NCBI GenBank assembly: GCA_003987725.1
Contig: RXJH01000013.1
Location: 213,945 to 277,944, forward strand
Length of the DNA stretch: 64,000 nucleotides
Source of the DNA: Hyphomicrobium sp.
GTDB lineage: Bacteria > Pseudomonadota > Alphaproteobacteria > Rhizobiales > Hyphomicrobiaceae
Direction of reading: 5' to 3'
Below the pieces are notes generated by a model that saw only the letters and a list, made by a program, of their open reading frames with translations, had not been told where the DNA came from and searched no databases. The translations under genes and the position numbers were made by a program. Numbering within the stretch: the first letter of the stretch is position 1; each line of letters begins with the position of its first letter. Positions 1 to 64,000 of the stretch are shown piece by piece.

Positions 1-1
1 C

Positions 2-757
2 GAAGGGCAGCCGGGCCTCGGCTACATCTTCTGGCGCGACGGCGAGGAAGGCGGAGCCGGTCCCGTTGCCAAGAACATCGGCCCGGAACGCGCGTCCGCG
101 ATCAAATCGCAGCTCGGCCTGAAAGATGGCGACGCGGTCTTCTTCGTCGCGGGCAATCCGGCGAACTTCTACAAGTTCGCAGGCCTCGCGCGCGATCGTG
201 TCGGCCAGGAGCTGAAGCTTATCGACGAGAACCGCTTTGCGCTCGCCTGGATCGTCGACTTCCCGTTCTACGAATGGAACGAGGAAGAGAAGAAGATCGA
301 CTTCTCGCACAACCCGTTCTCGATGCCGAAGGGTGGCGGCGAGGCGCTGGAAGCGGCCGAGAAATCGGGCCGCGACGCACTCCTCGCGCTCAAGGCGAAC
401 CAATACGACATTGTTTGCAACGGCTACGAGATCGCCTCGGGATCGGTGCGTAACCACGTGCCCGAAACAATGGTGAAAGCTTTCGAGATCACTGGGCTGT
501 CTAAGGCTGATGTCGAAGCGCGCTTCGGCGGTCTCTATCGCGCGTTCCAGTACGGCGCGCCTCCGCACGGTGGCATGGCCGCGGGTATCGAACGCATCGT
601 CATGTTGCTGACCGGCGGGAAAACGGTGCGTGAGGTCGCGCTATTCCCGATGAACCAGCAGGCCGCCGATCTGCTGATGGGCGCACCGAGCGAAGCCGCC
701 CCGAAGCAGCTCCGCGAACTCTCCATCCGCGTCGTCGCGCCGGAGAAGAAGGCTTAG
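2..757 (+). CDS. aspS: Aspartyl-tRNA synthetase, C-terminal part (5' end outside window)
   Basis: Charges tRNA-Asp with aspartate in the cytoplasm; many alphaproteobacterial forms also charge tRNA-Asn. The reading frame is open from the window edge, so about 250 C-terminal residues are visible. The fragment covers part of the bacterial insertion (GAD) domain, then the end of the class II catalytic core. The core includes [11 protein letters not shown] and the class II motif 3 segment [16 protein letters not shown], whose arginine contacts ATP. The C-terminal [16 protein letters not shown] segment is typical of bacterial AspS. The N-terminal anticodon-binding domain lies upstream of the window. 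Confidence 0.95.
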
Positions 758-883
758 ACACGGCTCATCCGTTAATTGAGCTCACACAAATGATCGCGGC
801 ACTCCCCGGTGCCGCGCAATTTCGTTTGCGGGCCCTTCAGGCTCATGCAAGAAAGTCAGGACGTTATCTCGGGGGAGAGAATA

Positions 884-1441
884 ATGGCTTATCGCAAAGC
901 ATTTCTTGCCTTGGCGTCGCTTTCTGCGATTGCGAGTATGGCAGGCGCCTCTTCAGCAGCCGCCGAATGGATCTTCAAGAAGGAAGATAAAGCATTCGGT
1001 GAGAAAGAAGCGGTGGCCATGTCCATCGGTGATTCATCTATCGTATTTTTCCGATGCAACAGCGACGGGCTTCAATTCAGCCTAGCGACGCCGGAAGATT
1101 GGGGGGACTCTTCGGACACAATAAATAAGTTGGGTCCGCAAATTATTGTTTCTATCGATGGAGCCGCGCCCGTTCGCTTTGATATTCAGATCAGTGAAAA
1201 CCAAGCTCATAAAATATTGGCGGGAACCGACGATGCGGAAACGGTAAGGCGCGCAGCCGGCGTGGTTGCGTCGGCAAAGAAGCGGATCGATATCGGACTG
1301 GAATTCCTGGGTAAACGGTATCACGCCAGCAAATTGTCAGCTGCGGGAGCAACCAAGAAGATCCAAGCCGTTTTGGACACGTGTGCGCAGCAAGCCGGCC
1401 CTAACGAGGAAAATGAAAAGGAGTCCCCGGACTCGAAATAA
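884..1441 (+). CDS. Hypothetical secreted protein (185 aa)
   Basis: The family is not recognised. The ATG at 884 is preferred because GGGGGAGAG lies a few bases upstream and because translation then begins with a classical signal peptide (MAYRKAFLALASLSAIASMAGASSAAA). Export to the periplasm is therefore likely. The mature protein is mixed charged/hydrophobic with two cysteines (in FFRCNSDG and LDTCAQQ) that could form a disulfide. A longer frame begins at 809 but has no ribosome site and would bury the signal peptide. A hairpin terminator follows the stop directly, so the gene is probably monocistronic. Confidence 0.75.
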   Translation: MAYRKAFLALASLSAIASMAGASSAAAEWIFKKEDKAFGEKEAVAMSIGDSSIVFFRCNSDGLQFSLATPEDWGDSSDTINKLGPQIIVSIDGAAPVRFDIQISENQAHKILAGTDDAETVRRAAGVVASAKKRIDIGLEFLGKRYHASKLSAAGATKKIQAVLDTCAQQAGPNEENEKESPDSK

Positions 1442-1446
1442 AAAAC

Positions 1447-1480
1447 CGGCGCCATCCACGATCGGAGGGCGCCGATTTTT
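1447..1480 (+). terminator. Rho-independent terminator after the secreted-protein gene
   Basis: A 7-bp GC-rich inverted repeat (CGGCGCC / GGCGCCG, 14-nt loop) is followed by a run of five T. It starts six bases after the stop codon at 1441. Confidence 0.7.
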
Positions 1481-1494
1481 GTTGCTCAGGAAAA

Positions 1495-1782
1495 CTATTC
1501 TGTCGCGCTATTCGGTGCGAGCGGCGCGATAACCGCGACAAACACAGTCTTGCCGTCCTTGATGGCCGTGCCGACCCAACGCCCGGAATCGCGGTGCAGA
1601 GGCGAAATCGCCGTATAGCCCTGATGCGCAAGCTGCTGGCGGGCCTGCTCGGCATTGGCTGCGTTTGCAAGTTCGGCGCTGAACGCCGCCGTTTTCCCGG
1701 CGTCAATCGAAGGTGACTCTTCCGCAAAGGCCGGAAGCGCAAAAAAGGCCGTCGCCAGTCCAACTGAAATGATGCGGATCAT
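1495..1782 (-). CDS. Small hypothetical secreted protein (95 aa)
   Basis: The function is not recognised. The start at 1782 is preceded by GGAG at good spacing, and the first 20 residues (MIRIISVGLATAFFALPAFA) form a clear signal peptide ending in AFA. The mature part is about 75 residues and Ala-rich, with a PepSY-like pattern (AEQARQQLAHQGYTAIS followed by a strand-rich stretch with WVGTAIKDGKTVFVAV). PepSY-type domains are often periplasmic protease inhibitors, but the resemblance is only by eye. It converges on the upstream secreted-protein gene across the terminator at 1447-1480. Confidence 0.7.
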   Translation of the reverse strand: MIRIISVGLATAFFALPAFAEESPSIDAGKTAAFSAELANAANAEQARQQLAHQGYTAISPLHRDSGRWVGTAIKDGKTVFVAVIAPLAPNSATE

Positions 1783-1982
1783 ATAAACTCCATTATGTTT
1801 CGCTGCGGATCTCTCTCCGCGTCACCCTCCACATAGGGAGCTTTATGCATCACCGCCAAACAACTCCCTGTGCGCGAAACACCGCCAATCGTGAGATGAT
1901 GTGATCATCGGAGAGTACGTTAAGACCGGAGACGTCTTCCCGACATTACCGTTCGGACAGAAACAAAAAGCGGACCTCGATC

Positions 1983-2897
1983 ATGCGACTTCTCTTTCTT
2001 GGTGCCGGAGCAACCGGCGGCTATTTCGGTGGACGGCTGACGAAGGCCGGCGCTGACGTGACGTTTCTCGTCCGGCCGAAACGCCGCGATCAGCTTCTCC
2101 GCGACGGCATAAAGATCGAAAGTCCCGTCGGGAATTTGACGACGCCAGTTAGGGCGATCACGCGCGAGGAAATATCGGCTCCGTTCGACGCCGTTATCCT
2201 GAGTGCCAAGGCCTACGACCTGGACGAAGCCATCGAAACGATACGGCCCGCCGTCGGTAAAGACACTTTGGTTCTGCCACTGCTCAACGGCATGAAGCAT
2301 CTTGAAACACTCGACGCTGCGTTCGGCACTCCGCGCGTCCTCGGCGGTATGTGCCAGATCAGCGTTACCTTGACTGAGGACGGTACGATCCAGCACTTCG
2401 GGCCGTTCGCAGCCCTCACGCTCGGGCCGAGGGTTGCCGAGCAAAAGAGCGGGTCGGCAAGGCTCTACGATGTTCTCGCGAAGGGTTGCGATGCGCGTCT
2501 CTCTGATGACGTCATCGCCTCCATGTGGGGCAAGTGGTTCTTCATAGCCGGGCTCGCATCATCCACATGCCTGATGCGCGCATCCGTCGGCGAGATCAAT
2601 CGCACCGGACAGGGCCGGGAATTCATGACCGGCATCGTGAGCGAATGCGTGGCCATTGCCACCGCCAATGGCTATTCGCCGGAGCAGGCGATGCTCGATT
2701 TCACGCATACGCTGATGTGCGATCCAAGCTCAAAGATTTCAGCGTCCATGCTGCGCGACATCGAACGTGGCGGCCGCATAGAAGCCGAGCAGATCGTCGG
2801 CGATATCATTCGCCGGGGCCGGGCGCAGGGCGTCGCAACGCCCCTTCTCGAAACGGCCTTTATCCATCTGCAAGCTTACGAAAACCGGTTTACCTGA
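1983..2897 (+). CDS. panE: 2-dehydropantoate 2-reductase (ketopantoate reductase family)
   Basis: Predicted to reduce ketopantoate to pantoate with NADPH in coenzyme A synthesis. At 304 aa the length is normal for the ApbA/PanE family. The N-terminal Rossmann motif GAGATGGYFGG (residues 7-17) and VRPKRRDQL match the family, and the C-terminal helical domain contains WGKWFFIAGLASSTCLMRA, the usual Lys-containing segment. Several paralogues of this family exist in most alphaproteobacteria, so the true substrate may differ. It stands alone, with no pan gene beside it. Confidence 0.8.
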   Translation: MRLLFLGAGATGGYFGGRLTKAGADVTFLVRPKRRDQLLRDGIKIESPVGNLTTPVRAITREEISAPFDAVILSAKAYDLDEAIETIRPAVGKDTLVLPLLNGMKHLETLDAAFGTPRVLGGMCQISVTLTEDGTIQHFGPFAALTLGPRVAEQKSGSARLYDVLAKGCDARLSDDVIASMWGKWFFIAGLASSTCLMRASVGEINRTGQGREFMTGIVSECVAIATANGYSPEQAMLDFTHTLMCDPSSKISASMLRDIERGGRIEAEQIVGDIIRRGRAQGVATPLLETAFIHLQAYENRFT

Positions 2898-3010
2898 GTG
2901 AATCCGTAGGCCGCTGAAGCAGCCGAGGTAGCGTAGTTAATTTTAGCGGTCTTGTTTCGAGACCGCAAAAGCACGAAAAAGACAAGCCACGAGCGTTGGA
3001 GTTCCGAAGC

Positions 3011-3523
3011 ATGATCCGTCCAATTGTTTGCGCAGCGCTATTGCTGGCCGCGCTTCCTCTTGCAGCCCTCGCACGCACGGCGAACCATGCGGGCGATTGG
3101 AATGGTGCCGAGATCAATTGGCGCGACGCCCGCTCGGGCATCTACGAAGCGTCGAAGACCCGACGCCCCGTTTTGATGGTCTTCCACGCCACCTGGTGCT
3201 CGTTTTGCAAACGCTTCAGGAAGGTCTTTAAGGATCCCGCGGTCGTTGCCGCCTCGCGCGATTTCGTGATGATCCTTGCCGATGTCGATACCGAGAAAGA
3301 GCTGAATGGTGCCTTCTCGCCCGATGGCTCCTATGTGCCGCGCACGCTTTTCATCGATCCCGACGGCAACGTCTCAGACAAGCTCGTCGGGCCGGATCCG
3401 CAATATCCGCATTCTCTGGATGTCGAATCGCCCGCCGAACTTCTCGCTCTGATGAAGAAAGCGCGCCATGTATTCGATATGGCGCCTGCCGAGACGCCGT
3501 CAGTGGGCGCAAACCCGATCTGA
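3011..3523 (+). CDS. Exported thioredoxin-fold protein
   Basis: Probably a periplasmic thiol-disulfide protein. Starting at the ATG at 3011 (GGAG 9 nt upstream), the protein begins with a signal peptide (MIRPIVCAALLLAALPLAALA). An active-site WCSFCKRF motif follows, with Cys63 and Cys66. This CxxC in a FHATWCSFC context resembles the thioredoxin_7/SoxW-DsbE-like group. The cis-Pro region is YVPRTLFIDPDG. The total of 170 aa fits a single thioredoxin domain. A TTG at 2996 in the same frame is rejected because GGAG would then lie inside the gene. The partner is unknown. It lies just before the tRNA gene and outside the island. Confidence 0.8.
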   Translation: MIRPIVCAALLLAALPLAALARTANHAGDWNGAEINWRDARSGIYEASKTRRPVLMVFHATWCSFCKRFRKVFKDPAVVAASRDFVMILADVDTEKELNGAFSPDGSYVPRTLFIDPDGNVSDKLVGPDPQYPHSLDVESPAELLALMKKARHVFDMAPAETPSVGANPI

Positions 3524-3587
3524 TACGTCACGGATTTGCATCCGGCTGTTGCACTTGGCCGCTCGACTCGCCATAAGTCCGACCGGC

Positions 3588-3674
3588 GCGGACGTGGTGG
3601 AACCGGTAGACACACAGGACTTAAAATCCTGAGACGGTAACGTCGTGTGGGTTCGAGTCCCACCGTCCGCACCA
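3588..3674 (+). tRNA. tRNA-Leu (anticodon UAA)
   Basis: An 87-nt class II tRNA. The acceptor stem GCGGACG pairs with CGTCCGC, followed by A and an encoded CCA. The anticodon arm CAGGA-CTTAAAA-TCCTG gives anticodon UAA, reading UUA/UUG. A long variable arm (GAGACGGTAACGTC) and a T-loop GGTTCGAGTCC are present. Its last 56 bases are the left attachment repeat of the island that follows. Confidence 0.97.
3619..3674 (+). repeat. Left attachment repeat (inside tRNA-Leu)
   Basis: Identical over 56 bp to 8808-8863. Identity begins at ACTTAAAATCC in the anticodon loop and runs through the encoded CCA, then stops abruptly on both sides. Confidence 0.9.
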
Positions 3675-3732
3675 CCGCGAAATTCCAGGATAAATTGCGT
3701 CTAGCCGAGTGTTCCGCAAGCGCGGAACAAGG

Positions 3733-4287
3733 ATGTCGTTAGGACACGTCGTCGATGATGACGATGTGTTGACGGCGTCAGCAACAGTGCATGCATTGAC
3801 GTGCGCACCGGTGCATGAGGCGGGGCTAGGCCCCGTTTCTTGGGCCGCCTTGCGTGAAGGCAAGCCGAGCGAACTAAACAGCCTTAACGCGCAGGCTCTG
3901 CTCCGAATTCTCATTCAAGAACGGCCCGGCCGGACGCTTCCGTGGGACTCTGTGCACGCGCTATACGCCGACATGTGCTTCGGTCTGCGACTTGCTCCAA
4001 GGCCATACAACCGGGTCGCAGCCGAGCTGGCGAAGCTAACGCGGGAAAAGGGTCGCCCCGCGAAGCGATATGAATCCCGCGTCGACACGCAGGGCAAAGA
4101 GTGGCGGGAACGGGTGTACATCATTCCGTCGTCGATGCCCGGCAATTCCATTCGGCCATTTGACAGCCACCGCGCCGAGGTACGCCGCAAAGGTAAAGAG
4201 CGGTCCAGGCACCGCCTGCGCGAGACCATAACCGGCGAGAAAATCCTGATTGTTGCGGTCCGCACTTTGAGACGATTGAGCATATAA
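3733..4287 (+). CDS. Hypothetical island protein (184 aa)
   Basis: No family is recognised with confidence. This is the first ORF after the tRNA, the place where an integrase usually sits, but no integrase R-H-R-Y signature is visible. The central part (LNAQALLRILIQERPGRTL, then VAAELAKLTREKGRPAKR and a strand-rich WRERVYIIP) looks like a winged-helix domain, so a phage-type regulator is possible. The basic C-terminal tail (RRKGKERSRHRLRE) may be out-of-frame debris. The start is uncertain: an in-frame GTG at 3709 also exists, and neither has a good ribosome site. A CGTTAGGACACG motif overlaps its first codons. Confidence 0.45.
   Translation: MSLGHVVDDDDVLTASATVHALTCAPVHEAGLGPVSWAALREGKPSELNSLNAQALLRILIQERPGRTLPWDSVHALYADMCFGLRLAPRPYNRVAAELAKLTREKGRPAKRYESRVDTQGKEWRERVYIIPSSMPGNSIRPFDSHRAEVRRKGKERSRHRLRETITGEKILIVAVRTLRRLSI
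3737..3748 (+). repeat. Island motif copy 1 (CGTTAGGACACG)
   Basis: Exact 12-bp match to the copy at 4981-4992. The ten-base core CGTTAGGACA recurs at 8715-8724 and, inverted, at 8770-8779. All four copies lie inside the island. Confidence 0.6.
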
Positions 4288-4401
4288 TGCAGCCTTTACA
4301 GGATTATCGATCTCTTCCTCTGAACTATTGTGACGCCCATTTGCTTCAACCCAGATGCGATCCGTCGCCGGCTCGTCCAGCCTGTTCAGAGGAGAGGACA
4401 A

Positions 4402-4917
4402 ATGAATGCCATCGCTCAACTTCTCGGCCGCTCAGGCCTCCTAAAGCTCGATTACAATCTGCTCCGCGCCGCAATGGTGATCATCTTCGCGTGGTTCGGA
4501 TACGACAAATGGTTCGAATCTGAGATCAAAGCGCTGTTGCCCATCATTACCCATGGACCCTTCACCTCCTGGACGATCCCGGTGTTGGGTATTCGCGGCA
4601 CCTCCATTTTTCTCGGCGCGTCGGAATGGACTTTTGGCGCGTTGCTGCTTCTGGGTTTCTGGAACAAGAAGGCAGGAATGCTCGGCGCTCTCGGTTCCAC
4701 CGCCACCTTCATCTCTACCCTCACGGCCATGCCGTTCGTGCCAGACGCGTGGGATGCCGGTGCTGGAGGCTTTCCAGCGATGACAAATAATTCGGCCTTC
4801 CTTCTGAAGGATCTCGTGCTGCTTGCAGTCTCTGTCTACCTTCTGAAGCAAGACGTTCAACGCGTCCTCAATCAAGACGCTCAAAGGCTGCCTGCCGGTG
4901 CGAACATGAACGCTTGA
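4402..4917 (+). CDS. DUF417 (YkgB/RclC-like) inner-membrane protein
   Basis: A 171-aa membrane protein of the DUF417 family. E. coli RclC (YkgB) belongs to this family and is part of the reactive-chlorine resistance regulon. Four hydrophobic segments are visible: AAMVIIFAWFGYDKW, GASEWTFGALLLLGFW, MLGALGSTATFISTLTAMPF, and LLKDLVLLAVSVYLL. The start at 4402 has a strong GGAGAGGA site; an upstream frame extension from 4330 does not. E. coli RclC is slightly longer, and the loop between helices 1 and 2 is shorter here. The AraC-type gene that follows convergently resembles RclR, which supports an oxidant-response role, though this is inference. Confidence 0.8.
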   Translation: MNAIAQLLGRSGLLKLDYNLLRAAMVIIFAWFGYDKWFESEIKALLPIITHGPFTSWTIPVLGIRGTSIFLGASEWTFGALLLLGFWNKKAGMLGALGSTATFISTLTAMPFVPDAWDAGAGGFPAMTNNSAFLLKDLVLLAVSVYLLKQDVQRVLNQDAQRLPAGANMNA

Positions 4918-4980
4918 GTCGGCCGCCAGCGCTCAGGCCGCGCGCCTGAACGACTAGACGAAGAGGCTTGGCCCTCTTGG

Positions 4981-4992
4981 CGTTAGGACACG
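4981..4992 (+). repeat. Island motif copy 2 (CGTTAGGACACG)
   Basis: Identical to 3737-3748. It lies in the short space between the convergent DUF417 and AraC genes. Confidence 0.6.
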
Positions 4993-5049
4993 CTTGTTCG
5001 GATTGCAGGCGTGATATTGCGAGTTCCGCTTTGCAGAGATAGCTCGTAA

Positions 5050-5988
5050 TTAGCTTTCGCTGTCGGTCTTACGCCGCGTTGCGCGGTAGCGGCCGGGCGA
5101 CAAGCCATAGTGCCGATGGAACAGCTTCGAGAATGCGGCGCTCGTTTCGTAGCCAACCCGACTCGCGATTCTCGCAATAGCCTCATCGCTCGATTCGAGC
5201 AGAAATGCAGCCTCCGCCATCCGGCGCGCGATTAGATAACGCTGCATCGGCTGGCCAACAAGCTTTGTGAAGCGCGCGGAGAATGCCGAGCGGCCAAGGC
5301 CCACCCGATTGCCTAGTTCTTGAAGTGTCCAAGGCCTCTCCGGTCGTTCGTGAATTAACTGCAGCGCAGGCCCGATATGCGGATCACCCATCGCTCCAAG
5401 CCATCCACCTTCTCCCGGACGGAGCGACGTAATCCAGCTTCGCAACACTTCGACAAAAAGCACCTCCGTCAATCGCGAGAGCGCAATGTCCTGCCCCGGT
5501 CGCGCTAGCGCCGACTCGGAGACCATGCGCTTCAGAATCGCATCGAGTCCCTCGCCGTTGGTTGGCGGTCTCAGCAAAAGCACGGGAGGCAGGAACTCAA
5601 GAACGCTGCTGCGCAAAGGCTGCGATACTGTGAAATTTCCGCAGATCATCTTCGCTGTCGGCTCCGAATTACCGCCGTGTCGCACGACACCGAGACGTCC
5701 GGGCGGCCGTTCGAGGTTCATGAGCGGGAACGGCTTGGTCAACCGATCAGAATAAAGCAGATGTTGTTCGCCGCTGGTAATGACGACGAAGTCCCCCGCG
5801 CTCATATGCAAATCTTCTCCCTGTTCGAGAGACAGGGTGGCGGCGCCTTTACTGAGGTAATGGAACAGAGCGTATGGGCGCTTTGGGAGTGCCAAGCTCC
5901 AGGGATGCCCGAGCTCAAAGTGGAAAAGCAGCGTTCCCCCAAAGCGGACACGATCAAGAACGTCAGCTAGCACATCCATAACTACCAT
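5050..5988 (-). CDS. AraC-family regulator with N-terminal cupin (RclR-like)
   Basis: A 312-aa transcription factor. The N-terminal half has the cupin_6/AraC_N pattern seen in RclR-type regulators (ALFHYLSKGAATLSL, then MSAGDFVVITSGEQHLL). The C-terminal 100 residues carry two helix-turn-helix motifs (WTLQELGNRVGLGRSAFSARF and ARIASRVGYETSAAFSKLF) and the family ending SPGRYR. In E. coli RclR two cysteines sense hypochlorous acid. Here a single cysteine (Cys116 in ICGNF) sits where RclR has its CGTL cysteine, and the N-terminal sensing cysteine is absent. It is divergent from the exported hydrolase, with an inverted repeat between them. A second ATG at 5979 is also possible. Confidence 0.85.
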   Translation of the reverse strand: MVVMDVLADVLDRVRFGGTLLFHFELGHPWSLALPKRPYALFHYLSKGAATLSLEQGEDLHMSAGDFVVITSGEQHLLYSDRLTKPFPLMNLERPPGRLGVVRHGGNSEPTAKMICGNFTVSQPLRSSVLEFLPPVLLLRPPTNGEGLDAILKRMVSESALARPGQDIALSRLTEVLFVEVLRSWITSLRPGEGGWLGAMGDPHIGPALQLIHERPERPWTLQELGNRVGLGRSAFSARFTKLVGQPMQRYLIARRMAEAAFLLESSDEAIARIASRVGYETSAAFSKLFHRHYGLSPGRYRATRRKTDSES

Positions 5989-6017
5989 TCTAATTCACCG
6001 CACGATCCGACACAATA

Positions 6018-6045
6018 TTCGGACGGATGACGCCTATCGTCCGAA
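6018..6045. promoter_or_regulatory. Inverted repeat between AraC gene and hydrolase (candidate operator)
   Basis: Perfect 8-bp arms TTCGGACG and CGTCCGAA are separated by 12 bp, with partial symmetry extending further out. The site lies 30 bp upstream of the AraC start and upstream of the divergent hydrolase. The 20-bp arm spacing suits a dimeric regulator binding one face of the helix. Assignment to this AraC protein is inference. Confidence 0.45.
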
Positions 6046-6190
6046 ATGCCCCCATCCTAAATGATGTCGCGCAGGCTGAAGCGGCGTGCACCGATCATCC
6101 CGAAATCGGTGATAGAAGAGCCGTGTTCCTGCTGGAAACGCCCGCCACCCATTGGACCTGGGCTGTCCGACCTTTCCAAAGGAACATTCG

Positions 6191-6964
6191 ATGCGAAATC
6201 TTCTACTGTCCGCCGCCTCCATTCTCTCGGCCAGTGCAGCAGCAATTGTCACCTCTGCCCAAGCGGCGGAGCTTCCCAAAGACGCGGCTCACAACATTGT
6301 GCTAGTCCATGGCGCTTTCGTCGATCAAACGAGCTGGAAGCCGGTCGCGGATATCCTCTCGAAAAAGGGCTATAACGTCACTCTCGTTGAAAATCCGCTC
6401 ACGTCACTTACTGCAGACGTCGATGCTACTAAGCAGGCCCTCGCAAAGCAGGACGGCAAGACAGTCCTCGTCGGCCATTCATGGGGTGGCGTCGTCATCA
6501 CACAAGCGGGCAATGATCCCAAAGTCTCGGCGCTTGTTTTTGTGTCCGCATTCGCACCCGATGTGGGACAATCCTTGAAGACACTGTCCGACGGCGGTCC
6601 CCCCACCGAAGGCACGGCCGCAATTCATCCGGACGAAAAAGGCAACCTCTATATCGATCCCAAGGTATTTCCTTCGGCGGTTGCGGCCGACCTGCCTCCC
6701 CAAATTGCAGAATCCTTGGCCAACCACCAGCTCCCACTGAATCACGTGGCCTTCGAGACTCCCGTCGATACGGCAGCTTGGCGGGACAAGCCGACGTTCT
6801 ATGTGATCACCACCAAGGACAAGGTCATCGCACCTGAGGTGCAGAAGATGTTCGCCGACCGCATGCGTGCCCACGTCACCGATATCGCTGGCAGCCACGC
6901 CTCGCTCGTTGTTCATGCGGACGAAGTCGCTGCGGTCCTCGAAAAGGCAGCACTTGCGAAGTGA
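6191..6964 (+). CDS. Exported alpha/beta hydrolase (EstC-like)
   Basis: A 257-aa hydrolase, probably periplasmic. The ATG at 6191 follows AAAGGAA and opens a signal peptide (MRNLLLSAASILSASAAAI, then VTSAQA). The oxyanion region is VLVHGAFVDQTSW, the nucleophile elbow is GHSWGG, the acid is probably in TTKDKVIAPE, and the histidine is in IAGSHASLV. This pattern is typical of the EstC/salicylate-esterase-like abhydrolase_6 group. The substrate is unknown. It shares a divergent promoter region with the AraC regulator and is followed by a second hydrolase, so the two may be co-transcribed. Confidence 0.8.
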   Translation: MRNLLLSAASILSASAAAIVTSAQAAELPKDAAHNIVLVHGAFVDQTSWKPVADILSKKGYNVTLVENPLTSLTADVDATKQALAKQDGKTVLVGHSWGGVVITQAGNDPKVSALVFVSAFAPDVGQSLKTLSDGGPPTEGTAAIHPDEKGNLYIDPKVFPSAVAADLPPQIAESLANHQLPLNHVAFETPVDTAAWRDKPTFYVITTKDKVIAPEVQKMFADRMRAHVTDIAGSHASLVVHADEVAAVLEKAALAK

Positions 6965-7046
6965 CGTTAGACTTCCGGCGCAAATACGCCGGGAGTCCTC
7001 CATCCGCATTCGATGCTGCCGCTGTCCAACCGAGAGGAATTAAGAA

Positions 7047-7874
7047 ATGTCTTTCGCTAATGCTCCGAGCCAATCGATTGATGTTGACGGGATCCCGTTC
7101 GTATATCGGGAACTGGGGAAAAAGGGCGGTGTACCTGTCGTCCTGCTTCATCATTTGACTGCGGTGCTCGATGACTGGGATCCTAGAATCGTCGATGGCC
7201 TGGCGTCTGAACACCACGTGATCGCATTCGACAATCGTGGCGTTGGCGCTTCTGGTGGGACAACTCCCGCTTCCGTCGAAGCGATGGCCAGCGATGCGGT
7301 CGCGTTTATCCGTGCGCTAGGTTTTAGCAAGGTGGACCTGCTGGGCTTCTCACTCGGCGGCTTCATCGCGCAGGTGATCGCTCAAAAGGAGCCCGACCTC
7401 GTGCGCAAGGTCATCATCGCCGGTTCTGGTCCCGCAGGCGGCGAAGGGATCTCGAACATGGGCGCAGTTCTACAAGACGCAGTCGCTAAGGCGGGCGCCT
7501 CAGGAAAACATCCGAAGCATTTTTTGTTCTTCTCTCAAACTGGCAACGGCCAAGCTGCGGCTGATGCCTTTCTCGCTCGCCTGAAAGAGCGTACGGCAGA
7601 TCGGGATGCTAGCATCAGCAACGAGACCATCGGTGCACAGCTAACCGCCATTCATGCCTGGGGGCAGGGAAATCCTTCCAAGCTTAGCGAGATTCATCAC
7701 CCGGTTTTCATCGCCAACGGCGACGATGACGTGATGGCGCCTACAATCAACTCGTTCGAGCTTGCCCGTCGCCTCCCCAACGCGCAGCTGAGTATTTTCC
7801 CGGATGCCAGCCATGGGGGCATTTTCCAGTACTACCCCGTTTTCGTTCAGCAGGCCTTGGATTTCCTCCGCTGA
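7047..7874 (+). CDS. Cytoplasmic alpha/beta hydrolase
   Basis: A 275-aa hydrolase without a signal peptide. GAGGAA precedes the ATG. The nucleophile elbow GFSLGG, an acid in NGDDDVMAP and the catalytic histidine in DASHGG are all in order. The early segments VVLLHHLTAVLDDWDPR and AFDNRGVGASGG are typical of haloperoxidase/3-oxoadipate enol-lactonase-like hydrolases; the usual HG oxyanion pair reads HH here. The true substrate cannot be told from sequence. It lies about 80 bp downstream of the exported hydrolase in the same orientation, within the island. Confidence 0.8.
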   Translation: MSFANAPSQSIDVDGIPFVYRELGKKGGVPVVLLHHLTAVLDDWDPRIVDGLASEHHVIAFDNRGVGASGGTTPASVEAMASDAVAFIRALGFSKVDLLGFSLGGFIAQVIAQKEPDLVRKVIIAGSGPAGGEGISNMGAVLQDAVAKAGASGKHPKHFLFFSQTGNGQAAADAFLARLKERTADRDASISNETIGAQLTAIHAWGQGNPSKLSEIHHPVFIANGDDDVMAPTINSFELARRLPNAQLSIFPDASHGGIFQYYPVFVQQALDFLR

Positions 7875-8034
7875 TAGCCAGATCGAGGCGGCGTCTTTGG
7901 ATCGTCGCCTCGGTCTTGCGAATATTCCGCCGGTGCTCGGCTTTGGGGACTGAACATAGTCGCGATCTGGATACTCCATCCTAAATCGACCTGACACGCA
8001 CTGTCATGTTCGAGGCTATCCGAAGGAGAAAGCC

Positions 8035-8526
8035 ATGCCTGCTGTAAAAGTGTCGTCCACACTGATCCCCGTCGAACACGTACGGATCAATTGCAGACGA
8101 GCATTTAACGAGGTGCGTGCCGCCCTCGAGACCGATCTCCCGAAGCTGGACGAGCACATCAAAGTTCTACTGAGCAACGGTGATGAAGGACGCATTAAAG
8201 AGATCGAAGAGCACGGCCCTAGGCTCTTTATGTTCCTTTCACGCGACCATGGGGAGCTATTGGGAATCGCGGGCCGGAAGCGGAATGCTGTGCAATACGA
8301 GATTGGGAATCCAATTACCGCTTCGAAGATGACGCGTCACAATCTAGGTGCAGCGCTCTACGCTCCACTCCGCGTCGCGCTTTTTGAGACAGAAGCGGGA
8401 GACGTAGTATTCGAGTATGACAGGCCATCGACGCTTTTCGGGCAGTTCGAGGACGAGACGATCAGCGATGTTGGGCGATACCTCGATCATGAGCTTGAAG
8501 CGGCGCTGGTCAAGGTGGCCGGCTAG
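8035..8526 (+). CDS. DUF302-domain protein
   Basis: A 163-aa protein with the DUF302 pattern. An N-terminal helix (AFNEVRAALETDLPKLDEHI) is followed by the EIGNP motif (VQYEIGNPITASKM) and then PLRVALFETEAGDVVFEYDRPS. DUF302 proteins are small, soluble, of unclear function and common in oxidative- or sulfur-stress contexts. GAAGGAG lies just upstream of the ATG. It is the last complete gene of the island. Confidence 0.75.
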   Translation: MPAVKVSSTLIPVEHVRINCRRAFNEVRAALETDLPKLDEHIKVLLSNGDEGRIKEIEEHGPRLFMFLSRDHGELLGIAGRKRNAVQYEIGNPITASKMTRHNLGAALYAPLRVALFETEAGDVVFEYDRPSTLFGQFEDETISDVGRYLDHELEAALVKVAG

Positions 8527-8529
8527 ATC

Positions 8530-8619
8530 CTCGCCGAGTGCGAATGCGGGCGGTGTGTCAACTGCGATGTTGGCAGTCGGGGCGGCGAGGCCCGCAAAGG
8601 CGAAAAATGCGCTCTTCAT
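8530..8619 (-). pseudogene. Remnant of a secreted-protein gene (5' end only)
   Basis: On the minus strand an ATG at 8619 has GGAG at good spacing and opens a signal-peptide-like stretch (MKSAFFAFAGLAAPTANIA). After about 30 residues the frame runs antisense into the 3' end of the DUF302 gene. It may be the head of a gene cut off by rearrangement in the island, or chance. Confidence 0.25.
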
Positions 8620-8713
8620 TACTGGGCTCCTACCGATGTTGAACGAACCCCAGTAGGTGAGGGCAATGTTCAGGGCTGCATGAACCGAGATTTACTTCGT
8701 CGCAAAGCTGGGC

Positions 8714-8780
8714 CCGTTAGGACATTTCAGCTAACGCATTGAAGCAAATAGCAGCGCTTAAGTCCGAAATGTCCTAACGG
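8714..8780. repeat. Inverted repeat carrying island motif copies 3 and 4
   Basis: Two 17-bp arms, CCGTTAGGACATTTCAG at 8714-8730 and its inverted copy at 8764-8780, differ at one base and are 33 bp apart. Both contain the CGTTAGGACA core found twice more in the island. They end 27 bp before the right attachment repeat, a typical place for recombinase or excisionase accessory sites. Confidence 0.6.
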
Positions 8781-8807
8781 ACTTTGAAAGAATTGCTCAA
8801 TCGCCGA

Positions 8808-8863
8808 ACTTAAAATCCTGAGACGGTAACGTCGTGTGGGTTCGAGTCCCACCGTCCGCACCA
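8808..8863 (+). repeat. Right attachment repeat (3' fragment of tRNA-Leu)
   Basis: A 56-bp exact copy of the tRNA-Leu 3' end. The 5' half of a tRNA is missing, so this is not a functional tRNA. It marks the distal end of the island. Confidence 0.9.
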
Positions 8864-8885
8864 GAGACCTTTAGCGAGAGAACGC

Positions 8886-9173
8886 TTACCCGCCTACACA
8901 CATGTGATAGCGGTGCCACATGCTGCGCGAGCCCGTCTCCATTGCTGCTTCGCGCAAGCCCGCACAACCTCTCGGAGCGCGGAAGCCCATCGGTGTCCCA
9001 TAGGAATGCGTGACTTTGCCCATTTCGGGATGCGTTTGCGCCCAAATGTCGGCGGGGCCAGGGTTGCCGTCGGCCATGCCTAGATAGTTCGCGTTGGCGC
9101 TCGATGCGGCGACTGCAAGCAGCGAAAGAGAACCGATGAGTGCGCCTACGATATGTTTTGAAGTTATGTTCAT
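8886..9173 (-). CDS. Small hypothetical secreted protein (95 aa)
   Basis: The family is not recognised. The start at 9173 is chosen because GAGGAG precedes it and a signal peptide follows (MNITSKHIVGALIGSLSLL, with cleavage probably after ANA). The mature protein is about 70 residues with two cysteines (PRGCAGLREA and the C-terminal HMCVGG) that could pair. It is the first gene beyond the right attachment repeat, so it belonged to the region downstream of the tRNA before the island arrived. Confidence 0.65.
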   Translation of the reverse strand: MNITSKHIVGALIGSLSLLAVAASSANANYLGMADGNPGPADIWAQTHPEMGKVTHSYGTPMGFRAPRGCAGLREAAMETGSRSMWHRYHMCVGG

Positions 9174-9476
9174 CCGAGAACTCCTCTGAACTTGGGTGCA
9201 AAGGCCCCCCTCCAGAGCTGCCATTCGGCTGTAACGAAAACGGACATCGTGAAGACTTCTCACTCGCGCAATAGTCCGCTCGAACTAGCCAAGTGGGCTT
9301 AACCAGTCTCCCCTCGAAAATAGACACAAATTGCACTGATATCGGCGCACATTCTGGCCGCGCTCAGCGGAGCGTGGCTTGCAGGGGGGCGTCGGATTGA
9401 TCCGGAATTGCAGTGGTAATAGTTGATTGCTGCACTGCTCTATGTGTAGCTCGCAGAGACAGCATAGAGGTCGGCT
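9174..9476. other. Intergenic region (303 bp) before the NRAMP-family gene
   Basis: This divergent promoter region has no ORF worth calling. A weak inverted repeat (GCAGTG at 9410-9415 and CACTGC at 9433-9438) lies about 40-65 bp before the transporter start and could be an operator. No manganese riboswitch was recognised. Confidence 0.4.
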
Positions 9477-10781
9477 ATGTCGATGGATCCGAACGCGACT
9501 GAAACGACCTCCGGAATCGTGGAGATTGAGCCACCGCCGTCATCGGCCGGGATTCTCGAAACGCTTGGCCCAGGGTTGGTGACGGGCGCAGCGGACGACG
9601 ATCCGAGTGGCATCGCGACCTACAGCCAAGTTGGCGCGCAATTCGGTTATGGCCTTGCTTGGACCATGCTGTTCAGCTTTCCGCTGATGGTCGCCATCCA
9701 AGCCGTTGCTGCGAGGATCGGCTGCGTGACGGGGCATGGCATCGCGCACAATTTGCGGCGCCATTATCCGAAGTGGCTGCTGCGCGGGGTTATCTCCCTT
9801 CTGCTCGTGGCGAACGTGATCAATCTTGGCGCTGACCTCGGCGCCATGGGGGCCGCGGTGGGTTTGCTGATCGGTGGTCCCGAACGGCTCTACACGGTAC
9901 TGTTAGGCATCGTCTGCATCCTTCTCGAAACGTTCATGAGCTACGCGCGATATAGCGCCGCTCTCAAATGGGCGACGTTGTGCTTGTTCACGTATGTCGG
10001 TGTCGTTTTCACTGCACATGTGCCCTGGGGTACGGCACTCCACGGAACATTCATTCCGCAGTTCAAATTCGATGCCGCGCACGCCATGGGTCTCGTCGCG
10101 GTCCTTGGGACGACGATCAGCCCTTATCTGTTTTTCTGGCAGGCCGGCCAAGAAGTGGAAGAGCTGCGCCGGCGTCACATCAAGCCATTGTGCATCACGC
10201 CTCGCAACGCAGGCCGTGAACTATCTCGCATCCGAAACGATACGATCTTCGGAATGGGCGTATCGAATCTCGTTGGCTTATTCATCATCTTCGCAACGGC
10301 CGCGACGTTGCATGCAAACGGTGTGACCGAAATCCAAACCTCCGCTCAGGCGGCAGAGGCGCTCCGTCCCGTAGCGGGGGTATTCACGTTCGCGCTGTTT
10401 GCGATTGGCATCATTTCAACGGGGATGCTGGCAGTGCCCGTGATGGCTGGTTCAGCTGCTTACGGCGTAAGCGAGCTTTTTGCCTGGAGGCAAGGACTCG
10501 ATCACAAGCTGCGCGAGGCGAAGGCGTTCTATGCGACTATTGCAGTCGCGACGCTCGGCGGCGTGGCGCTGAACTTCACCTCGATTGATCCCATCAAGGC
10601 CCTCTACTGGAGCGCGGTCATCAACGGCATGCTGGCGGCGCCGTTAATGGCCGTGATGATGGTGATGGCGATGAACCCTCACATCATGGGGCGGCTCACG
10701 CTTCCGCGTCCAATGCTCATCGTCGGCTGGATCGCAACTTTCGTCATGGCCCTTGCGACGATCGGGTTCCTGGTGATCTGA
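9477..10781 (+). CDS. NRAMP-family divalent-metal transporter, atypical metal site
   Basis: A 434-aa inner-membrane transporter with about 11 hydrophobic segments in the NRAMP/SLC11 order. The family normally has DPGN in helix 1 and a Met-Pro-His segment in helix 6 lining the metal site. Here helix 1 reads DDDPSGIATYSQ (Asp42 kept, Asn position Gly45), and the helix 6 equivalent reads GTTISPYLFFW (Ser214-Pro215-Tyr216). So the aspartate is kept, but the asparagine and methionine ligands are not seen. Mn/Fe transport is therefore uncertain; this resembles the NRAMP-related subgroup. The start could be ATG 9477 or 9483. It is not clearly in an operon. Confidence 0.8.
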   Translation: MSMDPNATETTSGIVEIEPPPSSAGILETLGPGLVTGAADDDPSGIATYSQVGAQFGYGLAWTMLFSFPLMVAIQAVAARIGCVTGHGIAHNLRRHYPKWLLRGVISLLLVANVINLGADLGAMGAAVGLLIGGPERLYTVLLGIVCILLETFMSYARYSAALKWATLCLFTYVGVVFTAHVPWGTALHGTFIPQFKFDAAHAMGLVAVLGTTISPYLFFWQAGQEVEELRRRHIKPLCITPRNAGRELSRIRNDTIFGMGVSNLVGLFIIFATAATLHANGVTEIQTSAQAAEALRPVAGVFTFALFAIGIISTGMLAVPVMAGSAAYGVSELFAWRQGLDHKLREAKAFYATIAVATLGGVALNFTSIDPIKALYWSAVINGMLAAPLMAVMMVMAMNPHIMGRLTLPRPMLIVGWIATFVMALATIGFLVI

Positions 10782-11109
10782 CGATCCCGTTGGTTGCGCG
10801 ACGTTCTAGAAGGCGCCGCCTTTCGCCGTGCGCTGCAGTGTTCGTCTCCTTCGAGCCGATCTCGCATCTGAACCACAAGTTCTATTCTAACCTTCCGTTC
10901 CGGCGACGCGTGAATAATCCGCAAGCTGAGCGCATGTTGGGACGCGATGCGCGCGCGTCCCAACAGTAACTATATACGTAGGGGCGTTTCCGCCGCTGGT
11001 CGGCGGGCGCTGCGAAAGGGTGAGCGACGGAACTGCCACTCCAATCCGTCGTTTATGCGAGGCGGGGTGCCCGCCTCACAACTCCTCAGTCGCCACGCAT
11101 GGAGCAGAC
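10782..11109. other. Intergenic region (328 bp) before the efflux operon
   Basis: No convincing gene is seen. It holds a 12-bp perfect inverted repeat (10935-10965, listed separately) and an AT-rich stretch around 10969-10980 (ACTATATACGTA) that may belong to a promoter. The adaptor frame is open from 11020. Confidence 0.4.
10935..10965. promoter_or_regulatory. 12-bp perfect inverted repeat upstream of the RND operon
   Basis: TGTTGGGACGCG at 10935-10946 pairs with CGCGTCCCAACA at 10954-10965 across a 7-nt loop. No T tract follows, so a simple terminator is unlikely. It sits just upstream of an AT-rich possible promoter for the efflux genes, which suits an operator. Confidence 0.45.
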
Positions 11110-12324
11110 GTGTTGAGGTCCCGCGTCAGAATATTCATTTGGCTGATAATTCTGTTGGGCTTGGCTGGCGGCGGCTACTGGGTCTGGCAGCATCGCCGCG
11201 TGGCAACGGAGACCTCTGCAAAAAAGAAGCCCGACGAACGCGTGCCGGTCTCCGTCGCGACGGCCGCGATTAAGAATTTTCCTGTCTACTTCGACAGTCT
11301 CGGACAGGTGCAAGCCTGGAATACCGTGACGGTCCGCTCGCGCGTCGACGGCGAGATTGTCAAGGTCGCCTTCGACGAAGGCCAATTCGTCAAAGCCGGC
11401 GATCTTCTGATCCAGATCGACCCGAGGCCCTATCAGGCCGCTCTCGATCAAGCCGTCGCGAAGAAGGCGCAGGACGAGGCCAACCTTGCCAACCTGAAAC
11501 GCGATCTCGAGCGTTTCGAAAAAGTCGGCACGCTCGCAACCACGCAACAACAGATCGACACGCAGAAGTCGAACATCACGCAGCAGGAATCGCTCATCAA
11601 AGCTGATGTCGGGGCGATTGCAAATACTCAGGTCCAGGTCGTCTACACGACCATCAAGGCCCCGATCTCCGGCCGTGTCGGCTTTCGTCTCGTCGATCAA
11701 GGCAACATCATCCACGCCGGAGATACCGGCGGCGTCGCGACCATCGCGCAAATTCAACCGATCGCGGTGATCTTTACTGAACCGGAAGAACGGCTGCCGC
11801 GCATTCTTGATGAACTGAAGCACGGAGCGCTGCCCGTCACCGCCTTCACGTCGGACGGCAAGCAGGAACTCGCCAAGGGCGAGCTTTCGCTGGTCGATAA
11901 CCAGGTCGACACGACCACCGGCTCGATCAAGCTAAAGGGGAAATTCCCGAACACCGAAATGACGCTTTGGCCCGGACTGACCGTCGCGACGCGCCTGCTG
12001 ATCACGACGGAAAAGAACGTCGTCGTAATTCCCGATGCCGCCGTCCAACGCGGGCCCGACAAACTGTTCGCCTATGTCGTAGGGCCCGACATGAAGGCCG
12101 AACGGCGCGATCTGATCGTCGGCGAAATCCAAGATGGCCAGGCCGTTATCAAGAGTGGCGTGAAGGCCGGAGAGCAGGTCGTCACCGCCGGATATTATCG
12201 ACTGGAACCCGGTTCGCTCGTCGACCTGCCCGAAGATCACAAAAAGGAGGAGCAGAAGCAGAAAGCAACGCCTCCGGGTGCTCCGGTATCCGCATCCAAA
12301 CACACGGTGCTGGAGGCTGACTAA
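11110..12324 (+). CDS. RND efflux periplasmic adaptor (membrane fusion protein)
   Basis: Links the RND pump to an outer-membrane channel. An N-terminal membrane anchor (RIFIWLIILLGLAGGGYWVW) precedes the lipoyl halves (TVRSRVDGEIVKVAFDEGQFVKAGDLLIQIDPRPY in two parts), an alpha-hairpin (about residues 110-165, Gln/Ala-rich), then beta-barrel and membrane-proximal domains. This order is typical of MdtA/AcrA proteins. The start is uncertain: GTG 11110 has GGAG close by, TTG 11113 is possible, and GTG 11020 would add a cytoplasmic leader. It is followed 2 bp later by the pump gene. No outer-membrane factor is nearby. Confidence 0.88.
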   Translation: MLRSRVRIFIWLIILLGLAGGGYWVWQHRRVATETSAKKKPDERVPVSVATAAIKNFPVYFDSLGQVQAWNTVTVRSRVDGEIVKVAFDEGQFVKAGDLLIQIDPRPYQAALDQAVAKKAQDEANLANLKRDLERFEKVGTLATTQQQIDTQKSNITQQESLIKADVGAIANTQVQVVYTTIKAPISGRVGFRLVDQGNIIHAGDTGGVATIAQIQPIAVIFTEPEERLPRILDELKHGALPVTAFTSDGKQELAKGELSLVDNQVDTTTGSIKLKGKFPNTEMTLWPGLTVATRLLITTEKNVVVIPDAAVQRGPDKLFAYVVGPDMKAERRDLIVGEIQDGQAVIKSGVKAGEQVVTAGYYRLEPGSLVDLPEDHKKEEQKQKATPPGAPVSASKHTVLEAD

Positions 12325-12325
12325 C

Positions 12326-15300
12326 ATGGCGACCGGCGGCGTATCTGGCATCTTTATCCGTTATCCGATCGGCACCTCGCTCATCATGGTGGGCATTCTG
12401 TTCGTCGGCGTCATCGCGTTTCTGAGCCTGCCGGTTGCGCCGCTGCCGCAGATCGATTTCCCGACCATTCAGGTTTCGGCCACGCTTCCCGGCGCCAGCC
12501 CCGAAACGATGGCATCGAACGTGGCGCAACCGCTCGAGCGTCAGTTCGCGCAGATACCCGGCGTCACTCAGACAACGTCGACGAGCGGCCTCGGCGTCAC
12601 GACCGTCGTCGTGCAGTTCGACCTCAATCGCGATATCGACGGCGCCGCCAACGACATCCAGGCGGCCATCAACGCCGCCAGCGGCCAGCTGCCGCAAAAT
12701 CTGCCCCAGCCGCCGATCTATCGGAAGGTCAATCCGGCAGACAGTCCGATCCTGCTGCTTTCAGCATCGTCCGACGAAATGCCCCTGACGACGGTCGATG
12801 ACAACGCCGACACCAAGCTCGCGCAGCAGATCAGCCAGATTACTGGTGTTGGCCAGGTCGTGATCGGTGGCGAGCAGAAGCCGGCGATCCGCATTCAATT
12901 GGATCCCGCCAAGCTCTACGCGCGCAACCTCACGCTGGAAGAGGTTCGCCTGCCGCTATCGATCACCACGGTCAACAGCCCCAAGGGTTCGCTCGATAGC
13001 ACCAATCGCGGCTACACGATCTACACCAACGATCAGTTGACGCAGGCGAAAGCCTGGGACGACGTGATCATCGCCTACCGAAACGGCAGCCCGATACGCG
13101 TTCGCGATGTAGGCAAGGCCGTCCGCGGCCCCGAGGATGCGAAAAAGGCGGCGTGGTCGAACGGGAAGCGCGGCGTGTTTCTCATCGTATTCAAGCAGCC
13201 CGGTGCGAACGTCATCGAAACCGTGGACCGCATCAAAGCTGAATTGCCACGCCTTCAGGCATCGATGCCGAAGGCCCTTAAGATCGACATTTTAAGCGAT
13301 AGGACGCAAACGATCCGCGCATCCGTCGATGACGTCGAATACACGCTTCTACTTTCGGTCGCACTCGTGGTCGCTGTCATATTCGTGTTCTTGCGAAGTT
13401 TGTGGGCGACCGTCATTCCGAGCGTAACGGTTCCGCTCGCGTTGTTCGGCGCCTGCGCCCTGATGTACGTCATGAACTACAGCCTCGATAACCTTTCGCT
13501 CATGGCCTTGACGATTTCGGTCGGCTTCGTCGTCGATGACGCGATCGTCGTCTTGGAAAACATTGTCCGGTACGTCGAGCATGGCGACGCGCCGTATGAA
13601 GCGGCGATGAAAGGTGCCGAGGAAATCGGCTTCACCGTCATATCGATCAGCGTTTCGCTTGTTGCCGTATTCATCCCGCTGCTGTTCATGAGCGGCATCA
13701 TCGGCCGAATCTTTCGTGAATTTGCCGTCACCGTTACGATGACGATCGCCGTCTCCGCCTTCGTCTCGCTGACGCTGACGCCGATGATGGCATCGCGATT
13801 TTTAAAGAGCGAAAAGGACGTCAGGCACGGTCGGCTTTACAATTTGAGCGAACGTGGCTTCGCGGCGCTGCTCAATGGTTATACCCGCGGCCTCGACTTC
13901 GTACTTCGCCATCAGTTCTTCACGCTGATGTCGTTTTTCGCGACAGTTGCGCTCACGGCCTACCTCTTTATCGAGATCCCGAAGGGCTTCTTCCCACAGC
14001 AGGATACAGGCCTCATCACCGGCATTTCCGAAGCGGCTCAGGATATTTCCTTCCAGGCCATGCTTACCCGCCAGGAGAAGCTGGGCGACGTGGTCGCAAG
14101 CGATCCCGCGGTCGCAACCGTCGCCATGGCTATCGGAGCCGGAGGGCCCACATCCGCACTCAATAGCGGCCGCGTCTACATAACCTTGAAGCCGAAGGAC
14201 CAGCGCGATGCTTCGGCATTTCAAGTCATTCGCAGGCTTCAGCCGAAGCTAGCAAAAGTCGAAGGGGCGCGCCTCTTCATGCAGGCGGCGCAGGACGTGA
14301 CTGTCGGCGGCCGCTCTTCGCGAACGCAGTTCCAGTATACGCTGCAGGACGCGGACGAGAATGAGTTGAACACCTGGGCTCCGAAGATTCTCGATAAGCT
14401 CAAAACCTTGCCCGAGCTTCGTGACGTCGCGACGGACCAGCAGCTCGCCGGAACGACGCTCACCATCGACATCAACCGCGATGAAGCCTCGCGCTACGGC
14501 CTAACCCCGGATGCAATCGACGCGACGCTCTACGACGCATTCGGCCAGCGCCAGATCGCTCAGTATTACACGCAGCAGAACAGCTACCACGTCGTCATGG
14601 AGGTGCTGCCGGAGATCCAGGGCGATTTGGGAAGCCTCGACAATCTCTATATTCGCTCGCCGACGACAGGCGGCCTTGTTCCCCTCGGGACCTTTGCGAG
14701 CTGGACCACGCGTCCGACGGCGCCGCTTTCGATCTCCCACCAAGGGCAATTCCCCGCGGTGACGATCAGCTTCAATCTGGCGCCGGAAGTGTCACTCGGT
14801 ACCGCGACCGACGCGATCAAGGCGGCCGAGCGCCAGCTTCGCCTGCCCGCGTCGATGCAGACGACATTCCAAGGCAACGCGCAAGCTTTCCAGCAATCGC
14901 TGACGACAATTCCGCTGCTGATCGCGGCCGCGCTGTTCGTGGTCTATCTGATCCTCGGCGTTCTCTACGAAAGCTACATTCACCCGATCACGATTCTTTC
15001 CACGTTGCCGTCGGCCGGTGCCGGCGCGCTCGCGACGCTAATGATCTTTGGATATGACTTCAGCCTTGTGGCGATGATCGGCATCATCCTGCTGATCGGT
15101 ATCGTCAAAAAGAACGGCATCATGCTCGTCGACTTCGCCATTCACGCCGAGCGCAACGAGCATCTCACGTCGCTCGAGGCGATACGCAAGGCATCGCTCT
15201 TGCGGTTCCGGCCGATCATGATGACGACGTTGGCGGCGCTTTTGGGTGGCGTGCCTTTGATGCTCGGCACGGGAACCGGCGCGGAAATCCGTCAACCTCT

Positions 15301-15481
15301 CGGCTACTCGATGGTCGGCGGCTTGGCCATCAGCCAGGCCCTGACGCTCTTCACCACGCCCGTCATCTTTCTCTACATGGATCGCTTATCCAACTGGATA
15401 ACGGGAGCGAAACGCCAACCGCGCGAAAAGCAAGCGCCAGCGGCAGCCGCCGCGCCAGCCAGAGCGAAACCGGCGGAATAA
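12326..15481 (+). CDS. RND multidrug efflux permease (HAE1, MdtB/MdtC-like)
   Basis: A 1051-aa proton-driven inner-membrane pump. The N-terminus FIRYPIGTSLIMVGI and VAPLPQIDFPTIQVSA are diagnostic of the HAE1 family, as are the GFFPQQDTG motif mid-protein and GIVKKNGIMLVDFA near the end. The helix 4 proton-relay segment GFVVDDAIVVLENI has both aspartates. The start at 12326 (GGAGG ten bases upstream) overlaps no adaptor sequence; an earlier in-frame ATG at 12278 lies inside the adaptor gene. The C-terminus is Ala/Pro-rich. Two-gene operon with the adaptor. Substrates are unknown. Confidence 0.92.
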   Translation: MATGGVSGIFIRYPIGTSLIMVGILFVGVIAFLSLPVAPLPQIDFPTIQVSATLPGASPETMASNVAQPLERQFAQIPGVTQTTSTSGLGVTTVVVQFDLNRDIDGAANDIQAAINAASGQLPQNLPQPPIYRKVNPADSPILLLSASSDEMPLTTVDDNADTKLAQQISQITGVGQVVIGGEQKPAIRIQLDPAKLYARNLTLEEVRLPLSITTVNSPKGSLDSTNRGYTIYTNDQLTQAKAWDDVIIAYRNGSPIRVRDVGKAVRGPEDAKKAAWSNGKRGVFLIVFKQPGANVIETVDRIKAELPRLQASMPKALKIDILSDRTQTIRASVDDVEYTLLLSVALVVAVIFVFLRSLWATVIPSVTVPLALFGACALMYVMNYSLDNLSLMALTISVGFVVDDAIVVLENIVRYVEHGDAPYEAAMKGAEEIGFTVISISVSLVAVFIPLLFMSGIIGRIFREFAVTVTMTIAVSAFVSLTLTPMMASRFLKSEKDVRHGRLYNLSERGFAALLNGYTRGLDFVLRHQFFTLMSFFATVALTAYLFIEIPKGFFPQQDTGLITGISEAAQDISFQAMLTRQEKLGDVVASDPAVATVAMAIGAGGPTSALNSGRVYITLKPKDQRDASAFQVIRRLQPKLAKVEGARLFMQAAQDVTVGGRSSRTQFQYTLQDADENELNTWAPKILDKLKTLPELRDVATDQQLAGTTLTIDINRDEASRYGLTPDAIDATLYDAFGQRQIAQYYTQQNSYHVVMEVLPEIQGDLGSLDNLYIRSPTTGGLVPLGTFASWTTRPTAPLSISHQGQFPAVTISFNLAPEVSLGTATDAIKAAERQLRLPASMQTTFQGNAQAFQQSLTTIPLLIAAALFVVYLILGVLYESYIHPITILSTLPSAGAGALATLMIFGYDFSLVAMIGIILLIGIVKKNGIMLVDFAIHAERNEHLTSLEAIRKASLLRFRPIMMTTLAALLGGVPLMLGTGTGAEIRQPLGYSMVGGLAISQALTLFTTPVIFLYMDRLSNWITGAKRQPREKQAPAAAAAPARAKPAE

Positions 15482-15488
15482 TAGAGGC

Positions 15489-16733
15489 CTATTCGTCGGC
15501 AGGTTCTTCGACGACTCTCGTTTCGGGCATTGCCAGCGTGACGACGAGGAACCCGAGGAAACCGATCACGGCGAGCGTCAGAAACGCCGTCGACGTTCCG
15601 AAGTGCAGCGCGATTTCGCCCGCGAGCGTCGTGCTGATCGAGGCGCCGATCCCCATAGCAACGCCGATGAATCCAAGGGCAAGATTGAAGTTGCCTGAGT
15701 CTTGCGTCACGTCCGCGACGACGCCAGCAACAAGAACACCGAGCACGCTCGCCGAAATGCCGTCCAGAAATTGGATTGCGACCATCACTTCCGGATCGGA
15801 GCTGAACGACATCAAGACCGCGCGAACCGGAAGAGCCGCAAATCCCAAAAGCAGTAGCGGACGCCGGCCATGTTGATCTCCATAACGCCCTATCCAGGGC
15901 GAGATCAACGCGACGATGAACTGCGGAACGATGATGCAAAGCGCGACGAGGACGGTAGCCGACTTGCTCGAGCGCAAGGTGATGAGATTTGCCGCAAGCG
16001 GCAGCACGGCCGCATTGGCAAGATGGAAAAGACAGACGGACGCCGCGAGGATCAACAGTTGCCGCTTGCCGAAAATCGTCTTGGTGGCCTGCAGCAGATG
16101 ATATTCGGGCTCATGCTTCGGCTCCAGTTCCTCACGATGAAAGTCCGACGGCTGGATCAAGTAAAGCGCCATAACGGCCGGTATCGTCATCGCCGCCGAG
16201 ACGAAGAAGACGGCTTGGCTCGACACGTAATAGCCGGAAGCTCCCATGCTCGCGGCCGCGAACATGCTTCCGAGTGAGGAAAAGCGGGCGTTTCGGCCCA
16301 TTCGTTCGCCGATGAGATTGTGCCCCACGAGCCCCAGGCTGATTGCTGCAAGCGCTGGTCCGATCACGACGCTCGCCGCCGAGTGAAACACCTGCGCCAG
16401 GAACACAGCGTAGAACGTAGGCCAGATCGCGATGGAGAAGGCGGTTGCGCCGACAGTCAGCGTGCAAGCCGCTGCCAGCGTCCGTTCGCGGCCGATCGCA
16501 TCCACGAGCGCACCGGCGGGAACTTGTCCGACAAGAGCGAAGAGACTGCCGATCGTCAGCACAAGGCCTATGTCGGCATTCGTCCATTTTTCTGATGTCA
16601 GATAAACAGTCAGGAACGGCCCGAACCCGACTTGTGCGTCCGCCAGGAAGAACGCGAACCAGTCAACGCCGATCTGGCTTCGTTTGGACGGTGCGTGGAG
16701 AGAAGGCACCAACGGCCCTTTGAAGCCGCGCAT
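15489..16733 (-). CDS. MFS transporter
   Basis: A 414-aa inner-membrane protein with 12 predicted helices. The A-like motif GQVPAGALVDAIGRERTL lies between helices 2 and 3, and a second-half copy is recognisable in ISPWIGRYGDQHGRRPLLLL. This is the layout of drug/metabolite antiporters of the major facilitator superfamily. It converges with the RND permease gene (7 bp between stops). The substrate cannot be inferred. A PRC-barrel gene is read in the same direction upstream of it. Confidence 0.85.
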   Translation of the reverse strand: MRGFKGPLVPSLHAPSKRSQIGVDWFAFFLADAQVGFGPFLTVYLTSEKWTNADIGLVLTIGSLFALVGQVPAGALVDAIGRERTLAAACTLTVGATAFSIAIWPTFYAVFLAQVFHSAASVVIGPALAAISLGLVGHNLIGERMGRNARFSSLGSMFAAASMGASGYYVSSQAVFFVSAAMTIPAVMALYLIQPSDFHREELEPKHEPEYHLLQATKTIFGKRQLLILAASVCLFHLANAAVLPLAANLITLRSSKSATVLVALCIIVPQFIVALISPWIGRYGDQHGRRPLLLLGFAALPVRAVLMSFSSDPEVMVAIQFLDGISASVLGVLVAGVVADVTQDSGNFNLALGFIGVAMGIGASISTTLAGEIALHFGTSTAFLTLAVIGFLGFLVVTLAMPETRVVEEPADE

Positions 16734-16786
16734 GTCTCAATCCGCGGCGGTGGAATGAGTGGCTGCGACGGGCGAAGGTCGCGCCG

Positions 16787-17335
16787 TCATTTGGTCGCCG
16801 CCGGAGATTGCGGGGGAGGTGAGGCTGTAGCCTCCGGCGGCGGGACGCCGGCCGAACCGACGATGACGATGGGTTCCCCTGGATGATATTCCGGAGTGAC
16901 GCGCAACTCATCGCGCCCCATTTCCAGCGTGATCCCCTGTGGCGAGAAGTGCAAAACCGGCCATGCGACGGCGATCTTGCGCGAGCCGACGCCAAGGAAA
17001 CCGCCGAAGTCGATCACCGCGGCGCGCACCTCGCCCGAATGCCCGACGAGGATATCGGTGACTTGCCCGAGCTTTTCGCCTGTTGTGCTTTTCACATCCT
17101 TTCCGAGCAAGCTCGAAACCGCGCTGTCGTCCACCACGATAGCCGGTGTCCCGGAGGGCGCGGGCTCCGCCGGAGCCGGCTTCGCCTGTGCATTGGCCGG
17201 CGGCGCGGCTTCCGGCTTGGCGGCAGGTTGTTGCGCTGGCGCAGCCGTGTCCGCCCTTGCGGCCTGGGGTCCGGCGCCCAGGGCCGCAGCAACCAGGACC
17301 AGCAGGCAGAAACCGGCCGTAAACCTCTTTCTCAT
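16787..17335 (-). CDS. Exported PRC-barrel domain protein
   Basis: A 182-aa protein with a signal peptide (MRKRFTAGFCLLVLVAAALG, cleaved probably near ARA). A low-complexity Ala/Pro linker (residues 30-70) is followed by a PRC barrel (SSLLGKDVKSTTGEKLGQVTD, continuing with VRAAVIDFGGFLGVGSRKIAV). PRC-barrel proteins with this leader are common periplasmic or surface proteins of Hyphomicrobiales and often stress-related, but a specific role is unknown. It is divergent from the FAH-family gene. Confidence 0.8.
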   Translation of the reverse strand: MRKRFTAGFCLLVLVAAALGAGPQAARADTAAPAQQPAAKPEAAPPANAQAKPAPAEPAPSGTPAIVVDDSAVSSLLGKDVKSTTGEKLGQVTDILVGHSGEVRAAVIDFGGFLGVGSRKIAVAWPVLHFSPQGITLEMGRDELRVTPEYHPGEPIVIVGSAGVPPPEATASPPPQSPAATK

Positions 17336-17540
17336 GGATCGTTCCCCAAGGCTGAAGGCCGAGACTTGGATACCTGCGCGGTCCGCATCGCGCGGCGAAC
17401 ACCCCGCAGGTGAATGTCAACCGGCCGGGAAGGCTCAAGTTCCGATGCCGCCCGTTAAGCCGTGCGATTGGCAGCCCCGGCGTTTTCTGCTTAGAAGCTC
17501 GCCCAAACCGTTCGACCGCTGCCTTTGGAGACACCTGTAG

Positions 17541-18389
17541 ATGAAACTTGTACGCTTTGGCGCCCCGGGTGCCGAAAGACCCGGCATCCTCGATAAGGAC
17601 GGCGCCATCCGCGATATCTCAGGAGTCATCCCGGATCTCGCGGGCGAACATCTGTCGCCCGTGGCACTGGCCCGGTTGCGCGGCCTCGATCTCGCGTCGC
17701 TTCCCAAGGCACCGGACGGCGTCCGTCTCGGCCCTCCCATCGCCGGCACGCACAACTTCATCGCCATCGGTCTCAACTACGCCGACCACGCGAAAGAGAC
17801 GGGACAGGAAATCCCGGCCGAGCCCATTCTCTTCAATAAGGCTTCGACGTCGATCTGCGGCCCCAACGACGACGTGATGTATCCGAGAAATTCCCGGCAT
17901 CTCGACTGGGAATGCGAGATCGCTTTCGTCATCGGCGCCCGGGCGCGCTACGTTGAGGCGAAAGACTGGGCGAACTACATCGCCGGCTACTGCATCTGCA
18001 ATGACGTGTCGGAACGCGTCTTCCAGAGCAAGCGTGCCGGTCAATGGGTGAAGGGCAAGTCGGGAGAGACGTTCGGGCCGATCGGTCCCTGGCTCGTCAC
18101 GCCGGACGAAGTGGCCGATCCCGATAACCTCGCCATGTCTCTGGACGTCAACGGCGTGCGCAAGCAGACCGGCTCGACGTCGACGATGATCTTCAAAATC
18201 CCCGAGCTTCTCGCCTACGTGACGCAATTCATGGTTCTGACACCCGGCGACATCATCACCACGGGCACGCCGCCCGGCGTCGGCACGGCGCGCAATCCGA
18301 AGGAATTCCTGAAGGCAGGCGACGTGATGGAGCTCAAGATCGAGGGCCTCGGAACGCAGCGCCAGAAGGTCGTCGAATTCAAGCTCTAA
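17541..18389 (+). CDS. Fumarylacetoacetate hydrolase family protein
   Basis: A 282-aa cytoplasmic enzyme that probably cleaves or decarboxylates a beta-diketo acid. The FAH fold signatures are present: GLNYADHAKETG, WECEIAFVIG (metal-binding acidic residues), CNDVSERVFQ, GKSGETFGPIGPW and TGTPPGVG. The N-terminal leader MKLVRFGAPGAERPGI is typical of the ureidoglycolate lyase/acylpyruvase-like clade. The real substrate is not known. Its stop lies two bases from the convergent stop of the large membrane protein gene. Confidence 0.85.
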   Translation: MKLVRFGAPGAERPGILDKDGAIRDISGVIPDLAGEHLSPVALARLRGLDLASLPKAPDGVRLGPPIAGTHNFIAIGLNYADHAKETGQEIPAEPILFNKASTSICGPNDDVMYPRNSRHLDWECEIAFVIGARARYVEAKDWANYIAGYCICNDVSERVFQSKRAGQWVKGKSGETFGPIGPWLVTPDEVADPDNLAMSLDVNGVRKQTGSTSTMIFKIPELLAYVTQFMVLTPGDIITTGTPPGVGTARNPKEFLKAGDVMELKIEGLGTQRQKVVEFKL

Positions 18390-18391
18390 GC

Positions 18392-21300
18392 TTAAGCGTC
18401 GCCGTCGTCTTCCGGAGGAGGCTGACCTAACGGCCTCCTCATGAGGTTCCGGAAATCCGCACCCGTCCTGACGGCGAGCTTTTGACGAATCTCGTCCCAT
18501 GAGCGCGGGTTGTCGAGGTCCAGCCGACCAAGCGCCTCTTGAACGTTTTTGAGCTGATCCTTCAGATCCTGTTCGCCGTGAGCGAGGCCTTCGTCTGGTT
18601 GCGCTGCCGTTTCCAGGTCGTCGATCAATGTGCTGATGAGGCCTGTTTCTGGGAACAGCAAATAAAGGGTGAGGTCTTCGTGGACGCGGTCGTCGACGCC
18701 ATCAAGCAGGCGTTGTTTCTGATCGTCGCCGCCGATTTCTCTACGGAGACGAGAAACAACGTCGTCCAGAAGACGTTCTTGGCCGGCTTGGAATTCACGC
18801 AGCAGGAAATCGAGGTTCTCGTTTTTCTTGCTATGTGCGTTGAGAGCTCTCCACGCTTCCAAGATTGCATCGCGCGATTGCGGGAGGCTCAAGCGCGTAT
18901 CAACGATGTCGGAGCGCAAATTTACCGCTTCAAGCATCGCTTCTCGATAGTAGGCGACAAGCTGTTGGCGCTCTTCTGGCGATAGTGGTTGGACCGGTGG
19001 CAGCGCTGGCCTTTCGGGCCGCCGCTCGATTTCCGGAGCATTTCCTCTCGGCAACGGCAGTTCGTGCTGCGCTTCCCTGAGGACACCCGCGTCCAGCGCC
19101 GGTCGATGCTGCACGCCTTCGTACCGCACGCGTTCGTAGTCATATGCTGAACTCTCGGGCGCTGTCGCCCGGATCGTGAGAAGCGTTTCGTAAAGCGCCG
19201 GGCGAATGTAGTAGCGATCGTCGATCTTGACGTCGGGTGCCACCGCCTTGACCGCCGAACCCGCGTTCATCACGCGCCGGACGACGCGCGAGTCGTAATC
19301 GTTGTGGATGTCCGTCAGCGTCACCATGGACGTGAAGCCTTCGGTTTCGCGGATCGGCTCGAGTGTGTTCAGCACGATCTCGGAATGCTCGCGCGGATGC
19401 GGCGCGAGTGCTGCGGAGACGAGTTGATCGAGGCGCGCCCGGTCCTTGGCGGTCGCATCGGTCTTGAACTGCTTGTCGCAAACGGAGGAGAGGTATTCGC
19501 GAAGCTCGCTGCGGACGCGGTAACGCTCCGGATTATGACTGACGTTCTCGACAGCGCCGATGTCCGCGCCGGCGGTCAGCACCATGCGGACGCGATCGGC
19601 TTGCGACCGCTCCATCGCGCTCAAATCCGCCAGTGCAGAAAACCCGTCCTGATTGGTGATCGGCCTGAGGGACGTTAGCGTCAGCCACGCTGTCTCATAG
19701 GGATGCGCACCGAGTGCGGCGTTGATCGTCGCCTCGAGCTGGGAGCCCGAGCGCGTCCGGAAACTCGGAATATCCGATAGAGGCGACCGCACGGCATTGG
19801 CGCCGAAGAGGCCCGACATGAAAATCAGCCCGTCGAGGCCGATCGCGATTGCGAGCGCGAGATACGCAAGCCGGTTCCCGTCCTGGAACGCATTGAGCGT
19901 CACGACGAAGCGGTGAGCCTTGTCATCGCGTGCAAGCTCGATGTGATTGATGTGCGTTCTGAGCGTGTCCGTGTCGGCGCTCGGGAGAGCGCTGTCGGCG
20001 AGACATCGCCGGGCAAACGCGAAGAGATCGTCCGTCGATTTGTTGGCGTTGAGTTTGTCGCCGCCCATACAGGTATTTTCAAAAACTTTCGTACCGGCCT
20101 GCAGCGCGAACAAGGTCGATGCGGCGTCGGCCGTCGTTTTCGGATCGCAGTCGATGCTCGAAACGAGAGCCTTCGTTTCAGGCGTCGCCTGCATGGCGTT
20201 GGTGATGTCTCCGCACATCCGCTGGACGGCGCCGAGATGTTCGACCGTCGGATCGGCCCGGAATTCGGATTTCGTCTGTTCGAAGAGCGGCAGAATGCGC
20301 GTCGGATCGATTTTGGGACCGGCATCGGTTTCGGCGCTGCTTTCGGTGAGCTTGATGCGCTGCTCAGCCGTTTCCGCTTCACCCTTGTACTTGGCGAGAT
20401 CGCCATCGAGCGTCGCCAGCTCGCGATCGACGGCCGAAAGCCGGGATTCGACTCCCGAGAGGCGCTTCTGCGCGTCCTTCATGCGCTCCTGGGCAATCTG
20501 CGCGGCGGCCTGAAGCTGGCCAAGCTCGTCCATCCGCTGACGGTAGAGCGGACCGCGTCCGGCCTTGCCGCTGCCTTCGACGCCCTTGTCCTCGGCCAAC
20601 GCTTCGACGCGCTTGGCATCGACATCGCGAAGCTTTGCGTCGTAATCGGCTTTCTTGGCCGCGTAGTCGGCAGCAAGCTCCGGCCGCTGCGCAGCGAAGT
20701 TCGACTTCTCATCCGTCAGCGAAGTCTTGCGATTGGCCAATCCAGCTTGCCCGGCCTGCGCTGAGGATATCCGCTCCTGCTGTTCCTTGACCGCGCGCCG
20801 GCGCTCTTCGATTTGATCGTTGATGAAGCGCTCGATCACGCCCTGCGATTGGGCGGCAGCTTTCGTGATGTTCTCGAGCTGGCCTTCGTAGCCCTTCCAC
20901 GCACCCGTCGTGAACAGCTCTTCGGCAAGGCTCGCGCGGCGCGCCGCGATCGCCTGCTCGATGTCGGTAATGATGCCGGAGACTTGGTTCTGCGCGCGCA
21001 GCTCCGCCGCCCGCACGCGCTCCGACGGCGGAAAGATCGCGGTAAAGAAGCTGTCGAACGAGAAGAAGACGCTCGTCGCCATGCAGGCGAGGAACATCAC
21101 CCATAGCATCGAATTCCGGATGACGACGCGGACGACCTGCACGTAGGGCCGCACCAGATCGCTCGCGGCATAGAGTGCGAAAAGCGCGAACAGGAGGAGG
21201 CCCGCACCGAACATCAGGAGCTTGTCGCTGGTGGCCGACCAGTTGATGTCCTCGACGCCGCCACGGTTCCCGCCCGTCGGCCCCGACCACTGCAGGAAGA

Positions 21301-21736
21301 GAACAAAACCCGTGATGAAGAGCAGGAGGCCGATGAACGAGCCGATCCACGGCTGCGCGGCAGCGCTGACCAGAGAGGATTGTCCCGGCCGTGCGCGCGA
21401 GTTCATTCCTGTGGCAAAGCTCTCGCCGATCAGCCACGCGACGATCAGCATGATGCCTTGAATGCCGAACGTCACCATGCCGGAGAGCAGGGGTTCCCCG
21501 GTGAAATTGTACATTCCTTCCCATGTCCGCCAACCGGCGGCAGCCGATAGTACGATGCCGGTCGCGCCGAGCAGCGCCAGCCGCCAGTTCGAGAAAACGG
21601 TCTCTTCGATGGCGGTGCGGATGCGCCGGGCAACCCGGGTGCGAAGGAGGAGCGCGATGGTGCATGCCAGGAAAACGGCGATGCCGAACGGCCGGGCGTT
21701 CTCCGCCAGCCAGTCGATCAGAAACTTCACATCCAT
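18392..21736 (-). CDS. Large membrane protein with coiled coil and duplicated cytoplasmic domain (1114 aa)
   Basis: The family is not recognised. Six hydrophobic segments (about residues 17-32, 50-68, 86-105, 130-150, 172-192, 210-228) are followed by a long loop, a seventh helix (623-645) and a 470-residue C-terminal part. The positive-inside rule places loop 229-622 in the periplasm. It holds a coiled coil (about 245-465) and four cysteines (508, 530, 556, 578) that could form two disulfides. The cytoplasmic part contains two copies of an 83-residue unit (about 671-752 and 773-855) sharing AAL..HP, LxPI...GF and a terminal YxxR..L.E.L pattern. This suggests an envelope-spanning scaffold or sensor. 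Nothing nearby hints at its job. Confidence 0.8.
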   Translation of the reverse strand: MDVKFLIDWLAENARPFGIAVFLACTIALLLRTRVARRIRTAIEETVFSNWRLALLGATGIVLSAAAGWRTWEGMYNFTGEPLLSGMVTFGIQGIMLIVAWLIGESFATGMNSRARPGQSSLVSAAAQPWIGSFIGLLLFITGFVLFLQWSGPTGGNRGGVEDINWSATSDKLLMFGAGLLLFALFALYAASDLVRPYVQVVRVVIRNSMLWVMFLACMATSVFFSFDSFFTAIFPPSERVRAAELRAQNQVSGIITDIEQAIAARRASLAEELFTTGAWKGYEGQLENITKAAAQSQGVIERFINDQIEERRRAVKEQQERISSAQAGQAGLANRKTSLTDEKSNFAAQRPELAADYAAKKADYDAKLRDVDAKRVEALAEDKGVEGSGKAGRGPLYRQRMDELGQLQAAAQIAQERMKDAQKRLSGVESRLSAVDRELATLDGDLAKYKGEAETAEQRIKLTESSAETDAGPKIDPTRILPLFEQTKSEFRADPTVEHLGAVQRMCGDITNAMQATPETKALVSSIDCDPKTTADAASTLFALQAGTKVFENTCMGGDKLNANKSTDDLFAFARRCLADSALPSADTDTLRTHINHIELARDDKAHRFVVTLNAFQDGNRLAYLALAIAIGLDGLIFMSGLFGANAVRSPLSDIPSFRTRSGSQLEATINAALGAHPYETAWLTLTSLRPITNQDGFSALADLSAMERSQADRVRMVLTAGADIGAVENVSHNPERYRVRSELREYLSSVCDKQFKTDATAKDRARLDQLVSAALAPHPREHSEIVLNTLEPIRETEGFTSMVTLTDIHNDYDSRVVRRVMNAGSAVKAVAPDVKIDDRYYIRPALYETLLTIRATAPESSAYDYERVRYEGVQHRPALDAGVLREAQHELPLPRGNAPEIERRPERPALPPVQPLSPEERQQLVAYYREAMLEAVNLRSDIVDTRLSLPQSRDAILEAWRALNAHSKKNENLDFLLREFQAGQERLLDDVVSRLRREIGGDDQKQRLLDGVDDRVHEDLTLYLLFPETGLISTLIDDLETAAQPDEGLAHGEQDLKDQLKNVQEALGRLDLDNPRSWDEIRQKLAVRTGADFRNLMRRPLGQPPPEDDGDA

Positions 21737-22043
21737 GCTGAAATCGGTCCCAGCCTAGTGTTCCTGGCGAATCGCCCGCTGCGTCGCTTAATAATTGCGC
21801 GGCCGAGCCGGCCAATTGGCGGCAACATTAAGACGAAATGTGCTCATCGCATGAACTTCTCTTTAGAATTCGGAAGTTGGATCGTTAACGGCGGAGGGTC
21901 AAGCGGATAGCTGCGCCGCACAAAAAGCGCAGCGCCGCCTTGAACTGAATGGCGGGTAATCACGACATGTTATATTGTCCGGCCGCCTGAGAGTTCAAAG
22001 CGCCGAGCGTTCCAAGGGCGTCAGGTCGGGCTAGGGGACTGTC
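21737..22043. other. Intergenic region (307 bp) between the large membrane protein and zur
   Basis: A divergent promoter region with no credible ORF. Near zur, ATGTTATATTGT at 21967-21978 resembles one half of a Zur-type TGTTATA...TATAACA site, but the other arm is poor. Otherwise nothing recognised. Confidence 0.35.
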
Positions 22044-22535
22044 ATGGTAACAACAGCAGCCGAAGAGCAACGCGCCCGCGAACGGGTCAAAACCTCAGTA
22101 GAGCAGGCGACAGCCATCTTCGCGGAAAAGAACATCAGGTTCACTGACCTCCGCCGCAAAGTGTTCGAGGAGATTGCATCCACGCTCGCGAGCGTCGGAG
22201 CCTATGAAGTCCTCGATCGTCTCGCCAAGAAAGGCACGAGGCTCGCGCCGATTTCGGTCTACCGAGCTTTGGACGCGCTTCTGGAAGCAGGTGTCGTCCA
22301 TCGGCTCGAAAGCAAGAACGCCTATTTCGCCTGCCGCCGTTTGCACCAGCCAAGAACCGGCCGCCGTCCAATGTTCTTGAGCTGCGAGAAATGCGGTGTC
22401 GTGCAGGAAGTCGATGGCGACGATATCTTCCGTGCGATCGACACTGCTGCGGAAAGCACGAATTTTGAACCCCGCGTACGCTTTGTCGAAGTCTCTGGAA
22501 CGTGTCAGGACTGCGCGGCGCGCCGCAAGGCATAG
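22044..22535 (+). CDS. zur: Zinc uptake regulator (Fur family)
   Basis: Represses zinc import when zinc is plentiful. The 163-aa protein has the Fur-family winged helix (FTDLRRKVFEEIASTLASVGAYEVLDRL; PISVYRALDALLEAGVVHRLESKNAYFAC). It also has the two CxxC pairs of the structural zinc site (LSCEKCGVV and GTCQDCAAR). Identity as Zur rather than Fur or Irr rests on the downstream znuC-znuB genes. A GGGGA site precedes the ATG. The usual histidine-rich stretch before the first CxxC is reduced to RRLHQPRTGRRP. It probably autoregulates, but only half a possible box is seen upstream. Confidence 0.88.
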   Translation: MVTTAAEEQRARERVKTSVEQATAIFAEKNIRFTDLRRKVFEEIASTLASVGAYEVLDRLAKKGTRLAPISVYRALDALLEAGVVHRLESKNAYFACRRLHQPRTGRRPMFLSCEKCGVVQEVDGDDIFRAIDTAAESTNFEPRVRFVEVSGTCQDCAARRKA

Positions 22536-22573
22536 GCAAGATCAGCCGGGCCTTCGGGCATGGAGAAACGCGT

Positions 22574-23476
22574 TTGTCACCCCGTGATGCACCAGGTATG
22601 CCGTCGCCGAACGGCAATGGTTCGTGTAACACCGCAGCTGTTCCGTGCAGCTGTGGTCACAACCACGGGCACCAGCCCTTTGCCGGGCAACCGGCAACCG
22701 CACCCGATCCCGATGCGCTGATTTCTGCGCGCGGGCTGTCGATGTGGCGCGGCAGCCGCGAGGTGCTGACAGACATCAATCTCGACGTGAAGCGCGGCGA
22801 GATCGTCACGCTGATCGGGCCGAACGGCGCCGGCAAGACGACACTCGTGCGCCTTCTGCTCGGTATCGAGCAACCCGACGCTGGACGCGTGGTAAAACCG
22901 GCATCGACGCGCATCGGCTACGTCCCTCAACGTTTCGAAGTCGATTCAGCGATCCCGATGACTGTCGGCTCCTTCCTCACCCTCGGTGAGCATGCAACTC
23001 TAAAAGACATCAGGGCTGCGCTCGAAGAAACCGGTGCCGCGAAGACGATCAGTCAGCAGTTGTCGAAATTGTCCGGCGGCGAAACCCAGCGGGTCTTGAT
23101 CGCCCGCGCACTTCTCCGTAAGCCGAACCTTCTCATCCTTGATGAACCCGCGAGCGGCGTCGATTTTACCGGCGAGGCCGACCTCTACGATCTGATTGAC
23201 CGCCTGCGGGCCAAACATAACCTCGGTGTCCTTCTGGTGTCGCACGATCTCCATGTCGTCATGGCGCGCAGCGATCGCGTGATTTGCGTCAACGGCCACG
23301 TCTGCTGCTCCGGCAAACCGGAGGACGTGTCTCAGCACGCTGCCTATGCGCGCATCTTCGGACCGCAAGCCGCCTCTGCCTTGGGCGTCTACCGCCATCA
23401 TCACGATCATCGGCACGATCTGGCGGGCGAACCGAAACCTCTAGCGGACGTGCCGCCTCAAGGGCGAGGCTCCTGA
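22574..23476 (+). CDS. znuC: Zinc ABC transporter ATP-binding protein
   Basis: Powers zinc import through ZnuB. Walker A is GPNGAGKTT, the signature is LSGGETQRV, Walker B is LLILDEPASG, and the switch histidine is in LLVSHDLH. The start is uncertain. TTG at 22574 has GGAG 8 nt upstream; ATG at 22598 has none. Either start leaves an N-terminal extension before the ABC domain holding a Cys/His cluster (Cys18, Cys25, Cys27, His29, His31, His33). The C-terminus carries HHHDHRHD. Both look like zinc-binding tails. It follows zur by about 40 bp and is contiguous with znuB. Confidence 0.88.
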   Translation: MSPRDAPGMPSPNGNGSCNTAAVPCSCGHNHGHQPFAGQPATAPDPDALISARGLSMWRGSREVLTDINLDVKRGEIVTLIGPNGAGKTTLVRLLLGIEQPDAGRVVKPASTRIGYVPQRFEVDSAIPMTVGSFLTLGEHATLKDIRAALEETGAAKTISQQLSKLSGGETQRVLIARALLRKPNLLILDEPASGVDFTGEADLYDLIDRLRAKHNLGVLLVSHDLHVVMARSDRVICVNGHVCCSGKPEDVSQHAAYARIFGPQAASALGVYRHHHDHRHDLAGEPKPLADVPPQGRGS

Positions 23477-24280
23477 GTGCTTGAGTGGCCCGAGCCGTTC
23501 GTCTGGCGCGCCTTGTTCGCCGCGCTCGGACTGGCAATCATCGCGGCGCCTTTGGGGTGCATTGTCGTCTGGAGACGGATGTCCTACGTCGGCGAGACGC
23601 TGTCGCAGGCTGGCCTTTTGGGCGTTGCGCTTGGCCTCGCCGCGAATGTCGATCTGACGCTGGCGGTCATTCTTGCGGCCATCGCCGCTGCCGGCGTTCT
23701 GACGCTTCTCTCGCGCCAGCAAATGGTGCCGCTCGATTCCGCGCTCGGCCTCATGCACCACGCGACGCTGGCTCTCGGTATCGCAGCGATCGCGCTCGTG
23801 AAGGGCCCCGCGATCGATCTGATGAGCTATCTCTTTGGTGACGTCTTTGCCGTCACACAAAACGATCTCTACTGGATCTACGGCGGCGGCGCGGTCGTCG
23901 TCGCCATCACCCTTTATCTGTGGCAACCCCTCGTGCGCCTCTCATTGCACGAGGATCTGGCGACCGCCGAGGGCATCAACCCGCGACTGCCCCGGGCGGC
24001 ATTCGACCTTCTACTGGCGGTTGTCATTGCGGTCGCCATGAAGATCGTCGGCATTTTGCTCGTGATGGCATTTCTTGTGGTACCAGCCGTTGCCGCTCGG
24101 CCACTATCCGATACTCCTGAGAGAATGGCAGCCCTGGCCGCTGTGCTGGCCATTTTGGGCGTCATCCTCGGTCTCTGGCTGTCGCTTTGGAGCGACGCGC
24201 CTGGCGGCCCCAGCATCGTCATAGCGCTGTGCACAATCGCGTCCATATCGCTTCTGGCGGGAAGCCGCATACGGCGCTAG
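23477..24280 (+). CDS. znuB: Zinc ABC transporter permease
   Basis: A 267-aa inner-membrane permease of the ABC-3 family, with about eight helices. The EAA-like region is seen around SYVGETLSQAGLLGVALG, followed by the characteristic SYLFGDVFAV and the late segment GILLVMAFLVVPAVAARPLSD. The GTG start follows the znuC stop with no gap, so translation is coupled. The periplasmic zinc-binding ZnuA is not in this window, so it must be encoded elsewhere. Confidence 0.88.
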   Translation: MLEWPEPFVWRALFAALGLAIIAAPLGCIVVWRRMSYVGETLSQAGLLGVALGLAANVDLTLAVILAAIAAAGVLTLLSRQQMVPLDSALGLMHHATLALGIAAIALVKGPAIDLMSYLFGDVFAVTQNDLYWIYGGGAVVVAITLYLWQPLVRLSLHEDLATAEGINPRLPRAAFDLLLAVVIAVAMKIVGILLVMAFLVVPAVAARPLSDTPERMAALAAVLAILGVILGLWLSLWSDAPGGPSIVIALCTIASISLLAGSRIRR

Positions 24281-24313
24281 AAGAAGCCCACAGGGTTTGG
24301 AAAGGCCACCACG

Positions 24314-25579
24314 ATGTCGCACGGCGGCAGCATCACGATGAAAGCCCGGCACGAGACCGTCGCTGTCAACGTCGGCAGCGTAAAGGTCGGCGGCGGCGCC
24401 CCGGTCGTCGTCCAGTCGATGACCAACACCGATACGGCGGATATCGCCGCGACGGTGAAACAGGTGGCAGACTTGGCGCGAGCCGGCTCGGAGCTTGTTC
24501 GCATCACTGTCGATCGCGATGAAGCCGCCAAAGCCGTTCCGCATATTCGCGACCAGTTGCGCCAACGCGGCGTCACCGTCCCTCTGATCGGCGATTTCCA
24601 TTACATCGGCCACAAGCTTCTGGGCGATAACCCGGCCTGCGCCGAGGCACTCGACAAGTACCGCATCAATCCCGGCAACGTCGGTTTCAAGGATAAGAAG
24701 GACCGGCAGTTCGGCGCCATCATCGAAACGGCGCTGAAGCACGGCAAGCCCGTCCGCATCGGCGTCAACTGGGGCTCGCTCGACGCCGAGCTGCTGACGC
24801 ATCTGATGGACGAGAACGCCAGTTCAGCGTCCCCGAAATCGGCCCGTAGCGTCATGCACGAGGCGATGGTGCAGTCGGCTCTGCTCTCCGCCGAACGTGC
24901 GGAGGAAATGGGCCTCGGGCGCGACAAGATCATCGTGTCGGGCAAGGTGTCGTCCGTACAGGATCTGCTCGCCGTCTATGCGATGCTTGCCGATCGCAGC
25001 CGCTACGCGCTTCACCTCGGCCTGACCGAAGCGGGCATGGGCTCGAAAGGCATCGTCGCCTCGTCGGCGGCGCTGGGCATACTTCTGCAGCAGGGCATCG
25101 GCGACACGATCCGCTATTCGTTGACACCGGAGCCGGGCGGCGATCGCGCGCAGGAAGTTCGGGCGGCGCAGGAACTGTTGCAGACGATGGGTCTTCGGTC
25201 CTTCGTGCCGGTCGTTGCCGCATGTCCCGGATGTGGACGTACGACGTCCACCGTCTTCCAGGAACTCGCTCGCGACATCCAGGATATGATCCGCGATCGC
25301 ATGCCGGATTGGAAAACGCAGTATCCCGGCGTCGAGACGCTCAACTTCGCCGTTATGGGCTGCATCGTGAACGGCCCGGGTGAAAGCAAACATGCCGATG
25401 TCGGCATCTCGCTTCCGGGCACTGGCGAATCCCCCGCCGCACCTGTTTTCATCGATGGCAAAAAGGCGATGACGCTCCGCGGACCGAATATCGCAGGTGA
25501 TTTCAAAGCGATCGTCGAGGATTACATCCAGCGCCGTTTCGGAGTTGCGGAAATTGCTGGCGGCGCCGCCGCTGAGTAG
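24314..25579 (+). CDS. ispG: 4-hydroxy-3-methylbut-2-enyl diphosphate synthase
   Basis: An iron-sulfur enzyme of the MEP isoprenoid pathway that converts MEcPP to HMBPP. The 421-aa length fits bacterial GcpE. The N-terminal TIM-barrel signature [17 protein letters not shown] is present. The [4Fe-4S] ligands are the cysteine pair in [14 protein letters not shown] and the single cysteine in [11 protein letters not shown]. The ATG at 24314 is used; an in-frame ATG at 24338 is possible. It follows znuB closely (about 33 bp) and may be co-transcribed with the zinc genes. Confidence 0.95.
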
Positions 25580-25816
25580 CGGGCAATCCACGCTAACCAA
25601 GAAATCGTCCGTTATTTCTAGGCGCTAGCCGAACGGCAGGTATTTCGCCGCACTTTGCGACAATGGTGAACTCGCGTCCCGCTTCCCGGATGATGTATCG
25701 AGGAGGCCGACGCGCGCCACTTCGATAGTTACCACCATCTCCGAATGGACCCCCTTGCGCCTTGCGCAGTTTGCTAAAGAACGTGTGACCCAGCCTCGAC
25801 GAAGGAATTCCGAATA

Positions 25817-27139
25817 ATGAGCGAAGGAATAAGCACGCTCGAACGCCACCTCGTCATCGGCGCAGGCCCCGTCGGCCTCGCGATGGCGGCAGCACTGAAG
25901 CGTCACGGTATTCCTTTCGACCTCGTCGACGCGGCCTCGGGCGTTGGCGGCAACTGGCTCCATGGCGTCTATCGCCATGCTCACATCGTTTCATCGAAGA
26001 AGGCGACGGAATATACCGATTACCCCATGCCGGACGACTATCCGGATTTTCCGTCTGCCGATCAAATGCTCGCCTATCTGACGGCATACGCAAAAGATCG
26101 CGGAATTCTGAGCTCCAGCGAGTTCAATAAAAGCGTCGCGTCCGCATCGACCGACGGTGCGGGCACCTGGATCGTGAAATTCGCCGACGGCGAGAAGCGC
26201 CAATACAAAGGCGTCGTCGTCTGCAACGGTCACCACTGGGACAAGCGCTATCCCGATTTCCGTGGCAAGTTCACGGGCGAAATTCTGCACTCCAAGGATT
26301 ATGTCGGCCACGAGCAGCTTGCCGACAAACGCGTGCTCGTGATCGGCGGCGGCAATTCCGGCGTCGATATGGCGTGCGATGCAGGCCGCTTCGGCAGCTC
26401 CTGCGATATCAGTCTAAGATCCGGCTATTGGTATTTGCCAAAGACATTCTTGGGACGTCCGCTGACGGATATTCCGATTTGGGGGTTGCCGATATTCCTT
26501 CAGCGCGCGATTTTGAAATCGATTGTCGCCGTCACCATCGGCGATTACCGGCGCTACGGCCTGCAATGGCCTGACCACAAGATTTTCGACCGGCACCCCG
26601 CATTCGGAACCGATCTTCTGAACGCCATCCGTCTCGGACGCGTCAATCCGCGGCCGGCGATCGATCACGTCGAAGGCAAGACCGTAACCTTCGCCGATGG
26701 AACAACCGGCGAGTACGATATCATCGTCGCGGCAACGGGCTTCAACACGTCGTTCCCATTCCTCCGCGAAGGCCTCGTGAAGGTCCACCGCGGCGTCGTG
26801 CAGGTTTATGGCGGAGCGTTCCCCGCAGGCATTCGCGGGCTTTATATCGTCGGATGGGCTCAGGCTCGCAACGGCTTCGGCCGTCTCATCACGCCGCTGT
26901 CCGATCTCTACGCGCGCATGATCACATTGCAGGACGAACTGACCCTTCCGCTCGGCACGCTGATGGAGAGTTCGTTCACGCAGCGGTTGCCGACGACGCA
27001 TCTGGTCGATCCGGAAAAATCACGTCGCGAAATTCGTCTCGCCCACTGGATCTTGCCGCTGCTGAAGTTGCGGGACCGCCGCCTGGCTCGCAAACAAAAG
27101 CTCAAATCCGACAAAAGCCGTCTTACGGCACGCGCGTAG
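25817..27139 (+). CDS. Flavin-containing monooxygenase-like oxidoreductase
   Basis: A 440-aa FAD/NAD(P)H enzyme. The first nucleotide fold is GAGPVGLAMAAALKRHG and the second is GGGNSGVDMACDAGR. The FMO fingerprint FxGxxxHxxxY/F appears as FRGKFTGEILHSKDY. ATGFN sits near the end of the FAD domain, as in Baeyer-Villiger and N-oxygenating relatives. Substrate unknown. It is a single gene; the 237 bp before it hold no recognised feature. Confidence 0.85.
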   Translation: MSEGISTLERHLVIGAGPVGLAMAAALKRHGIPFDLVDAASGVGGNWLHGVYRHAHIVSSKKATEYTDYPMPDDYPDFPSADQMLAYLTAYAKDRGILSSSEFNKSVASASTDGAGTWIVKFADGEKRQYKGVVVCNGHHWDKRYPDFRGKFTGEILHSKDYVGHEQLADKRVLVIGGGNSGVDMACDAGRFGSSCDISLRSGYWYLPKTFLGRPLTDIPIWGLPIFLQRAILKSIVAVTIGDYRRYGLQWPDHKIFDRHPAFGTDLLNAIRLGRVNPRPAIDHVEGKTVTFADGTTGEYDIIVAATGFNTSFPFLREGLVKVHRGVVQVYGGAFPAGIRGLYIVGWAQARNGFGRLITPLSDLYARMITLQDELTLPLGTLMESSFTQRLPTTHLVDPEKSRREIRLAHWILPLLKLRDRRLARKQKLKSDKSRLTARA

Positions 27140-27291
27140 AGATTTCGGAAATACTCCGTTAGTCCCAAATTAATTATGCATAGCAGTTTCCACGTTTTGG
27201 CAATCCAATTGCCCAAATGGAAACCAATATCCCCTTAAGGACGTTAGTGGCTCAAGGATGGCCTGACGGCCTTAATTACACGGGGTTTAAA

Positions 27292-27939
27292 ATGCAATCG
27301 CTCACGGTCAAATCCGCATTCGGCGGAGCCTTGCTCTCGCTCGCTGCAAGCAGCGGCGCCTGGGCTGCTGATCTCGGTCCCTATCAACCGTATACGCCGC
27401 CACCGCAGGAAGTGCGCTACGACGCACCCTCGATCTGGCAAGGCGCCTATGTAGGTATCAACGGCGGCTACGGATGGGCCAATTCGAATGTCACCAATTC
27501 CGAGGGTGGCTACGGTGGTGCTCAGGTCGGCTACAACTGGCAGCGCGGGCGCCTCGTGTTCGGTATCGAAGGCGACTTCCAGGGTGGCGACATCGGCGGC
27601 CGTACCACAACCGCGTTCGACGATACTGTCCGCTCCAACATCAACTGGTTCTCGACCGTGCGCGGTCGTGTCGGTATCGCGAGCGGGCCTTGGCTCCTCT
27701 ACGGCACGGGCGGCGTCGCGTTCGCTGACGTCGACACGCGCGTCCGCTTTTCCGACGGTGATAAATGGAAGAGCTCTGGTACCCAGACCGGCTACGCCGT
27801 CGGCGGCGGTTTGGAATGGGCCTTCGCTCAGAACTGGAGCGCCAAAGCCGAATATCTCTATGTCGGCTTGGGCGACGACGCACTTGGCGTGAATCAGGAC
27901 TTCCAGACCGTACGCCTCGGTCTCAACTACAAGTTCTGA
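27292..27939 (+). CDS. Outer-membrane beta-barrel protein (Omp25/opacity-like)
   Basis: A 215-aa surface protein. The start at 27292 follows GGGG and opens a signal peptide ending in AWA (GALLSLAASSGAWAA). After a short Pro-rich linker, an eight-strand barrel pattern follows. Typical pieces are WQGAYVGINGGYGWA, GAQVGYNWQRGRLVFGIEGDFQG, TVRGRVGIASGPWLLYGTGG and AEYLYVGLGD, with a C-terminal Phe (LGLNYKF) needed for Bam-dependent assembly. An in-frame ATG at 27217 would disrupt the signal peptide. Confidence 0.88.
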   Translation: MQSLTVKSAFGGALLSLAASSGAWAADLGPYQPYTPPPQEVRYDAPSIWQGAYVGINGGYGWANSNVTNSEGGYGGAQVGYNWQRGRLVFGIEGDFQGGDIGGRTTTAFDDTVRSNINWFSTVRGRVGIASGPWLLYGTGGVAFADVDTRVRFSDGDKWKSSGTQTGYAVGGGLEWAFAQNWSAKAEYLYVGLGDDALGVNQDFQTVRLGLNYKF

Positions 27940-27966
27940 ATTTGAACTGCAGCAGAGTCTCCCGCT

Positions 27967-28920
27967 CTAGCTTTCGCGACGGCCCATCAGTCGCGCAGCT
28001 TCGGCGAGGGGCTCTGCATCGTCTCCGAATATCGAAAGCGCATCGATGCCGGAGGCAATGGAGCGGTCGAGATAGCGACGCGCCTCCGCAATCCCAAGCA
28101 TACCGATCAACGTCGCTTTGCCTGCGGCCGCATCTTTGCCCGTTGCTTTGCCGACATCCGCGCTCGAGCCTTCGGCATCGAGTAGATCGTCGCTGATCTG
28201 GAACGCCGCGCCGAGGTGCTCGCCGTAGGTCTTCAGCGCCGCGCGCTGTTCGGCGCTAGCGCCGCCCACGATCGCTCCCATTTCGCAGGCCGCCGTAATC
28301 AACTTGCCGGTTTTCATCGCCTGCAATCGCATGATGTCCGAGATCGTCGGATCGGGGCGCGCGCCGAGCTTTCCGGCTTCGAGATCGAGAATCTGACCGC
28401 CGACCATCCCGATGGAGCCCGAGGCGATCGCAAGAACGTGCACGAGTTCCGCCTGGGCTTTCGGATTGCCACGGCCCTTCGCCCCGCTGATCAGTTCGAA
28501 CGCGAGCGCCTGCAGCGCGTCCCCGACCAGAATCGCCGTCCAGTCGTCGTAGGCCTTCCAGACGGTCGGACGGCCGCGCCTCAGTTCGTCGTTGTCCATC
28601 GCGGGAAGGTCATCGTGGACCAGCGAATAGCAGTGGATGCATTCGAGCGCGGCAGCTGCAGGAAGGGCAGCCTCTTCACCGGCGCCGAAAAGCGCGGCGC
28701 TGTGGAAAACGAGAAAGGGCCGGAAGCGCTTACCGCCGCCGAGAACCGCGTGACGAAGCGCCTCAGCCAGCCGAGGCGGCGTTCCCGCGACCTCCTGCTC
28801 GGCAAGAACGGCGGCTAGATAGGCTTCTACGACTGTTGCCGAGTTGCCAAGCTGGACAAGAAACGGTGACACTGCCTTATGCTCTCCCCAGGGATCATTC
28901 CGCGGCTTAAACAAGGCCAT
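27967..28920 (-). CDS. ispA: Polyprenyl (farnesyl/geranylgeranyl) diphosphate synthase
   Basis: Condenses IPP with allylic diphosphates to make farnesyl or geranylgeranyl diphosphate. The 317-aa protein has the first aspartate-rich motif in HDDLPAMDND (with the two-residue insertion typical of bacterial FPP synthases) and the second in QISDDLLDAEG. GGGKRFRPFL is the IPP-binding segment. Product chain length cannot be fixed by eye. It is divergent from mtgA, with only a short shared upstream region. Confidence 0.9.
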   Translation of the reverse strand: MALFKPRNDPWGEHKAVSPFLVQLGNSATVVEAYLAAVLAEQEVAGTPPRLAEALRHAVLGGGKRFRPFLVFHSAALFGAGEEAALPAAAALECIHCYSLVHDDLPAMDNDELRRGRPTVWKAYDDWTAILVGDALQALAFELISGAKGRGNPKAQAELVHVLAIASGSIGMVGGQILDLEAGKLGARPDPTISDIMRLQAMKTGKLITAACEMGAIVGGASAEQRAALKTYGEHLGAAFQISDDLLDAEGSSADVGKATGKDAAAGKATLIGMLGIAEARRYLDRSIASGIDALSIFGDDAEPLAEAARLMGRRES

Positions 28921-28973
28921 GGTTTGGCGCTATGCCGGACCCGGTATCACACTGTCATCGATTGAATCAAAGC

Positions 28974-30365
28974 ATGGATCGGCCGGACGGAACATCGGGC
29001 TCAACTGCCGCGCCCCTGACGCCACCTGGCGACAGCGACAAGGTGCGCATGCCGCCCCGTCCGATTGCCGCGGCGGAATTCGGCGCGGCGATAGCCCGTT
29101 CGCTCGCCGTCGCACATGCCTCGAACTCGCCCGGCGTTGCCGCGACAGGCGAATACAACGCGATGCCAAGGACGATATTGCCGGATCACCGGCGAGACGA
29201 CTGGCAGCCACCGTTGCCCCTTCCTCCGCGCGCCTTTTACGAGAGGCGCCAGCCAGCCGAACGAGCCTTCGAAACGGCGCCGTTGTTTGAGCCGCTTTTC
29301 TCAGACCGGGCGCCAGCACCCATCGAACAGGCGGCGCTGGGCGGAGACGTCTTTTCGGAAATTGACGCCGAAGTTTCATCGCGCTCGAACCCGGCCGTGG
29401 AAACGGAAACGATCAATCCGCCCGCTAAATCCCATACCGTTCCGGTTGCCGAGCACGCCATCGCACTGCCCGAAGCCACGGACCCGGCGAAAGAGTTTCT
29501 CGGCCAAACCGTGCCTCAGCGCATGATGGAGCCGCGTTTGTGGGCTCCGCCTCCGCCGCCGGCATTCGACGGTCTAACCGTCGATCCTTCGATGCGGCCA
29601 GACCTAATGCGGCCCGCCCTCGCGCAGCCCGAGAAGAAATCGGAAGCACCGCAGGTCGCCGCAGCTCGTGGCTCGTTCTTCAAGCGAACAGTCAAGCTTT
29701 TGGCGGGGATTGCGGTTGGATGGCTCGCCCTCGTCCTGCTGCTGATCGTCGTCTACCGCTTCGTCAATCCGCCGGCTTCGGCATTGATGATCCAGCAATG
29801 GATCACCGGCCAACCGATTTTCCAAAAGTGGGTGGCGATAGAGGACATGTCGCCGAATATCGTCCGCGCGGTCCTGCTGAGCGAAGACGGTCGCTTCTGT
29901 GAGCATTCCGGCATCGACTTCGAGGCCTTGGAGGAGGCCGTTGAAAGGGCTGGCAGTGGATCGCTACGCGGCGGCGCCAGCACCATCTCGATGCAGGTCG
30001 TCAAGAACATGTTCCTCTGGCCGTCGAAGAGCTATCTGCGCAAAGCGATCGAGCTACCACTGACCTCCGTGATGGAACTCGTCTGGCCAAAGCATCGCAT
30101 CATGGAGGTTTACCTGAACATCGCCGAATGGGGCCCCGGAATATTCGGGGTCGGTGCGGCGTCTGAAGTCTATTTCCGGAAGTCGGCCAGAAACCTGTCC
30201 GAGCGGGACGCGGCCCGGCTCGCTGTCGCCCTGCCTAACCCATTGGTGCGCAACGCAGGAAAGCCCGGTCCCGGGCTTCTGCGGCTCGCCAACGCCATCC
30301 AGGTCCGCATGCGGCTGGCGCCCTCCGGCCAGCTGGCCTGCGTCCTGCCGAAGCGGCGACTTTAA
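28974..30365 (+). CDS. mtgA: Monofunctional biosynthetic peptidoglycan transglycosylase with long N-terminal extension
   Basis: Polymerises lipid II glycan strands at the inner membrane. The GT51 domain lies in the C-terminal 200 residues. The catalytic motif is LLSEDGRFCEHSG (Glu304-Asp305), followed by GGASTISMQVVKN, the RKAIELPLT segment and VYLNIAEWGPGIFG. A single membrane anchor sits at about residues 240-263. The roughly 235 residues before it are Pro/Ala/Glu-rich and probably disordered; ordinary MtgA proteins are about half as long. The ATG at 28974 leaves room for a promoter opposite ispA; 28932 is an alternative. Confidence 0.88.
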   Translation: MDRPDGTSGSTAAPLTPPGDSDKVRMPPRPIAAAEFGAAIARSLAVAHASNSPGVAATGEYNAMPRTILPDHRRDDWQPPLPLPPRAFYERRQPAERAFETAPLFEPLFSDRAPAPIEQAALGGDVFSEIDAEVSSRSNPAVETETINPPAKSHTVPVAEHAIALPEATDPAKEFLGQTVPQRMMEPRLWAPPPPPAFDGLTVDPSMRPDLMRPALAQPEKKSEAPQVAAARGSFFKRTVKLLAGIAVGWLALVLLLIVVYRFVNPPASALMIQQWITGQPIFQKWVAIEDMSPNIVRAVLLSEDGRFCEHSGIDFEALEEAVERAGSGSLRGGASTISMQVVKNMFLWPSKSYLRKAIELPLTSVMELVWPKHRIMEVYLNIAEWGPGIFGVGAASEVYFRKSARNLSERDAARLAVALPNPLVRNAGKPGPGLLRLANAIQVRMRLAPSGQLACVLPKRRL

Positions 30366-30540
30366 AGGTTTGGCGGGGGGACTGGCATTTCTTCCACAAC
30401 TTGCGTATAAGCGCCGCCCAAGGTACCGAGCGCCCGGAAACGGCGCCGCCGGTTTATCCAGCGATTTGAGATAGGCTTTCCCGCCGCTCGTTCGGCGGCC
30501 CGACCGCTTTGGCGGCGGTTGTCACATTTGGAGCAAGACG

Positions 30541-30726
30541 ATGGCAGTTCCGCGCAAAAAGACGTCCCCCATGAAGCGGGGCCAGCGTCGTTCTCACGAT
30601 GCCCTCACGGCGAACGCCTACGTCGAGGACAAGGACAGCGGCGAGCGTCGCCGTCCCCACCACATCGATCTGAAGTCGGGCAAGTACCGTGGCCGGCAGA
30701 TCCTGCCGCCCGCAGTCGAAGAATAA
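30541..30726 (+). CDS. rpmF: 50S ribosomal protein L32
   Basis: A 61-aa ribosomal protein. The N-terminus [18 protein letters not shown] and the basic body ending [10 protein letters not shown] are characteristic of L32. It is the alphaproteobacterial type without the four zinc-binding cysteines. A GGAG site lies seven to ten bases before the ATG. Confidence 0.95.
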
Positions 30727-30882
30727 GACGACCTCTCTGCTCCGGATGAATTTTCGGGCGCCGTTGCCAACGCAGCGGCGCCTATCGCCTTTTGCCGGCC
30801 ACCGTTGCTTGGCAAAAGCTGTTGACCGTGCCAAAAAGCGCGGGCTCGCCCCAGGGGTGATTAAATATTCAGGAGAGCTTTC

Positions 30883-31287
30883 ATGTCCGTTAGAGCCATT
30901 CCGCTCTTGGTCCTCGCATTCATCCTCTACAATGCGATCGTCCTGACGATCGGGCCGGAGGCTCTGCACAACGAGATCTTCAGGGTCCACCTTTTGAGCG
31001 GCGGCGATTGGTCGTTCACCTGGGGTGATTTTATTTTGCTCGTCACCCTGATCCTGCTCTTCATCGAGATCGTTAAATCGACGTTCACCACGACGTCGAC
31101 CCTGATCGATCACGCGCTTTCGATGGTCGTCTTCACGGCGGTCGGAGCTGAGTTCCTGATGGTGCCGCAGGCCGCGACATCGGTCTTCTTCTTGATCTTG
31201 ATCGCAGCGCTCATCGACGTGATTGGCGGCTACACGATCGGCATCCGTGTCGCCCGCCGCGATCTCAACATCGGCGCCGACCAATAA
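30883..31287 (+). CDS. Small integral membrane protein (134 aa), unknown function
   Basis: Four predicted helices: IPLLVLAFILYNAIVL, FILLVTLILLFIEIV, ALSMVVFTAVGAEFLMV and SVFFLILIAALIDVIGG. Between helices 1 and 2 is a polar stretch ending in SFTWGD. AGGAGAG precedes the ATG closely. The pattern is shared by a conserved but uncharacterised alphaproteobacterial family; no enzyme motif is visible. A hairpin at 31309-31339 follows. Confidence 0.75.
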   Translation: MSVRAIPLLVLAFILYNAIVLTIGPEALHNEIFRVHLLSGGDWSFTWGDFILLVTLILLFIEIVKSTFTTTSTLIDHALSMVVFTAVGAEFLMVPQAATSVFFLILIAALIDVIGGYTIGIRVARRDLNIGADQ

Positions 31288-31308
31288 GGTTAGCGCCGTT
31301 CAATATTG

Positions 31309-31339
31309 CGGGCCCCGGAATTTCATCCTCCGGAGCCCG
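31309..31339 (+). terminator. Hairpin downstream of the small membrane protein gene
   Basis: Arms CGGGCCCCGG and CCGGAGCCCG pair with one mismatch across an 11-nt loop. There is only a weak T-rich stretch after it, so termination is probable rather than certain. Confidence 0.4.
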
Positions 31340-31446
31340 TAAATGTGCGATTTTGGCGCTTGTGAAGCCAGCCGAATTGGTTTTCCCTTCAACTCGAGCA
31401 CCCTCGACTTCCCGATATTCGAAGGGTAGCGGCGAGAGAGCAGAGG

Positions 31447-33225
31447 GTGGCCGTGATTTCGGGACGTGACGCTGACCGTGGATCTGAAGGCGCGCTGCCC
31501 GAGGACGAACCGCAATCCGCATCTTCAGAAAAAAACGATCCCCTCACGGATTCTGAGGGGCTCGACCTCGTTGGCATTCTCTCGGCCGTGGAGGAAACCG
31601 CCTACGCGTGGGACCTTCGAACCGGCCGGATGGACTGGGAAAGCAATGCCCTCGAAATTCTCGGCGTCGGCGATCTAGGCACGATCTCGACGGGCGCTGC
31701 CTACCACGAGCTGATCGCACCTGAGCATTTGAACATCCGCCTCCAAGCCTTTTCGCGCAGCGTTGGAGCCGACAATCTGCGGGGCGTTCCCTATCGCATT
31801 CAATATCGGCTGCGCCCCGGTGGCCTGCGGAGCGGCAGGGAAGTGCGTCTCGAAGACCAGGGTCGATGGTGGCCAGGACCCGATGGGCATCCGCAGCTCG
31901 CGCGCGGAGTCGTCCGCATCGTCGACGACCAGTACCTAGAACAGCAGAGCCTTCTCGCGCGCAACGACATCGACGAGCTGACGGGTCAGCTCAATCGCAT
32001 CCGCTTGACGCAAGCCCTCGGCACCGTGCTCGCGCGCACCGAACGCGATCGCCGTTCCTGTGCGTTTCTCATGATCTCGGTGAACAACCTGGCAGTCATC
32101 AACGAGACGTTCGGCCTCGATGTCGGCGACGAGGTCATCGCCGAAGTCGGACGCCGCATTCGAGCCAAGCTGCGTGGCGGCGATGTCATCGGACGCTACT
32201 CCGCGAATAAATTCGGTCTCATCCTGATGAACTGCGGTGCCAACGCCGTGCACAGCGCAGCCGATCGATTCATCGACGCGGTCCGCGATGCGACCATCAA
32301 GACTTCGGCTGCGCAGCTGTCGGCGACCATTTCCCTCGGCGGCGTCATCATCCCTGACCAAGCCAATTCCGTTCAGGACACGGTGAACTTTGCGCTCCGG
32401 ACGCTGGACGTCGCCAAGTCGAAGCGCTTCGATTGCTTTGTGCTCTATGAGCCTTCACCGGCGGGAGAGGGAGCGCGCCTTCGCAACAAAACGATTGCAG
32501 AAGGCGTCGTCAGCGCCATCGACGAGAATCGCATGCGTCTCGTGCTGCAGCCGATGGTTTCGACGAGCAGCGGCAAGGCTGAGATCCACGAGGCTTTGCT
32601 GCGGATGCAGCGTCATGACGGCAGCCTCGTCTCCGCCGGCGAGTTCGTGCCGATCGCCGAACAGCTTGGCCTTTCGCGCCTCATCGATCGCAGGACTCTC
32701 GAACTGACCGTCGAGCTTTTGAAGAAGCACCGCGAGCTGGTTCTGTCCGTCAACGTATCGGGCCTGACCTGTACCGACAGGGATTGGCTGAAGACGCTGC
32801 GCCGTCTGACCGCGGGCGATCCCGACGTTCTCCGAAGAATGATTGTGGAGATCACGGAAACAGTTGCGCTTCAGGAACTCGATCAGTCCGTCGCTTTCGT
32901 CGATACCCTGAAGGAGCTCGGCTGCCGCGTCGCAATCGACGATTTCGGTGCGGGCTACACGTCCTTCAAAAATCTGAAGCTGCTCAAGGTCGACATGGTG
33001 AAGATCGACGGCGCCTTCGTGAAGAACATCGCCGATGACGCCAGCGACCAGATTTTCGTAAAGACGATGATCGAACTCGCGAAATCGTTGGGCGTGGAAA
33101 CGGTCGCCGAATGGGTCGGCGACGAACGCGCCGCGAAATACCTGATCGATGCAGGCGTAACGTACATGCAGGGCTATTACTACGGAATGCCCTTCGACAG
33201 CTCCGACTACGTCAAAGCTGCCTGA
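31447..33225 (+). CDS. c-di-GMP phosphodiesterase-like protein (PAS-like, degenerate GGDEF, EAL)
   Basis: A 592-aa signalling protein. A PAS-like sensor (about 45-165) is followed by a GGDEF domain (about 175-330) and an EAL domain (about 350-590). The GGDEF signature is degenerate, reading RYSANKF (residues 250-256), so cyclase activity is not expected. The EAL half looks intact: EALLR (382-386), the EITET segment, the DDFGAGYTSF loop (from 498), VKIDGAF, and AEWV. Net phosphodiesterase activity is likely, perhaps tuned by GTP binding at the dead GGDEF. It starts at GTG with a purine-rich upstream stretch. No transmembrane segment is seen. Confidence 0.88.
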   Translation: MAVISGRDADRGSEGALPEDEPQSASSEKNDPLTDSEGLDLVGILSAVEETAYAWDLRTGRMDWESNALEILGVGDLGTISTGAAYHELIAPEHLNIRLQAFSRSVGADNLRGVPYRIQYRLRPGGLRSGREVRLEDQGRWWPGPDGHPQLARGVVRIVDDQYLEQQSLLARNDIDELTGQLNRIRLTQALGTVLARTERDRRSCAFLMISVNNLAVINETFGLDVGDEVIAEVGRRIRAKLRGGDVIGRYSANKFGLILMNCGANAVHSAADRFIDAVRDATIKTSAAQLSATISLGGVIIPDQANSVQDTVNFALRTLDVAKSKRFDCFVLYEPSPAGEGARLRNKTIAEGVVSAIDENRMRLVLQPMVSTSSGKAEIHEALLRMQRHDGSLVSAGEFVPIAEQLGLSRLIDRRTLELTVELLKKHRELVLSVNVSGLTCTDRDWLKTLRRLTAGDPDVLRRMIVEITETVALQELDQSVAFVDTLKELGCRVAIDDFGAGYTSFKNLKLLKVDMVKIDGAFVKNIADDASDQIFVKTMIELAKSLGVETVAEWVGDERAAKYLIDAGVTYMQGYYYGMPFDSSDYVKAA

Positions 33226-33265
33226 CACGCCGAGTTGCGCTTAGAGGTCTGGCGCAGAGGCTGGC

Positions 33266-33910
33266 TTAGGGCCGCGACTGCGAGAGCTTTTCGATTTTCT
33301 GCTGCATGGCTGAGAGCTGCGACTTGAGCTCGCTCAGCTCGTCGCGATCGCCCGTCGACTCGCCGCTCGTAGCAGCCGCTCCCGGAGCTTGGCCTTCGCC
33401 GGGCTTGCCGCCCTTGCCAGGCGTTCCGAACGACGCCCACATCGACATCGCCTGTTCGAACATGGCCATGTTCTGCCGGGCTTGCTGTTGATAGAAATCG
33501 AACGCCGCCGCTGGATTTGAGAACGCCGACGCGAACTGCTCGCGAAAACGGCTCTGCTCTTTCGCCAGATGCTCGAGACTGAATTGCAGATAGCTCGGCA
33601 CCATGCGGGCGATGCTATCGTCGTAGAAGCGAATGAGCTGGCGAAGGAAAGGAATGGGCAACAGCGCTTGCCCGCCTTCGCGGCTTTCCTGCTCAACGAT
33701 GATCTGCGTCAGAACTGCGTGCGTCAGATCATCACCGTTCTTCGCGTCGTAAACCACGAAGTCGCGATCGCCGCGAACCATTTTCGCTAGATCTTCCAGC
33801 GTTACGTACGTACTGGTCTCGGTATTATAAAGCCGCCGGTTGGCGTACTTCTTAATAACGACGGCCTCGCGCTTCGGGGCCTGTGTCTGCGGATCTGGAT
33901 TGGTCAACAT
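33266..33910 (-). CDS. phaR: Polyhydroxyalkanoate synthesis repressor
   Basis: Controls PHA granule genes by sensing nascent polymer. The 214-aa protein has the PHB/PHA accumulation-regulator DNA-binding domain at the N-terminus (VVIKKYANRRLYNTETSTYVTLEDLA; VYDAKNGDDLTHAVLTQII). Two copies of the PHB-binding repeat follow, and the C-terminus is predicted to be coiled. It is divergent from phaA-phaB, its expected targets. A candidate binding site lies at 33953-33968. Confidence 0.93.
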   Translation of the reverse strand: MLTNPDPQTQAPKREAVVIKKYANRRLYNTETSTYVTLEDLAKMVRGDRDFVVYDAKNGDDLTHAVLTQIIVEQESREGGQALLPIPFLRQLIRFYDDSIARMVPSYLQFSLEHLAKEQSRFREQFASAFSNPAAAFDFYQQQARQNMAMFEQAMSMWASFGTPGKGGKPGEGQAPGAAATSGESTGDRDELSELKSQLSAMQQKIEKLSQSRP

Positions 33911-33952
33911 TGGCGTTCGCGATCTCTACTAACAACGGCGTACCGGCAGGTT

Positions 33953-33968
33953 GCTGCACTGCGGCAGC
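33953..33968. promoter_or_regulatory. Candidate PhaR-type operator
   Basis: GCTGC and GCAGC form a 5-bp inverted repeat around ACTGCG, giving a TGC-rich sequence like those bound by PhaR in related alphaproteobacteria. It is 43 bp upstream of the phaR start, as expected for autoregulation. The match is short. Confidence 0.35.
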
Positions 33969-34193
33969 GTACCACACCCATACCCATCACCGCCAGACGT
34001 TTCTGTCACTCTTTTGGGCGGGGCCGAACCAATGCCGTCGGGCAGTATAGGCAAGAGGTCGCAATTGCTGAAAATAACCACGCGCTGCAATGTAACTTTG
34101 ACTGCTGAATGAGGCCGTAATAACTGGCGCGCCGGCAGCGTGTTCGATAAATCTTAAGCAAAAGACAGACTTGTGCCCAGGGAGGGGCCGACA

Positions 34194-35384
34194 ATGAGCC
34201 AGGACGCTTCGACAATCGTTATTGCGAGTGCGGCACGCACGCCGGTCGGTTCCTTCAACGGCGCTTTGGCGTCGTTGCCGGCTTCGAAGCTCGGCGAAAT
34301 CGCGATCAAGGCAGCGCTTCAGCGCGCCAACGTACCGGCGGGCGATGTCTCCGAAGTTATTCTCGGTCAGGTTCTGACCGCAGCTCAAGGCCAGGGCCCG
34401 GCACGTCAGGCATCGGTCGGCGCCGGAATTCCGGTGGACTCACCCGCTTGGAGCGTCAACCAGATCTGTGGTTCCGGTCTCCGCGCAGTTGCTCTCGGAA
34501 TGCAGCAAATCCAGACGGGCTCTGCATCGATCGTCGTCGCCGGTGGCCAGGAAAGCATGAGCCAGTCGACACACGCGGCACACATGCGCGACGGCACGAA
34601 GATGGGCGACATCAAATTCATCGATACGATGGTGAAGGATGGCCTCTGGGACGCCTTCAATAATTATCACATGGGCACGACCGCCGAGAACGTCGCCCGC
34701 CAGTGGCAGATCACGCGCGAAGAGCAGGACAAGTTCGCCGTCGCTTCGCAGAACAAGGCCGAAGCGGCGCGCAAGGCCGGAAAGTTCAAGGACGAAATCA
34801 CGCCTGTCACGATCAAGGGCAAGAAGGGCGACACCGTCGTCGAGCAGGACGAATACATCAAGGACGGCGTCACCTATGACGGCATCGCCAAGCTGCGCCC
34901 GGCCTTCGATCCGAAGGAAGGCACCGTCACGGCCGCCAACGCCTCCGGCATCAACGATGGTGCGGCCGTCGTCGTGCTGATGACTGCGGAAGAAGCCAAG
35001 AAGCGTGGCATCACTCCGCTTGCCCGCATCGTTTCGTGGGCAACCACGGGCGTCGATCCCTCGATCATGGGCACGGGTCCGATCTCCGCGTCGAAGAAGG
35101 CGCTCGAGAAGGCCGGATGGACGATCCACGACCTTGATTTGATCGAAGCCAACGAGGCGTTCGCAGCTCAGGCGCTCGCAGTGAACAAGGGCCTCGGCTG
35201 GGATGCCGACAAGGTCAACGTCAACGGCGGTGCGATCGCGATTGGTCATCCGATCGGCGCATCGGGCGCGCGCATCTTGAATACGCTCGTTTATGAAATG
35301 CAGCGCCGCGATGCCAAGAAGGGCCTCGCAACGCTGTGCATCGGCGGCGGTATGGGCGTCGCCATGTGCATCGCGCGGGACTAA
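34194..35384 (+). CDS. phaA: Acetyl-CoA acetyltransferase (beta-ketothiolase)
   Basis: Condenses two acetyl-CoA to acetoacetyl-CoA, the first step of PHB synthesis. The 396-aa protein has the acyl-binding cysteine in [10 protein letters not shown] (Cys92), the [10 protein letters not shown] segment, the [10 protein letters not shown] histidine motif and [11 protein letters not shown] near the end with the second catalytic cysteine. A GGGAGGGG stretch precedes the ATG at 34194; the in-frame ATG at 34173 lies upstream of it. It is followed by phaB 94 bp later. The polymerase phaC is not in the window. Confidence 0.94.
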
Positions 35385-35478
35385 TCCTCGTCAATTCTTA
35401 AGCGCAGCCGTTCCGACGAGCGGCTGCGCCTTCCCACCCACTCACAAGCAGAAACAAAAAAATTCAGGAGATAATACT

Positions 35479-36207
35479 ATGGCACGGGTTGCCCTCGTCA
35501 CCGGAGGCACGCGCGGCATTGGCCACGCGATATCGATCGCACTTAAGAGCAAAGGCTACCGTGTTGCTGCGAGCTACGCCGGCAACGACGCCGCCGCGCA
35601 GGCCTTCCAGGCCGAGACGGGCATCCCCGTATACAAGTTCGACGTCGGCAACTACGAGGCGACGGAGAAAGCCGTTCAGCAAATCACGAAAGACGTCGGC
35701 CCCATCGATGTTCTCGTGAACAACGCCGGCATCACGCGCGACGTCATGTTCCACAAGATGACGAAGCAGCAGTGGGACGAAGTCATCGGAACGAACCTCA
35801 ACGGCTTGTTCAATGTCACCCGTCAGGTCTGGGAAGGAATGCGCGCCAGAAAGTTCGGACGCGTCATCAACATCTCGTCGATCAACGGCCAGAAAGGCCA
35901 GATGGGCCAGGTGAACTATTCGGCATCGAAAGCCGGCGACATCGGGTTCACGAAGGCATTGGCGCAGGAAGGCGCACGCGCCGGCATCACGGTCAACGTC
36001 ATCTGCCCTGGCTACATCGCGACCGAGATGGTGAAGGCAGTTCCGCAGGACGTTCTCGAGAAGAGCATTCTTCCGCAAATTCCGGTCGGTCGCCTCGGCG
36101 AACCCGACGAGATCGCGCGCTGCGTGGTGTTCCTCGCATCTGACGACGCTGGCTTCATCACTGGCTCGACGCTCACCGCCAACGGCGGCCAATATCTCGC
36201 GGGCTGA
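35479..36207 (+). CDS. phaB: Acetoacetyl-CoA reductase
   Basis: Reduces acetoacetyl-CoA to (R)-3-hydroxybutyryl-CoA with NADPH for PHB synthesis. The 242-aa short-chain dehydrogenase has the cofactor motif TGGTRGIG, the NNAG segment, the catalytic serine in INISSINGQKGQ and the YSASK Tyr/Lys pair. The QKGQMGQ...YSASKAG context is typical of PhaB. A GGAG site lies 8 nt before the ATG. It forms an operon with phaA and ends at a strong terminator. Confidence 0.94.
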   Translation: MARVALVTGGTRGIGHAISIALKSKGYRVAASYAGNDAAAQAFQAETGIPVYKFDVGNYEATEKAVQQITKDVGPIDVLVNNAGITRDVMFHKMTKQQWDEVIGTNLNGLFNVTRQVWEGMRARKFGRVINISSINGQKGQMGQVNYSASKAGDIGFTKALAQEGARAGITVNVICPGYIATEMVKAVPQDVLEKSILPQIPVGRLGEPDEIARCVVFLASDDAGFITGSTLTANGGQYLAG

Positions 36208-36260
36208 TCGGCCCTTGCGATCCCGCCGGCGTTCGCCGGTAAAAATTCACACATATGAAA

Positions 36261-36297
36261 AAGGCTCTGCCGGAAATCCGGTAGAGCCTTTTTCTTT
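36261..36297 (+). terminator. Strong rho-independent terminator after phaB
   Basis: A 13-bp stem (AAGGCTCTGCCGG / CCGGTAGAGCCTT, one G-U pair) with a 4-nt loop is followed by TTTCTTT. A smaller CCGGCG/CGCCGG hairpin at 36226-36239 precedes it. Confidence 0.9.
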
Positions 36298-36318
36298 GGC
36301 CTTGCTGCAGCCGGAACG

Positions 36319-38313
36319 TCAGCCGCGGAAGCGCGACGTGACGATGCGCGGAAACTCCTCCTCGCCGTCGCCCTGGGCATGAGCGTAGGCATTGGACGTG
36401 CGCCGCTCGGCATCCCGCTGCTGCTCGACCATCTGCTGCCGGCCCTCTTCGTTATTCCACCAGCGCTCGCCCGCATGCGCGGACGCTCCCGGCATCGGCG
36501 CTTGCGTCTGCTGCTGCAACGCGGCCCCGGGAGCGACACGCCCTCCGTAAGCCGGTTGCTGCCGCGCGGCCTGCTGCGGCTGAGGCGCCGAGAACCAGGC
36601 CTCGATCAGATCCAGTTCGTCGGCGGACAGGCTGAGGCCTTGGCTACGGCAGCGCGCCACGACGAAGTTGCGGAACCGCCCTGCGAAGAGGCTCGCCGAC
36701 GTTCCCTGCTCGAACCATGGATCGCTCTCGCTCACCACGTCATAGATGAAACGCAGATCGTCCCGCTTGATGTCGAGACCGAATTCACGCGCCCGCTGCG
36801 TAATGTTGACGAGCGTCTGCGCGCCCTGCAGTCCATTCGTCGTGATCTCTTGCGACATGACGTCGAAGAGAACGCGGTATTCCGCCGGAGCCAGCGCCGG
36901 CGCCTGGCAAGCCTCGTGGATGCGCGCGATCGACTGCTGGATCTGAGTGGCATGATCGGCTCCGCGCGGTGCGCCCGTTGCGGTTGCCGGCGGCGGAGGC
37001 GTCTGCGAAGCCTGCGGCCGCGCCAGTTCACGGCGCGGTTCAGGCTGATAGCTCGCCTGCTGAGGCGGCGGCGCGATCGGCTGCCGGCGCGGCTGCAATG
37101 CCGGAGCGGCCGCAGCCTGAGCGATCGAAGCTTGCGCGGCCGCCGGAGCAATGGCGGTGAGTTCCGGCATGCGTGCGGCCGGCATCGGCGGCGCCGGAGG
37201 CGCGGCAGGCGTCACCCGGTCAACGTAGCGCGACGGCGGCACGGTCGCCGGATATGCGTTCTGCGGCATGGCAGCGGGTGCGGCAGGCGAAGGCATGCGG
37301 GCCGGTGCCGACAACGCGGCATGTTGCGGCTGCGGTTCGACGCGCATCGGCTCAGGGTCGGGTTCGCGACGGCGCGGCTCCGCGACTGGCGGCGCCAGCT
37401 GCGGCGCGATCAGTCCGGACGCCGAGATGTGCCGGTTGCCGTCGAATACCGTGTAGGGCGCCGTGTCGCTGAGATGGATGTCGTCCGGAAGGTCGGCGAG
37501 AAGCAGATCGCGGAAGGAACCGTAGCCGCCCCAGTTCGTGCCGACCGTCTTATCGCGGCCGATGATGCGCACGGCCCGATCGGCCAACGTTTCGAGAGGC
37601 ACGGCCTGCGGCGCGAGGCGCACGAATTCCACGACCTCCGCGACAATGGCTTTCCGTGCCGCCTCGACGTCGATCACCGGAGCGGGAGCTGCAATCTCGC
37701 GCGGGCTTTCGCCCGAAATCGCGCGGCTGCCGCTGGTCAGCAGCGTAATTAGGTTAGACTCGCGAATTTCGCCGTCGCTGATCGCCGTATAGGGCTGCGC
37801 TGTGTGATCGTTTGCAAAAACGACCGTGCGGCGGGCGTGCGCGCGCAAGCGATGCAGCAGCGGCGTGAAGTCGGCGTCGCCCGACAGCAGGATGAACTCG
37901 TCGAAATACGTGTCGTGATTGAGAATATCACGAACGTCCATCACGATGCGGATATCGGCGGAATTCTTCAGCTGCGCCGTCAGCGGTGGGCAGTCTATGA
38001 CCTCGAACCCCGCGCGCAGGAAGTGATGGCGGATGAACGGGAACGAGTTCATGTCTGTCGAATTGTCGTGCGCATTGCGGCGGGGAACGGGATTGCCGTA
38101 GCAGCGGTTCATCGCGATGCGGCGCTCGCCGGGCAATGAATACGAGTTCGTGGACGTGATGAGTTCGCCGGACGCAATTCCTTGCAGCCACACAGCACTG
38201 TCTTTGGCGAAACGCTTCGCAGCGTCTTCGTTCTTACGTTTCAAAGATAGGTAGATGTTGTCGTAATCGACGAACACCGTAGATAGGACGGGTCCTGAGG
38301 ACTCGCGTTTCAT
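36319..38313 (-). CDS. NYN-domain protein with OST-HTH/LOTUS-like domain
   Basis: A 664-aa putative RNA-processing protein. The N-terminal NYN (PIN-like nuclease) domain spans about residues 10-195. Its acidic residues are in FVDYDNIYLSL (Asp16, Asp18), SADIRIVMDV (Asp120) and LSGDADF (Asp146, Asp148). Residues about 215-292 (ETLADRAVRIIG, then GGYGSFRDLLLADLPDDI) look like an OST-HTH/LOTUS RNA-binding domain. About 300-500 is Pro/Ala/Gln-rich and disordered, and a helical C-terminal domain follows. The start at 38313 is chosen because upstream in-frame codons read as non-conserved leader. It appears to be a single gene. Confidence 0.8.
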   Translation of the reverse strand: MKRESSGPVLSTVFVDYDNIYLSLKRKNEDAAKRFAKDSAVWLQGIASGELITSTNSYSLPGERRIAMNRCYGNPVPRRNAHDNSTDMNSFPFIRHHFLRAGFEVIDCPPLTAQLKNSADIRIVMDVRDILNHDTYFDEFILLSGDADFTPLLHRLRAHARRTVVFANDHTAQPYTAISDGEIRESNLITLLTSGSRAISGESPREIAAPAPVIDVEAARKAIVAEVVEFVRLAPQAVPLETLADRAVRIIGRDKTVGTNWGGYGSFRDLLLADLPDDIHLSDTAPYTVFDGNRHISASGLIAPQLAPPVAEPRRREPDPEPMRVEPQPQHAALSAPARMPSPAAPAAMPQNAYPATVPPSRYVDRVTPAAPPAPPMPAARMPELTAIAPAAAQASIAQAAAAPALQPRRQPIAPPPQQASYQPEPRRELARPQASQTPPPPATATGAPRGADHATQIQQSIARIHEACQAPALAPAEYRVLFDVMSQEITTNGLQGAQTLVNITQRAREFGLDIKRDDLRFIYDVVSESDPWFEQGTSASLFAGRFRNFVVARCRSQGLSLSADELDLIEAWFSAPQPQQAARQQPAYGGRVAPGAALQQQTQAPMPGASAHAGERWWNNEEGRQQMVEQQRDAERRTSNAYAHAQGDGEEEFPRIVTSRFRG

Positions 38314-38520
38314 GGACTGCAACCCCCGTGAATCGGAACATGATTCGCCGTCACTGTTGACGAGTCGAAAGCCTCCAGCAAGAAGCGCTACCGCACTGTT
38401 GGCGGATAAGGACAATTAACCCGTGGATGGAAGGCCATCGCGCCACGGCGTCGGAAAACGCAGTTGGGGACGACGTGTGGATTGTTGGCGAAAGGTTTTC
38501 TGCTGTTGCAGCTTCGCCGC

Positions 38521-38970
38521 TCAATCGACGGATGGAGGCGCGTCCGGAGAGAAGTCCGGCGCTGTCAGAATAAAGCCCTCGAACATGAAGGCCGGGGCCA
38601 CCGTGCATCCGACCAGCGTCCATTTCCCGAGGCTGCGGGCCTGTTGCCAATGACCGGCCGGAACGACCGCTTGTGGCCGCTCGCCATCGCCGAGGTCGCC
38701 GCCGAGCCGTAGGCGCGTGATTGGGCCGCCCGTCGGCGACACTTCGAGCAATAAGGGATCGCCCGCATAGAAGTGCCAGGCCTCCGCCGCATCCACCGCG
38801 TGCCAGTGCGAGCGTTCACCGGCCTTCAGAAGGAAGTAGATGGCGGTCGAAGCTGCGCGCGTTCCGGGCTCGGCGGCATCGCGAAACGTCTCGCGGTAAT
38901 GTCCGCCCTCTGGATGAGGAGAAAGGCCGAGCATTTCAATCACTTCGTCGCCGGAGAGATCTCGCTTCAA
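38521..38970 (-). CDS. DUF985 cupin-like protein
   Basis: A 149-aa cupin of the DUF985 family. The characteristic N-terminus LGLSPHPEGGHYRETFRD is followed by IYFLLKAGERSHWHAVDAAEAWHFYAGDPL, with cupin histidines, and the later GHWQQARSLGKWTLVGCTVAPAF. The molecular role of the family is unsettled. It lies 22 bp downstream of gloB in the same direction, a neighbourhood often conserved in Hyphomicrobiales. Confidence 0.88.
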   Translation of the reverse strand: MKRDLSGDEVIEMLGLSPHPEGGHYRETFRDAAEPGTRAASTAIYFLLKAGERSHWHAVDAAEAWHFYAGDPLLLEVSPTGGPITRLRLGGDLGDGERPQAVVPAGHWQQARSLGKWTLVGCTVAPAFMFEGFILTAPDFSPDAPPSVD

Positions 38971-38992
38971 AGGATCCTCCTCGCGCGGCCGG

Positions 38993-39763
38993 TCAGGCCT
39001 TGTTCTTCAGTTGACGGAGGCGCGCAAACACTTCCCAATCCGGCGCGCCGAGCATTCCGAGGCGCGCTTGGATCGCGCGCGACCCCGGTCTGAGAAAAGG
39101 ATTGGTTGCCCGTTCGATTTCGATCGTGGTCGGCAGCGTCGGCCGTCCGGCAGCGCGCATGGCTTCGACCTCGGCCACCCGCTTTTTCAACGCGTCGTTT
39201 TCGGGCTCGATGCTGAGCGCGAAGCGGGCATTGTTGAGCGTATACTCATGGCCGCAATAAATTTTGGTGTCGCCGGGCAAGCCCGCGATTTTCGAGACCG
39301 ACTCCCACATTGTCTCCGGGTCGCCCTCGAAAATGCGCCCGCATCCGAGCGAAAAGAGCGTGTCTCCGGTGAAGGCCAGTCCGTCCTCTGGGAAGTAGTA
39401 AGTGACGTGGCCTAGCGTGTGGCCCGGGGTTTCGAGAACTTCGATCGGGTGACCGGCAAATTCGAGTTTGCTTCCCGCCTTGACGACGCGCGTCAGCCCC
39501 GGAATGCGGTCGGCCTCAGCTTCTGGACCCGTCACGCTTGCGCCGTAGTGTGCCTTGAGTTCGGCAATACCGGCTGTGTGATCGGTGTGGTGATGCGTTA
39601 TGAAGAGGTGATTGAGCCGCCAGCCCCGTTCGGCCAAGGCAGACTTGATCGCCGCTCCACAAGGCGCGTCGATGACGGCCGTTTCGCCGGTTTCCGGCTC
39701 GTGCAGAAGAACGCTGTAATTGTCCGCCAGGCACGGCAGTAGAACGATATCGAGAGCTCCCAT
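38993..39763 (-). CDS. gloB: Hydroxyacylglutathione hydrolase (glyoxalase II)
   Basis: Hydrolyses S-lactoylglutathione in methylglyoxal detoxification. The 256-aa protein has the metallo-beta-lactamase THHHTDHTAG metal motif. Further ligands lie in TPGHTLGHV, FTGDTLFSLGCGR and YCGHEYT, and the C-terminal HAGH domain ends with NPFLR. The start at 39763 gives the usual family length; an upstream ATG (39799) would add 12 residues. It is divergent from a methyltransferase. Confidence 0.94.
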   Translation of the reverse strand: MGALDIVLLPCLADNYSVLLHEPETGETAVIDAPCGAAIKSALAERGWRLNHLFITHHHTDHTAGIAELKAHYGASVTGPEAEADRIPGLTRVVKAGSKLEFAGHPIEVLETPGHTLGHVTYYFPEDGLAFTGDTLFSLGCGRIFEGDPETMWESVSKIAGLPGDTKIYCGHEYTLNNARFALSIEPENDALKKRVAEVEAMRAAGRPTLPTTIEIERATNPFLRPGSRAIQARLGMLGAPDWEVFARLRQLKNKA

Positions 39764-39920
39764 GGCGGGGACTTTGGTTGGACGCGTCTGCCGTGTCAAA
39801 CGGAACGAAACGACGCAGCGAAGCGGAGGGTTTTGCGAGCACGGGCTGTCTCTGTCGTCCCGGATCGTTTAGAGACAAACCCGGTAGAACCGATTTTTTT
39901 CAATCCTGGTAAGCGCCAAG

Positions 39921-40661
39921 ATGCCTCTCGACGCAAAGACCTTGAGAGATTTCTACAGAACCCCCCTGGGCCGGGTGGTTCGGCGTCAGCTTGCGACGGC
40001 CATACGCTTGCGCTGGAACCGGGTGAACGGCTTGACCGTCGCGGGCGTCGGGTTCGCCTCGCCGTTTCTTGGGACTTTCCGGACCGAAGCAGCCCGCCTC
40101 GCCTGTCTGATGCCGGCCCGCCAGGGGGCGATCGTCTGGCCCAGAGCCGGCCACTGTCACTCCATTCTTGTCTCGGAGAACCAATGGCCATTGCCCGACA
40201 ATTCCGTTGATCGGCTCCTGGCCGTCCATTGCCTGGAGCAGGCCGAGCGCGCCGGACCCTTGCTCCGCGAGATGTGGCGGGTGCTGAAGCCGGACGGCCG
40301 GGCGCTGTTCGTCGTTCCCAATCGCCGGGGCCTCTGGTCGCGCATGGACCGGACGCCCTTCGGTCATGGCCTGCCGTTCAGCCGCGGGCAGCTCGAAACG
40401 CAGCTTACCGACGCGCTCTTCACGCCCGTCGATTGGGGCGAGGCGCTCTATTTTCCGCCCGTCAACCAGCGCCTCTTGCTGCGCGTTGCGAACCCGTTGG
40501 AGCGTTTCGGATCGAGCATGTCGATCGGCGTCGCAGGCGTCATCTTGGTCGAGGCGAAGAAGGAAGTGATGGCGCCCGTCGGTACCGGCAAGCGGGTCGC
40601 TCAACCGGCAAGTCTTAAACCGGTCGAGACGCGCAGCACGACTGGCGTTCGCCGCTTCTAG
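39921..40661 (+). CDS. Class I SAM-dependent methyltransferase
   Basis: A 246-aa predicted methyltransferase of the methyltransf_11 type. The usual SAM-binding GxGxG loop is weak, but the post-I region is clear (LPDNSVDRLLAVHCLEQAERAGPLLREMWRVLKPDGRALFVVPNRRG). The GLPFSRGQLETQL tail is typical of the conserved family found beside gloB in alphaproteobacteria. Substrate unknown. Its stop codon overlaps that of convergent metW. Confidence 0.82.
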   Translation: MPLDAKTLRDFYRTPLGRVVRRQLATAIRLRWNRVNGLTVAGVGFASPFLGTFRTEAARLACLMPARQGAIVWPRAGHCHSILVSENQWPLPDNSVDRLLAVHCLEQAERAGPLLREMWRVLKPDGRALFVVPNRRGLWSRMDRTPFGHGLPFSRGQLETQLTDALFTPVDWGEALYFPPVNQRLLLRVANPLERFGSSMSIGVAGVILVEAKKEVMAPVGTGKRVAQPASLKPVETRSTTGVRRF

Positions 40662-41323
40662 CGATTGGCGGGGGGGAGTCCGGGGCCGCGCAACAGAAAC
40701 ACGGCCTTTTCCCCGAACATGTTCTGCATCGACAACGACCATTTGATCGGCAGGCGCGCACCATAGGCATTGAACGCCACCGCTTGCTCGACGTTCGCAT
40801 GAACGAGTTCGCAGAGATCAGCGAAATCGCGGATCGTGCAGAGATGCGCGTTGGGCGTCAGATACCACTGGTCAGGCAGGTTATCGTTGACCGGCATGCG
40901 GCCGGAAAAAAGCAGCTTCGTGCGCACCTGCCAGTGACCGAAGTTCGGGAACGAAACGATGGCCCGCCGGCCGATCCTGAGCAAATTCTCGAGCACGTTC
41001 TTAGGCTGCCGCGTCGCCTGGATCGTCAGCGAAAGAATGGCGTAGTCGAAAGCCTGATCAGGATAATTATCGAGATCGCGATCAGCGTCGCCCTGAATGA
41101 CGGAAAGGCCGTGCGCCACACAGGCGTTGACCTTGTCACGCTGCAGCTCGACGCCCCGTCCGTCAACGCCCTTGCGCTCGGATAGGAGCTGCAAAAGCTC
41201 GCCGTCGCCGCAGCCGACATCGAGAACGCGCGAGCCCGCTTCCACCATCTCGGCGATGAGCACATGGTCGACGCGCGGGACCTTCGGTCCGCCAACGATT
41301 TTTCCGAGATCGGGAGCGTTCAT
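40658..41323 (-). CDS. metW: Methionine biosynthesis protein MetW
   Basis: A 221-aa SAM-fold protein required with MetX for homoserine O-acetylation in many bacteria. The motif [15 protein letters not shown] and the later [15 protein letters not shown] and [10 protein letters not shown] segments are MetW hallmarks. The ATG at 41323 overlaps the metX stop by 4 bp (ATGA), which indicates translational coupling. Its stop overlaps the convergent methyltransferase. Confidence 0.92.
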
Positions 41324-42519
41324 TTCCGCGCCTCCGCCGCGCCGAGGCCGCGCTTCGTCGCGGCGGCATTGAGAAATCCGCGGATGGTCGCGAAAAACGT
41401 CGGCTCTTCCAGCAGAAACGCATCGTGGCCCTTGTCGCTCTCGATCTCGACGAACGAGACGTTGGCGGCAACCGCGTTCAGCGCCTGCACGATTTCGCGG
41501 CTCTCGCGCGTCGGATAGAGCCAGTCCGAGGTGAACGACACGACGCAAAAACGCGTCTTCGTCCCGCGAAATGCATTGGCGAGAACGCCACCGGCGCCTT
41601 CGCGCATGTCGAAATAATCAAGCGCGCGCGTGATGTAGAGATAGCTGTTGGCATCGAAGCGATCGACGAACGTCGACCCCTGATGACGGAGATAGCTCTC
41701 GACCTGAAACTCGGCATTGAACGAGAACGACAGCGACGACCGGTCCTGCAAGTTGCGGCCGAATTTTCGATGCAGCGCTTCTTCCGAAAGGTACGTGATG
41801 TGCGCGGCCATGCGCGCGACCGCGAGGCCGTTCTTCGGCACGGTGCCCGCAGCATAATAATTGCCGCCCGACCATTCGGGGTCAGCCATGACGGCCTGTC
41901 GGCCGACCTCGTGAAACGCGATGTTCTGAGAGGAGTGCCAGGCCGCTGTCGCAATCGGCACGGCGGCGAACACGCGATCCTTGTAGCGTGATGCCCACTC
42001 GAGAACCTGCATGCCGCCCATCGAGCCACCGATCACCGCGAACAACTGGTCGACGCCGAGATAGTCGATGAGACGCGCCTGCGCCTCGACCATGTCGCCA
42101 ACGGTGATGACCGGAAAGGTGAGGCCGTAGGGAGCGCCCGTCTTCGGATTGATCGACGCCGGACCCGTCGAGCCCATACAGCCGCCGACGACGTTCGAGC
42201 AGATGACGAAGAAACGGTTCGTGTCGATCGGCTTACCCGGCCCGACCATATTGTCCCACCACCCAGGCTTGCCGGTGATGGGGTGGCGGCTCGCGACGTA
42301 CTGATCGGCGGTCAGCGCGTGGCAGATCAAAATTGCGTTGGACTTCGCCGCATTGAGTTCGCCATAGGTCTCATAGGCGATGGAAAACGGCGCCAGATCC
42401 TGCTGGCAGGCAAGGCGCAGCGGCGCGCTGGCGTCGAAATGCACGACCGGGCTCGACGGCGTATCCACCTGGGGATGCCGCCGCGAGACAGGGGCAAGAT
42501 TGGGCGAGGCGCCAGTCAT
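41320..42519 (-). CDS. metX: Homoserine O-acetyltransferase
   Basis: Acetylates homoserine in methionine synthesis. The 399-aa alpha/beta hydrolase-fold enzyme has [20 protein letters not shown], the nucleophile motif GGSMGGMQ and the C-terminal DGHDAFL-like segment ([10 protein letters not shown]) with the catalytic histidine. Operon metX-metW. It is divergent from hisC across about 150 bp; a SAM-II riboswitch was looked for there and not found. Confidence 0.94.
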
Positions 42520-42671
42520 CGTATTGGTTCGATGTCCAAGGAGCTAAACGGTAGGGCGGGCTTGCTAGGCTGGCCGCAGATAAAGTCAACTTTAAACTTT
42601 GATTTCAAGTGGTGAAGACCCTATCAATGCGCCCGAAATCGACAAGACCGGTCAAGAATTCGAGATAATAT

Positions 42672-43775
42672 ATGGTGGTTACTGCGCCAATTGCACGTCC
42701 TGGCATCCTGGACATTGCCGCTTACGTCCCCGGCGAAAGCAAGGCGGGCGGCAGTTTGCCCCCCGTCAAGCTATCCTCGAACGAGACACCTCTTGGGGCC
42801 AGCCCTGCGGCAATTGCGGCCTTCAAGATGGCCGCGGGCGAGCTTGAGCGCTATCCGGACGGTCAGGCGACGTTGCTCCGCGATGCCATCGCCCGGCGCT
42901 ATGGGCTCGACGCGCGCCGCATCGTCTGCGGATCGGGCTCGGACGAGCTGCTGGGTCTCTTGGCGCGCGGCTACCTCGGTCCCGGTGACGAGGCAATCTA
43001 TACCGCGCACGGCTTCCTCGTTTACCGCATCGCGATTCTGACGAACGGCGCGACGCCGGTCGTGGCGCCCGAACGCGACCTGAAGACGGACGTCGATGCC
43101 ATTCTCGCAGCCGTCACGCCGAAGACCCGCGTCGTCTTTATCGCCAACCCGAACAACCCGACGGGCACATACATCCCGATCGAGGAAGTGCGCCGCCTGC
43201 GTGCCGGCCTCCGCGGCGATATCCTGCTCGTGCTCGACGCCGCCTATTCCGAGTACGTCAGCAAGAACGATTACGAGGCCGGGCTCGAACTCGTCGCCAC
43301 GACCACCAACACGGTCATGACGCGCACGTTCTCGAAAATCTATGGGCTCGCCGCGCTCCGTATCGGTTGGGCCTATTGCCCGCCTGAGATCGCCGACGTG
43401 CTCAATCGCATTCGAGGTCCCTTCAATCTGTCGTCTCCGGCGATTGCCGCAGGCGCCGCCGCGATCGAGGACATCGAGCACACGGAACGCGCCAGGCTGC
43501 ACAACGACAAATGGCTGCCATGGGTCGTGAGCGAGCTTGAAAAGCTCGGTCTCAGCGTGACGCCGAGCGTTGCGAACTTCGTGCTGATCCACTTCGACGG
43601 CGTCAAAGGCAAGACGGCATCCGAAGCTGACGAGTTTCTGAAGGCCAACGGCATCATCGTGCGCAAAGTCGGCGGCTACGGCTTTCCGAACGCGCTCCGC
43701 ATGACGATCGGGTCCGAGAACGACAACAAGCGCGTCATCGAAGCGCTCGCCCGTTACCTGAAGGGCGGGGCTTGA
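42672..43775 (+). CDS. hisC: Histidinol-phosphate / aromatic aminotransferase
   Basis: A PLP-dependent class I/II aminotransferase of 367 aa. Markers are [40 protein letters not shown], the PLP lysine region [16 protein letters not shown], and the C-terminal NALRMTIGS arginine. Because it is coupled to tyrA, it may act mainly on aromatic keto acids (the HisC2/AroH type) as well as in histidine synthesis. The stop overlaps the tyrA start (TGATG). Confidence 0.92.
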
Positions 43776-44737
43776 TGGCCAAACCGGAAAGTATGACCGT
43801 GAGCACGACCAAGCCGATGTTCAAGCGTCTGGCGCTGATCGGCATTGGCCTCATCGGCTCGTCGATCAGCCATGCTGCGCGGCGCGCTGGGCTCGTCGGC
43901 GACATCGTCGGCTGCGCAATCGCACCCGAGACACGCGCCAGGGCAGAAGAACTCGGCCTCGTCAGAAAGGCATACGCCGATCCTGTTGACGCCGTGAAAG
44001 GCGCCGATCTCGTCATCCTCTGCACGCCCGTCGGCGCCTATAAGAAAATTGCCGAAGCGATCGGACCGCACCTCGAACCGGGAGCCATCATCTCCGACGT
44101 CGGCTCGGTGAAGGCCGCACCCATCAATGACATCGCGCCGCATATTCCCGCAGGCGTTCACTTCATCGCCGGACATCCGATCGCGGGAACCGAGCAATCG
44201 GGACCCGACGCAGGCTTCGCCGAACTCTTCGACGGACGCTGGTGCATCCTGACGCCCACCGACGCGGCGGATCCCGCGGCGCTCGCGAAACTGGAGGAGT
44301 TCTGGCGGAAGCTCGGCTCGAACGTCGAGATCATGACGCCCGAGCATCACGACATGGTGCTCGCGATCACGAGCCACGTTCCGCACCTGATCGCCTACAA
44401 CATCGTCAACACGGCAGCCCATCTCGAGCGCGTGACCGATAGCGAGGTCATCAAGTTCTCGGCCGGCGGCTTTCGCGATTTCACGCGCATCGCCGCTTCC
44501 GATCCGGTGATGTGGCGCGACGTCTTTTTGAACAACAAAGACGCCGTCCTCGAAATGCTCGGCCGCTTCGCCGAAGATCTCACCGCGCTGCAACGCGCCA
44601 TCCGTTTTGCTGATGGCGACACGCTGCAACGTCTCTTCACCGAAGCGCGCGCGATCCGCCGAGAAGTCATCCAGGCAGGCCAGGATACGGCGCAGCCCGA
44701 CTTCGGCCGCACGGCCGCTCGCGCAAAAGATAAATAG
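43775..44737 (+). CDS. tyrA: Prephenate/arogenate dehydrogenase
   Basis: Oxidative decarboxylation of prephenate or arogenate in tyrosine synthesis. The 320-aa protein has the NAD motif IGIGLIGSSISHAARRAG and the substrate-binding histidines and arginines in GHPIAGTEQSGP and ITSHVPHLIAYN. FRDFTRIAASDPVMWRDVFLNN is also typical. It is translationally coupled to hisC. Whether it prefers prephenate or arogenate cannot be decided here. Confidence 0.93.
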   Translation: MAKPESMTVSTTKPMFKRLALIGIGLIGSSISHAARRAGLVGDIVGCAIAPETRARAEELGLVRKAYADPVDAVKGADLVILCTPVGAYKKIAEAIGPHLEPGAIISDVGSVKAAPINDIAPHIPAGVHFIAGHPIAGTEQSGPDAGFAELFDGRWCILTPTDAADPAALAKLEEFWRKLGSNVEIMTPEHHDMVLAITSHVPHLIAYNIVNTAAHLERVTDSEVIKFSAGGFRDFTRIAASDPVMWRDVFLNNKDAVLEMLGRFAEDLTALQRAIRFADGDTLQRLFTEARAIRREVIQAGQDTAQPDFGRTAARAKDK

Positions 44738-44761
44738 AACTGAGGGCTTGTCGCTCGGCGA

Positions 44762-45184
44762 TTAGGCGGAGTGCGGTTCTGTCAGGAACTGCGCGGTGAT
44801 GAGATCGGCCTCGACCGCTTCTGCTTCCTGCGATGAGGATGCGAGCAAGTGCACGTGAACTTCATCGGCGCCGAGCGCTGCCGAATGCTGGCGGATTTCC
44901 GCGAGGTTCTGCGTCGGGCAGCGATTGGCGAGGCGGCCGATCGCGAGCACCGTGCGCCGTGAACGGTCGCTGCGGCGGACGAGAATGTAGTTCGCGTCTT
45001 CCAATGTCGGGCAGTCGAAAAGGCTGTAGACGGTGTGTACGTAGCGTTTGCCCGACGCGCCGGTCCAGAAATGAAATCTCGGCGGAGCTTCAGGAAGCGG
45101 TGTTCCCAAGTTCGCCAGCGGAGCGGCTTCGGCCGCCTGCCGGTTGGCTCGGAACGCAGCAAGCTGAATAATTTCGGCACTCAT
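44762..45184 (-). CDS. Conserved hypothetical protein (140 aa)
   Basis: No known domain is recognised. The start at 45184 has GGGG about ten bases upstream. The protein has an N-terminal helix (EIIQLAAFRANRQAAEAA) and a compact beta-rich centre (RFHFWTGASGKRYVHTVYSL, YILVRRSDRSRRTVLAIG). The end, LAEIRQHSAALGADEVHVHLLA, is acidic and helical. It is a stand-alone cytoplasmic gene next to tyrA. An imperfect inverted repeat (8-bp arms at 45216-45223 and 45231-45238) lies upstream and could be an operator. Confidence 0.7.
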   Translation of the reverse strand: MSAEIIQLAAFRANRQAAEAAPLANLGTPLPEAPPRFHFWTGASGKRYVHTVYSLFDCPTLEDANYILVRRSDRSRRTVLAIGRLANRCPTQNLAEIRQHSAALGADEVHVHLLASSSQEAEAVEADLITAQFLTEPHSA

Positions 45185-45464
45185 AACGCACACCCCTTAT
45201 CGGCGACACTTACCGATTACTGCTTTTCATGCAGTGATACCCGCCCGGCCGTGAGGAATGGTGAACTTTGGTCCGAAAATTTGACGCGATTGCCCCATCC
45301 GCGCCTCGATGGTCAATGAAGTGTTGAGAACGGCACGGATTGCAAACACTCCGCGCGAGTATGCGCGGTTCATCGGCGCAAACGTCAACGCGCGTTAGCA
45401 ATCTGAAGCGTGGAGGGGAGCAGGATGAGGTCGCGGTCGCTCCGGTATTGTTAATTGCCGAGCG

Positions 45465-47855
45465 TCAGCCGCAACGCGAATAATCGCAGTTGGCGCAGGT
45501 CCAGCAGCCTTCGATATGCCTTAAAGCCCGTTCCCCGCATTTGGGGCAAATGCGGGCCGAGGCGATCGCGGAGACATGTTCCTGCGGCGCCAAAGCCCCG
45601 TCCCCACCGATCCGCTGCACCGCTGCGATAGGCTGGCGTTTCGAAGCGTCGTCGCGGCCCTCGTCGTCACGGGTTAGAAACCCGATGTGAATCATATGCT
45701 GTTCGATGACGTCGCCGATGGCCGCCAACAGGCTCGGAACGTAACGCCCGCCCATCCAGCGTCCGCCCTCAGGATCGAAAACGGCCTTTAACTCTTCGGC
45801 AACGAACGTGACGTCGCCGCCGCGGCGGAACACGGCGCTGATCATGCGTGTCAGCGCGACTGTCCAGGCGTAGTGCTCGAGGTTCTTGGTGTTGATGAAG
45901 ATCTCGAACGGACGCCGCCGCCCATCGCGGATGATGTCGTTGATCGTCACGTAAAGCGCATGCGCGCTCGCGGGCCATTTGATCTTGTAGGTTACGCCTT
46001 CGAGCGCCGCATCGCGCTCGAGCGGCTTCGTCATGTAGACGACGTCGCCCGACCTCGCTGGATCCTCAACGGCTCTGAGCGTTGATGCCTGCCGAACGGC
46101 GGGAATCTCGCCGGAGGGAACCTCCGCTTCGGCCGGGCTATCGCTCGAACGTGAGAGAACGGCGCCAGTAATCGCATTGGGCCGGTAAGTCGTGCAGCCT
46201 TTGAGACCGAGATCGAAAGCTTCAGCATAAATGTCTTCGAACTGCTCGAAGGAAATGTTCTCCGGGCAATTGATCGTTTTCGAAATCGCGCTGTCGACGT
46301 AGGGCTGCAGCGCCGCCTGCATCGCGATGTGCTGGACAGGCGAGAGCGTATCGGCAGTGACGAACGCTTCGGGCAAAGCCGCGCCTTCTCCTGAGAGCGT
46401 TCGAAATTTGCGGTAGGCGTAATCCTCGACTGTTTCTTCGGTCGCCGTCTGTCCAGATTGGAGGACACGGCGCCGGTAGACAAAATCGAAAACCGGCTCG
46501 ATGCCGCTCGATACGTTACCTGCCAGAAGAGAGATCGTGCCAGTCGGGGCGATCGATGTGATGCAGCCATTGCGAATGCCGTGCGCCGCAATCGCCTCGC
46601 GTACGTCGGCGTCGAGCCGCAACACGTTCGGACGCGCGCCGAAAGCTTCCGCATCGTAAAGCGGAAACGCGCCTTTCTCGGCGGCAAGAGAAGCGCTCGC
46701 GCGATAGGCGGCATTCTGTATAGCCGCCATCCATTCGGAAGCCTTTTCGCGCGCGGCCGGACTGCCATAAGGGAGACCGAGAAAAATCAGAGCATCCGCC
46801 AGCCCCGTGATGCCGAGACCGATGCGGCGCTTGGCACGCGCTTCCTGTGCCTGGGCTTCAAGCGGATAACGCGAAATATCGATGATGTTGTCGAGAAAGC
46901 GAACGGCGGTGGCGACGCGCGCTTCCAGCTTTTTACGGTCGATGCCGGCCTCGGGCGTAAAGGCGTGCTCGACGAGGCGCGCAAGATTGATCGATCCGAG
47001 AAGGCAAGCGCCATAGGGAGGAAGCGGTTGCTCGCCGCACGGGTTCGTCGCCGAGATCGTCTCGCAATATTCGAGATTGTTGGCGGCATTCACCCGGTCG
47101 ATGAAGATGACGCCGGGCTCCGCGTAATCGTAGGTCGCGCGCATGATCTTGTCCCAAAGCGCGCGCGCTTCGACCGTCCTGTAGACCTTGCCTTCGAAAA
47201 TGAGATCCCACGATGCGCCACGCTTGACGGCGTTCATGAACGCATCGGTCACCAGAACCGAAAGGTTGAAGTTCCGCAGCCGCTGCGCATCTGCCTTTGC
47301 CGCGATGAATGTCTCGATATCGGGATGATCGCACCGGAGCGTCGCCATCATCGCGCCGCGCCTCTGACCAGCCGACATGATCGTCCGGCACATCGCGTCC
47401 CAGACGTCCATGAAGCTGACGGGTCCCGAGGCGTCCGCGCCAATGCTTTTGACGGGGGCGCCCTGTGGTCGAAGCGTCGAGAAATCATGACCGATGCCGC
47501 CGCCCGCCTGCATCGTCAGTGCCGCTTCTTTGACGTTATCGAAAATGCTGGAAAGATCGTCGTCGATGCGGCCGAGAACGAAGCAGTTGAAGAGGGTGAC
47601 GTTCCTGTCGGTGCCGGCCCCCGCGAGGATGCGCCCCGCCGGCTGAAAGCCGAAGTCGGCTACCGCATCGTAAAAGGCGCGCGCCCATCTATCGCGCTCG
47701 CCCGCCTTCTCGACCGAAGCCGCAGCGTTCGCGATCCGCCGGAAGGTGTGCTCCAACGTCTTGTCAGCCGCCGCCGACGGCGATCCGGCAAAACGGTACT
47801 TACGCCGCCAAATGGCGTCGGAAATGGCCGGAAGATCTGAAAAAATCGCGCTCAT
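45465..47855 (-). CDS. nrdJ: Adenosylcobalamin-dependent (class II) ribonucleotide reductase
   Basis: Makes deoxyribonucleotides using B12 and so works with or without oxygen. Markers include TLRPQGAPVKSIGADASGPVSFM, QRRGAMMATL, the finger-loop region NPCGEQPLPPYGACLLGS with its cysteine, GITGLADALIFLGLPYG and SIAPTGTISLLAGN. A C-terminal zinc-ribbon-like tail carries four cysteine pairs or singles (ICPKCGERAL, CWTCANCDYSRC). The ATG at 47855 is chosen because the predicted transcript begins near 47897, which rules out the in-frame starts at 47948 and leaves 47888 almost leaderless. The promoter overlaps a LexA box. Confidence 0.94.
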   Translation of the reverse strand: MSAIFSDLPAISDAIWRRKYRFAGSPSAAADKTLEHTFRRIANAAASVEKAGERDRWARAFYDAVADFGFQPAGRILAGAGTDRNVTLFNCFVLGRIDDDLSSIFDNVKEAALTMQAGGGIGHDFSTLRPQGAPVKSIGADASGPVSFMDVWDAMCRTIMSAGQRRGAMMATLRCDHPDIETFIAAKADAQRLRNFNLSVLVTDAFMNAVKRGASWDLIFEGKVYRTVEARALWDKIMRATYDYAEPGVIFIDRVNAANNLEYCETISATNPCGEQPLPPYGACLLGSINLARLVEHAFTPEAGIDRKKLEARVATAVRFLDNIIDISRYPLEAQAQEARAKRRIGLGITGLADALIFLGLPYGSPAAREKASEWMAAIQNAAYRASASLAAEKGAFPLYDAEAFGARPNVLRLDADVREAIAAHGIRNGCITSIAPTGTISLLAGNVSSGIEPVFDFVYRRRVLQSGQTATEETVEDYAYRKFRTLSGEGAALPEAFVTADTLSPVQHIAMQAALQPYVDSAISKTINCPENISFEQFEDIYAEAFDLGLKGCTTYRPNAITGAVLSRSSDSPAEAEVPSGEIPAVRQASTLRAVEDPARSGDVVYMTKPLERDAALEGVTYKIKWPASAHALYVTINDIIRDGRRRPFEIFINTKNLEHYAWTVALTRMISAVFRRGGDVTFVAEELKAVFDPEGGRWMGGRYVPSLLAAIGDVIEQHMIHIGFLTRDDEGRDDASKRQPIAAVQRIGGDGALAPQEHVSAIASARICPKCGERALRHIEGCWTCANCDYSRCG

Positions 47856-47899
47856 CGGGTGCCCTGAATATGGGTATTGAGAACCCATCTTCAATTCGC

Positions 47900-47914
47900 G
47901 TTCACTATATGTTC
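47900..47914. promoter_or_regulatory. LexA box (GTTC-N7-GTTC) over the nrdJ -10 element
   Basis: GTTCACTATATGTTC is a perfect match to the alphaproteobacterial LexA operator, a direct repeat of GTTC separated by 7 bp. It covers the predicted -10 box, so a bound repressor would block initiation and DNA damage would release it. Confidence 0.7.
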
Positions 47915-47932
47915 TCAGATCCCGTCTGTCAA
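47904..47932 (-). promoter_or_regulatory. Predicted sigma-70 promoter of nrdJ
   Basis: On the minus strand TTGACA (47932-47927) and TATAGT (47909-47904) are separated by exactly 17 bp. The start point should fall near 47897, about 40 bp before the chosen nrdJ ATG. Confidence 0.75.
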
Positions 47933-48033
47933 TCACGAAGCTGGTCACGACCAGAAAAATGCCGTCTGCCTGAGCGCCGGGATTTCCCGGACGACAGGCA
48001 GACGGCGATGAGGTCTTTCGGCGATCTTCGCTC

Positions 48034-48336
48034 TTAGAGCTTGCAGAGCGTCGCTTCGCCCTTGCACTGCCAGCCGATCGTTCCGGCGCTGCACTTGTAA
48101 TGGCGCGGACCGAACGAATAGCCCGGCGTACCGTTGCCGGATACCCAGGTGAAATAGATGCTCCAGTCGGTCGCCTGCAGCAGAGCGGCGTCCACCTGGA
48201 AATGGGCGAGTTGCTCGCTGAGAGCTACGCCTTCAGCGGCTTTCTTGAAACAGCTTTTGGCCTCCGCCGGCGCCGCTGCCATGGCAGCGCCTCCGACGGC
48301 GAGAACGGCCCACATCAATCGGGCGGCAGTGCGCAT
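48034..48336 (-). CDS. Small secreted hypothetical protein (100 aa)
   Basis: Not recognised. The start at 48336 follows GGAG and opens a signal peptide (MRTAARLMWAVLAVGGAAMA, cleaved probably at AEA). The mature part of about 75 residues has several cysteines (KSCFKKAAEG, HYKCSAGTIGWQCKGEATLC), probably disulfide-bonded. The layout resembles small DUF1236-like or cysteine-stabilised periplasmic proteins, without a firm match. Confidence 0.7.
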   Translation of the reverse strand: MRTAARLMWAVLAVGGAAMAAAPAEAKSCFKKAAEGVALSEQLAHFQVDAALLQATDWSIYFTWVSGNGTPGYSFGPRHYKCSAGTIGWQCKGEATLCKL

Positions 48337-48487
48337 TTGGATATCTCCGTGCTTGGAAATAGATGAGAACTCAACCGTGCCATATCGGCGAGCATCCCGC
48401 GTACAACAAACCATGGCCGCGACGCCGATTCCCGCGGCGTTGCGGCATCCGCACATCATCCGCTTACGGTGATCGTGGGGAAAAAGG

Positions 48488-49300
48488 TCAGCCGGTGTGC
48501 GCGTGCCTATAAGCCAGCGCAAGCGGTGGCGGAGAGGGGGCTCTTGCAGCTTCTTCGATTAGCCGTGTGCTCGCCGCTTCAATCGCAGATTCGATGCGCG
48601 AACGAAATTCAGCACGCGGCAATCCGGGCGGCATCGGTGGCAAAAACTCGACGACGATCGTTCCGGGATATCGCCAGAGGCTTCGTCGCGGCCAAAAGAG
48701 ACCGGAGTTCAGCGCCAGCGGAACGGTGACGACACCGAGAGCCTCGTAAAGGGCAACGTAACCCGGCTTATAATCGGGAGGCGCGCCCGGCACTGTGCGC
48801 GTGCCTTCCGGAAAGATGACGACTTCGCGATTGATGCTGATGCGTTGACGCGCGTCGCGGATCATCGACTTGAGCGCCGCCGATGCCTTCTCGCGTTTGA
48901 CGAGAATGTGCTCGAACTTCACGCAGAACCAGCCGTAGAACGGAATCCACTTCAGCTCGTCCTTGAGCACGATCGCCGGATCGCGAAAGAGCGAAATGAG
49001 GCCGAAGGTGTCCCACGCCGACTGGTGCTTGGAGATGACCAGACATCCCGTCTTCGGCAAATTTTCGTGGCCGCGAACTTCGAGCTTCGTCCCGCAGATC
49101 AAACGCAGCAGCCAGACGCAGGTTCGCCCGTGCACCTCCAGCCCCTTCATGGCCCACGGCCTGGGCCCGATCAACAGCCATGAGCCAAGCACGAGATAAA
49201 GCGCGGTGACGACGTAAAAGACGACGAAATAGATAAGCGATCGCGCGATGACCAGCGCGCCTGGCCGGGGCAAGGTTTGGTCCATTGTGCTGTCAGCCAT
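48488..49300 (-). CDS. plsC: 1-acyl-sn-glycerol-3-phosphate acyltransferase
   Basis: Adds the second acyl chain to lysophosphatidic acid at the inner membrane. The acyltransferase motif I is SKHQSAWDTF (HxxxxD), motif III is FPEGTRTVPG, and an N-terminal helix (ARSLIYFVVFYVVTALYLVLGS) anchors it. The protein is 270 aa from the ATG at 49300, which overlaps the ydcF stop by 8 bp; 49285 is an alternative start. Part of the ftsE-ftsX-ydcF-plsC block conserved in alphaproteobacteria. Confidence 0.9.
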   Translation of the reverse strand: MADSTMDQTLPRPGALVIARSLIYFVVFYVVTALYLVLGSWLLIGPRPWAMKGLEVHGRTCVWLLRLICGTKLEVRGHENLPKTGCLVISKHQSAWDTFGLISLFRDPAIVLKDELKWIPFYGWFCVKFEHILVKREKASAALKSMIRDARQRISINREVVIFPEGTRTVPGAPPDYKPGYVALYEALGVVTVPLALNSGLFWPRRSLWRYPGTIVVEFLPPMPPGLPRAEFRSRIESAIEAASTRLIEEAARAPSPPPLALAYRHAHTG

Positions 49301-49937
49301 CGACGCGCTTCTGCGGCATGATCGCAACCGATTGCCCGTCATGCCAGTCGATGACGCGCTGCGCGGTGAGACGCGCGACGGCCGGAAGAAATTTCAGATA
49401 TTCGGAAAGCAGCACCCTCGTCGTCGCAACGTGCAGCCACCAGGCAGTTTCCGGAAAGCGTTTCGGGGTGACCGCATAAGGAAGCAGCGTGACGCCTGGC
49501 ATGACGAGAGCGAGTTCGGCGAGGCTGCGCGGCATGTGATAGCGTGACGTCACGATAATGAGCTTCGTATAGCTGTTCGTATTGGCCCACGTTCGCGTCT
49601 CATCGGCATTGCCGACCGTATCGAGCGCTTCGTATCCGAGATCGACACAGCAATTGAAAAGTTGACTGTCGATTTTGACGATGCGCTGCATCTCTTCGCG
49701 GCTGACTTTGCGGTTGACCCCGGAGATGAGCATCCGCTTCGCGCGGCCTTCGCTCATCAGCTTTGCGCCGGCCTCGATCCTGTTGTCGCCGCCCGTCAGA
49801 ACCACGATCCCGTCTGCTTTGTCGAGGTTGGCTGCATCGTCGCGGGTGACCGAAACAGCAAACAACACGAAGCCAAATGCCAACGCGGCAGCGCCGAGCG
49901 TCAGCAAGAGAACCAGCGCGTGAGACATCTTCTTCAT
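49293..49937 (-). CDS. YdcF/DUF218 family membrane-anchored protein
   Basis: A 214-aa protein with one N-terminal membrane anchor (ALVLLLTLGAAALAFGFVLFAV) and a DUF218 domain. Hallmarks are DGIVVLTGGDNRIEAGAKL, GRAKRMLISGV, the ETRTWANTNSYTKLIIVTS stretch and YHMPRSLAEL. Relatives such as SanA and ElyC affect envelope integrity, but the biochemical activity is unproven. It overlaps plsC downstream, which indicates an operon with ftsEX upstream. Confidence 0.85.
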   Translation of the reverse strand: MKKMSHALVLLLTLGAAALAFGFVLFAVSVTRDDAANLDKADGIVVLTGGDNRIEAGAKLMSEGRAKRMLISGVNRKVSREEMQRIVKIDSQLFNCCVDLGYEALDTVGNADETRTWANTNSYTKLIIVTSRYHMPRSLAELALVMPGVTLLPYAVTPKRFPETAWWLHVATTRVLLSEYLKFLPAVARLTAQRVIDWHDGQSVAIMPQKRVDG

Positions 49938-50102
49938 TCGCGGGATGTACTTGTTCGCGTCGCCTGTCTGTGATTCAGCGGGAGAAGTGTAACCGATTTC
50001 AACCGGTCACGCAGCCTCCCCGCCATCCAGTCCCGGCGTTGCCCTACACGAAATCGCGCGCGTTGGCACGCGGCTGGGAGTGAGATTTTTCAGCAGTGGC
50101 CG

Positions 50103-51215
50103 TTAGTGTTGCCCATTCAGGATGCGATAGACGCCGACGCGGGATGTCACCATGCAAAGCCCGGCTATGGTTACGACGACAAATCCCAGAATGACGTAGC
50201 CGAGTGCATCGAGCGCCCCTGTACCGATCAGGCGTTGCATCTCGACGGCGCTGACGGCTCCCCCGCCCAGCAACTCCGTAATTGCTGGCATACAAATGAA
50301 AACCAGCATGGCGCAGCTCGCACCGACGATGCCGGCCTTGATCCCGAGCCTTAAGAAGTGCTTCTCGAATTCACGGGCAATGAACCTATCGGTGGCGCCG
50401 ACAAAATGCAGAACCTCGACGATCTCGCGGTTTGAAGCCATGGCGCTGCGCGTCGCCGATACGATGATTGCCGTGGTCGCTGCGCCGACGAGTATAAGGA
50501 TCGCAAGTCCGCCCAACGCCAGTGATCGTGTAACGGCCCGGATCTGCGCCTGCCAGCGCCGGTGATCGTCGAGCGAAGCGCCTTTGAAATCCCGTCCGAG
50601 AGCAGATCCGATTTCGGCGAGATCTGGCGGGTCGGTCCGGTTGACCTCGACCGCCACCAGACGCGGCACCGGCAGCGACTTCAGCGCATCGGCCGAACCG
50701 AGCCACGGCTGCAGAAGCGCCGCCGATTGATCAAGGCTCAAGGCGTTGACGCTCGCAACGCCCCGCTGCTTCTTCAGATAGGCCACGACGTCCGCGACAA
50801 CTTTGTCGATGTCGCCGTTTTCTTGCGGAGTGACCTGAACCGTAACCTCGCTCGCGATGTCGTTGAGCCAGGCGTCAGAGGATTCCTTGATCATCCAGAC
50901 CGCACCTGAGGTGAGGCACGCGAGGAAACACATGATGCCGATGACGAGCGTCAGAGACCGGCCGGTGACCGAGCCCGGCGGCACGACCGGAGCCGTCACT
51001 TTCATTTTCCGCGCGCGGTCGCTGTCACGCGCCGGAGGCTTCAGATTGCGTTGCGGATCTTCGGCCGTCACCGTCTGTTCGGCATCGCCATACTGCGGCG
51101 GATAGCCCCCCGTGCGCGCGGTGACGCCTGTCGTCGGCTCGTCATAGGGATCGTAGGCCGGCAGCGGCATGGCTGGCTCGACACGCCCGGGAAAGCGGCT
51201 AGATGATCCGGACAT
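50103..51215 (-). CDS. ftsX: Cell division protein FtsX
   Basis: The membrane half of the FtsEX ABC-type complex that regulates septal peptidoglycan hydrolysis. A long Pro/Arg-rich cytoplasmic N-terminus is followed by a helix (LTLVIGIMCFLACLTSGAVWMI). Next come a periplasmic domain (QVTPQENGDIDKVVADVVAYLKKQ) and three further helices of the FtsX C-terminal domain. The start is uncertain: ATG at 51215 overlaps the ftsE stop by 17 bp, while ATG at 51170 avoids overlap. It is read from the same transcript as ftsE. Confidence 0.88.
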   Translation of the reverse strand: MSGSSSRFPGRVEPAMPLPAYDPYDEPTTGVTARTGGYPPQYGDAEQTVTAEDPQRNLKPPARDSDRARKMKVTAPVVPPGSVTGRSLTLVIGIMCFLACLTSGAVWMIKESSDAWLNDIASEVTVQVTPQENGDIDKVVADVVAYLKKQRGVASVNALSLDQSAALLQPWLGSADALKSLPVPRLVAVEVNRTDPPDLAEIGSALGRDFKGASLDDHRRWQAQIRAVTRSLALGGLAILILVGAATTAIIVSATRSAMASNREIVEVLHFVGATDRFIAREFEKHFLRLGIKAGIVGASCAMLVFICMPAITELLGGGAVSAVEMQRLIGTGALDALGYVILGFVVVTIAGLCMVTSRVGVYRILNGQH

Positions 51216-51855
51216 GGCCCTTGTGCACCTCAATGCGCGGCGCTTTGAACTGCCGCATCAGCTGATGATCGTGCGTCGCAATCACGACGGAGGTGCCGAG
51301 CCTGTTCAGCTCGACGAACAGCCGGAGAAGGCGCCGGGCCATCTGCGGATCGACGTTTCCTGTTGGCTCGTCTGCGAGGAGAACCTCCGGCTTGCCGATG
51401 ACCGCCCGGGCAATGGCCGCGCGCTGCTTCTCGCCGCCCGACAGAACGGACGGATTAACATACATCCGGTCGCCGAGCCCGACCCATTGCAACAGGTCCG
51501 TGACATCCTCCCGGTAGTCGGACGGCTTCTTGCCGATCACCTGCAGCGGCAGCGCGACGTTCTCCCAGACCGTCAAATGGTCGAGCAGCCGGAAATCCTG
51601 GAAGACGATGCCGATGCGCCGCCGCATCTGGGCGCGTTTTTGCGGCCGGACTTTCGTGACGTCCTCGCCGAACATGCGAATTTCGCCGCGGTTCGGATGC
51701 AGCGACATGAACATCAGCCGGAGCAGCGATGACTTCCCCGCACCGGATTCCCCATGCAAAAAGTGAAAGGACCCTGGCCGCAGATGGAACGTCACATCCT
51801 GCAGCACCTCAGGCCCTCTGTCGTATTTCAGTCCGACATTCGTCAAGCGAATCAA
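51199..51855 (-). CDS. ftsE: Cell division ATP-binding protein FtsE
   Basis: The cytoplasmic ATPase of FtsEX. Walker A is GESGAGKSS, the signature is LSGGEKQRAAIARA, Walker B is VLLADEPTGNVD, and the switch is in ATHDHQLM. The TTG at 51855 (giving the conserved start IRLTNVGLKYDRG) yields about 218 aa, the normal length. The frame stays open to 51930, but those residues are not FtsE-like. It is divergent from hpt. Confidence 0.9.
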   Translation of the reverse strand: MIRLTNVGLKYDRGPEVLQDVTFHLRPGSFHFLHGESGAGKSSLLRLMFMSLHPNRGEIRMFGEDVTKVRPQKRAQMRRRIGIVFQDFRLLDHLTVWENVALPLQVIGKKPSDYREDVTDLLQWVGLGDRMYVNPSVLSGGEKQRAAIARAVIGKPEVLLADEPTGNVDPQMARRLLRLFVELNRLGTSVVIATHDHQLMRQFKAPRIEVHKGHVRII

Positions 51856-52020
51856 GAGGTATTTGCCTTGACAGTGGATATTCGAAGCACTTTGCGAAGC
51901 CCGCAACGTATAGACACGTCGCAGACACAATGATCAATCGATTACGATTGTGGCGCGGTCGTGTACACAGGATCCTTCAGGGTCTAGCCAGACGATCGCC
52001 CTGAACGACAGGATGTTCAA

Positions 52021-52563
52021 ATGCCCGATTCAAACGCCAAGATGACGATCGAAACAATTTTTTCTGCTGAGGATATTGGCGCTCGTCTCCGGGTCCTTGC
52101 CGCCGAAATCGCGGCCAAAGCGCCCCAGAACCTTCTGGTTGTGCCTGTTTTGAAGGGCAGTTTCGTCTTCGCGGCCGATCTGTTGCGGGCCCTCTATGCT
52201 GCCGGCCTTGCGCCGGAAGTCGATTTCCTGACGCTTTCGAGCTACCGAAAAAGCCGGGAATCCTCAGGCCAGGTGACGATCCTGCGCGATTTGGATCTCG
52301 ATGTTCAGAACCGGCACGTCATTCTGATCGACGATGTTCTCGATTCCGGCCGCACGCTGGCTTTTGCCAAGGATTTGATTTCGGCCCGGGGCGCGACGCG
52401 CATCGAAACGTGCGTATTGCTCGACAAGAAGGCACCGCGCGCCGTATCGATCGAACCGGACTATTGTGCTTTCGAATGCCCGAACGTGTTTGTCGTTGGT
52501 TACGGCATGGACGTCGCGCACCGGTACAGGGAGCTGCCTTTCGTAGGTCGCCTCGTCGATTAG
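52021..52563 (+). CDS. hpt: Hypoxanthine phosphoribosyltransferase
   Basis: Salvages hypoxanthine or guanine to IMP or GMP using PRPP. The 180-aa protein has the PRPP loop ILIDDVLDSGRTLAFAKDLI and the upstream PVLKGSFVFAADLLRAL. The base-binding lysine is in LLDKKAPRAV. It appears to be transcribed on its own or with cpdR, which starts 90 bp downstream. Confidence 0.92.
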   Translation: MPDSNAKMTIETIFSAEDIGARLRVLAAEIAAKAPQNLLVVPVLKGSFVFAADLLRALYAAGLAPEVDFLTLSSYRKSRESSGQVTILRDLDLDVQNRHVILIDDVLDSGRTLAFAKDLISARGATRIETCVLLDKKAPRAVSIEPDYCAFECPNVFVVGYGMDVAHRYRELPFVGRLVD

Positions 52564-52653
52564 AACGGGAAGTATGGGTTCTTTATGCGCATGACGGCCG
52601 GCTCGCGGAACGCGAGTCGTCATGCGCAATCCAGGAGGGGAGGGGCGGTAGAA

Positions 52654-53016
52654 ATGGCGACGATCCTGCTCGCAGATGACGATGCTGCTGTTCGCGACCT
52701 CGTGAGGCGGGCTCTGAGTTCCGACGGCCACACCGTCCACGTTACGCAAGACGGCGTCGAGGCGCTGGAGTCGCTCAGCGCCAATGGTGTCGCTTTTGAT
52801 ATCCTGATCACCGACGTTGATATGCCTCAGCTCGACGGCATCTCCCTCGCGGAAAAGGCGCTCCTCATGAAGCCCGCGCTCGCCGTCATCTTGATGTCGG
52901 GGTTCACGGACCAGCTTGAGCGCGCCGCCCGCCTCAGGGTGCGCCGGCTGCTGTCGATCTCGAAGCCTTTCACGCTCGACCAGATCAAGCAGGTCGTGAA
53001 AAGCGTGCTGTCTTAG
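52654..53016 (+). CDS. cpdR: CpdR-type single-domain response regulator
   Basis: A 120-aa stand-alone receiver. The phosphorylation site is Asp54 in LITDVDMPQ, the acidic pocket is LLADDDAAV, and the switch residues are in ILMSGFTD and the lysine in SISKPF. Length, sequence and its place after hpt fit CpdR. In Caulobacter, unphosphorylated CpdR primes ClpXP to degrade cell-cycle proteins. GGAGGGGAGG gives a strong ribosome site before ATG 52654. Confidence 0.88.
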   Translation: MATILLADDDAAVRDLVRRALSSDGHTVHVTQDGVEALESLSANGVAFDILITDVDMPQLDGISLAEKALLMKPALAVILMSGFTDQLERAARLRVRRLLSISKPFTLDQIKQVVKSVLS

Positions 53017-53042
53017 ATCCCGCGAAACGAGACCAATACAAG

Positions 53043-53066
53043 TCATCCCGGCGAAGGCCGGGATCC
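53043..53066. repeat. REP-like palindromic element
   Basis: TCCCGGC-GAAG-GCCGGGA with flanking GTCA and TCCA is the common extragenic palindrome of many alphaproteobacteria. It lies between the convergent cpdR and moaA genes and may also act as a terminator. Confidence 0.6.
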
Positions 53067-53107
53067 ATGCAAGCTTCAGCCTGTGGGAATGCGCGGAGAT
53101 TAATCCG

Positions 53108-54133
53108 TTAGCCGCCGGTCACGCTCATATGGCGGGCAACCGAAGGTTTCTTCGTTCGCCTGTCGATGACGAAGTCGTGGCCCTTGGGCTTTCGCGAGAT
53201 GGCTTCGACGATCGCGGCGTCGAGTAGAGTATCTTCCGGAGAAGCTCGGAGCGGAGCCCGAAGGTCCGCATCGTCTTCCTGGCCGAGGCACATGTAGAGC
53301 TGACCCGTGCACGTCACGCGCACGCGGTTGCAGCTTTCGCAGAAATTGTGCGTGAGCGGCGTGATGAAGCCAAGCCGGCCGCCCGTCTCTTTGACGGTCA
53401 CGTAGCGGGCAGGTCCACCCGTCCGGTAAGGAATGTCTTCGAGCGACAGCCGGTCCAACAACCGTGCGCGCACGATCGACAACGGCAGATATTGGTCCGT
53501 CCGGTCTTCGCCGATGTCCCCGAGCGGCATCGTCTCGATCAACGTGAGATCGGCGCCGCGGCCATGCGCAAACCGGATGAGATCTTCGATTTCGTCTTCG
53601 TTGATGCCCTTGAGGGCAACGGCATTGAACTTGACGCGAATGCCGGCCGCTTCGGCCGCATCGACGCCGCGCAGAACGTTGGCGAGATCGCCCCAGCGTG
53701 TCACGGACTTGAACTTCACCGGATCGAGCGTGTCGAGCGAAACGTTGATCCGGCGCACGCCGGCCGAATAAAGTTCGCTCGCGTACTTCTCGAGCTGGCT
53801 CGCATTGGTCGTCAGCGTTAGTTCTTCGAGCGCGCCGGTTTCGAGATGTCGCCCGAGAGCCCGGAAGAGCCAAAGAATGTTGCGGCGCACCAAAGGTTCG
53901 CCTCCGGTGATGCGCAACTTCTTCACGCCCTGGCGGATGAATGCCGCGCACAGCCGGTCGAGTTCCTCGAGCGTCAGCAGATCGCGCTTCGGCAGGAACG
54001 TCATGTGTTCGGTCATGCAGTAAACGCAGCGAAAATCGCACCGATCCGTCACGGACACGCGCAGATACTCGATCGCCCGGCCAAAGGGATCGATCAGCGG
54101 TTGTTCGGTCCTATGGGCAGGTTCGCCCAGCAT
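53108..54133 (-). CDS. moaA: GTP 3',8-cyclase (molybdenum cofactor step 1)
   Basis: A radical-SAM enzyme that starts Moco synthesis from GTP. The N-terminal cluster is CDFRCVYC (Cys32, Cys36, Cys39). The C-terminal cluster is in [16 protein letters not shown], and the protein ends in the essential Gly-Gly (SVTGG). At 341 aa the length is normal. mobB and mobA lie about 0.25 kb away on the same strand, grouping cofactor genes together. Confidence 0.95.
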
Positions 54134-54220
54134 GCGAAGATCTCCGGAAGATGCCCGAGACGTTTCATATCGTACCTCCCGGCGTCAAGGGCAAGTTCGG
54201 CCCTCGCGTCAGGGTGTCTT

Positions 54221-54240
54221 AGATCGTATTAATACAATCT
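54221..54240. promoter_or_regulatory. 20-bp palindrome before a small membrane-protein gene
   Basis: AGATCGTATTAATACAATCT is symmetric with a single mismatch. It ends 14 bp before the ATG at 54255 and directly abuts the GGCGGGAGGG ribosome site. It looks like an operator or an AT-rich promoter core. Confidence 0.45.
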
Positions 54241-54254
54241 GGCGGGAGGGAAAT

Positions 54255-54380
54255 ATGAAAAGTCCAGCGGCTTACTTCGTACTTGGTTTCGTCACGGCAT
54301 CCGCGCTCTGGCTGCTCGTTTTTGCCTATCTGAATGGCGAGCTGCTGCGCACGTTTACCAGCTTCAGCGGCCATTCTTGA
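54255..54380 (+). CDS. Small single-helix membrane protein (41 aa)
   Basis: MKSPAAYFVLGFVTASALW opens a protein with one clear transmembrane helix (YFVLGFVTASALWLLVFAYL) and a short polar tail. A strong GGGAGGG site precedes the ATG at good spacing, and a palindrome lies just upstream, so it is probably a real gene. Function unknown. It stands between moaA and mobB on the opposite strand. Confidence 0.6.
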   Translation: MKSPAAYFVLGFVTASALWLLVFAYLNGELLRTFTSFSGHS

Positions 54381-54390
54381 AGTTGCTGGC

Positions 54391-54942
54391 CTAGGCCCGC
54401 TGCCGGACCCTGTCGAAGGGACCGAGCGTCCTGACGATCAGCGCCGCGATGCCGTCGATATCGTTGAGATCGAACACGGGCTTGCCGTGCGCATCGACCT
54501 CGTAGTCGGCAGCGATGGCAAGAACGAGCGGATCGTTCTGGGCGAGCAGCTTCTCGGGCGCAACGGCCGCACGCCGGACCTCGATCTTCGGAATTGCGGC
54601 CGCCTTATACCCTTCGACGAGGATGATGTCCGACGGATTGAGCCGGCTAGCGACCGACTCGAGTGCAGGCTCGCCCGCGGTTTCGATTTCCTCGATCACG
54701 GCAACACGCGAGCCGGAGACGATCGCCGTCTCCGCAGCGCCGGCCGCGCGATGCCGGGCCGTATCGCTTCCCGGCATGTCGATATCGAACTTATGGTGTG
54801 TATGCTTGATCGTCGCAACGCGCAGCCCTTCGCCCGCGAAGTGCCGCGTCAACTTTTCGATCAGCGTGGTTTTGCCTGAATTCGACCATCCGGCGACGCC
54901 GAAGAGCGGCGATGAGTGTGTCGGCCGAAACGCTTTGCCCAA
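54391..54942 (-). CDS. mobB: Molybdopterin-guanine dinucleotide biosynthesis protein B
   Basis: A GTP-binding partner of MobA in making MGD cofactor. The 183-aa protein has the P-loop GWSNSGKTTLIEKL, the TIKHTHHKFDIDMPGSDT histidine segment and IILVEGYKAAAIPKIEV. It follows mobA by 5 bp on the same strand, so they form an operon. Confidence 0.93.
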   Translation of the reverse strand: MGKAFRPTHSSPLFGVAGWSNSGKTTLIEKLTRHFAGEGLRVATIKHTHHKFDIDMPGSDTARHRAAGAAETAIVSGSRVAVIEEIETAGEPALESVASRLNPSDIILVEGYKAAAIPKIEVRRAAVAPEKLLAQNDPLVLAIAADYEVDAHGKPVFDLNDIDGIAALIVRTLGPFDRVRQRA

Positions 54943-54947
54943 TTTTG

Positions 54948-55586
54948 TTATCCTTCTGTGGGTCCTGCGAGGAGAGCGCGGGCGGTTGAAAGATCGTCAG
55001 GCGTATTGATGTTGAAAAAGGGATCGACAGTCGCGTTCCGAATGTCGCGCATCGGGAAGGCGACCGCAACAGCCTTGAGCCTGGCCGCGAGCTTATCGAC
55101 ACTCAAGGCACGGGCCTTGAGAGCCTCCGCAATGGCTTGCCGCGTGCTCATCGGCCAAATCGCGATTGTCGGATGACGCCGATCGCCCGACATCGCTATC
55201 GCAACACCATCCTCTCTGCGTGCGTCGAGCCGCGCCACGACGTCGTTGGGCAAGAATGGAACGTCAGCGGAAACGGTCGCGATCGCGGTGCACTTCGACC
55301 CATGCTGCGCCGCCCAATCCATCACTGCCAGAAGACCGCTGAGGGGACCAAGCTCCGGATTTTCGTTATCCGAGACAATCTCGAGATCGTATTCGGAGAA
55401 CCGCTCCGGATCGCCGTTGATGTTGAGGACCAGCCGGCCGACCTGCGGGCGAAACTGCGCAATGACCCGTGCGAGGATGGATTGTCCTCCGAGATCGGCA
55501 AGTCCCTTGTCGCCGCCGCCAAAGCGCCGCGAGCGGCCTCCCGCGAGAATGACGCCGAGGATCTGATCGGAAGTGGGCATGCGCAA
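54948..55586 (-). CDS. mobA: Molybdenum cofactor guanylyltransferase
   Basis: Transfers GMP to molybdopterin. The 212-aa protein has the nucleotidyltransferase signature GVILAGGRSRRFGGGDKGL near the N-terminus, followed by VSADVPFLPNDVV and FFNINTPDDL at the C-terminus. The start is ATG 55586 or 55580. First gene of the mobA-mobB pair and divergent from the Mrp gene. Confidence 0.93.
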   Translation of the reverse strand: MRMPTSDQILGVILAGGRSRRFGGGDKGLADLGGQSILARVIAQFRPQVGRLVLNINGDPERFSEYDLEIVSDNENPELGPLSGLLAVMDWAAQHGSKCTAIATVSADVPFLPNDVVARLDARREDGVAIAMSGDRRHPTIAIWPMSTRQAIAEALKARALSVDKLAARLKAVAVAFPMRDIRNATVDPFFNINTPDDLSTARALLAGPTEG

Positions 55587-55737
55587 CGATTAGGGTTCTC
55601 GCCGGAAGTCTGCAAGTCGCGGAAATATTTGAGCCCCGGCGGTTTAGCCGCCACAATGGTCCTTTCCACTCAAGCCGCCCGGACTTATATCGCGCGGATG
55701 GAAAGCGGCGCTGCTTTGGCGCCCCCGGGAGACGCTC

Positions 55738-57300
55738 ATGCCAGTCGATAAGACACAGGTGCTTGCCGCCCTGCGTCGGGTCAAAGGTCCTGACCTTGAA
55801 AGCAACATCGTAGATCTTGGACTCGTGTCCGAGATCTTCATCAAGGATGACCACCCGTATTTCTCGATCACGATTCCCGCGAGCCGGGCGGAAGAGCTGG
55901 AACAGCTGCGGCTCGCCGCCGAGAAAGTCGTGGCGGATATAGCGGGCGTCGCCGGCGTGACGGCCGTGCTGACCGCCGAAGCAGCAGCCGGGCAATCGCG
56001 GCAACCCCCGCCGCCGCGCGCGCCCGCCGGAGCCATCAAGGCGATGTCCGGCCCCCGCGCTGAGCATCCGCGGGTGCAGGAAGCGCGCGCCAAGGGCGCG
56101 ACGGGCGATGCCGCGGGTCCGCGTCAGGCAGCGGCCGCTGGGGCCAACCCCGCCGCGAAAGCCCAGAGCATTCCCGGCGTCAAACACGTCATCGCCGTTG
56201 CCTCCGGCAAAGGCGGCGTCGGCAAATCGACGGTGGCCGTCAATCTCGCGCTTGGCCTCCAGGCGATCGGCATGAAGGTCGGTATCGTCGATGCCGACAT
56301 TTATGGCCCGTCGCAGCCGCGTTTGCTTGGCATCACCGGCAAGCCGCAGGTCGCCAACGGCAAGGTCATCAAGCCGCTCGAAGGTTGGGGCCTGAAAGTC
56401 ATGTCGATGGGCTTTCTCGTCGATGAAGGAACACCCGTCGTCTGGCGCGGACCGATGGTCGTCTCGGCGCTGGGACAGATGCTGCGCGATACCGATTGGG
56501 CAGGCACCACCGGCGAACTCGATGTGCTCATCATCGACATGCCGCCCGGCACCGGCGATGTGCAGTTGACGATCTCGCAGAGCGTTCCGCTTTCCGGCGC
56601 CGTGATCGTCTCGACGCCGCAAGACCTCGCGCTGATCGATGCTCGCAAAGGCATCGCGATGTTCAAGCGTGTCGAGGTCCCGATCCTCGGCATCATCGAG
56701 AACATGAGCTACTTCCTTTGCCCGAAGTGCGGCGAGCGCTCTGATGTGTTCGGCCATGGCGGAGCCCGCGAGGAAGCGGCGAAGTTCGGCGTGCCGTTCC
56801 TCGGCGAGGTGCCGCTGCACATGGATATCCGCGAGACGTCAGATAGCGGCAAGCCCGTGACGGTTGCCGCGCCCGAAAGCGTCCACGCCGGCATCTTCCG
56901 TGAATTGGCGGCGCGCACATGGAGCGAGGTCGAGCGCGCGAAGGGAACACTGACCCCGCCGCCCGTTCTCGAAATCGCTGACGGCGGCAAGCTTCTGAAA
57001 GCGGCATTCCCGGATGGACGTTCGTTCGATCTGCCGGCTGAATTCCTGCGCGTCGTCAGTCCCTCGGCCGAAGTGCAAGGCCACTCTCCCGCACAGCGCA
57101 TCACCGTGCCGAGGAAGAAGCACGTCAAGATCACGGGGCTAAGCCCGATCGGCAATTACGCGACGCGCATTGCCTTCGACGACGGCCACAACACCGGGCT
57201 CTTCACCTGGGGTTATCTCCACCTCATCGGCCGCGAAAAGGAAACGCGCTGGGGCCAATATCTCGAAGAGCTTGCCGCCAAAGGTTTGACGCGGGAATAG
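55738..57300 (+). CDS. Mrp/ApbC iron-sulfur carrier fused to a DUF971 domain
   Basis: A 520-aa protein. Residues about 1-85 are an MIP18/DUF59 domain, about 90-145 a Pro/Ala linker, and about 147-395 the ParA-like ATPase Mrp. The deviant Walker A is ASGKGGVGKST (155-165), and the C-terminal NMSYFLCPKCGER pair holds the bridging Fe-S cluster. The last 110 residues (from about 411) read LLKAAFPDGRSFDLPAEFLR... and ...YATRIAFDDGHNTGLF, which is the DUF971 (GBBH-like) fold, usually a separate protein. The fusion suggests that the two parts act together in Fe-S delivery. Confidence 0.9.
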   Translation: MPVDKTQVLAALRRVKGPDLESNIVDLGLVSEIFIKDDHPYFSITIPASRAEELEQLRLAAEKVVADIAGVAGVTAVLTAEAAAGQSRQPPPPRAPAGAIKAMSGPRAEHPRVQEARAKGATGDAAGPRQAAAAGANPAAKAQSIPGVKHVIAVASGKGGVGKSTVAVNLALGLQAIGMKVGIVDADIYGPSQPRLLGITGKPQVANGKVIKPLEGWGLKVMSMGFLVDEGTPVVWRGPMVVSALGQMLRDTDWAGTTGELDVLIIDMPPGTGDVQLTISQSVPLSGAVIVSTPQDLALIDARKGIAMFKRVEVPILGIIENMSYFLCPKCGERSDVFGHGGAREEAAKFGVPFLGEVPLHMDIRETSDSGKPVTVAAPESVHAGIFRELAARTWSEVERAKGTLTPPPVLEIADGGKLLKAAFPDGRSFDLPAEFLRVVSPSAEVQGHSPAQRITVPRKKHVKITGLSPIGNYATRIAFDDGHNTGLFTWGYLHLIGREKETRWGQYLEELAAKGLTRE

Positions 57301-57330
57301 TTTGACAGACGGCCTGAGCGTGACGGGCAG

Positions 57331-58362
57331 CTAACGCTGTGCGTCGCGCAATTCCTCGAGCTTCTTGATCGACGCCTCGATCGGCGCGAACGGCCCGTAC
57401 TTGTGCTGTTCCGCCGAAAACCCGTCCGCATACGGCCCATAGGCCGCGTCGACCGGCTTTTCGAGCCTGTTCGGATAATCGCGATCCAGTCCTTGCACGC
57501 TTGGGCGCGGCTGGGAGTCGATATAGGCCGCAACGTCCCAAGCATCTTCAGGTGAAAGCGCCGGAGCTTTCCAAGTCGTCCCCTGGGGCATGTTGCTGCG
57601 GATGAAATTTGCAGCTTCAATGAGCCTGTCCATTCCGGCGCCGTCGTTGAAGCTGTCCGGTCCCCAAAGCGGCGGAAACACGTAGCCCTTGGCATCACCG
57701 GCCGTACCGGCACGCTGACCTTCTCCGTTCGCGCCATGGCAGGCCGCGCACATGTTCGCGTAGACGGTTTTCCCCTTCGCCGGATCGGCTGCGCGGTCGA
57801 GTTCAGGCATCCGGCCGCTGTCGCGTCCCGGCGTATTCGCGCCGACGGGGCGGCCTGTGGACAGGAACATCAGATAGGCGGCCATGGCTATCATCTCCGG
57901 CCCTTCCGGCGGCAGCCGTTTGCCGTTCATGCTGCGCTCCATGCAGCCCTGAATGCGTTCCTGGATCGTTTCAACCTGACCGAGACGAGCCGAATATGCC
58001 GGGAAATCCGCATAGACGCCGATCAGCGGCAGTCCGAACTCTTTCGTGCCTGCATTGATGTGGCAGCTCTGACAATCGAGATTGTTCCCGGCGAAGCGTC
58101 GCGAGACGTCAGCAACTTCAGGACCGATCAGCGATGACGTCTTGCTGATGAGATCGCGTCCATATCGGACGGTCTTCCCCCACACATCGTCCGGCAGCTT
58201 GTCGATATCAGGAACGGTCCATGTCGATGACGTTGGCGCAACAGCCGCGTCTGGCACGGCTGCATCGTCTGCACGGCATGGCTGAGAGATCGTCAGCGCG
58301 CTGACCGCAACGATGCTTGCGCAACACAAGACCGCGTATTTCGAAGACAGCATGATCCGCAT
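57331..58362 (-). CDS. Dihaem cytochrome c, thiosulfate dehydrogenase (TsdA)-like
   Basis: A 343-aa exported cytochrome. A signal peptide (ending QPCRA near residue 31) is followed by two CxxCH haem sites: CQSCH at 97-101 and CAACH at 205-209. Between them, IQGCMERSMNGK (Cys140) matches the segment that carries the unusual cysteine ligand of TsdA, which oxidises thiosulfate to tetrathionate. The family call is by eye, and a general dihaem electron carrier is possible. No partner (TsdB) gene is adjacent. Confidence 0.75.
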   Translation of the reverse strand: MRIMLSSKYAVLCCASIVAVSALTISQPCRADDAAVPDAAVAPTSSTWTVPDIDKLPDDVWGKTVRYGRDLISKTSSLIGPEVADVSRRFAGNNLDCQSCHINAGTKEFGLPLIGVYADFPAYSARLGQVETIQERIQGCMERSMNGKRLPPEGPEMIAMAAYLMFLSTGRPVGANTPGRDSGRMPELDRAADPAKGKTVYANMCAACHGANGEGQRAGTAGDAKGYVFPPLWGPDSFNDGAGMDRLIEAANFIRSNMPQGTTWKAPALSPEDAWDVAAYIDSQPRPSVQGLDRDYPNRLEKPVDAAYGPYADGFSAEQHKYGPFAPIEASIKKLEELRDAQR

Positions 58363-58512
58363 CCGAGTGAGGTTTCCCGGAAGCTACAGAGAACGATCTC
58401 TCTTTGTAAGGGTGTTCCTCCCGTCGTGGTTTGCGGCCCGTTATGAGCGTGGGTGCGGCTTTGGTGTGCGTGCCCCGCGGCTACGTGGAGAGCCGCGGGA
58501 CGCACCTAAGAG

Positions 58513-59529
58513 CTAACTCCGCTCTTCCGGCACAATCGAGAAGTCGAGCTTCTCTCCAGCGCGCAAGATCGTGACGATCGTCTTCTGGGCGATGCGGCCG
58601 GCATCGAGAACGCGCGCAACGTCGTCGACGCCCGCAATGGCGATGCCGTCGAGCGCGATCATGATATCGCCTGCCATAAGCCCAGCAGCCTCGGCCGGAC
58701 CATTGTTCTGCACGCTGCGAATGCCGATCGCGCCCGCTTGGCGAAGACCAAGCGCGTGCCGAATGCGCTGCGGCAGCACAACGTGCTCGGCAACGATGCC
58801 CATCACGCCACGCCGCACGCGGCCATGGCTCAGGATCTGCGTCAGCACGTATTCGGCCGTATTCGACGCGACGGCGAAGCAAAGGCCCTGCGCGCCCATG
58901 ATGGTCGCAGTGTTGATGCCGATCACATGCCCCGACGAATTGACGAGCGGACCGCCGGAATTTCCGGGATTGAGCGCCGCGTCCGTCTGAATGACGTCGT
59001 CGATGAGGCGGCCGTTCTCGGCGCGAAGCGATCGGCCGACCGCGCTGATGATGCCGGCCGTTACAGTCGATTGAAAGCCGAGCGGATTGCCGATGGCGAT
59101 CGCGATCTGGCCGGGGCGCAGCTTCTTGGAATCTGTCAACCGCGCGAACTTCAGCCGCTCCGTCGTCTCCGCCCGCAACACCGCGATGTCGGTGTCCGGA
59201 TCGCGTCCGATGAGCCGCGCGCCAAAACGCTGGCCGTCGCCTTGCGCAAGCGTGATCGATTGCGCGCCGTCGATGACGTGATTGTTCGTCAGTATGATGC
59301 CGTCAGGCGAAACGATGACACCGCTGCCGGAGCCTTGCCCCGTGCGGCCGCCGCGCGAGCTGCGAACCTGAACATGCACGACGGCAGGCGATACCGCATC
59401 GACGACATCGACCACGGCGTTGCTGTAGGCATCCATGAGCGCGGTATCATCGCGCTGAACGCCGTCTTGGCGCGCGCCGTCACGTTCGATGCCGCTATCG
59501 TCAAGAACCCTGAAAAAGCTGTGTTCCAT
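58513..59529 (-). CDS. Trypsin-like serine protease with PDZ domain (HtrA/DegP-like)
   Basis: A 338-aa S1C protease. The triad is His84 (TNNHVIDG), Asp114 (DTDIAVL) and Ser191 (NPGNSGGPL). A PDZ domain follows (about 245-335, GIRSVQNNGPAEAAGLMAGDIMIALDG). No signal peptide or membrane anchor is visible from the preferred start at 59529 (AGGTG upstream), so it may be cytoplasmic, unlike DegP. Frame extension to 59619 offers only a weakly hydrophobic start. A role in protein quality control is likely but not specific. Confidence 0.85.
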   Translation of the reverse strand: MEHSFFRVLDDSGIERDGARQDGVQRDDTALMDAYSNAVVDVVDAVSPAVVHVQVRSSRGGRTGQGSGSGVIVSPDGIILTNNHVIDGAQSITLAQGDGQRFGARLIGRDPDTDIAVLRAETTERLKFARLTDSKKLRPGQIAIAIGNPLGFQSTVTAGIISAVGRSLRAENGRLIDDVIQTDAALNPGNSGGPLVNSSGHVIGINTATIMGAQGLCFAVASNTAEYVLTQILSHGRVRRGVMGIVAEHVVLPQRIRHALGLRQAGAIGIRSVQNNGPAEAAGLMAGDIMIALDGIAIAGVDDVARVLDAGRIAQKTIVTILRAGEKLDFSIVPEERS

Positions 59530-59671
59530 GCTGCACCTGAGGAAATGAAGTCGCGAACAAATGGCGACGAGCTTCAGTTCCATCAAGTGCCGCACAGCAC
59601 TGCGGCGCATTCCAGGCATGCGTCATCGCTCGGCCAAACTTGCCGAACAATGACGATTTGCTGACTGACGG

Positions 59672-61615
59672 CTATTCCGCCGCTTGGCGCTGAAGGAAGT
59701 CGTACGCTTCGGCCGCGTTCGCGAAGACGTGCGTATCGAGCCCGCGCCGTCTTAGTGCTTCCAGCAGTTTCTGCCGGGTAAGCGCGCTCGTCGCATAGCG
59801 GGCGGAGCGGCCATAGTGGTGCTTTGTAACGTACGCGACCATATCGGCGTATTCGTCGTAGAGGTCCTCGGCGATCCGGCAACTGGCCTGATTGATCACG
59901 ACATTGACGCGGCCGCCGATTGCCTCACAGGCATCAACGATAACCTTCTTCAAGTCCGCGATGTCGGCCTTCTTGCGGACGCTCCAGCCTTCGAGATTGA
60001 GGTTGAGGATCTTCTCCTTGGAGTCGTAGCTGACGCGGTCCTTGAGGTTCTTGTTCAGGAGATCGGCAAGCAGATCCATCGGCTCATCGAGGAAAAGACG
60101 CGGATTCATCGTCACCGGCGAGTGGATGTGCGGCTTGAACGCCATATGCGCAAGGATATCCCGATCGATATCGATGCCGGGCGCCACTTCGATCAGCTCG
60201 AGCCCGTGATCGGTAAGCTGGAAGACGCAACGCTCGGTAACATAAATCACGGGCTGCGACTTCTGCGCCGCGTACTTGCCCGAGAACGTCACCTGCTCGA
60301 CCTGCTTCACGAATTTGCGCGCGCGGCCTTCCTTGACGATGCGCAGCTTGCCGTCCTCGATCGCGACCTCGAGACCGCCGGCGGTGAACGTGCCGGCGAA
60401 AACGACCGCGCGCGCGTTTTGCGAGATGTCGATAAACCCGCCGCAGCCGTTCAGCTTGCCGCCGAACTTGCTCGTGTTGACGTTGCCGAGGCTGTCGCAT
60501 TCCGCCATGCCGAGGCACGTGAGATCGAGACCGCCCCCATGATAGAAATCGAACATCTGGTTTTGGTCGAGGATCGAGTGCGCGTTGGCCGATGAGCCGA
60601 AGCTCGAGCCGCCAGCGAGCACACCGCCGACCGCGCCCGCTTCCGTCGTCATGACGAGGTACGGAGTAACCTTCTCTTCGTTGGCGACGTTGGCAACGCC
60701 GTCCGGCGCGCCGACGCCGAGATTGATGACGCCGTTCGGCGGCAGCTCGAACGACGCGCGGCGCGCGATGATCTTGCGTTCGTCGAGTTCCATCGTCGGC
60801 AGGCTGTCGACGGTCACACGCACTTCGCCTGCGAGGCCCGGGTCATACATGACGCCGTAGTTCATTCGATGCATCTCAGGCGGATCGGCGACGACGACGC
60901 AATCGACGAGGATGCCCGGAACCTTCACGTCCTTGGGCTTGATCGAGCCCTCCGCAACGATGCGTTCGACCTGTGCGATGACGATGCCACCATTGTTGTG
61001 CGCGGCCATGGCCTGGGCCAGAACGTCGAGCGTCAGCGCTTCCCGTTCCATGCTGAGGTTACCGAGCGGATCGGCGCTCGTCGCACGGATGAGTGCGACG
61101 TTGATGGGAGTAGCCTTATAGAACAGCCACTCTTTGCCATCGACCTCGACGAGCTTGACGAGATCTTCTTTCGTCTTCGTGTTGACCTTGCCGCCGCCGA
61201 GGCGCGGATCGACGTAAGTATGGAGACCCACGCGGGTGAAAAGACCTGGGCTGCCCGATGCGCAGCTGCGATAGAGTTTGGAGATGACGCCCTGGGGAAG
61301 GTTGTAGCCCTGGATTTTGTCGTCCTGAGCCGCCTGCGCAACCTTGGGCATGCGTCCGAAGTTCGCCGCGATCACACGCTTGAGCAGGCCTTCGTGGTGG
61401 AGGCGCCCGGTGCCGAGCCCTTTGCTGTCTCCGGCGCCCGCACACATGATCAGGGTCAGGTCGCGCGGCGCACCCGTTTCGACGAAGCGCTTCTCTAATG
61501 CCGCATGCAGGGCTTCCGGAATGCAGCTCTGGACAAATCCCGTCGTCGTGACGACGGCGTTATCGCCGATGCGCGCGATGGCTTCGTCCGCCGATATGAC
61601 CTTGCTCGTAGTCAT
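59672..61615 (-). CDS. Acyl-CoA:acetate/3-ketoacid CoA-transferase (Pct/YdiF type) with C-terminal extension
   Basis: A 647-aa CoA-transferase. The N-terminal half has the GxGxxxG-type region (CAGAGDSKGLGTGRLHHEG), and the second half has the glutamate motif TTEAGAVGG with the likely acyl-carrying Glu325. FDFYHGGGLDLTCLGMAE and GNVNTSKFGGKLNGCGGF are also typical. Pct/YdiF proteins end near 530 residues. Here about 120 more residues follow (from about LNLNLEGW), with a SpoIIAA/STAS-like look ending HHYGRSARYATSALTRQKL. The start ATG 61615 is used; 61639 has no better support. Confidence 0.82.
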   Translation of the reverse strand: MTTSKVISADEAIARIGDNAVVTTTGFVQSCIPEALHAALEKRFVETGAPRDLTLIMCAGAGDSKGLGTGRLHHEGLLKRVIAANFGRMPKVAQAAQDDKIQGYNLPQGVISKLYRSCASGSPGLFTRVGLHTYVDPRLGGGKVNTKTKEDLVKLVEVDGKEWLFYKATPINVALIRATSADPLGNLSMEREALTLDVLAQAMAAHNNGGIVIAQVERIVAEGSIKPKDVKVPGILVDCVVVADPPEMHRMNYGVMYDPGLAGEVRVTVDSLPTMELDERKIIARRASFELPPNGVINLGVGAPDGVANVANEEKVTPYLVMTTEAGAVGGVLAGGSSFGSSANAHSILDQNQMFDFYHGGGLDLTCLGMAECDSLGNVNTSKFGGKLNGCGGFIDISQNARAVVFAGTFTAGGLEVAIEDGKLRIVKEGRARKFVKQVEQVTFSGKYAAQKSQPVIYVTERCVFQLTDHGLELIEVAPGIDIDRDILAHMAFKPHIHSPVTMNPRLFLDEPMDLLADLLNKNLKDRVSYDSKEKILNLNLEGWSVRKKADIADLKKVIVDACEAIGGRVNVVINQASCRIAEDLYDEYADMVAYVTKHHYGRSARYATSALTRQKLLEALRRRGLDTHVFANAAEAYDFLQRQAAE

Positions 61616-61901
61616 GCGATGCGTTTCCCCGAGAGTCACAGTTCCGGCTTCGGCGAGACGTCGAGGGGTCCCTGCAGAGCCGTGCTGTTGTTTGTTTTAT
61701 ATTCGGATACCGGCTTGGTGGCCGGACCGCCATTCGCGCATAGCTCAGCTCGAATGGGCATGCACCACTCAAGGGGGTAATCGGGCCCTATCCGAGGGGG
61801 AACGAGTGGCTTATGCCGCACCTTATCGCAAACGAGATCTGCGAAAGTCGCAAGGCGGAAAGGTTGCCGAGTAATCGTTCCATGCATAGCAGACACCAGC
61901 A

Positions 61902-63353
61902 ATGACAGAACTGTTCCGCCGCAACCTCATTCCCCTCATCGTCGCCACGGCGCTCTTCATGGAGAACCTGGATGCGACGGTGCTCGCCACATCCTTACCG
62001 GCCATCGCTAAGGATCTGAATGCAAATCCAATTCATCTTAAACTCGCGCTGACGACATATCTCCTGGCGCTGGCGGTTTTCATCCCCGCGTCGGGCTGGA
62101 TGGCCGACCGCTTCGGCGCCAAGAACATCTTTCGCGCTGCGATGGTGGTCTTCATGGCCGGCTCCATCGCCTGCGGCTTCTCGACCGATCTCGGCTCTCT
62201 CGTCGGAGCACGCATCCTTCAGGGGATCGGTGGAGCAATGATGACACCCGTCGGCCGGCTGATTGTGCTCCGCACGATTCCGAAAGCCGACATGATTAAT
62301 GCCATCGCCTGGTTGACCGTCCCGGCGCTCGTCGGGCCTGTCATGGGGCCCCCGCTCGGCGGCTTCATCACGACCTATTTCAATTGGCGTTGGATCTTCT
62401 GGATTAACATTCCAGTCGCCGTTGTGGGGCTCGCGTTGATCACCCGCTTCATTCCGGACGTGCGCGAGAAGGCTACGCGCACCTTCGATTTGCGAGGCTT
62501 CCTGCTGATCGGTCCCGGCCTGTCGCTGTTCCTGACGGGCATCACGATGATGGGGCTCGGCATCCTCGATAGGGAGACCGTGCTTCTGATCTCGGCAATG
62601 GGAGCGGTGTTGCTCGGCGCCTACGTCTGGCATGCCCTGCGGGTGCCCGCTCCGATCGTCGACCTACGATTGCTGAACATCCCAACCTATCGGGCTGGCG
62701 TCGTCGGTGGCTTTCTTTTCCGCACCGGTCTCGGCGCCGGGCCCTTTCTATTGCCGCTGCTGTTTCAATCCGGCTTCGGCATGACGCCATTTCAATCGGG
62801 GCTGATGACGTTCGCGACCGGCGTCGGCGCGATGTTCATGAAAACCCAGGCCGCGACGATCATCCGGCGTTACGGCTTCCGAAGGGTACTGATGGTGAAT
62901 GCCGTCATATCCAGCCTCTTTGCAGCCTTTCCGTCGCTGTTCTCGAGCGCGACGCCGCCGCTGCTGATCGTCGGGCTGTTCCTCTTGGGAGGTCTGTCGC
63001 GCTCGCTTCAGTTCACGAGCGTCAACACGCTGGCCTACGCCGACGTGCCGCCCGAGCGCTTGAGCTCGGCGACGAGCTTCGCCGTCGTCTGTCAGGAACT
63101 GTCGGGCTCGGTCGGCGTCACCATCGCCGCGATGGGTCTCGAAGGCATGCAGCGCCTCGTCGGCGGCAGCGCCATCGACGCCGGACATTTCCCGCCGGTC
63201 TTCATCCTGATCGCGATCGTTTCAGTGTCGTCGATCCTGTTCTTCAGGAAGCTTTCGCCGTCGGCTGGCGCGTCGCTCCTGCCGACGGAAGCCATGAAGG
63301 CCGCAGAGCCTGCCAAAGACGTCGCTCGCCTCAGCGAAGGCCACGTCGGATAG
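61902..63353 (+). CDS. DHA2-family MFS drug exporter
   Basis: A 483-aa protein with 14 predicted helices. The helix 1 motif LDATVLATSLPAIAKDL is the DHA2 signature, motif A is GWMADRFGAKNIFRAA, and motif C is GPVMGPPLGGFI. EmrB/QacA-type exporters of this family remove amphipathic drugs by proton antiport. It is divergent from the CoA-transferase and converges on the SpeD-like gene across a hairpin. Confidence 0.88.
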   Translation: MTELFRRNLIPLIVATALFMENLDATVLATSLPAIAKDLNANPIHLKLALTTYLLALAVFIPASGWMADRFGAKNIFRAAMVVFMAGSIACGFSTDLGSLVGARILQGIGGAMMTPVGRLIVLRTIPKADMINAIAWLTVPALVGPVMGPPLGGFITTYFNWRWIFWINIPVAVVGLALITRFIPDVREKATRTFDLRGFLLIGPGLSLFLTGITMMGLGILDRETVLLISAMGAVLLGAYVWHALRVPAPIVDLRLLNIPTYRAGVVGGFLFRTGLGAGPFLLPLLFQSGFGMTPFQSGLMTFATGVGAMFMKTQAATIIRRYGFRRVLMVNAVISSLFAAFPSLFSSATPPLLIVGLFLLGGLSRSLQFTSVNTLAYADVPPERLSSATSFAVVCQELSGSVGVTIAAMGLEGMQRLVGGSAIDAGHFPPVFILIAIVSVSSILFFRKLSPSAGASLLPTEAMKAAEPAKDVARLSEGHVG

Positions 63354-63372
63354 GATTAGCCAAGCACGAAAG

Positions 63373-63397
63373 CCGCGATCGGAGGGTCCGATCGCGG
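63373..63397. terminator. Bidirectional hairpin between convergent genes
   Basis: A perfect 11-bp inverted repeat (CCGCGATCGGA / TCCGATCGCGG) with a 3-nt loop sits between the DHA2 exporter and the SpeD-like gene. There is no T tract on either side, but its position suits transcription termination for both. Confidence 0.5.
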
Positions 63398-63429
63398 CCA
63401 CTATCGCTGGTCGTGGAGAGCGAAGCGGT

Positions 63430-63987
63430 TTAGGCCGCTTTCTTCGCTTGAGCCTTCTGGCGCGGAGCCTTGCGCGGTGCCTCAGGCACGACGCGAAGGG
63501 CCGGAACGGTCAAGTCCGTGACCGTCCGCTTGCGACGGATGACGGCTTCGCGTGCGCCGAACGCCTGCGCGAGCGCGAGCAGAGCCGAGGACGGCTTCAG
63601 TCCCGCACATCCGCGCGCGTCGACGGCAGCAAAGCCCGTCCGCGAGCATGCCTGCAAAGACAGGTGCCCGGAGCCCAAGACCGCGACACCCGATACGCCG
63701 CCGCCGGCGACGCGATCGAGGTGGAGGCTCTTGAGCTTGAGGCCCAAGCTCTCGACGGCACGCTTCGTCGCACGCTCGGCCGACTTGACGTCGTCGAGGC
63801 GCTCCGCGCCGTGGAGATCGATAAAGATCGTAGTCCCTGCACTATTGACGCTATGCTCAGCAGTCGGACTCCCAGTCGAGTCCATAGCTTCCGTGTTGAA
63901 CGCAGCGCGCGAAAAATCTTCCTCTTGGGCGGTGCTTGAACGAGTCAAGTCCATCCCCAATTGGAAGAGGGTGTCATTAAAGGCCAT
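63430..63987 (-). CDS. SpeD-like (S-adenosylmethionine decarboxylase-fold) protein lacking the pyruvoyl serine
   Basis: A 185-aa protein. Residues about 50-155 follow the SpeD layout: TTIFIDLHGAERLDDV, then VAVLGSGHLSLQACS, GFAAVDARGCAG and a C-terminal REAVIRRKRTV. In active SpeD the equivalent stretch reads A-E-S-H-(I/L)-S-I-H-T-W-P-E and self-cleaves at Glu-Ser to form pyruvate. Here Glu is Ser106, the serine is Gly107, His108 is kept, and IHTWPE is LQACSR. Cys127 matches the catalytic cysteine. The N-terminus (50 aa) and the Lys/Ala-rich tail are extra. GGGAGGG precedes the ATG. Probably not a polyamine decarboxylase. Confidence 0.72.
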   Translation of the reverse strand: MAFNDTLFQLGMDLTRSSTAQEEDFSRAAFNTEAMDSTGSPTAEHSVNSAGTTIFIDLHGAERLDDVKSAERATKRAVESLGLKLKSLHLDRVAGGGVSGVAVLGSGHLSLQACSRTGFAAVDARGCAGLKPSSALLALAQAFGAREAVIRRKRTVTDLTVPALRVVPEAPRKAPRQKAQAKKAA

Positions 63988-64000
63988 GTGACCCTCCCCA

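Follow-up and report, generated by a model that had tools for sequence, protein, structure and literature searches.

The 64-kb window, by which we mean the whole stretch of DNA analysed here, contains a 5.2-kb island bounded by an intact tRNA-Leu(UAA) gene and a displaced copy of the 3' end of that gene. We believe this is probably a young island resembling a cis-mobilizable element (CIME), which was inserted into tRNA-Leu(UAA) by site-specific recombination and whose integrase was either deleted later or borrowed. This reading is built on an exact repeat, an empty site in a relative, the lack of a recognised recombinase, a motif whose position is shared between species, and the identities of the cargo.

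A restored tRNA gene and a displaced 3' end

ARAGORN called one tRNA gene in the window, tRNA-Leu(UAA), and called no tRNA gene at the distal copy of its 3' end (8808-8863). The boundaries of the island are as follows.

3588..3674, + strand: tRNA-Leu(UAA), intact gene, left boundary (ARAGORN)
3619..3674, + strand: 56-bp core, left copy, from the anticodon loop to CCA (repeat analysis; partial copies recur in other genomes)
8808..8863, + strand: 56-bp core, distal copy, right boundary (repeat analysis and genome search)

The original prediction placed the two copies at these positions without a mismatch, and they are indeed identical over all 56 nt. Their start-to-start spacing is 5,189, which equals the length in bp predicted for an excised circle. 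The chance expectation of an exact 56-nt repeat within 10 kb is near 1e-26. Across the genome (4.25 Mb, 15 contigs), the tRNA gene and the distal copy were the sole two matches to the core at E values up to 0.001. The window thus holds a restored tRNA gene and a displaced 3' fragment in direct orientation, the arrangement that marks tRNA-associated genomic islands. The GC content of the island is 0.571, compared with a mean of 0.609 in equal windows (sd 0.016, minimum 0.567).

An empty site with a single core, another mark of such islands, was found in G015, a genome of the same genus. There, the counterpart of window positions 2087-3674 directly joins that of 8808-18388 (89.5% and 89.3% identity); a second G015 comparison gave 84% identity over 8808-10332. 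The G015 site could alternatively reflect loss of the island by precise excision. A recent insertion had been predicted, and it agrees with the finding of 0/56 mismatches in the core while the flanks differ by 10-16% from G015. For a freely evolving distal copy, 0/56 mismatches would have a probability of about 0.9% if divergence were 8% and of 5.7% if it were 5%. Because the distal copy has no mismatch, the split from G015 probably predates the insertion or the most recent homogenisation. In the data examined, the gene order with both repeats did not turn up in a distant genus, and the empty site holds a single core rather than an already present second repeat.

Contents of the island and origin of the cargo

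The following features lie between the two copies of the core.

3675..3748, + strand: left end of the island, with the arm-like motif CGTTAGGACACG as its last 12 nt, 3737-3748 (alignment of 74 nt to the left end in G020)
3709..4287, + strand: open frame without a family, probably no gene as a whole (no match in Pfam, PHROGs or NCBIfam)
4139..4253, - strand: 115-bp fragment like a chromate transporter gene, chrA (sequence match; sub-threshold Pfam match)
4330..4917, + strand: DUF417 membrane protein (Pfam; RclC-like match far below the NCBIfam cut-off)
4981..4992, + strand: internal copy of the arm-like motif, an exact 12-bp repeat of 3737-3748 (start-to-start 1,244 nt)
5050..5988, - strand: AraC-family regulator with a Cupin_6 domain (Pfam)
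6152..6964, + strand: alpha/beta hydrolase, perhaps exported (Pfam; signal-like N-terminus, by eye only)
7047..7874, + strand: alpha/beta hydrolase (Pfam)
8035..8526, + strand: DUF302 protein (Pfam)
8714..8780, no strand: inverted motif pair with 15-bp arms and a 37-nt loop, candidate right arm sites (repeat analysis)

The prediction that the 5.2 kb carry only cargo genes holds for the five ORFs that bear domains. It has to be corrected for the internal copy of the arm-like motif and for the ORF at 3709-4287, which as a whole is unlikely to be a gene because its last part is antisense to the chrA fragment. Searches with the part at 3709-4140 in PADLOC, PDB, plasmids, phages and viral contigs gave no relative. 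For the chrA fragment, the identity is 93% to a place on contig C11 of the same genome and 77-92% to five other species, and these identities may reflect plain conservation.

The cargo forms a patchwork: its accessory genes also occur elsewhere in the genus. Within the DUF417 segment, 4268-4955 has a counterpart in G001 (89% identity) and 4392-4956 has one in G003 (91%); the identity is 81% to a place in G007 and 79% to a second place in G016. The block at 5056-8525 is 87% identical to G016:C2:5596-9059, and the segment at 5052-6995 is 93% identical to G014:C5. As backbone identity at the compared loci is 70-80% for G016 and G014, against 87-93% for this cargo, the AraC/hydrolase block, at least, has moved horizontally within the genus. 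The upstream flank is 78% identical in G001 and G003. When all 22 genus genomes were compared, 12 of them, including the one studied here, matched some part of the island. A separate search for distant homologues, which covered 7 of the 22, and a plasmid comparison placed more distant relatives of the cargo in other families and on plasmids. Ninety-nine plasmid records match the island, with AraC regulators and alpha/beta hydrolases as the annotated features among the matches listed, and a comparison of the island DNA with 50,697 phage records gave no match.

No recognised recombinase in the island

The predicted absence of a recognisable recombinase was upheld by Pfam, PHROGs, NCBIfam and profile searches. 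Five of the six main ORFs carry Pfam domains of other kinds, and the sixth (3709-4287) carries none. Ten further island ORFs gave one sub-threshold match to the chromate-transporter Pfam family and nothing else, and the PHROGs and NCBIfam searches of the island ORFs added no recombinase. The genome has 11 places that match the tyrosine-recombinase family PF00589, none of them inside the island. An integrase gene within the element, which Islander requires and other definitions do not always require, was not among the genes found.

We also used an integrase-ORF profile, which detects tyrosine integrases only. At E values up to 0.1 it found none in the insertions of the present genome, G010, G007, G020 and G018, and it was equally negative for four cargo loci and another 16 loci of the genus, some of which are short. 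Seven control loci are circular for this profile because their ORFs went into building it; L177 and the viral loci L189, L192, L194 and L195 lay outside the build and were detected. The Pfam run covered the main ORFs of the present island and of the G010 island, and the insertions in G007, G018 and G020 were covered by the profile rather than by Pfam.

Insertions at the same tRNA in related genomes

A match to tRNA-Leu(UAA) was found in 95 of the 103 family genomes. Partial tRNA copies starting at query positions 29-31 occur in at least 16 places in at least 14 of the 103, including the present genome. Together with the empty site in G015, these copies support the predicted site-specific insertion targeted to the tRNA. 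Eleven stretches around distal partial copies were read in sister genera. Eight have an integrase ORF near the copy (G337, G451, G457, G439, two in G429, G426 and G474), two were too short, and one, a 5.1-kb stretch in G471, showed no integrase ORF. The integrase-bearing islands share the target and the start of the partial copy with the present island, but they carry an integrase ORF near the distal copy, whereas the present island is without a recognised one. Five of them (G337, G451, G457, G439 and G426) have tandem arm repeats of the TAGCGACCA/TAGCAACCA/TAGCGAGCA type at their ends and a AATAAAATCAATAAGTTA-like sequence directly after the tRNA; G474 has another repeat. The motif found in the genus of the present island differs from the arms of these sister-genus islands.

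Within the genus, G010 has a 7.7-kb insertion at this tRNA with a 55-nt copy and no recognised integrase, and its empty site is found in G014. The cargo consists of two TetR genes, an RND pump with its fusion protein, and an alpha/beta hydrolase, and both core copies carry the same T-loop variant. In G007 the insertion measures 1.1 kb, its copy is decayed and 39-42 nt long, and it has no recognised integrase (empty site in G012); it contains one transporter-like ORF, which we take to be EamA-like. Thus, three insertions in one genus, those of the present genome, G010 and G007, occupy one tRNA gene without a recognised integrase, and each has a species with the empty site. In G020 and G018, about 15 kb and 17 kb, respectively, lie between the tRNA and the conserved flank, and the stretches read held no distal core copy. 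The G008 sequence that follows the tRNA starts as in the integrase-bearing islands, and the 18 kb read there showed no integrase ORF.

An arm-like motif at a fixed distance from the tRNA

The motif CGTTAGGACA occurs four times in the window, always within the island, where 0.04 occurrences were expected. Genome-wide there are 10 copies, four of which fall in the 5.2-kb island; the reversed control gave 7. The longer form CGTTAGGACACG (3737-3748) begins 63 nt beyond the tRNA. Among 19 left ends in the genus (the present one and 18 loci), five have a CGTTAGGACACG-like motif at +61 to +64 past the tRNA: the present island and G020 match at 12/12 positions, G010 at 11, G007 at 10 and G018 at 9. 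In the remaining 14 the score was 6-8, with no constant position, and 29 of 875 unrelated 130-nt stretches reached at least 9 matches at any position. The present left end is homologous to that of G020 over 74 nt, and that of G010 is homologous to those of G018 and G007, so the five motif-bearing left ends represent two groups and not five independent cases.

The surroundings of the internal copy also resemble left ends. The region 4900-5100 is similar to the left ends of G010 (z 6.3), G018 (z 3.8) and G020 (z 3.5, 26 nt around the motif), whereas ten other left ends tested gave z of at most 1.2. With the motif left aside, 4993-5110 gave z values of 3.6 for G010, 3.0 for G020 and 2.7 for G018, and also 2.5 for G019 and 2.2 for G008, which makes the contrast weak. 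The segment between the 12-bp copies may have been inserted into the left arm; alternatively, two islands may have fused. As a side observation, segment 3749-3866 compared with the left end of G007 gave z 3.9.

We propose that the four GTTAGGACA-type repeats (3737, 4981, 8714 and 8766) most probably represent the remains of integrase arm sites, because their distance from the tRNA and their repetition fit such sites. It is unlikely that the CGTTAGGACA repeats are instead a dispersed repeat or a hairpin with a regulatory or terminator role; this alternative concerns the motif only and overlaps with those weighed below. It would account for the 15-bp inverted repeat formed by 8714-8780, and a similar palindrome is found in Verrucomicrobia MAGs. 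It would also agree with the failure of the right ends of the present island and of G010 to align above shuffles (score 21, reached by 265 of 500 shuffles). However, the copies at 3737 and 4981 lie outside any such pair, the position past the tRNA is constant within 4 nt in five species, and four of the ten genomic copies are concentrated in this one island. At six places elsewhere in the genus where similar cargo lies, the flanking sequence did not contain the motif.

A scan for the inverted motif pair in a genome collection that may leave out the genome of the window gave 16 stretches, nine of which (seven Verrucomicrobia and two Akkermansiaceae MAG) have the same 46-nt span. None of the 16 appeared as a tRNA island, parts of L072 and L083 having been read. 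We also considered the pair at 8714-8780 as an integron attC site and rejected this, since its layout is inside-out relative to that of attC.

Search for a helper integrase

For nine of the 11 PF00589 places we inspected the neighbouring sequence; the other two are on C4 and, judging from their motif, are presumably XerC/D-like. Integrase ORFs of this genome adjoin tRNA-Leu(CAG), tRNA-Gln and tRNA-Glu, and another lies about 2 kb from tRNA-Arg. None of the nine is at tRNA-Leu(UAA), and no integrase element sharing the 56-bp core was found at these places. The tRNA-Leu(CAG) gene aligns with the core in parts only. Single GTTAGGAC matches in L199, L200 and L202 were rejected as arms: they lie inside tRNA-Glu or integrase coordinates, and the variants that accompany them are single and scattered.

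Among 397 genomes of the order, a sample outside which G020 falls, the left end of the island was found in one, the present genome. The combination of core and motif was likewise found in that genome alone, G020, G007 and G018 being outside the sample. A motif-pair pattern occurred at four places in the 103 family genomes (the left ends of G010 and G020, and in G425 and G434), and the reversed control also gave four. Among the integrases listed, none associated with the motif was found in the present genome or in the family and order samples. Ten viral contigs have the core pattern, and four of them hold integrase-like ORFs; in these ten contigs, no motif was present within 130 nt after the core. 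Direct motif pairs, counted by motif only, occur in 45 viral stretches, as many as chance could yield by a rough estimate that uses a guessed collection size.

A model for the origin of the island

Based on these results, we propose that the island entered tRNA-Leu(UAA) by site-specific recombination and that its core lies in the half of the gene that runs from the anticodon to the 3' end. The incoming island would have carried a copy of the tRNA 3' end, which would have kept the gene whole and left the displaced copy at 8808-8863. We infer that a tyrosine integrase carried out the recombination, possibly acting at the arm-like sites, and that it was subsequently lost or was supplied in trans. 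As the island encodes no recognised recombinase, deletion of the integrase or its provision by another element is most likely. The earlier reading thus stands as far as a young, tRNA-targeted insertion without a recognised integrase is concerned; its account of the contents needs the correction given above, and mobilisation in trans as a satellite is one of two possible readings, as no helper was found in the genome or the samples searched and early loss of the integrase explains the same facts.

Two forms of this model can be distinguished. In one, to which we would give about an even chance, the integrase was deleted soon after insertion and the island is now fixed, the chrA fragment and the patchwork being the scar. 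The integrases of the eight sister-genus stretches lie near the distal copy, and here the corresponding stretch, 8527-8807, is without a recognised gene. The other DNA in G018 and G020, with no distal copy, is what would be expected of older decayed islands, and G008 starts like an integrase-bearing island yet showed no integrase ORF in the 18 kb read. It is harder to reconcile with repeated decay that three insertions at the same site in one genus are without a recognised integrase, yet not one of the 56 core positions has decayed here. In the other form, possible though rather unlikely, the island is a satellite, and a helper with the same core and arm specificity supplies the integrase. The present island and that of G010 share the core and the motif distance and differ in cargo; the T-loop variant common to both G010 core copies and the cargo shared with G016 and G014 at more than backbone identity also fit. 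An integrase-less small island that excises, the Microcin H47 genomic island, is described in PMC3191183. However, no helper was found in the genome or samples searched, among the integrases listed, and for Microcin H47 PMC5426353 reports that none of 16 host site-specific recombinases was involved and proposes RecA-independent recombination. A wider version of the satellite form seems doubtful to us: a genus-wide family of integrase-less cargo islands, with the tRNA-Leu(UAA) core and GTTAGGACA-type arm sites as their sole sign of mobility, would be moved in trans by the integrase of a helper, and recombination at the 12-bp motif would enlarge them. Both the motif copy at 4981 and the stretch that separates the 12-bp copies suggest such growth.

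It is improbable that an integrase was never needed, with the cargo arriving by homologous or repeat-mediated recombination and the G015 site produced by deletion between the 56-bp copies. RecA-independent recombination between short direct repeats is on record (PMC5426353), and similar cargo occurs at other loci in relatives. However, this explanation accounts neither for the partial copies that start at positions 29-31 in at least 14 of 103 genomes nor for the fixed distance of the motif.

Relation to known elements

CIMEs, in the definition given in PMC5704250, keep attL and attR and are devoid of integration and transfer genes. The present island resembles them: putative att sites flank it, the ORFs scanned include no recognised integrase or transfer gene, and its target is the 3' end of a gene. 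CIMEs arise from an ICE or IME by deletion and are mobilised after accretion with such an element; here no tandem ICE/IME was seen at the site and no remnant of a transfer gene was recognised. A related integrase-bearing element of the ICE/IME type was not found in the samples searched. The island also resembles Islander tDNA islands in its restored tRNA and displaced 3' fragment in the same orientation, and fits the anticodon-centred site A of PMC4383910. The Microcin H47 island, as described in PMC3191183, is likewise small, with direct repeats and no recombinase inside. It differs in that its excision was shown by experiment and that its repeats are extensive and imperfect, whereas the present repeat is exact.

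Among the papers listed by a literature search, none on islands at tRNA-Leu(UAA) in such a bacterium was seen, which is a weak negative. Insertions of this kind escape island finders that require an integrase gene (PMC4383910). The shared motif can serve as a probe for seeking a helper element, and the three insertions without a recognised integrase, with their empty-site species, form a test set for how often tRNA islands use a borrowed integrase. Small islands without an integrase are already known, and the present island adds a case at tRNA-Leu(UAA).

Inside the island, which occupies tRNA-Leu(UAA), the 12-bp arm-like motif, so called because it resembles an integrase arm site, occurs in two exact copies (window 3737-3748 and 4981-4992) whose starts lie 1,244 nt apart. 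The island segment between these copies may be a nested insertion. An open stretch that looks protein-like lies at window 3749-4138; relatives of it were found in none of the libraries searched.

Other insertions occur at tRNA-Leu(UAA) within the genus. A species designated G007 carries a 1.1-kb insertion there (L051 17252-18368), with a decayed copy of the core and a single transporter-like ORF, and the empty site for this insertion is represented by another species, G012. In a third species, G008 (L043), no integrase ORF was found within the 18 kb read after the tRNA, and the left end past the tRNA resembles that of the integrase-bearing islands (ATGATATCAATAAGTTA). In the islands of sister genera that occupy tRNA-Leu(UAA) and contain an integrase (L164, L166, L168, L171, L173, L174, L177 and L179), the integrase lies close to the distal core copy; that of L171 is split into two ORFs.

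The island's own genome encodes a 567-aa integrase ORF on contig C12 (L200 7809-9642), 48 nt past tRNA-Leu(CAG), and this locus is perhaps a further island.

A genome from another family, G074, contains one cluster (L205 5240-10954) in which a hydrolase and a DUF302-like ORF are accompanied by a pair of AraC-like ORFs and two more hydrolases; these assignments were made by visual inspection and from resemblance to the island. It is possible that this cluster represents an earlier form of the island cargo.

Finally, nine MAG stretches from Verrucomicrobia and Akkermansiaceae (L073-L076, L079, L083, L084, L086 and L087; sequence read for L083 only) share an inverted pair, CGTTAGGACA..TGTCCTAACG, with an identical 46-nt span. 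This pair resembles the one at window 8714-8780, yet the two are probably unrelated.
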